Positions 1-23,639 of a stretch of DNA of 23,639 nucleotides are shown here, in pieces (position 1 is the stretch's first letter; every line of letters begins with the position of its first letter). The stretch covers positions 1-23,639 of the IMG/VR virus record IMGVR_UViG_3300044574_000009; one strand, 5' to 3'. The DNA comes from a virus. Position numbers and translations under genes: made by a program. The notes under the pieces are model-generated. The model did not search any database and had not been told where the DNA came from. It saw only the letters and a program-made list of their open reading frames with translations.

Positions 1-327
1 TACAACACCCACGGCCCGGACTGGCCACGCATCACGCAGACACTGCTGGATTGGGCCATCCTGACGGAGGAAATCAACCACTGTCGCAGTATTATGTGCG
101 ACCCGGCAACTGCCACAAACCCCGACATGATCGAGCAGGAATACGCCGCAGCATGGGATCGGATCAGGGACAATCTTGGAACCTGGACAGACCAGCTCAA
201 GCCGCAACCGAACCGGGGTGGGCACATGGACAGCTACGGCTCGTGGTCTTTGCGCCTGGAGCAGTTCATGGGGCAGCGTGTGGTCGATTGCATGCGCCAC
301 CGCATCGGCGGGAGGATGGCAGCATGA
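1..327 (+). CDS. Unknown phage protein, 5' end outside window
   Basis: The frame is open from the first base to the TGA at 325-327, giving at least 108 residues, so the gene almost certainly starts upstream. An internal ATG at 94 has no Shine-Dalgarno sequence before it and is unlikely to be the true start. The visible part is Trp- and Arg-rich with several amphipathic stretches (for example around IEQEYAAAWDRIRDNL) and no membrane segment or signal peptide. I do not recognise the family. The stop overlaps the start of the HNH gene in an ATGA junction, so the two are probably translated together. Its position before a resolvase and HTH gene suggests a DNA-metabolism or regulatory region, but that is context only. 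Confidence 0.6.
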   Translation, partial: YNTHGPDWPRITQTLLDWAILTEEINHCRSIMCDPATATNPDMIEQEYAAAWDRIRDNLGTWTDQLKPQPNRGGHMDSYGSWSLRLEQFMGQRVVDCMRHRIGGRMAA

Positions 328-986
328 ACCCAATCCGCGACATGCGTTTGCCGGACGTGGATGAGACGCAGCTTAGCGAATCCGAGATTGAAGTCGGCAT
401 ACGCATCGGGGTTATTGCCGAAACCACTGCCTCGCGCATGCGCGCGCATTTCACCCGCGAACGGCTGCTGCAGCTTTTCACCTACGACAGCCTGACCGGT
501 GCATTTTGCTGGCGTGGTACCGGTGTTGAGATCGTGAAAACCAACAATCACGGCTATCGCTGGGTGCACGTTGATGCGCATTCGATCCTGGTGCATCGGG
601 CTATTTGGCGAATACAGACCGGAGAATGGCCTGTATCGATGATCGACCACGTTGATGGCTGCAAGACCAACAACGCATGGGACAACCTGAGACGTGCCGA
701 CCACTCGCTGAATGCGCAAAACGTGTTCCAGCCAATGGCGACGAACAAGTCAGGGCTACGTGGCGTTTTTGTCGATTCACGGCGAACTGCGCGCCCGTTC
801 CGTTCTGCGATTGAAACCAACGGTATAAAGCGCAGCCTTGGCAGCTTCGAGACAGCTGAGGAAGCGCACGCCGCCTACATGGCAGCAAAGCGTGAAGACC
901 ATCAATTCGCCTTCACGACCGATGTTACCGTGGTCACCCGCCAGCGTGTCGAGATCATCAATTTCACGGAGGAATCCCCATGTTGA
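324..986 (+). CDS. HNH endonuclease with C-terminal AP2 DNA-binding domain
   Basis: A 220-residue protein. Residues about 44-133 form an HNH nuclease of the phage homing type: RERLLQLFTYDSLTGAFCWR, then LVHRAIW (H91), then IDHVDGCKTNNAWDNL carrying D108-H109 and the N117/N121 asparagines, ending in LNAQN. Residues about 143-190 (SGLRGVFVDS to EEAHAAYMAAKRE) match the AP2 DNA-binding fold often fused to such nucleases. These enzymes cut DNA at a specific site and usually act as selfish homing elements; some help genome packaging. The first roughly 42 residues are acidic and helical and not part of the usual HNH unit, so the nuclease may have fused to the start of another phage gene. The start at 324 has GGAGG at 311-315 and overlaps the previous stop (ATGA). 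The family is clear; the biological role is inferred. Confidence 0.85.
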   Translation: MNPIRDMRLPDVDETQLSESEIEVGIRIGVIAETTASRMRAHFTRERLLQLFTYDSLTGAFCWRGTGVEIVKTNNHGYRWVHVDAHSILVHRAIWRIQTGEWPVSMIDHVDGCKTNNAWDNLRRADHSLNAQNVFQPMATNKSGLRGVFVDSRRTARPFRSAIETNGIKRSLGSFETAEEAHAAYMAAKREDHQFAFTTDVTVVTRQRVEIINFTEESPC

Positions 987-1042
987 GCAAAAACGGACAG
1001 CGCATCAGTTCTGCGCTTGACCAAAGGAGCCAAAATTGTTAA
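980..1042 (+). CDS. Possible 20-residue leader ORF before the resolvase
   Basis: A short frame (MLSKNGQRISSALDQRSQNC) starts at an ATG that follows a strong GGAGG (968-972) at seven bases' spacing. Its TAA (1040-1042) overlaps the TTG start of the RuvC-like gene. This fits a small peptide whose translation feeds ribosomes onto a weak TTG start. No protein family is visible and the frame is too short for reliable coding statistics, so it may simply be the ribosome site of a lost gene. Confidence 0.35.
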   Translation: MLSKNGQRISSALDQRSQNC

Positions 1043-1536
1043 TCATCGGTGTTGACCCCGGCCTGACCGGTGCCATTTCCCTGATCTGCTCCGAGCGCGG
1101 ATTGCTGGAGTGCGTTGATCTGCCGGTGTGCGGCAACGGCCAAGCCACCGGCAAGATGCTGCGCTGGATCGACGCGGGCAAGCTGCAGGAGCTGCTGGCC
1201 ACCTGGTCGAGCAAATTCAGCTTTGCCGAAGAGTCGGTGCATGCAGTGATCGAACGGCCCATCCCCATGCCCTCGATGCCGAGCACCACCACGGCCAGCT
1301 CGTTCGACAGCTTCGGCGTGATCCGGGCGCTGGTGTTGGGCAAGGTGGCGCTCGATGGCATGACCATCGTCAACCCGCGCGAATGGAAAAATTTCTACGG
1401 GCTGGGCACCGACAAGGACGAATCACGCGCGACTGCTTTGCGCCTGTACGCCAATGCCCAAGTGAACCGGGCGAAGGATCACAACCGTGCCGAGGCGATC
1501 CTGATCGGCCACTGGCTTTTGAGGGAAATCCAATGA
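1036..1536 (+). CDS. RuvC-like Holliday junction resolvase/nuclease
   Basis: A 166-residue protein with the RNase H-like fold of RuvC-type resolvases. The N-terminus MLIIGVDPGLTGAIS carries the first catalytic acid, D7. VIERP gives E73 on the central strand. The C-terminal helix KDHNRAEAILIGHW supplies D148/H149 and E153, matching the acid cluster of the family. Length is close to bacterial RuvC (about 170). Expected role: metal-dependent cutting of branched DNA during recombination or before packaging. The start is a TTG at 1036 with AAAGGAG at 1023-1029; no ATG fits the conserved N-terminus. It lies between an HNH gene and an HTH gene, just before the head operon, consistent with resolving replicated concatemers. 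Family confidence is high; the exact substrate is inference. Confidence 0.85.
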   Translation: MLIIGVDPGLTGAISLICSERGLLECVDLPVCGNGQATGKMLRWIDAGKLQELLATWSSKFSFAEESVHAVIERPIPMPSMPSTTTASSFDSFGVIRALVLGKVALDGMTIVNPREWKNFYGLGTDKDESRATALRLYANAQVNRAKDHNRAEAILIGHWLLREIQ

Positions 1537-1793
1537 CACAGCACTTGCAAAACGGCTTCCGGATCAACTGGTGGCAGATCATCGAGGACTTGCGCCGCAC
1601 CGGCCTGAGCGTGGAAAAGATATCGGAAACCACCGAAATCCCCAAGTCCACGCTGCTGGGTTACCGCAACCTGGACGCGGAACCCAAGCACGCGGATGGT
1701 GAACAGCTCAAGCAGCTGTGGCTGCGCCGCATGGTGCCGCCGCTGCCGGTGAAGCAGGGCGATGTGCGCAGCCGCAGGGCTGGCCATGACTGA
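1533..1793 (+). CDS. Small helix-turn-helix DNA-binding protein
   Basis: An 86-residue basic protein starting in an ATGA overlap with the resolvase stop. Residues about 13-48 (WWQIIEDLRRTG, then LSVEKISETTEIPKSTLLGY) form a helix-turn-helix of the kind found in small phage regulators: two helices, a turn at E35-I36 and a recognition helix with KSTLLGYR. The C-terminus is Arg/Lys-rich (LRRM, VRSRRAGHD). No ligand-binding or dimerisation domain is seen. The gene sits at the junction between DNA-metabolism and head genes, and the 16-base element at 1795 begins one base after its stop. It could be a late-gene regulator, or less likely a small terminase-like DNA binder, although a better TerS candidate lies at 20090. 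Function is inferred from fold and position. Confidence 0.7.
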   Translation: MTQHLQNGFRINWWQIIEDLRRTGLSVEKISETTEIPKSTLLGYRNLDAEPKHADGEQLKQLWLRRMVPPLPVKQGDVRSRRAGHD

Positions 1794-1794
1794 A

Positions 1795-1810
1795 AGTCGG
1801 GAAGCCGACC
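1795..1810 (+). promoter_or_regulatory. 16-base hairpin element, copy 1 of 3
   Basis: AGTCGGGAAGCCGACC, with arms GTCGG and CCGAC around GAAG. It is identical to 5156-5171 and 22016-22031 and lies in the same orientation. This copy starts one base after the HTH gene stop and ends 55 bases before the first head-module start (1866). Copies 1 and 2 also share two A residues before the core. A late promoter, activator/repressor site or RNA processing hairpin are all possible; identity of the three copies is seen, function is inferred. Confidence 0.6.
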
Positions 1811-1940
1811 ACCCACCGACACGACACTGCACCCACCGGCAAACCAACGCAAAGGAGACCGAACCATGGCAGCCAAGATGCCCCCACAGATCCCCGGCGA
1901 TTCACCCGCTGACGCTGAGCAACCCACCGACACGACACTG
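1811..1940 (+). repeat. Direct repeat of 19 bases (1811-1829 and 1922-1940)
   Basis: ACCCACCGACACGACACTG occurs at 1811-1829 in the untranslated leader, directly after hairpin element copy 1, and again at 1922-1940 inside the following small gene, where it encodes QPTDTTL. The 111-base period suggests a local duplication or a leader that was once coding. Confidence 0.8.
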
Positions 1941-2057
1941 GAGCCAATCCAAGCGGAAGAGCCGGTGCAGGCTGAACTGCCCCGCGCTGCCGATATCGAC
2001 CCCACCAAGATCAGCCGCTCTGTGCTCACGCAAGACGGTTGGGTCTGCCCAGCGTAA
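1866..2057 (+). CDS. Small acidic Pro-rich virion-associated protein
   Basis: A 63-residue protein preceded by AAAGGAG at good spacing. The first 40 residues are Pro/Ala/Glu-rich and probably disordered; the end (IDPTKISRSVLTQDGWVCPA) looks like a short conserved motif. I recall similar small proteins just before the portal in podoviruses of Burkholderiales but cannot name a function. There is no membrane segment. It opens the head operon and is followed ten bases later by another small gene with its own Shine-Dalgarno. The 19-base segment encoding QPTDTTL is duplicated from its own leader. A head accessory role is inference from position. Confidence 0.6.
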   Translation: MAAKMPPQIPGDSPADAEQPTDTTLEPIQAEEPVQAELPRAADIDPTKISRSVLTQDGWVCPA

Positions 2058-2067
2058 GGAGCCGACC

Positions 2068-2325
2068 ATGTGCGGAGGATTCATCGGCAGTATTGCAAAG
2101 GGATTGGGGCTGGCCCACGATGCTCCGACCCAAGATCCAGCAGATGCAGCGTCTCAGGCAGCTGCATCGTCTCAGGCAGCTGCTGACACCAAAGCAACCC
2201 AGAGCGCAAACCTGAAACTGGCTTACCGTAACCGCCGCCGCTCTGCCAGTCTGCTGGCTACGGGCGCAGGTGACACCGGCATGGCGCAGGGCAAGACTAC
2301 CAGAAAATCTGTGCTGGGGGCCTGA
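2068..2325 (+). CDS. Small MCGG-type phage protein upstream of portal
   Basis: An 85-residue protein beginning MCGGFIGSIAKGLGL, followed by an Ala/Gln/Ser-rich linker with an 18-base tandem duplication, then a basic segment (YRNRRRRS-like: LAYRNRRRSASLLATGAGD) and the end TTRKSVLGA. The combination of a short Cys/Gly-rich N-terminus and a C-terminal R-x-x-LL/VLG motif resembles small proteins encoded beside portal genes in many podoviruses; their function is not established to my knowledge. TAAGGAG at 2056-2061 sets the start at 2068. The stop overlaps the portal start (TGATG), implying coupled translation. The hydrophobic N-terminus is too short to call a membrane anchor. Confidence 0.65.
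   Translation: MCGGFIGSIAKGLGLAHDAPTQDPADAASQAAASSQAAADTKATQSANLKLAYRNRRRSASLLATGAGDTGMAQGKTTRKSVLGA
2150..2183 (+). repeat. 18-base tandem duplication inside the MCGG-type gene
   Basis: CGTCTCAGGCAGCTGC occurs at 2150-2165 and 2168-2183, period 18, adding six residues to an Ala/Ser/Gln linker. In-frame and probably a slippage duplication. Confidence 0.8.
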
Positions 2326-3938
2326 TGGCTGCTGATCCAGTCAAGATCACCAAGCGGCTGGATGCCCTCAAGGCCAAGCGCTCGGGCTTTGAGTCCGACT
2401 GGCGCGATTGCTTTGAAATGACTTTCCCCGAGCGTGGCTCTGGCCTGTCGGGTGAGGTCATCGATAGCACCCAGGCACGCAGCAAGACCGCTGCCCGCCT
2501 TGATTCCACCGGTACCGATGCGAGTCGCATTCTGGCATCGGCGCTGATGTCGGGCATGACCCCTGCAAACTCCCGCTGGTTCGCCCTTGACGTGGGCAAT
2601 GAGTCGGACGAAGAGCGCAAGTGGCTCGACGATGCATCCGATACGATTTGGAAAAACATCCACGCCGCCAACTTTGACGCTGCCGCTTTCGAGTGCATGC
2701 TCGACGTCGTGCCAGCTGGCTGGTGCGTGCTGTTCACCGACATCAACCGGCATGCAGGCGGTGGCTATGCCTTCGAGCAGTGGCCAATCAGTGAATGCTT
2801 CATCGCCAGCACCCGCCAGGATGGCCGCGTCGATACCGTGTACCGCAAGTACGCAATGTCGGCGCTGCAGGCTGCGGAGACATTTGGAATTGAGAACCTG
2901 AGCAGCAAGTCACGCGACAAGGTGCTGAACAAGCCAGACGATTTGATCCAGTTCGTGCGTGTTGTGGAACCGCGCAAGGTGTACACCGCAGGGGCCAAAC
3001 TATCTCGCAACATGCCATTTGCCTCGTGCGATGTGGAGCTGGATGGCAAGCACCTGGTGCGTGAGCAAGGTTTTGAAGAGTTCCCGTGCTCTGTGCCGCG
3101 CTGGACGATCATCCCGCAAAGCCATTACGCCGTGGGGCCAGCGTTCCATGCACTACCCGACATGCTGGAGCTCACCGAACTGGTACGACTTGAGAAGGCC
3201 GCTGCTGATCTGGCCGTGTCCGGCATGTGGATAGCGGAAGACGATGGCGTGCTGAACCCCCGCACCGTGAAGGTGGGGCCGCGCAAGATCATCATTGCCA
3301 ACAGCGTGAACAGCATGAAGGAGCTCAAGAGCGGGGCCGACTTTAGAGTGTCGTTCACCATGAAGTCACAGCTGCAGGCGCAGATCCGCAAGACCTTGAT
3401 GGCCGACCAGCTGCAGCCGCAGGATAGCCCCGCCATGACAGCCACCGAAGTGCATGTGCGTGTGAACCTGATTCGCCAGCTGCTGGGCCCGGTGTATGGT
3501 CGCCTGCAGGTAGAATGGCTGCAAACCCTGATTGAGCGCTGTTTCGGTCTGGCGTTTCGCGCTGGTGTGCTGGGGCGACCACCGGAGTCTCTGTGGGCGC
3601 GTGACTTCCATGTGCGCTACATCAGCCCACTGGCCCGGGCGCAGCGCCTGGAGGATGTGACCGCCATGGATCGCATCGAGCAAGGCCTGATGCTCAAGGC
3701 GCAAATGAAGCCCGAGATTCTTGATGTGTACGACTGGGATGGTGCCGAAGAGCTTCGCAGTCAATTCCTTGGTGTACCCGGCAAGCTGATGCGCACCGAC
3801 AAAGAACTGGCCGCCATCCGTAAGGAGCGTGCTGACGCGCAGGCCCAGGCGCAGCAAAAAGATCAGTCCATAGCCATGGCGCAAGCTGCCAGCGGCAATG
3901 ATGCTGGTGCCAAGGTTATGGGCGCAATGGTGGCATGA
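2325..3938 (+). CDS. Portal / head-tail connector protein
   Basis: A 537-residue protein, the usual length of the T7 gp8-like head-to-tail connector family. Recognisable features are an N-terminal helical region with RLDALKAKRSGFESDWRDCFEMTFPERG, the segment TGTDASRILASALMSGMTPANSRWFALDV typical of podoviral connectors, a central LRLEKAAADLAVSGMW-type stretch, MTATEVHVRVNLIRQLLGPVYGRLQVEWLQ, and a Gln/Ala-rich coiled-coil tail (KELAAIRKERADAQAQAQQKD). Twelve copies would form the ring at the head vertex through which TerL pumps DNA and to which the tail attaches. The start overlaps the previous stop (TGATG) and its own stop overlaps the next start (ATGA). Assignment is strong from length, sequence pattern and neighbours. 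Confidence 0.9.
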   Translation: MAADPVKITKRLDALKAKRSGFESDWRDCFEMTFPERGSGLSGEVIDSTQARSKTAARLDSTGTDASRILASALMSGMTPANSRWFALDVGNESDEERKWLDDASDTIWKNIHAANFDAAAFECMLDVVPAGWCVLFTDINRHAGGGYAFEQWPISECFIASTRQDGRVDTVYRKYAMSALQAAETFGIENLSSKSRDKVLNKPDDLIQFVRVVEPRKVYTAGAKLSRNMPFASCDVELDGKHLVREQGFEEFPCSVPRWTIIPQSHYAVGPAFHALPDMLELTELVRLEKAAADLAVSGMWIAEDDGVLNPRTVKVGPRKIIIANSVNSMKELKSGADFRVSFTMKSQLQAQIRKTLMADQLQPQDSPAMTATEVHVRVNLIRQLLGPVYGRLQVEWLQTLIERCFGLAFRAGVLGRPPESLWARDFHVRYISPLARAQRLEDVTAMDRIEQGLMLKAQMKPEILDVYDWDGAEELRSQFLGVPGKLMRTDKELAAIRKERADAQAQAQQKDQSIAMAQAASGNDAGAKVMGAMVA

Positions 3939-4195
3939 CGCGCGGCACACCAGCACCGGCCATCACGCCGGAAATGTTCAAGGAGCTGTTCGAGGATCAC
4001 CCCACCGGGCGCATCGTCCTTGAGCACCTGATCGTCAGATTCACCCGCCCAGCGGTGACCGAAGGCGGCATTGATGCCGTGCTGAAAACCTACCTTCGCC
4101 AAGGCACGCGCATGCCGCTGGATTACATCGTCACCCAGATCAACCGCGCTCACGGTGTGGCAACAACCCAAGGAGAGCAAGATGTTCAAACGTAG
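3935..4195 (+). CDS. Bbp19-like small phage protein
   Basis: An 86-residue protein whose body (EMFKELFEDHPTGRIVLEHL, then VTEGGIDAVLKTYLRQGTRM, then IVTQINRAHG) fits the Bbp19-like family, named after a Bordetella phage BPP-1 protein: an F-x-x-L-F segment, a short turn with GR-x-VL, and a second helical region. The family is found between portal and scaffold/capsid genes in many podoviruses; its role is unknown, probably in head assembly. It begins in an ATGA overlap with the portal stop, so it is likely translated by coupling. Its last 14 bases overlap the scaffold start region. Family call is from memory of the pattern, not a search. Confidence 0.7.
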   Translation: MTRGTPAPAITPEMFKELFEDHPTGRIVLEHLIVRFTRPAVTEGGIDAVLKTYLRQGTRMPLDYIVTQINRAHGVATTQGEQDVQT

Positions 4196-5066
4196 ATTCC
4201 CATTGATGGATGGCACACCCGGCGCTGCCGGTGGTGGAGCTCCAGCCGGTGACGCTGGCGCACCTGCAGCCCCTGCAGCTGGTGGCGCACCTGCCCCAGC
4301 CGCTCCCGCTGGTGATGCTGGCGGCGCTCCCGCTGCTCCCTCAATCCTGTCCGGTGGCAAGCCTGCCGATGGTTCCGCGCCAGCTGCAGCCACTCCAAAC
4401 GACTGGATCCCTGAGAAGTTCCGCGTCATGAATGGCGATGCCATGGACATCGAGGCATCAGCCAAGAAGCTGGCAGAGTCCTACACTGGTCTGGAAAAGA
4501 AGGTGGGCTCTGGTGATGTGCCACCCAAGACCGCCGACGAATATGCGGTGGTGGTGCCGGATCAGTTCAAGGATGTGTGGTCAGAAGATGACCGCTTCAA
4601 GTCGTTTCGCACCGATGCGCTGGCCGCTGGCCTGACCCAGAAGCAGTTTGATTTTGTGATGGGCAAGTATTTCAACGTGGCGCCTGAGCTGGTGCAGGGT
4701 GGCCAGCAGGTGAGCGCCGACAAGGCCAGCGAAGAGCTGCGCACCACCTGGAAGACCGATACCGAGTTCAATGCCAATGTGCAGGATGCATTCAAGGCAT
4801 TCAGCGCCTATGCCGACCCAGCCGATCAGGCGCGCATTGACGAGATCGGCAACAGCCCGGTGGCGCTGCGCATTCTGGCCAAGATCGGCAAGGAAATGGG
4901 TGAGGCCGGTGGCATCCCTGCGGCCAATGCTTCAACCGGCGCGGATGACATTCAGGCCATTCTCAAGTCCGATGCGTACCTGAACCCCAAGCATGCAGAC
5001 CACAAGGCCACCAGCGCCAAGGTGCAGGCGTTCTATCAGAAGAAATTCGGCAATACGCCAGCCTGA
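4182..5066 (+). CDS. Capsid scaffold protein
   Basis: A 294-residue protein starting at the ATG at 4182, which has AAGGAG at 4170-4175; an upstream TTG in frame lacks a site. Residues about 10-72 are a low-complexity Ala/Gly/Pro linker with a near repeat (APAGDAGAPAAP, then APAGDAGGAPAAP). The rest is helical: WIPEKFRVMNGDAMDIEASAKKLAESYTGLEKKV, DEYAVVVPDQFKDVWSEDDR, KQFDFVMGKYFNVAPEL and a C-terminus rich in Lys/Ala (HADHKATSAKVQAFYQKKFG). This is the layout of phage scaffolding proteins of the T7 gp9 type, which direct capsid assembly and leave before DNA packaging. Location between portal and major capsid gene supports it. A rho-independent terminator follows 39 bases downstream. Confidence 0.8.
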   Translation: MFKRRFPLMDGTPGAAGGGAPAGDAGAPAAPAAGGAPAPAAPAGDAGGAPAAPSILSGGKPADGSAPAAATPNDWIPEKFRVMNGDAMDIEASAKKLAESYTGLEKKVGSGDVPPKTADEYAVVVPDQFKDVWSEDDRFKSFRTDALAAGLTQKQFDFVMGKYFNVAPELVQGGQQVSADKASEELRTTWKTDTEFNANVQDAFKAFSAYADPADQARIDEIGNSPVALRILAKIGKEMGEAGGIPAANASTGADDIQAILKSDAYLNPKHADHKATSAKVQAFYQKKFGNTPA

Positions 5067-5105
5067 TTGCAGTTGTCTCCTATGTAGGTGTGAGCAGCCC
5101 ACTTT

Positions 5106-5137
5106 GCCCCGAGAGGTTAGCGCTTCCCGGGGCTTTT
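5106..5137 (+). terminator. Rho-independent terminator after scaffold gene
   Basis: GCCCCG (5106-5111) pairs with CGGGGC (5128-5133). After one mismatch, GAGG (5113-5116) pairs with CTTC (5123-5126, one G-U). The loop is TTAGCG and the stem is followed by TTTT. It would stop or attenuate transcription between scaffold and capsid. Confidence 0.75.
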
Positions 5138-5155
5138 CCATTTCTGGGTCTACAA

Positions 5156-5171
5156 AGTCGGGAAGCCGACC
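5156..5171 (+). promoter_or_regulatory. 16-base hairpin element, copy 2 of 3
   Basis: Identical to copies at 1795-1810 and 22016-22031 (AGTCGGGAAGCCGACC). It lies 19 bases after the scaffold terminator's T-run and 154 bases upstream of the major capsid start, where a new promoter would be expected. Function is inferred. Confidence 0.6.
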
Positions 5172-5325
5172 GCGTACCGGCCGGATGATGCAGCGCAACG
5201 GCCTGGTGTGGCGACCAGATAACCGAAAAGCCAGCGACCGCATATCGCGCCGAAATGCAGTCAGAGATTGGGCCTGTTTCCGCAGACAACCCTGCCAAAG
5301 GCGTTGAAACTTTTATGAGGTTGAA

Positions 5326-6201
5326 ATGAACAACACAATCACCGCTGCGTTCGTTACGCAGTTCCATGATTCGTTTGTCGCCGCTGCGGAACAGAAAGAA
5401 TCACGGCTGGAGTCAACGGTCAACAATCGCGGGATGATCGTCGGATCGTCCTTCACCGCCAACGACATGGGCATCATCGAGGCATCGCAAGTGACTAACC
5501 GTTACGGCGATACCGAGTGGACTATCCCTGACGCTGGAACCCGCCAAGCCTTGATGGCTGACTACGATGTGGCCATCCCCATCGATCGCTCCGACTTGGC
5601 CAAGTTGATGGCAAACCCCCAGGGCGACTACCTGCAGCGCGCTCTGTCTGCCATGCAGCGCAAGAAAGACCGCGTGATTTATGACGCTGCCCGTGGCGCC
5701 GCACTGCGCAAGACGGATGAGTCTGGATCCTTTGCTGCCGTGAACTTGTCCGGTGGCCAGATCATTGCCGCTGGTGGCACTGGCATGACCAAGGCGAAGC
5801 TGATCACTGCGCGCAAGCAGTTCCGCACCAATGAAGCCGACGAGCACAACGGTGAGGAAATCTTCCTGACCTATGACGCTGGCATGTTGGAGGACGTGCT
5901 GTCTGACACCCAGCTGACTAGCGCCGACTACATGGCCGTGAAGATGCTCCAAGAGGGCGACATCAGCGGCAAGTGGTTGGGCTTCAAGTGGGTGCCTTAT
6001 GAAAACTTGTTTGGCACATCCACACGCACCGCCATCGCTTACGCGAAGTCTGGTGTTCACATCGGTACGGGTGAAAACATCGTTACCGACATTGGCCCAC
6101 GCCGTGACAAGCGCAACATGATCCAGATCTATGTTGCCATGTCTGTCGGTTCTGTTCGTGTGAACGAGCAGAAGGTCGTAACCATCGACTACGTTGCATA
6201 A
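5326..6201 (+). CDS. Major capsid protein
   Basis: A 291-residue protein resembling the HK97-fold capsid proteins of several podoviruses. Visible landmarks: MNNTITAAFVTQFHDSFVAAAEQKESRLESTV at the N-terminus, IPDAGTRQALMADYDVAIPIDRSDLAKLMANPQGDYLQRALSAMQRKKDRVIYDAARG in the middle, TKAKLITARKQFRTNEADEHNGEEIFL, and the C-terminal block RNMIQIYVAMSVGSVRVNEQKVVTIDYV. The alternating beta strands and the long helical spine fit the fold. No protease-processed delta domain is evident, consistent with a separate scaffold protein. The gene is flanked by terminators together with the next gene, as expected for a product needed in hundreds of copies. The ATG follows GAGG at five bases. Confidence comes from position plus pattern. 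Confidence 0.85.
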   Translation: MNNTITAAFVTQFHDSFVAAAEQKESRLESTVNNRGMIVGSSFTANDMGIIEASQVTNRYGDTEWTIPDAGTRQALMADYDVAIPIDRSDLAKLMANPQGDYLQRALSAMQRKKDRVIYDAARGAALRKTDESGSFAAVNLSGGQIIAAGGTGMTKAKLITARKQFRTNEADEHNGEEIFLTYDAGMLEDVLSDTQLTSADYMAVKMLQEGDISGKWLGFKWVPYENLFGTSTRTAIAYAKSGVHIGTGENIVTDIGPRRDKRNMIQIYVAMSVGSVRVNEQKVVTIDYVA

Positions 6202-6211
6202 GGGGTAAATC

Positions 6212-6667
6212 ATGGCTGAAGTTAAATCAACCCAAACCACAGCAGTGGCCGCTGGCTCTAAGCTGCTCCCAGCTTCTGACGGTGGCCGCAAGCGCCTGTT
6301 CTTTGCTGAGTACGTGCAGGGTGTTGCCACCCAGGCAATCAGCGACACGATCTACCTGGGCGACTTGCCCAAGGGCGCGCGCATCTGCAAGGACTGGCTG
6401 CTGAACTGCTCTGCAGGTACGGCAGCCAGCACGCTGCACATCGGCATCCGAGGTCGGGCCACCGGTACGGCAATCGCTGCCAGCGGCATTGCTGCATCTA
6501 CCGACATTGCAGCTGCTGGCTACAAGGATGCCAATACCGGCTCTTTGCTGGCCGCTGGCCTGCAGTACACCACGCTGGAAGCGGTGGAAGTGTATGCAAC
6601 CATCAACGTGGCAGTGCTGGCGGCAAACCAGAAGATCACGATTGAAGGTTCTTACGTCCAAGACTGA
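6212..6667 (+). CDS. Capsid-associated structural protein (possible decoration protein)
   Basis: A 151-residue protein, Ala/Gly/Thr-rich and predicted mostly beta, starting ten bases after the capsid stop. Segments such as RRLFFAEYVQG-like (KRLFFAEYVQGVATQAISDTI), DLPKGARICKDWLLNCSAG and VYATINVAVLAANQKITIEGSYVQD suggest a compact beta-sandwich with no signal peptide or membrane span. I do not recognise a named family. Because it is co-transcribed with the capsid gene and ends at a terminator, it is probably a virion protein needed in high copy, such as a decoration or head-stabilising protein. That role is inference from genome position only. Confidence 0.65.
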   Translation: MAEVKSTQTTAVAAGSKLLPASDGGRKRLFFAEYVQGVATQAISDTIYLGDLPKGARICKDWLLNCSAGTAASTLHIGIRGRATGTAIAASGIAASTDIAAAGYKDANTGSLLAAGLQYTTLEAVEVYATINVAVLAANQKITIEGSYVQD

Positions 6668-6686
6668 CGCACCCGCGTAAGCGTCC

Positions 6687-6721
6687 AAGCCGGGTTCGTC
6701 GAAAGGCGTTCCCGGCTTTTT
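6687..6721 (+). terminator. Rho-independent terminator after capsid cassette
   Basis: AAGCCGGG (6687-6694) pairs perfectly with CCCGGCTT (6711-6718) around a 16-base loop, followed by TTT. A smaller hairpin, GACGC/GCGTC at 6666-6670 and 6681-6685, precedes it. The tail genes begin 17 bases later with no separate promoter that I can see, so readthrough is likely partial. Confidence 0.8.
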
Positions 6722-6737
6722 CATAGAAGGAAAGCCA

Positions 6738-7319
6738 GTGGCCACCAAAGTATTGATCTGCTCCAACGCACTGCTGCTGCTAGGTGCCAAGACCATCAAC
6801 AGCCTGGACGAGGGCTCTGACCGCGCCAGCCTTGCTGCCAATCTGTACGACAGCCTGCGCGATGACATGCTGCGCAGCCACCCATGGAATTGCGCTGTGA
6901 AGCGGGTGATTCTGGCCCCTGATACTGAAACCCCGGCATTCGACTACGGCGCGCAGTTCACCCTACCAGCTGACTGGCTCAAGACCATCAGTGTGGGCGC
7001 TGAGGGGTATGAGGTGGACTACAAGCACGAGTCCGGCAAGATCATGGCCAATGGCACCACGCTGCCACTGCGCTACATCTTCCGCAATGACAACGAAGCG
7101 ACGTGGGATGCCATGCTGGTGCGGGCCATGGAGCTCAAGATGGCCAGCGAAATGGCCTATCCCATCACCGGATCGGCCAGCATGGCGGATGCCACGTTCC
7201 AGAAACTGGAGCGCCACATGAAGCAGGCGCGCTCAGTGGATGGCCAGGACGATCCGCCCCAGACCTTTGGCGACTTCCCTTTGCTGAGCTCCCGATTCGG
7301 CGGGCGGGCGGTGTACTGA
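6738..7319 (+). CDS. Tail tubular protein A-like (gp11-like)
   Basis: A 193-residue protein beginning with GTG at 6738, preceded by GAAGGAAA. The N-terminal half carries the signature of T7 gp11-like tail tubular A proteins: ALLLLGAKTINSLDEGSDRASLAANLYDSLRDDMLRSHPWNCAVKR, with the L-R-x-HPW motif at about residues 46-50, then LPADWLKTISV. The second half is helical (VRAMELKMASEMAYPITGSA, QKLERHMKQARSVDGQ). In T7, twelve copies form the ring between portal and nozzle, acting as gatekeeper of the tail. Length equals T7 gp11 (about 196). It precedes a gp12-like gene, completing the expected pair. Assignment is strong. Confidence 0.88.
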   Translation: MATKVLICSNALLLLGAKTINSLDEGSDRASLAANLYDSLRDDMLRSHPWNCAVKRVILAPDTETPAFDYGAQFTLPADWLKTISVGAEGYEVDYKHESGKIMANGTTLPLRYIFRNDNEATWDAMLVRAMELKMASEMAYPITGSASMADATFQKLERHMKQARSVDGQDDPPQTFGDFPLLSSRFGGRAVY

Positions 7320-7320
7320 C

Positions 7321-9261
7321 ATGCCACGCACCACCGTCTTACAAACCAATTTCACCGCGGGCGAGATCAGCCCCAAGCTGTACGGCCGCGTCGATGTGGC
7401 CCGGTACCAGAACGGCGCAAAGAAGATGCGCGACACCATCCCCCAGGTGTACGGCGGGGCCAAGCGCCGCGATGGCTCACTGTTTGTGCGTGAGGTCAAG
7501 ACCAGCGCCAAGCAGACCCGGCTGATCCCGTTCATCTACAACGAGAACACCGCCTACATGCTGGAGTTCGGAGACCTGTACATGCGGGTCTATAAGGATG
7601 GTGTGGTGCTGGGTGCGCCGTATGAAGTCGTCACCCCATTCTCCGAAACGATCCTGTTCGACCTTGATTTCACCCAAGGCGCGGACACCATGTTCATCTT
7701 TCATGAGACGCTTCAGATCCGCAGGCTGCGCAGGTTTGGTGATACCAGCTGGACACTGGACATTGCACCATTCACAGAAACCCCGTTTGAGGAACCCGGC
7801 ACTTACCCCGCTGCAGCCTTGACACCCAGCGCGGCCACTCCGGTGGGTGGTGCTTGCACGCTGACCGCTGGCGCGTCTGTCTTTGCGGCTGGAGATATTG
7901 GCAGCAGCGTAAAGATCAATGGCGGGATCGTGAAGATAACCGGCTACACCAGCGGAACAAGTGTCACGGGTTCGATCAAACAGGAACTGACCAGCACCGC
8001 GGCAGCACCCACCGATGCCTGGAGCCTGCATGCACCGGCCTGGTCAGCATCACGCGGCTACCCACGCACTGGCACACTGTACGAGCAGCGCCTGGCGGTG
8101 GGCGGCTCCCCCACATTCCCGCAAACGATCTGGGGCAGTGCCACGGCGGCCTATCTGGATTTCACGATGGGCGTGAACGATGACGATGCGTTCGCCTTCA
8201 CCATGGCCAGCGATCAGGTCAACCCGATTCAATACCTTGCCAGCAGCCGCGCACTGGTGGCTTTCACGTCAGGCGGTGAGTTCACCGTGGCCGGTGGTTT
8301 GGAAAAGCCATTGGCACCGACCAATGCCCAGGTGCGACAGCGCAGCAATTACGGCTGCTCCCGCGTGCGGCCGGTGCGCATCCGTGATGCTGAGATCTTC
8401 ATCCAGCGTGCAGGTTCCAAGGTACGCAGCTTTGCCTACAACGTCACCAACGACGACTGGACAGCCCCAGACATTGCCGTGATGGCTGAGCACCTGACCG
8501 CTGGCGGCATTGTGGATATTGCGTGGCAGCAGGAGCCCACCTCAATCATCTGGCTGGTGCGTGCTGATGGCGTGCTGGTGTCGGTCACCTATGACAAGGA
8601 TCAGGACGTGGTGGGCTGGGCAGCGCACACCGGCTTCGATGGGGCGGTGGAGTCCGTGGCAACCATCCCCGATGTGGACAGCGATCAGCTTTGGCTGGTG
8701 GTGCGGCGCACGATCAACGGGGCAACCAAGCGTTATGTGGAGCGCTTCTTTCCCGATGTGCTGCTGGACAGTGCTGTGCTGTCCACAGCCGGTAGCCCTG
8801 CCGCCGTTTGGACTGGGTTGGCCCACCTGGAAGGTAAGGCGGTGGATGTGGTTGGCGATGACGCTTATGTGGGCAACTACACGGTGGTCGGTGGCCAAGT
8901 CACCATTGGCAAGGCGGTGACCGTGGCAAAGATTGGCCTTCCATTTGAGAACCGCATCGAGCTGCTAGACCCCGAAGTGCAGACCGGCATGGGAAGCGCC
9001 AGCGGCAACTACATGCGCACCAGCGAAGTGACTGCCCGGTTCTTTGAAACCACTGGGGCACTTGTGAATGATCAGCCGTTGGTGTTCCGCAGGTTCGGCA
9101 GCAATGACACGGTGCAGACCCCACAACTTTTCAGCGGTGTGACCCGCATCGAAAACCTTGGGTGGGAGCGCGGCGTGTCGGATCTGGTGATCAAGCAGGA
9201 CAAACCCATGCCATTCCACCTGCTGGCAGTCACCCGCAAATTCACGGTCAACGATGGCTAA
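7321..9261 (+). CDS. Tail tubular protein B-like nozzle/tail protein
   Basis: A 646-residue beta-rich protein. The N-terminus NFTAGEISPKLYGRVDVARYQNGAKKMRDTIPQVYGGAKRRDGSLFV is the hallmark of a large podoviral tail protein family that replaces or resembles T7 gp12. Other typical blocks are MLEFGDLYMRVYKDGV, GYPRTGTLYEQRLAVGGSPTFPQTIWGS, and VNPIQYLASSRALVAFTSGGEFTV. T7-like nozzle proteins form the tip of the stubby tail and hold the fibres. Length is shorter than T7 gp12 (about 790), as common in this group. The ATG at 7321 is one base after the previous stop. The 3' end overlaps the acetyltransferase gene by eight bases. Confidence 0.85.
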   Translation: MPRTTVLQTNFTAGEISPKLYGRVDVARYQNGAKKMRDTIPQVYGGAKRRDGSLFVREVKTSAKQTRLIPFIYNENTAYMLEFGDLYMRVYKDGVVLGAPYEVVTPFSETILFDLDFTQGADTMFIFHETLQIRRLRRFGDTSWTLDIAPFTETPFEEPGTYPAAALTPSAATPVGGACTLTAGASVFAAGDIGSSVKINGGIVKITGYTSGTSVTGSIKQELTSTAAAPTDAWSLHAPAWSASRGYPRTGTLYEQRLAVGGSPTFPQTIWGSATAAYLDFTMGVNDDDAFAFTMASDQVNPIQYLASSRALVAFTSGGEFTVAGGLEKPLAPTNAQVRQRSNYGCSRVRPVRIRDAEIFIQRAGSKVRSFAYNVTNDDWTAPDIAVMAEHLTAGGIVDIAWQQEPTSIIWLVRADGVLVSVTYDKDQDVVGWAAHTGFDGAVESVATIPDVDSDQLWLVVRRTINGATKRYVERFFPDVLLDSAVLSTAGSPAAVWTGLAHLEGKAVDVVGDDAYVGNYTVVGGQVTIGKAVTVAKIGLPFENRIELLDPEVQTGMGSASGNYMRTSEVTARFFETTGALVNDQPLVFRRFGSNDTVQTPQLFSGVTRIENLGWERGVSDLVIKQDKPMPFHLLAVTRKFTVNDG

Positions 9262-9706
9262 TGTTCGCCACGCCACGCCCGACGACATCGATCGCCTGAT
9301 CGATCTGGGTGCCGCCATGCATGCTGAGTCGCCACAGTTCAGCCCTTACCCGTTTCTGCCTGACCGGCTGCGCACCAGCCTGGAGACCGTGCTGGCCATG
9401 CCCATGGGCTGCATTCTGGTGGCTGAGCAGGGCGGTGATCTGGTTGGCGGGTTCGTTGCTCTGGCCGGCCATCACTATGCATGCGGCTTCATTCAGGCAT
9501 GCGATCTGGCCTGGTTCGTATGTCCCGCGCATCGCGGCGGCTCCGCTGGCATGCGCCTGGTGCGGGCCTATCTCAATTGGGCGAAAAGCATCGGCGCTGA
9601 GGCAAGCATCGGCCTCAATACCGGCGTGGAGCCTGAGCGCACCGGGCAGCTGCTGGCTGCTTTGGGCGCACATCAATCCGGAACTACTTGGACTTGGGGG
9701 AATTAA
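9254..9706 (+). CDS. GNAT-family N-acetyltransferase
   Basis: A 150-residue protein with the GNAT fold: an N-terminal helix pair (ATPDDIDRLIDLGAAMHAES), strands around MGCILVAEQGGDLVGGFVALAG, and motif A at residues about 88-110, where FVCPAHRGGSAGMRLVRAYLNWA contains the acetyl-CoA pyrophosphate-binding R-G-G-x-A-G loop. It is complete in length for the family. It would transfer an acetyl group from acetyl-CoA to an amine, but nothing in the sequence reveals the substrate. Its start overlaps the tail gene stop, so it is expressed with virion proteins. Similar acetyltransferases occur in this spot in other podoviruses, so it is probably a stable passenger of the tail module. It might modify a virion or host protein; that is inference. 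Confidence 0.85.
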   Translation: MANVRHATPDDIDRLIDLGAAMHAESPQFSPYPFLPDRLRTSLETVLAMPMGCILVAEQGGDLVGGFVALAGHHYACGFIQACDLAWFVCPAHRGGSAGMRLVRAYLNWAKSIGAEASIGLNTGVEPERTGQLLAALGAHQSGTTWTWGN

Positions 9707-9708
9707 TT

Positions 9709-10155
9709 ATGTGCATCAGTGCAATCGTATTGGCGATTTCGGCGGGTTTGTCTATCATGGGGCAGATAAAGCAAGGGAAGGCTCAGAAGAAGGCCGCAAA
9801 CACTCAGGCGCGTGGGCAGGATCTGGCTGCAGCGCAAAACCAAGAAGCAGCGAAGCAAGAGGCAGGCAATATCCGAAAAGCCGGTAAACGGCAGGCAGGC
9901 GCATCCCGCGCGGCACTGGCCGGGGCTGGCATCGTGGTGGACTCGGGCTCTGGAATAAACATCAATGAAGACATTTACCGGGGCAGTGAGTCTGATGCGT
10001 ACAACACGCTGCTGACCGGTGAGCGACAGGCCAGCTCACTCAATCGCAGCGCATCCCAAAGCAGGGCAGCTGGAGACAACGCAGTAACGGGTAGTTTGTT
10101 GGGTGCGGCATCCACAGCGGCCCGTAGCTATGCAGGCTGGAAGGGTGTGAAATAA
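9709..10155 (+). CDS. Internal virion protein, gp14-like
   Basis: A 148-residue protein starting at the ATG at 9709 after GGGGGAA. The N-terminus CISAIVLAISAGLSIMGQI is a single hydrophobic helix, followed by a Gln/Ala/Lys-rich coiled coil (QGKAQKKAANTQARGQDLAAAQNQEAAKQEAGNIRK region, residues about 22-60) and then ASRAALAGAGIVVDSGSG, a motif common to podoviral internal core proteins. The end is Ser/Ala-rich with a Gly-Ala hydrophobic patch (SLLGAASTAARSY). In T7, gp14 is ejected and forms the outer-membrane pore of the DNA channel; the membrane-active N-terminus and gene order (before two large internal proteins) support that role. The stop overlaps the next start (TAATG). Confidence 0.75.
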   Translation: MCISAIVLAISAGLSIMGQIKQGKAQKKAANTQARGQDLAAAQNQEAAKQEAGNIRKAGKRQAGASRAALAGAGIVVDSGSGININEDIYRGSESDAYNTLLTGERQASSLNRSASQSRAAGDNAVTGSLLGAASTAARSYAGWKGVK

Positions 10156-12200
10156 TGCCGCGCATACCCGCAGGAGAACAATTCGGCCAGGTGGTGACAC
10201 GTCCGGGCCCGGTGGTTAATGTCAACCCTGACGCTTATGGTGCTGGCGTTGGCCGTGCCATTGAGCAGGCTGGCAACATCGGCATGCAAATAGCAGGGCA
10301 AGACATTGCCCAAGCCAATGCCGAGGCCAAGCAGCTGGCGAGAGAGCAGGAGGCTGAGGCCAAACAGTTCGCCAATGAAGCCAAGCGTGTCAAGGCTTTA
10401 ACAGCCACCGCGCAGGTGCAGGGTGGGCTGGCTACCTTGCATGACCAGCTGAGCGCGGATCTGGACAGCGGCGCGATTGATAAGGCCGATGTGGGATCCG
10501 TATGGGCTGAGCGCAGTACCAAGCTGGTAAATGAGTCGCTGGCCAATGTGGATCCACAGCACCGCGAGCTGGTGAATGCAACCCTGCTCAATGACGTTGG
10601 GCGCTATGGTCAGTCGATCAGCAAGATGGTGGTGCAGCGGGACAAGAAAGACATCATGGCTGGCGGGCTCTCCTACTTTGAGAGCATGCAGCGCCATGCA
10701 GCACGCGGCCCCAAGCAGGCAGACGAGGCGATTGCCAACGTCAGCGCATTCTGGAAAGCCACCGGCCCCATGGCTGGCGAAGACCCGGCAGCGGCATCCC
10801 TGCGGGTGCAGCGGTTCACCGAGAACGTGCGCACCCACCAAGCCACCGGGCTGGTGAATGCCGACCCAGCAGCAGCACTCAAGGCCCTGAAAAACCCCAA
10901 CTACTTGCCAGAGCTGGACCCGGATAAGCGCAGCGCATTGATCAACACCGCCGATGCCATGGTGCTGCGCAACCAGCAGCGCGGCGCATTGCAGGCTGAG
11001 GCAGCGGCCCGGGCACAGACCAAGGCATGGGAGGGAGCGCAGGCCGTGTTTCAGGCCGGCAAGATGCCAACACCAGAATACGCGGCGCAGCTCTCCCAGA
11101 CATTCAAGGGCACGCCTTACGCGGTGGCGCTCAAGTCCATGCTGGCCGATGGCCCTGCCAATGTCGCATTTGTTGCGCAGCCGGTGCAAGCGCAGGCTGC
11201 AGGGCTTGCCCAGCTGCAAAACAAACTCAACACTGGCGGAGCAACTCCCGAAGACATCAAGAATTACGAGCGCCTGGACAAAGCGCACAAGGCCACACTG
11301 GCAGACATCAAGGAAGACCCGTACAAGGCGGCATCCGAGCGCGGCGTGCTGACCTCATTGGATCCGCTGAGCCTGGACATTGCGCAGCTTCCCGCACAGC
11401 TGGCTAAGCGTGCAGTGCAGGCCAACACCGTGAGCACTTGGGCGGGGCGTGAGGTCTCATTGTTCCGCCCTGACGAAGCCGCCAAGGTTGCCAACGTGCT
11501 GCAGGCCATGCCACCCAAAGACCGCGCCGGGGCGCTGGCGGGCATCAGCAAGGCCATGACACCGGGGCAGATGCGAGCCTTTGGCCAGCAGATGGGCTCC
11601 AAAGATGAAACGCTGGCAGCTGCTGCATTGTTGTCGGCCAGTGGTGCAACCACCACCAGCGGCCGCCAGGTGGCGGAAATTGCGCTGGCTGGTGCGGATG
11701 CCATGAAGGAAGACCGGGTAAAGTTTCCCGCAGGCCAGAGCAAGACCACTATCCGCGCAGAGATCGACAAAGCCACGCGGGGCGCATACCTGAGTGAAGA
11801 TGCTCAACGCGCAGCGGGTGACGCGGCCATGGCGGTGTATGCCGGGTTGGTGGCTGAGGGCCAGTCCGGGGATGTTGGCCAAGCGGTGCGGTTGACTACT
11901 GGCGGGGTGATGGAGATCAATGGTGCCAAGTTCGTCAAACCCTACGGCTGGCAAGACTCCCAGGTACTCAAGGCCCTGCGCGATGTGGATGCCCCCAAGA
12001 TGGCAGCACTTGCGGGTGGTAAATCTCTGGTAATTGGTGGAAAGCCTGTACCACCCGAAGAGGTGGCGAAATACATGCCAGGTGCCCAGCTGGGGCCATC
12101 GCGCAAGGATGGGCACTACACGGTGAGCATCGGCGGCCGCTTGGTAACTGGCGAGGATGGAAAGCCATTCCTGTTACCATTGGCGGGAGGGGCAAAGTAA
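10155..12200 (+). CDS. Internal/ejection protein, gp15-like
   Basis: A 681-residue, strongly helical and Ala/Gln/Lys-rich protein without signal peptide. The start MPRIPAGEQFGQVVTRPGPVVNVNPDAYGAGVGRAIEQAG is followed by a long coiled coil (residues about 50-85, QANAEAKQLAREQEAEAKQFANEAKR). Similar opening sequences mark a family of podoviral internal virion proteins. No lysozyme or transglycosylase motif is visible. By order it corresponds to T7 gp15, part of the tube that spans the periplasm during DNA ejection. It overlaps both neighbours by one base or a few bases (TAATG), so the three internal proteins are translated together. The functional call is from gene order and composition; sequence similarity to T7 gp15 itself is not evident. 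Confidence 0.7.
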   Translation: MPRIPAGEQFGQVVTRPGPVVNVNPDAYGAGVGRAIEQAGNIGMQIAGQDIAQANAEAKQLAREQEAEAKQFANEAKRVKALTATAQVQGGLATLHDQLSADLDSGAIDKADVGSVWAERSTKLVNESLANVDPQHRELVNATLLNDVGRYGQSISKMVVQRDKKDIMAGGLSYFESMQRHAARGPKQADEAIANVSAFWKATGPMAGEDPAAASLRVQRFTENVRTHQATGLVNADPAAALKALKNPNYLPELDPDKRSALINTADAMVLRNQQRGALQAEAAARAQTKAWEGAQAVFQAGKMPTPEYAAQLSQTFKGTPYAVALKSMLADGPANVAFVAQPVQAQAAGLAQLQNKLNTGGATPEDIKNYERLDKAHKATLADIKEDPYKAASERGVLTSLDPLSLDIAQLPAQLAKRAVQANTVSTWAGREVSLFRPDEAAKVANVLQAMPPKDRAGALAGISKAMTPGQMRAFGQQMGSKDETLAAAALLSASGATTTSGRQVAEIALAGADAMKEDRVKFPAGQSKTTIRAEIDKATRGAYLSEDAQRAAGDAAMAVYAGLVAEGQSGDVGQAVRLTTGGVMEINGAKFVKPYGWQDSQVLKALRDVDAPKMAALAGGKSLVIGGKPVPPEEVAKYMPGAQLGPSRKDGHYTVSIGGRLVTGEDGKPFLLPLAGGAK

Positions 12201-14773
12201 TGTTTGATGCTCTGTATCCGGAAGCTGCAGACACCGCGCTGACCGCGAAACTCAACCGAAAACCAGAACCCCAACCAACCCAGCGGTTCAGCGCCTGGGG
12301 GTTGTTCACGGCAGCACCCAAGGGCGTGGCAGCCGGTGCCGCACAGGGCGCGGGGTCAACAGCCGACATTTTGGGGGCGTTCGGGAGTGTGCTGGGTGCC
12401 ACTGGTGGAAGTGCTGGCGGCATGTTCAGCCTTCCAAGCGATGCCGAGCGCAAACAGTCGCTGGAGGCCATGGACAAGCTACTGGCTACCGGGCCTGACT
12501 ACATAAGCGAAGGTGGCCGCAGCTTTCGCAACGTGGCCAAAGACTACACGCCGGATCCAGTAACGAGCCATGTGTCTGAAAGCGCTGTTTTCAATCTGTT
12601 TCGCATGGGCTCCAAGGCGATCACGGCGGCTGCCACGCTTGGCAACATCCCCGGCGCGGTGGTGGCCGGGGCAGAAGAAGGCTTCACCATATCCGACGAT
12701 CTGGCGCAGCAGGGCGTTGACTTGGCCACCCGCACCAAAGTTGGCGCGGTGAATGCAGTTGTGAACGCCGCAGGGTTTGCACTTCCTGCAGCTGGCAAAA
12801 CATTGATGCAGACTGGCGCGCTGGCGCTGGCGGGTGGCCCAGCATCCTTTGTGGCCCAGAACGCAGCCACGCGCGAGATTCTGCAGGCGGCTGACTACTC
12901 CAAGCTGGCAGACCAATACGATCCGTTTGACCCCGTTGGGCTGGCACTGTCCACGGTCTTGCCGCTTGGGTTTGGTGCGCTGGCCATGCGGGGCGCAAAG
13001 GTGAAGGGCAAGACACCCGACGCACCGACCATGCACCCACCCGAGGAAGTTGTGGACGCGGCGCGAGTCAGCCTGATCCGCCAGCACATGGACAGCACGA
13101 ACCCGGTACCCAATGACATAGGCAAAGCCGATGCGCACGTGAAGGCCTACACCACGGCCATGGATCAGCAAGCAGCTGGAGAACGGGTGAGTGTGGATCT
13201 GCCCAAAGACGTGGCGCTCAGGGCTTCGCTTGAAATGGATGCAAAGCTCAGGGAGTCAGGAGCGCAGGCCAATACGGTGCCGGATGTGGCCACCTTCATG
13301 GCAGACAGTGGCATGGTGCTGCCCAATGTGCCGGCAGCGTCTGTAGCAGCCGCAAAGGGCAATGCATTCGTGACGTGGCTCAAAAATGCCGGTGGCGTGG
13401 CATGGAGCCAGAAGTTTGACATTGTGGGCGAGCGTGGGGTGCGCGGAAATTACGCTGGCATCTTCACAAAGAAGGGGCGGAACCTGGACGTGCTGGTAGA
13501 GTCGGCGGTGCAGGCCGGTTATCTGTCCCGCGCTGATGCGGAAAGCGCCAACGATGTGGGCGGCACCCGTGCAATGGCCGAGCTGATACGCCGTGCAACT
13601 ACCGGCGAGAAGGTGCCAACCGTCGAAAGTGCCCAGGCGGCAAAACTTGCCGATGTCCAAGCCCGTGCTGATATGAACGCGGCAGACCAAATGGAGCGGG
13701 AGCTGCAATCCCTTGGGGTGGATACGGCGGCGGCACGCGGCAACCCCGAAGTGCTGTCCTCATACCTCGCTGAGCACCGGACTGCACTGGTCAATCGCAA
13801 GCTGTCGGACATTGAGGCAGAGACCAAGGCTGAGCGCATGGCTACCGGAGAGGCCTACAACCTGACCCCCAAGCAGATCGATGCACAGTCCCGCATTGCG
13901 TTGGCCGCTGAACTTGATGGAAATGCCACGCACGATGCGGCCATGAATGCGCATGACCAAACCGACTTTCTAAACCGTATCGAGGAGATCATCAACAATG
14001 CACCCAGAAATAGAAAAACTGTACAAGGCAGCGCAGGATCTGCGCAAGACGGAGGCGTTTCGCCGCGCGATGGACAAGCCACAGCATCCAGCGCCATCCC
14101 CAGAGACGCAAATCTCAGTCCCGCCGACCAAGCCCTTAAACAGCAATATGACTCTGGAGCAATACCGGAATCTGTCTTTAGAGCAACGCAAGGCGATGCC
14201 AATCCGGGAACAGGGTCCGTTCTACGCTCAAATGATGGCGGAATCAATCAACGCCCAGGTGATGGCGCAGGATTCAACCCCAGCGCACTCGCAGCCGAAG
14301 CCAACCAACTCCTGAGTGATGGCCGGTCACCCGGCGAAGTCATAGGCCAACTGCAAGCAGCAGGCGGCAAAGTATCCCCAGAACTGCAAAACATGCTGAT
14401 CGGTGCGTCCGAGTTCGGAGGTCGCATCAATGACCTGGTGGATCAAGTCACCGCACTCAAGGCCCAGCGCGGCCCCAATACCCAGCCGTTTGACCTGATT
14501 GCCCAAGCCGTAGAGAACCTGCGCAACGGCACCAAGGTGGACGCACCCAAGCCCGCCAACCCGCTCGATGCCCGACTGGCAGACATAGAGGTCAGGAATC
14601 CGACCGCGCTTGATGCTGAAATACCCATCGAATTCGATTCCAACGGCAAACCCACCTCGACCATGACCGCACGCGAGTATCTGGACATGGTGAAAAAAGA
14701 GGCTTCGCAGGATGCGGCTGACGCAAATCTGATTGAAGTCGCTGCCAACTGTTTTTTATCTGGAGGCATCTAA
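12200..14773 (+). CDS. Large internal/ejection protein, gp16-like position
   Basis: An 857-residue protein. The first 265 residues contain several Gly/Ala-rich hydrophobic segments (about 39-75, 137-160, 181-225, 244-265) that could insert in membranes. The middle has FDIVGERGVRGNYAGIFTKKGRNLDVLVESAVQAGYLSRADA and a helical region to about residue 590. Residues 600-705 are low-complexity Gly/Ser/Gln/Asp and coincide with an overprinted ORF. The end (TMTAREYLDMVKKEASQDAADANLIEVAANCFLSGG) looks conserved. No catalytic transglycosylase motif (as in T7 gp16) was seen. Position after gp14- and gp15-like genes indicates the third ejection protein. It resembles what are called large polyvalent proteins in phages, but I cannot name a domain with certainty. 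TAATG overlap with the previous gene. Confidence 0.7.
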   Translation: MFDALYPEAADTALTAKLNRKPEPQPTQRFSAWGLFTAAPKGVAAGAAQGAGSTADILGAFGSVLGATGGSAGGMFSLPSDAERKQSLEAMDKLLATGPDYISEGGRSFRNVAKDYTPDPVTSHVSESAVFNLFRMGSKAITAAATLGNIPGAVVAGAEEGFTISDDLAQQGVDLATRTKVGAVNAVVNAAGFALPAAGKTLMQTGALALAGGPASFVAQNAATREILQAADYSKLADQYDPFDPVGLALSTVLPLGFGALAMRGAKVKGKTPDAPTMHPPEEVVDAARVSLIRQHMDSTNPVPNDIGKADAHVKAYTTAMDQQAAGERVSVDLPKDVALRASLEMDAKLRESGAQANTVPDVATFMADSGMVLPNVPAASVAAAKGNAFVTWLKNAGGVAWSQKFDIVGERGVRGNYAGIFTKKGRNLDVLVESAVQAGYLSRADAESANDVGGTRAMAELIRRATTGEKVPTVESAQAAKLADVQARADMNAADQMERELQSLGVDTAAARGNPEVLSSYLAEHRTALVNRKLSDIEAETKAERMATGEAYNLTPKQIDAQSRIALAAELDGNATHDAAMNAHDQTDFLNRIEEIINNAPRNRKTVQGSAGSAQDGGVSPRDGQATASSAIPRDANLSPADQALKQQYDSGAIPESVFRATQGDANPGTGSVLRSNDGGINQRPGDGAGFNPSALAAEANQLLSDGRSPGEVIGQLQAAGGKVSPELQNMLIGASEFGGRINDLVDQVTALKAQRGPNTQPFDLIAQAVENLRNGTKVDAPKPANPLDARLADIEVRNPTALDAEIPIEFDSNGKPTSTMTAREYLDMVKKEASQDAADANLIEVAANCFLSGGI
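13998..14315 (+). CDS. Overprinted ORF inside the ejection protein gene (+1 frame)
   Basis: A 105-residue frame, MHPEIEKLYKAAQDLRKTEA at its start, lies entirely within the 857-residue gene, shifted +1. Its ATG follows GAGGAG (13982-13987) at ten bases. The protein is well balanced, helical and charged (MTLEQYRNLSLEQRKAMPIREQGPFYAQMMAESINAQVMAQ), whereas the containing frame over the same bases is a featureless Gly/Ser/Gln linker. By hand count, G or C at third codon position is 71 of 105 in this frame but 45 of 105 in the containing frame, so the codon signal favours the overprinted frame. It has no recognised family. Either a genuine nested gene, or the ancestral frame of this segment before a pair of frameshifts; the first seems more likely because of the ribosome site. 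Confidence 0.65.
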   Translation: MHPEIEKLYKAAQDLRKTEAFRRAMDKPQHPAPSPETQISVPPTKPLNSNMTLEQYRNLSLEQRKAMPIREQGPFYAQMMAESINAQVMAQDSTPAHSQPKPTNS

Positions 14774-15169
14774 ATGCAGTATTCATCCGACATCCGGGAC
14801 GCTCAGAACAACACCATTGAGTCAACTGTGGGGGTGTCTCCAACGCTCACCGTTTACAGCGGCTCAGCTCCGGCCGACTGCGCAGCCGCCGACACGGGCA
14901 CCGTGCTGGCAACAGGCACTCTCCCAAGCGATTGGATGGCCGCATCGTCCGCTGGCGTGGTTGGCAAGACAGGCACTTGGACGCTGACCGGTCAAGCTGG
15001 CGCTGGCGCTGGTACGGCTGGAACCCACTTCCGTATCAAGGCGGGGGTCAACTGCAAGATTCAAGGCACCTTTGGTGTGGGGCAGGAAATGGTGCCTGAC
15101 AACAATTCGATTGCCAACGGGCAGACGGTAACGATCAACAGCTTCAACGTCACGCGCGGGAACGCATAA
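14774..15169 (+). CDS. Beta-rich virion structural protein
   Basis: A 131-residue protein directly after the ejection protein stop. The sequence is Gly/Ala/Thr-rich with short strands (SPTLTVYSGSAPADC, GTWTLTGQAGAGAGTAGTHFRIKAG, NCKIQGTFGVG, NGQTVTINSFNVTRGNA) and has the look of small phage tail or baseplate-like proteins, in which TVYSGSAP...GTLPSDW and HFRIK blocks recur. No catalytic motif and no membrane span. It begins a set of three beta-rich genes (14774-17241) likely encoding accessory tail or surface components. The ATG abuts the upstream TAA with no gap, so translation is probably coupled. Family known to me only as phage hypothetical structural proteins. Confidence 0.65.
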   Translation: MQYSSDIRDAQNNTIESTVGVSPTLTVYSGSAPADCAAADTGTVLATGTLPSDWMAASSAGVVGKTGTWTLTGQAGAGAGTAGTHFRIKAGVNCKIQGTFGVGQEMVPDNNSIANGQTVTINSFNVTRGNA

Positions 15170-15170
15170 G

Positions 15171-16364
15171 ATGCTGCTCCTCACATCCACCAGCGACATT
15201 GTTAGCCTGATCACTGGGTCGGCCACATCCACCATTGAGGTGCACACCAGCTACGTGGATGTGAATGGCACCACCATCACGCCGGGGCGCACCAATACCC
15301 GCATCACCACGGCGACCACGACGGCCATCGTGGCCAGCCCTGCAGCCAGCACCCAGCGCAATGTCAAGGCCATCTACGTAACCAACAACAGTGCAGGAAC
15401 TTCCTGCGTTGTGGGTGTGGAGCATACGGACGGAACCAATGCAGTCGAGCTGATGCAGTTCGTGCTGCTGCCAGGTGAAAACATGGGCTACCGTGATGAT
15501 GGCTCTTGGGTACACCGCGACCAGAATGGTGCAGAGTACCCGCCCGCTGGGTTGGGGGCTTACACCGGCAAGTCCATCAGCTTCATGAAAACCGGCACCG
15601 GGGCAGACACTATCGGTTACTGGTACAGCACCTACAAGGATGCGGGGTCCCCCGGTGCGTGGGCACCCGGCACTCCGGGCATGAACGGACGGATAACGGA
15701 CGGAACAAACTCGGCTGACTATGGGTGCATTCCAATCCCGGATGCGTCAGTGGGTGCAAACTATCTGACCGAGATTCAGATGGCGGCATCGATTAACCAC
15801 AGCCACTTCTTCTACGATGTGCTGTGGGTAAATTCTGGCATCAACGTCACCACCGTTTCGTCTGTGCAGGCCATTGCTTCGCCAACCCTGCCAGCGCGTG
15901 ACATCAACGGGACGACCAACGGGGAGGGCTGTGTAATTGGCCTGTACTTCTCTACCGTCTCTACGCTGGCTGCAGTGAACGCGCTGTCTCAGGTGACGTA
16001 CACAAACAGCAAAGGCGTTGGCTCACGCATCGCTACGTTGCTTGGGTTACAGGGTTCACAAGCACCTGTAACACCTGCAATTGGTACAGTACTTTGGTAC
16101 AACCTTGCTGCTGGTGATACCGGTGTGCAGTCCATCCAAGGGTTCAACATCGGTGCTACCTCTTGGCTTACTGGCACGGTCAACCTCTTTATCTCCAGAG
16201 ACATTGCCACCATCGGAACGACCATTCCCAACGTGGCCGCGCAGAAGGTCATCGGCATGCCGGGGATTCGTTTGTATAACGGAACCTGCATGCACCACTC
16301 AATCCTCGCAAGCTCCATCTCGGCTACGTTCTTTGCTGGTGAACTTGTCGTAATGGAGAAGTAA
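15171..16364 (+). CDS. Beta-rich virion protein, tail/surface type
   Basis: A 397-residue protein. The N-terminal 110 residues (LLLTSTSDIVSLITGSATST, VHTSYVDVNGTTITPGRTNT, then ASTQRNVKAIYVTNNSAGTSC and VEHTDGTNAVELMQFVLLPGENMGY) form a recognisable module found in many phages: a beta-sandwich with an attached D-G-T-x-A-V-E-L strand. Residues about 125-390 are a second domain rich in Gly/Thr/Asn (GKSISFMKTGTGADTIGYWYS; HSHFFYDVLWVNSGINV; MPGIRLYNGTCMHHSILASS) that could be an adhesive or capsid-surface domain. There is no signal peptide. It starts one base after the previous stop. Probably on the virion surface; exact location unknown. Confidence 0.65.
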   Translation: MLLLTSTSDIVSLITGSATSTIEVHTSYVDVNGTTITPGRTNTRITTATTTAIVASPAASTQRNVKAIYVTNNSAGTSCVVGVEHTDGTNAVELMQFVLLPGENMGYRDDGSWVHRDQNGAEYPPAGLGAYTGKSISFMKTGTGADTIGYWYSTYKDAGSPGAWAPGTPGMNGRITDGTNSADYGCIPIPDASVGANYLTEIQMAASINHSHFFYDVLWVNSGINVTTVSSVQAIASPTLPARDINGTTNGEGCVIGLYFSTVSTLAAVNALSQVTYTNSKGVGSRIATLLGLQGSQAPVTPAIGTVLWYNLAAGDTGVQSIQGFNIGATSWLTGTVNLFISRDIATIGTTIPNVAAQKVIGMPGIRLYNGTCMHHSILASSISATFFAGELVVMEK

Positions 16365-16365
16365 C

Positions 16366-17241
16366 ATGGCGTTTCTGGGCTGGTTCAACGGTGAGCTACG
16401 CCCGGACGCATGGTTTGATGTAGAGCTGCATCCCGCTGCCTGGTGGGATACCGAGATTGTTGATACAACGGTCGGCGGTGGCGGCAATGTAAACGCCAAT
16501 CTTTCGGTCACTGACGCAAGCGACACCCTTGCCGGATATGCCCTGGTCACGGTTGGAGTGGCTCTTGGATTGACGGAAACTGCTGACACGCTTTCGTCCG
16601 GGGTTTCGGTGGCAGTCGTTGCCTTGCTCAGTGCAACCGATTCAGCCGACTCGCTTAGCTCCACCGCAACAGTGCCCGCCGCTGGTGGCGTGGCTGCTGA
16701 TCTGTCCGTTACGGATGCCAGTGACACCTTATCTGCAGCAGCTGCGGCACTGGTCACCACCAACCTAAGCGCAACGGATGCAGCCGATACGGTAGCGGCG
16801 GCGGCACTTGTCCGCATAGCCATCGCTGCAGCCACCACAGATTCGCCTGACAGCCTGAGCTCCACGGCCACGGTGGTAGTGGCTGGCTCTGTGGTTTGCA
16901 CCTTGGGAGTGACAGACGAGGCCGATACGTTGCTGTCTGGTTGCACGGTAGATCAGCCGGCACTGCCAGAGCAGGGGCATAACGGGCGGGATTGGAGCAA
17001 GTTCGATGTGCCCACGCGCAGAGTGCAGGCGACCCTTGCCGTTACGGATGCCGACGATCAGCTCCATTCACTGGTGCAGGTTCAGGTCAGGCAGCTCGTA
17101 AAACGCCTGGTGGATCTGTCGGCAGATGACACGGATGACCTGATCACAGCCAGCGCCAGCATTTACTGGGTGGAGCCCGACTTGATTCGCAAACACCCGG
17201 TGAAGTTAGTCAGCTCCAGATATGAGGCAGCAGTGCCATAG
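16366..17241 (+). CDS. Virion protein with tandem TD-x-x-DTL repeats
   Basis: A 291-residue protein with two repeat classes. At the N-terminus a ten-residue unit occurs three times (WFNGELRPDA, WFDVELHPAA, WWDTEIVDTT). Residues 46-260 carry about nine copies of a core like LSVTDASDTL: starts near 46, 67, 88, 113, 134, 155, 180, 224 and 251, spaced mostly 21 or 25 residues, separated by Val/Ala-rich strands. The pattern suggests a regular beta structure with acidic turns that could bind metal. A non-repeat linker (about 198-220, PALPEQGHNGRDWSKFD) and a basic C-terminus (IRKHPVKLVSSRY) follow. It is probably a structural or surface protein; I know no named family for the main repeat. The last 32 bases overlap an antisense gene. 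Confidence 0.65.
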   Translation: MAFLGWFNGELRPDAWFDVELHPAAWWDTEIVDTTVGGGGNVNANLSVTDASDTLAGYALVTVGVALGLTETADTLSSGVSVAVVALLSATDSADSLSSTATVPAAGGVAADLSVTDASDTLSAAAAALVTTNLSATDAADTVAAAALVRIAIAAATTDSPDSLSSTATVVVAGSVVCTLGVTDEADTLLSGCTVDQPALPEQGHNGRDWSKFDVPTRRVQATLAVTDADDQLHSLVQVQVRQLVKRLVDLSADDTDDLITASASIYWVEPDLIRKHPVKLVSSRYEAAVP

Positions 17242-17392
17242 CGGCGAATATCAGGGCTGGAACAGTCAAGATCGACATGACTAGCAGAAACTCTTTCAGC
17301 GACTCCCAAGCGCGATCAAGTCTCCCCGTTGCTGCCCAGATGGACAGCGGGACTATTGAAAACAACCCGGCAATCGAGAGGAAAAGCAACAT
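17210..17392 (-). CDS. Small two-helix membrane protein, antisense
   Basis: A 60-residue frame, the only credible gene on the minus strand. Residues about 2-22 (LLFLSIAGLFSIVPLSIWAA) and 35-57 (FLLVMSILTVPALIFAAMAL and on) are strong transmembrane helices, joined by a charged amphipathic loop TGRLDRAWESLKE. About two thirds of codons end in G or C by hand count, as expected for this genome. The body (17242-17392) lies in a stretch with no + strand gene, so it is not a shadow. Against it, no good Shine-Dalgarno precedes the ATG at 17392. It converges on the repeat protein gene and shares a CATATG junction with the divergent HNH remnant. A moron-like gene, possibly superinfection exclusion or a holin-like protein; function unproven. 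Confidence 0.5.
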   Translation of the reverse strand: MLLFLSIAGLFSIVPLSIWAATGRLDRAWESLKEFLLVMSILTVPALIFAAMALLPHIWS

Positions 17393-17617
17393 ATGAACGG
17401 AATTAGGATTGACCGATTAAAAGAGGTCTTCAACTATTGCCCAGAAACTGGCACGCTGACATGGCGGTCAAAGGTAAACAGGCGTATTGTCATCGGGATT
17501 ATCGCCGGGTGCAAGGGACAGAATGGCTACCTGCATTTAAGCGTTAATGGGGTTAGGCTGCTCGCCCATCGTGTTGTCTCTGCTAAATCAAAATATCACA
17601 TGGGAGCAGTTCAATGA
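17393..17617 (+). pseudogene. Truncated HNH homing endonuclease remnant
   Basis: A 74-residue frame. MNGIRIDRLKEVFNYCPETG, TLTWRSKVNRRIVIGIIAGCKGQNGYLHLSVNGVRLLAHRVV is the standard first half of a phage HNH endonuclease (compare RLLQLFTYDSLTGAFCWR in the gene at 324). The frame stops right after the first conserved histidine (AHR), and the D-H-x-x-G and N-x-x-NL parts of the active site are missing, replaced by SAKSKYHMGAVQ. It therefore cannot be an active nuclease. The segment is visibly richer in A and T than its surroundings, fitting a foreign insertion decayed by deletion. Its stop overlaps the next start (ATGA), and the sequence GGGAG at 17602-17606 serves that gene. Confidence 0.75.
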
Positions 17618-20088
17618 AGCCAAATTGCATTACAGCGGTGACCAAAGCGGCAGGCCGCGCACTGACCAGCGCAGAGATCAAGGGCATCGATGACCGCATG
17701 AATGAGACCATGCGCAGGCTGGCCCGATCTGATCCGCACTGGCAGAGCTACCCACCAGACGCGCGGGTACAGATCGCCGCACAGCAGGCCATGGCAGACA
17801 TGAAAGCTCAGTCTGCGCGCAAGGTTGAGAACGCTCAGCGCCAGGTGCTTAAGACGCTGGAAACCCAGCAGCGCATCACAGACCTGCGGCAGAACATGGG
17901 TGTGGGCCAGAGCCGCGCGCTGGTGGAGGATTTGAACAATACCCACCTGTACACCGATGGCATCAAGAAACAGTATTCCAGCGGGTTGATGGATCTGGTG
18001 GAGGCCGCAGGTAGTGGGCAAGGCGCAGGCGTAGGGCGCAAGATGCTGCAGTTCCTGTTTGATGCTAAAAACCCCGGCATGACCAAAGACTTGGCGGCCG
18101 AAATTTTCTCCAACGGCGGCGGCAAGTCGGGCAACAAGGTAGCGCAGGCGGGTGCCAAAGCGTGGCTGCAGACCATTGAATCCATGCGCCAGCGGTTCAA
18201 TGCGGCGGGTGGCGATGTTGGAAAACTGGACTACGGCTATCTGCCTCAACCTCATGACAGCGCACGGATCCGCGCAGCCGGGGCCGAATCTTGGGCACAG
18301 AAGACCATGGGCCTGCTTGACCGCAAGCAGTACCTACACACTGATGGCAAAGTAATGAACGATGTCGAGGTGCTGGATTTACTACGCGGCGCGTGGGATA
18401 CCTTGTCCACCGATGGCCTGAACAAGACAGAGCCGGGGCAGTTCAAAGGCACCGGAGCCAAGGCCAATCGCGGCAGTGAGTCGAGGGTGCTGCATTTCAA
18501 GGACGGTGACAGCTACCTGCAATACAACGCGGCCTATGGCATGAGCTCGATGTATGACGCGATGATCGGGCACATTGGCGGCATGTCCCGCAACATCGGG
18601 CTGGTGGAGCGTATGGGCCCCAACCCAAACAATCAATTCAGGCTGCAGCTGGATCTGGCAGAGCGCACCGATGGGAAGGTGATGCGCTCCTTCGGCAACA
18701 AGCCGCAGGCCTATTGGGACATCATCAACGGAACCAGCGGGACACCAGAAAGCGCCCGCCTTGCCAGTATTGGCCAGCACATCCGCAACGTGCAGACCTT
18801 TGGCAAACTGGCCGGAGCGGTGATCTCCAGCATTACCGACATGGGCACCATGATGGTGACGACCGGCTACAACAAGCTGTCATATTGGGATCTGCTGACC
18901 AACACCATGACCGCAGGCGGCAAGGATGCCAAGGAGTTTGCCAACATGCACGGCATGATCGCCGAGAGCATGATCACCGACCTGAACCGCTGGCAGGGCG
19001 AGAACATTGCAAACAACTGGTCAGGGCGGCTGGCCAACAGCACCATGAAGTTGTCGCTTATGAACGCCTGGACTGACACCATGCGCCGGGGTTTCAGCAT
19101 GACCATGATGGCCGGTCTAGGTAAGCTCTCGAAAACCGACTGGGGCAAGCTGTCGGAATGGGATCGCAGCCACCTTGCACGCAAGGGCATCACGGAGGCC
19201 GACTGGCAAGTGGTGAATGCTGCGCATCTCACCGACTACCGTGGGCAGGGCATGCTGACACCGGAGGCGATTGCATCCAGTGGCCACCCGGAGGCCGCGC
19301 AGGTTACAGCCAAGGTGCTGGGCTTTATCACAGACGAATCCGAATACGCGGTAATAAACCCGGATCTGGCCACGCGCGCCATTCAGACCGGGGGCGGGCA
19401 GCAGGCGGGCACCGGTACCGGAGAGTTGGCACGGCTGGTCATGCAATTCAAGTCATTCCCCATTGCGATGATCTCGCGGCACTGGCGCAGGATGCTGGAA
19501 GGCGGGGCTTCGATGGATGGCGCGCCCGCTCTGGCTAATAAGGCGGCATACACTACGGCCCTGCTGCTCACCACCACGGCATTGGGTGCTGTGGCATTCC
19601 AGACCAAGCAAATGATTCAGGGCAAAGACCCGGTGGACATGACTACGCCGAAGTTCTGGACGCGGGCCATTGCGCAGGGCGGCGGTGCTGGTTTCTTGGG
19701 CGACATGATTCTGGGTGACACCACGCAAGACCGCAGCACCATGGACACCATGGGCCGCATGTTGATGGGCCCGAGCTTTGGCAGTCTGGCTGACTTCTAT
19801 GAACTGACCAAGGGCAACATTGACGAGGCGATAGCAGGCAAGGACACCCACGCCGGGGCTGAGGCGTTGCGGCTTGCCCGCAGCCACACGCCGTATGTCA
19901 ATCTCTGGTACGCAAAGGCCGCGTCCGATCACATGCTGCTGCACGCACTGCAGGAGAATCTCTCACCCGGATACCTTGACCGGCAAACGACCAAGGCGTA
20001 CAAGGACTGGCAACAAGAATTCTGGTGGCAGCCAGGGCAGGCCGCACCAGATCGTGCGCCAAAATTGAGTGCCATAGGAGGGCGATGA
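17614..20088 (+). CDS. Large internal/ejection-type protein
   Basis: An 824-residue, mainly helical protein starting at the ATG at 17614 with GGGAG seven bases before it. Blocks include RALTSAEIKGIDDRMNETMRRLAR, a Gln/Arg coiled coil near residues 60-100, NIGLVERMGPNPNNQFRLQL, ANNWSGRLANSTMKLSLMNAWTDTMRRGFSMTMMAGLG and ELARLVMQFKSFPIAMISRHWRRMLEG. Near 645-665 there is a likely membrane helix (TTALLLTTTALGAVAFQTKQ). The pattern QFKSFP-x-x-M/I-x-x-HWRR recurs in large podoviral virion proteins thought to be ejected with DNA. No lytic transglycosylase motif was found. By length and position before the terminase, it could be the largest internal protein, the true functional counterpart of T7 gp16. 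Function is inferred. Confidence 0.65.
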   Translation: MKPNCITAVTKAAGRALTSAEIKGIDDRMNETMRRLARSDPHWQSYPPDARVQIAAQQAMADMKAQSARKVENAQRQVLKTLETQQRITDLRQNMGVGQSRALVEDLNNTHLYTDGIKKQYSSGLMDLVEAAGSGQGAGVGRKMLQFLFDAKNPGMTKDLAAEIFSNGGGKSGNKVAQAGAKAWLQTIESMRQRFNAAGGDVGKLDYGYLPQPHDSARIRAAGAESWAQKTMGLLDRKQYLHTDGKVMNDVEVLDLLRGAWDTLSTDGLNKTEPGQFKGTGAKANRGSESRVLHFKDGDSYLQYNAAYGMSSMYDAMIGHIGGMSRNIGLVERMGPNPNNQFRLQLDLAERTDGKVMRSFGNKPQAYWDIINGTSGTPESARLASIGQHIRNVQTFGKLAGAVISSITDMGTMMVTTGYNKLSYWDLLTNTMTAGGKDAKEFANMHGMIAESMITDLNRWQGENIANNWSGRLANSTMKLSLMNAWTDTMRRGFSMTMMAGLGKLSKTDWGKLSEWDRSHLARKGITEADWQVVNAAHLTDYRGQGMLTPEAIASSGHPEAAQVTAKVLGFITDESEYAVINPDLATRAIQTGGGQQAGTGTGELARLVMQFKSFPIAMISRHWRRMLEGGASMDGAPALANKAAYTTALLLTTTALGAVAFQTKQMIQGKDPVDMTTPKFWTRAIAQGGGAGFLGDMILGDTTQDRSTMDTMGRMLMGPSFGSLADFYELTKGNIDEAIAGKDTHAGAEALRLARSHTPYVNLWYAKAASDHMLLHALQENLSPGYLDRQTTKAYKDWQQEFWWQPGQAAPDRAPKLSAIGGR

Positions 20089-20089
20089 A

Positions 20090-20473
20090 ATGCGGCAGGA
20101 TCAATACGAGCGGCTGCAGTCCTTGCATGAGGAATTGACGGATGTATTCCTGACCGAGGCCGACCACAAGCGCTGGCCCGGGTATGGGCTGGAGCCCGCA
20201 TCCATCGATGCCCAGACCCGAGGGGATCGCTACTGGTCAAAGAAAAACGCCGTGGCCACCATCGTGCTGATGACGCGGATATCCAACCTGACCGACATTG
20301 TTCAGCGCACCAGCTCAGCCGGTACATATCACCCCGAAGCTGTGGACACTGCGCAGGACGAGCTCGATGCCCAGGTGCGCGCGGCCGAGAAAGAAGCGGC
20401 CAAACTGCTCAAGACCCTGCAGTCCGGAACGTCAAAAGCCGCCTTTGACGCAAAGGTGCATGGCAAGCGCTGA
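20090..20473 (+). CDS. Terminase small subunit-like protein
   Basis: A 127-residue, highly charged helical protein preceded by GGAGGG, with the ATG one base after the upstream stop. MRQDQYERLQSLHEELTDVFLTEADHKRWPGYG, a central QTRGDRYWSKKNAVATIVLMTRISNLTDIV, and a C-terminal coiled coil (DELDAQVRAAEKEAAKLLKTLQSGTSKAAFDAKV) match the general plan of podoviral small terminase subunits (T7 gp18 is about 89 residues; related phages are longer). It would bind concatemer DNA and regulate TerL. It overlaps the TerL start by 14 bases, the usual pairing of the two subunits. Sequence of TerS proteins diverges fast, so the call depends largely on context. Confidence 0.75.
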   Translation: MRQDQYERLQSLHEELTDVFLTEADHKRWPGYGLEPASIDAQTRGDRYWSKKNAVATIVLMTRISNLTDIVQRTSSAGTYHPEAVDTAQDELDAQVRAAEKEAAKLLKTLQSGTSKAAFDAKVHGKR

Positions 20474-22094
20474 TGTTTCCTTCCTGACTTTCTTCCTGAT
20501 GTGGGCGAAGGTCATGCGCTGGGATGTGCCCATGCTGCACGTGCGTGTCTGCCAGTGGCTGGAGACGTGCGAAGATCCTGTGCGCGTGCTGATGGTGTTT
20601 CGCGGGGCGGCGAAGTCCACCCTGTACGCGGTTTACAAGGCGTGGAAGCTGTACCGCAACAGGCACAACCGTTCTCTGGTGTGGGCCGCTGATGACAAGC
20701 TGGCCACCAAGCTGACGCGCGACACCCTCAACGTGTTGCACAGGCACCCGCTCACGCAGGGCATGCTGCCACCCAAGCCCGGGGCAAAGTCGTTCTGGGT
20801 TACTGGTGCGCAGGATGCACGAAACGCCAGCATAGAGGCCGTTGGCGTGAATGGCAACAGCACAGGCAGCCGCGCGGATGCTATCGATTTTGATGACGTT
20901 GAGGTGCCCAAAAACATCAAGACCCCCGAGGCCCGCCAGAACCTACGGCTCAAGATCGAGGAAACCACGCACATCGCCGTGCCTGGTGCACAGAAGACCT
21001 ACATCGGCACGCCGCACACCCACGATTCGATTTACACCGAACAGATTGAAGGGGGCGCGTCCGTGCTCAAGATTCCGCTTTTCTCCCATGTGGTTCGGTA
21101 TGAAGACACCGCAGTCAAAACCCGGTACCGGTTCAATTTCACACCCGGCCCCGATGGGCTTTATGTGCTGGCAGGCATTGGCAAGTTCGCCCGGATGATG
21201 CGCGAGGGGGCTGACTTCAAGGTGCAGGGCGATGAAGTGGTGTTCTACAAGCCGCCTGCCATGGTGCTCGATATTTGCGCTGGCAATGCATGGCCAGAGC
21301 GATTCAACCGCGTGGAGGTGGAAATGCGACGCAAGGAAACCCGTACCCTGAACGGGTGGGATAGCCAGTACCAGCTGGAAGCCAAGCCGGTAAGCGAAAC
21401 CCGCCTAGACCCTAACAAGATGGTGCTGTATGAAGTGGAGCCGGTGGTGCGCTTTGCCAACGGTGAAACCCTGCTGATGCTGGGCAATGTGCGCCTGGTG
21501 GGTGTGAAGGCCCGGTGGGACTGCTCACTTGGGAAAATCAATTCGGATGCATCGGCAGTGGCTGTGGTGTTCACCGATGATGCTGGTCGGCTGTACTGGC
21601 ACCGCGCCATCGCCTTGACCGGTGAGCTGGAGGAATTCGGGCGGGATGGCAAGACGCTGGTGGGCGGCCAGATCCGGCAGCTGATCGACTTGCTGGCACC
21701 ACTGCAGGTTCCGAGCATCGTGATTGAAACCAATGGCCCGGGCGGCTTTGTGCCGGCCATTGCGCGTAAGCACCTCAAGCGCCACGGCATCAGCGTGACT
21801 GAGGATTTCAGCAGCGAGAACAAGCAAAAACGCATCTTGGATGCATTCGAGGCACCGCTTTCGTCTGGTTTTTTGTGGGCACACACATCGGTGACGGATG
21901 GCCCTGCCTTTGATCAGATGATCCAGTTCAACCCGCTGTCAAAGAATCAGGCAGACGACTATCTTGATTCCGGGGCTGGCGCGATCTCTGAAACTCCGGT
22001 GCGAATTGGCAGGATAGTCGGGAAGCCGACCGAGGATCGCGGCGACGATTGGCGTCCATCAGCGGGTGTTCATGAAGTAACTTTGGAAATGTGA
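20460..22094 (+). CDS. Terminase large subunit (ATPase-nuclease)
   Basis: A 544-residue protein from the ATG at 20460. The ATPase domain has Walker A at 47-54 (FRGAAKST), Walker B at 141-147 (AIDFDDVE region) and the coupling motif IGTPHTHDSIY at 182-192. The nuclease domain has the RNase H-like acids: D354 (ARWDCSLGKINSDASA), E423 (IVIETNG) and D500/D503 (NQADDYLDSGAGAI). This is a complete T7 gp19-like motor that pumps DNA into the procapsid through the portal and cuts the concatemer. The upstream site AAAGG is close and weak, so expression probably depends on coupling with TerS. The last about 25 residues are encoded by a segment containing the third 16-base hairpin element. Confidence 0.92.
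   Translation: MASADVSFLTFFLMWAKVMRWDVPMLHVRVCQWLETCEDPVRVLMVFRGAAKSTLYAVYKAWKLYRNRHNRSLVWAADDKLATKLTRDTLNVLHRHPLTQGMLPPKPGAKSFWVTGAQDARNASIEAVGVNGNSTGSRADAIDFDDVEVPKNIKTPEARQNLRLKIEETTHIAVPGAQKTYIGTPHTHDSIYTEQIEGGASVLKIPLFSHVVRYEDTAVKTRYRFNFTPGPDGLYVLAGIGKFARMMREGADFKVQGDEVVFYKPPAMVLDICAGNAWPERFNRVEVEMRRKETRTLNGWDSQYQLEAKPVSETRLDPNKMVLYEVEPVVRFANGETLLMLGNVRLVGVKARWDCSLGKINSDASAVAVVFTDDAGRLYWHRAIALTGELEEFGRDGKTLVGGQIRQLIDLLAPLQVPSIVIETNGPGGFVPAIARKHLKRHGISVTEDFSSENKQKRILDAFEAPLSSGFLWAHTSVTDGPAFDQMIQFNPLSKNQADDYLDSGAGAISETPVRIGRIVGKPTEDRGDDWRPSAGVHEVTLEM
22016..22031 (+). promoter_or_regulatory. 16-base hairpin element, copy 3 of 3
   Basis: AGTCGGGAAGCCGACC, the same as 1795-1810 and 5156-5171, here within the 3' end of the TerL gene (encoding VGKPT) and 94 bases upstream of the tail fibre start. 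Same orientation as the other two. Consistent with a regulatory site for the fibre gene. Confidence 0.55.
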
Positions 22095-22121
22095 TACCCG
22101 CGCTAACTCGCGTGAGGTATC
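22093..22121 (+). promoter_or_regulatory. Hairpin covering the tail fibre ribosome site
   Basis: GATACC (22093-22098) pairs with GGTATC (22116-22121), and CGCG (22099-22102) with CGCG (22109-22112), leaving a three-base bulge (22113-22115). The fibre's Shine-Dalgarno GAGG (22114-22117) is partly inside the stem, and the TerL stop (22092-22094) overlaps its base. A ribosome finishing TerL would open it, which would couple fibre translation to TerL. No T-run follows, so a terminator is unlikely. Confidence 0.5.
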
Positions 22122-22125
22122 CCAA

Positions 22126-23639
22126 GTGACCGTTTCATCCCAGACCCCCATCAATCGAAGCACCGGAAATGGGGTGACAACCGTCTTCCCCTACACCTTC
22201 AAAATCATTGCGGCCGCAGATATTGAGGTCACCGTCGATGATGTGGTGAAGACCTTGAATGTGGACTACACAGTGTCCGGCACTGGCGCTGATGCTGGCG
22301 GTAATGTCACCATGACCGTGGCACCGGCCGACCTTTCCAGCGTGGTGCGCAGGCGCAGCATGGCGCTGGTGCGTACAACCGACTATCAGGATCAGGGTGA
22401 GCTGCCAGCTGCCACGCTAGACGGTGATCTGGATTCGGCTGTACTCATGATCCAGCAGGTGGATGAACAGATCGGGCGGGCTCTGACTTTGCCGTTCGGC
22501 GTTGTTGGCGTATCGACTGAACTGCCAACGCCAGTTATCAATGGCTTGCTGGGGTGGAACAGCGCAGGCACCGCCATCGCGCATTACACCGGAGCAGCCT
22601 CTAGCCTGGTTAGCGCTGCGATGGCTCCAGTAGTTGCCGGATCTGATCTGGATACAGCAAGAACTGCCATGGGTGTGGCCAAGTCTGGCGCAAACACTGA
22701 TATCACAAGTCTGGGGGCGGTCACCGGTGTAACCGCATCCAATGGCGACAACTCATTGAAGCTGGCCACTACGGCTTTTGTTGCAGCCAATGCGCGATCT
22801 GCTGGCCTCTTCTACAAAATCTCCACCACCTCAGTGGCCTTCACCAAAACCGGAGCCAACAGCGCCAGCATCAAGGCGGGCACCATCGTCGATGTTTTGG
22901 GTATGTTAGTCACCTTTGCCACTGCCACAGCCATCGTCATGCCCACGCTCACCGCTGGCACCGACTACGCCATTTACGCCTGCGCCGATGACACCGTTCG
23001 GGCTGACTCCAGCTTCACCAACCCCACCGGCTACACCACGGCCGACAGCCGACTGATTGGCGGCTTTCATTACGGGCTGGTGGCCAGCGGCACCACGCTG
23101 GCGGGCGGCTCATTCAACACTGCGGGCAGCGTGCAAACGGGCGGCATGGTGTGGACGCAGGGGCAGGTGGACGACATTGCGGGCATCAACAAATACAGCC
23201 TGTGGGATTTGTACTGGCGTGCCAACGTGAGCGACCTGCGCGCGCAAAAGGGTTTTGTGCTGACGGACGCGGGCAACTGGGTAGCCATCTACTTTGCCAG
23301 CACCGACTGCGACACCAACGGACTGAGCAAGTACAACACCGATGTGGCCAGCGGCACCGTGCTGCCAAAAATCCCCACTACCATGGGCGGCAACGGCACC
23401 CTGACCTATGCCGACTACAACTGGTGGCGTGCCAGTGAACATGCCCGCGCCTACGGTGCCCGCCTGTTGACCGATGCCGAAGCCAACATCGCATTCTTTG
23501 GCGTGACAGAAAACCAGTCATTGGGCGGCGCTGCCAGCACCATCCCGCTGACCACCCGCGCAGCAGGCTACACCAGCAAATACGGCGTGGAGCAGGCCAC
23601 TGGCCATCATTGGGCTTGGGGTGACGATAGCTCGGGCAC
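22126..23639 (+). CDS. Tail fibre with DGR-target-like lectin domain (3' end cut by window)
   Basis: The frame begins at GTG 22126, with GAGG eight bases earlier, and stays open to the window edge (504 residues plus two bases). Residues 1-125 match the T7 gp17-type virion-anchoring domain (INRSTGNGVTTVFPYTFKI, DYTVSGTG, ATLDGDLDSAVLMIQQVDEQIGRALTLP). Residues about 200-224 contain NGDNSLKLATTAFVAANA, a common fibre-shaft motif. Residues about 345-504 form a C-type-lectin / formylglycine-generating-enzyme-like domain: ASEHARAYGARLLTDAEA, then TSKYGVEQATGHHWAWGDD, equivalent to the G-K-R-L-x-T-x-A-E and GL-x-x-x-x-GN-x-W-x-W patterns of DGR target proteins. In such proteins the variable residues lie about 25-90 residues further on, outside this window. 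Role: host receptor binding. Confidence 0.85.
   Translation, partial: MTVSSQTPINRSTGNGVTTVFPYTFKIIAAADIEVTVDDVVKTLNVDYTVSGTGADAGGNVTMTVAPADLSSVVRRRSMALVRTTDYQDQGELPAATLDGDLDSAVLMIQQVDEQIGRALTLPFGVVGVSTELPTPVINGLLGWNSAGTAIAHYTGAASSLVSAAMAPVVAGSDLDTARTAMGVAKSGANTDITSLGAVTGVTASNGDNSLKLATTAFVAANARSAGLFYKISTTSVAFTKTGANSASIKAGTIVDVLGMLVTFATATAIVMPTLTAGTDYAIYACADDTVRADSSFTNPTGYTTADSRLIGGFHYGLVASGTTLAGGSFNTAGSVQTGGMVWTQGQVDDIAGINKYSLWDLYWRANVSDLRAQKGFVLTDAGNWVAIYFASTDCDTNGLSKYNTDVASGTVLPKIPTTMGGNGTLTYADYNWWRASEHARAYGARLLTDAEANIAFFGVTENQSLGGAASTIPLTTRAAGYTSKYGVEQATGHHWAWGDDSSG

Follow-up and report, generated by a model that had tools for sequence, protein, structure and literature searches.

Does the fibre gene at the end of this viral contig encode a receptor-binding tip that the phage can mutate by means of a diversity-generating retroelement (DGR), and where did that tip come from? 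The window, that is, the whole stretch of DNA analysed, is a contig of 23,639 bases classed as linear. Its last open reading frame (ORF; 22126 to 23639, + strand) begins with GTG, is read for 504 residues and is still open, without a stop codon, at the 3′ contig end. The original prediction had likened the C-terminus of this ORF to the lectin domain of DGR targets, quoting the blocks NWWRASEHARAYGARLLTDAEA and YTSKYGVEQATGHHWAWGDDSS, both of which were found in the ORF, and the likeness was confirmed by homology to Mtd far beyond chance. In a phmmer comparison with the PDB, residues 226 to 503 matched residues 54 to 314 of the 381 residues of BPP-1 Mtd with an E-value of about 5e-48 (entries 1yu0-1yu4 and 2iou), and phrog_11262 (393 positions) matched the fibre with E=3.8e-67, the match ending at position 324. 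The Mtd second, beta-sandwich domain (residues 238 to 337; 22837 to 23136, +) was identified by PF21916 (mtd_2nd, E=1.6e-23), and is followed by the C-type-lectin domain (23137 to 23639, +), which is cut by the contig end and was delimited by the PDB matches, by alignment with complete relatives and by the continuation seen in a sister contig, L003. The C-type-lectin fold is common to many proteins outside DGRs, so that an ordinary formylglycine-enzyme-like or other lectin-type fibre domain unrelated to DGRs could have been expected here. The match, however, is specific to Mtd along its full length, second domain included, and no formylglycine-enzyme family was found in the fibre by Pfam at E<=0.1; these Mtd-specific matches rule such a domain out, leaving it a negligible probability. 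For the truncated head, AlphaFold modelled the lectin half poorly (mean pLDDT 55), and the assignment therefore rests on homology in sequence to Mtd of known structure, by which the head is Mtd, the founding DGR target, and not a generic lectin domain.

Since the matches end at Mtd residue 314 of 381 and phrog_11262 position 324 of 393, the last 65 to 70 residues or so, the whole variable part, are absent from the read. The variable repeat (VR) is expected about 75 nt beyond the last base, in keeping with the prediction that the window ends just short of it. No match to Mtd_N (PF18454), the N-terminal domain of BPP-1 Mtd, was found in the fibre by Pfam, and a T7-type anchor stands in its place; a scan of 38 Mtd homologues detected Mtd_N in only 6, so that this domain is no defining mark of the family.

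That the fibre carries a T7-type virion anchor had also been predicted, and this was borne out by domain, profile and structure comparisons. The anchor (22126 to 22515, +; residues 1 to about 125 or 130) matched PF03906 with E=5.5e-5, its 23.3 bits lying just below the curated cut-off of 25.2, and phrog_1640 with E=1e-37, and a profile search matched Dpo31 (E=1e-33). Its AlphaFold model resembled the N-terminal domain of T7 gp17 (7boz/7ey9; Foldseek E 1e-4 to 3e-5, TM 0.6-0.7) as well as other podophage fibres, Carin-1 (8ck1) among them. Between the two matched domains lies a linker or short fibre shaft, without a Pfam family, that joins anchor to head (22516 to 22800, +).

The genes upstream are those of a podophage. 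Directly before the fibre gene is the terminase large subunit (20298 to 22094, +; phrog_38, E=1e-70; T7 terminase nuclease domain PF22530, E=1e-6), whose true start is probably downstream of the listed TTG. An internal virion protein (17614 to 20088, +; phrog_684, E=4e-226) is 38% identical over its full length to that of Burkholderia phage BcepC6B, a similarity that places the window phage with the BcepC6B/phiV10-like podophages. Judged by eye, small ORFs at 17393 to 17617 and about 330 to 986, amid phage genes, resemble HNH-type endonuclease genes or pieces of such genes. Three copies of AGTCGGGAAGCCGACC, with the short inverted repeat GTCGG/CCGAC, were also seen (1793 to 1831, 5154 to 5192 and 22014 to 22052), the third inside the terminase ORF; they are possibly a regulatory element, or due to chance.

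Since the podophage group to which the upstream genes belong otherwise bears non-Mtd heads, and since VR and template repeat (TR) copies do break assemblies, the joining of anchor and head could in principle be a chimera between a podophage contig and the Mtd gene of another phage. The sister podophage L003, however, shares both the gene order and the fusion. Over the 4.5 kb before the fibre gene its DNA is 88.5% identical to that of the window (in amino acids, 98% for the terminase and 94% for the anchor), and divergence is similar on either side of the junction, with DNA identities of 87% for the anchor and 84% for both linker and head. As the linker, too, keeps 84% identity to L003 across its length, the fusion cannot be put down to assembly. 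This anchor type is fused to Mtd in five contigs (the window, L003, L008, L046 and L078), and L008, L046 and L078 show a fusion of the same type independently; the anchors of L046 and L078 are just 31-34% identical to that of the window, and these are thus probably separate fusions. An assembly chimera is accordingly most improbable.

Whether a DGR lies behind this gene was addressed in relatives, drawn from over 90 Mtd loci obtained by IMG/VR scans. Among heads with downstream sequence, the three nearest (L002, L004 and L005; 86-90% amino acid identity over the head) are all followed directly by Avd, a TR and a reverse transcriptase (RT), the RT of L004 being cut by the contig end. Avd was recognised as bAvd (PF22296) in L004 and L005 and as a homologue by tblastn in L002. 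The RTs of these cassettes match PF00078 and carry the motifs YMDD and IGNLTSQ, YMDD being found in L002 and L005 and also in L046 and L078. The VR/TR pairs of L002, L004 and L005 (107 nt) have 9 of 10, 5 of 6 and 10 of 14 mismatches at TR adenines. Of the T7-anchored Mtd fibres, L046 and L078 are the two with further sequence behind them (L008 has just 16 nt past its stop codon), and both have complete cassettes, with 6 of 6 and 19 of 19 mismatches at TR adenines, respectively. Over the non-redundant relatives 619 of 664 VR/TR differences fell at TR adenines, adenine making up 22% of TR bases. A hairpin with a GAAA loop, a structure required for retrohoming in BPP-1 (PMC3240598), follows the stop codon immediately in L002, L004, L005 and L046. 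In three example pairs of nearly identical heads taken from separate contigs, VR changes affected 19 of 30, 15 of 25 and 16 of 29 TR-adenine positions, compared with 1 of 91, 0 of 92 and 0 of 83 other positions; VRs of near-identical heads thus differ almost only where the TR has adenine, indicating recent DGR activity in the Mtd family.

The evidence closest to the window comes from L003, which runs 122 nt past the point where the window stops and ends inside the VR, with 48 nt of it visible. All 4 differences between this partial VR and the TR of L004, its best match among the three TRs compared, are at TR adenines (hypergeometric P=0.001). Against the TR of L002, 4 of 5 differences were at adenines, and against that of L005, a TR that has itself lost some adenines to other bases, 2 of 6. 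No VR/TR-like repeat pair was found inside the window, which ends before the VR, and no RT was found among its fibre-side gene matches (Pfam, PHROG). An exact scan with the last bases of the window gave no contig that continues it, a scan with the conserved TR core returned only three contigs already known, and a scan of host genomes for prophages gave just distant relatives (a Herbaspirillum MAG, a Deltaproteobacteria MAG and Parvibaculum). By hand count, about 11 contig ends fell within 550 nt near the VR, against about 5.6 expected from downstream bins, an enrichment too weak to serve as evidence.

Taken together, these data make it very likely that the window fibre combines a T7-type anchor and an Mtd head whose tip is varied by a downstream DGR of the BPP-1 type. 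The anchor would attach the fibre to the podophage tail, and the Mtd head would present its C-type-lectin binding face to the receptor. The last 110 or so coding bases of the fibre would form the VR, and Avd, TR and RT downstream would copy the template with errors at adenines; the mutated copy, written into the 3′ end of the gene, would let the phage vary its own receptor specificity. Because the window stops short of the VR, we infer the cassette, its activity and the resulting change in tropism, and receptor switching by this phage is proposed by analogy with BPP-1. The presence of the RT and its cassette is itself probable, its expected place lying beyond the window. A true Mtd head could also stand without a working retroelement, having been acquired without the cassette or having lost it, and would then be a fixed receptor-binding domain. 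Of the 76 Mtd loci that extend 1.5 kb or more downstream, 20 have no detectable RT, making loss a realistic alternative. The record of Marinomonas P12026 has Mtd without an annotated RT, and remnants follow Mtd without a complete cassette in L006 (5046 to 5111), a 63%-identical head that keeps only a piece of RT, in L086 (1130 to 1403; short Avd and RT pieces), and in L045 (11082 to 11318) and L064 (3826 to 4137), which keep Avd only. These remnants represent DGR decay in progress. Such a loss is nevertheless an unlikely state for the window phage, given that the cassette is present behind 3 of 3 nearest heads and 2 of 2 T7-anchored Mtd fibres with downstream DNA, and that the L003 VR departs from the TR of a relative at adenines only.

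Several other features of the relatives were recorded. In L088 (VR 10008 to 10132, TR 10557 to 10681) the TR holds 8 adenines in 125 bases, compared with 20 to 32 in the other TRs examined, and at many mismatches adenine is in the VR and not in the TR; the pattern resembles that of a template that was itself mutated, whether by self-homing or through an exchange of VR and TR in assembly. The TRs of L005 (2843 to 2949) and L004 (4031 to 4137) differ at only four positions, each of which is an adenine in L004 (changed to C, T, T and G), again a sign that a template can undergo its own mutagenesis, or else that sequence passed from VR to TR. Second copies of the Mtd 3′ end lie close to the main gene in L074 (2234 to 2490 and 3363 to 3619) and L076 (1 to 223 and 1130 to 1352), repeats of 223 to 257 nt that may reflect a pair of targets or duplication of a single one. 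Upstream of the T7-anchored fibre of L078, a protein of 2453 residues (91 to 7452) with ART-PolyVal and PBECR3 nuclease domains is probably of the polyvalent kind that enters the cell along with the genome.

The head appears to be foreign to the podophage lineage. In about 34 related podophage contigs (L114-L150) this anchor type is found at or near a homologous terminase, with neither Mtd nor an RT near the fibre, and most podophages of the window's group bear other heads on the same anchor. Since no other podophage of this terminase and anchor group was found with Mtd or a near-fibre RT, the cassette is not standard in the lineage. In the contigs with the closest heads (L002, L004 and L005) the N-terminus of the fibre is of another kind, and the gene upstream codes for the central tail fibre J (phrog_31), a siphophage setting. 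The window head is 90% identical in amino acids to that of L005, compared with 87% to that of its sister L003, and the last 120 nt of the window are 96% identical in DNA to L005, compared with 92% to L003. That the closest heads are in siphophages, while podophage kin bear others, indicates that a DGR-target head was grafted by recombination between phage types. From these identities, the simplest account would be that the head was exchanged between phage types, with the cassette moving afterwards or together with it, and we infer that a head from a siphophage-type source was joined by recombination to an existing podophage anchor. On balance, somewhat better than even support can be given to the fuller proposal, in which head and retroelement moved recently, by intragenic recombination, from a siphophage with a J-type tail to the T7-type anchor of an otherwise fixed-head podophage lineage. 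If so, a single genetic exchange would give a phage of fixed tropism a self-mutating receptor-binding tip.

That recombination could fuse new N-terminal domains to a hypervariable C-terminus was put forward by Roux et al., in whose work DGR targets are described, in general terms, as modular (PMC8144416); the window and L003, set against L002, L004 and L005, offer a concrete candidate for head exchange across tail types. The mechanism is already known from BPP-1, and what is new, modestly, is that a T7-type anchor and Mtd are naturally fused in one protein, together with the evidence for a move of the head between siphophages and podophages.

Among known systems BPP-1 is the reference. The window fibre shares its Mtd second and lectin domains, at 42% amino acid identity by tblastn, and the relatives share the order mtd(VR)-avd-TR-RT, the GC-rich VR end, the adenine-specific TR/VR differences and the GAAA-loop hairpin after the VR. 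At its N-terminus BPP-1 Mtd bears a beta-prism domain of its own, whereas the window head has a T7-type anchor instead. BPP-1 carries that type of anchor on another protein, Bbp9, encoded upstream (phrog_1640, E=5e-30), and anchor and head form one polypeptide in the window; a separate anchor gene adjoins mtd in L040, L060, L091, L202 and others as well. The siphophage contigs share the head and, among them, a complete cassette with nearly the same TR, but differ in the N-terminal domain and in having J rather than terminase upstream. L046 and L078, like L003 and L008, share the fusion of a T7-type anchor to Mtd. The same arrangement, anchor and Mtd in one protein, was engineered in T7 as gp17-Mtd chimaeras, which were reported as not infective on Escherichia coli (PMC7077284; record LR745708); those were man-made, whereas the window fusion is natural and shows that a T7-type anchor can carry an Mtd head.
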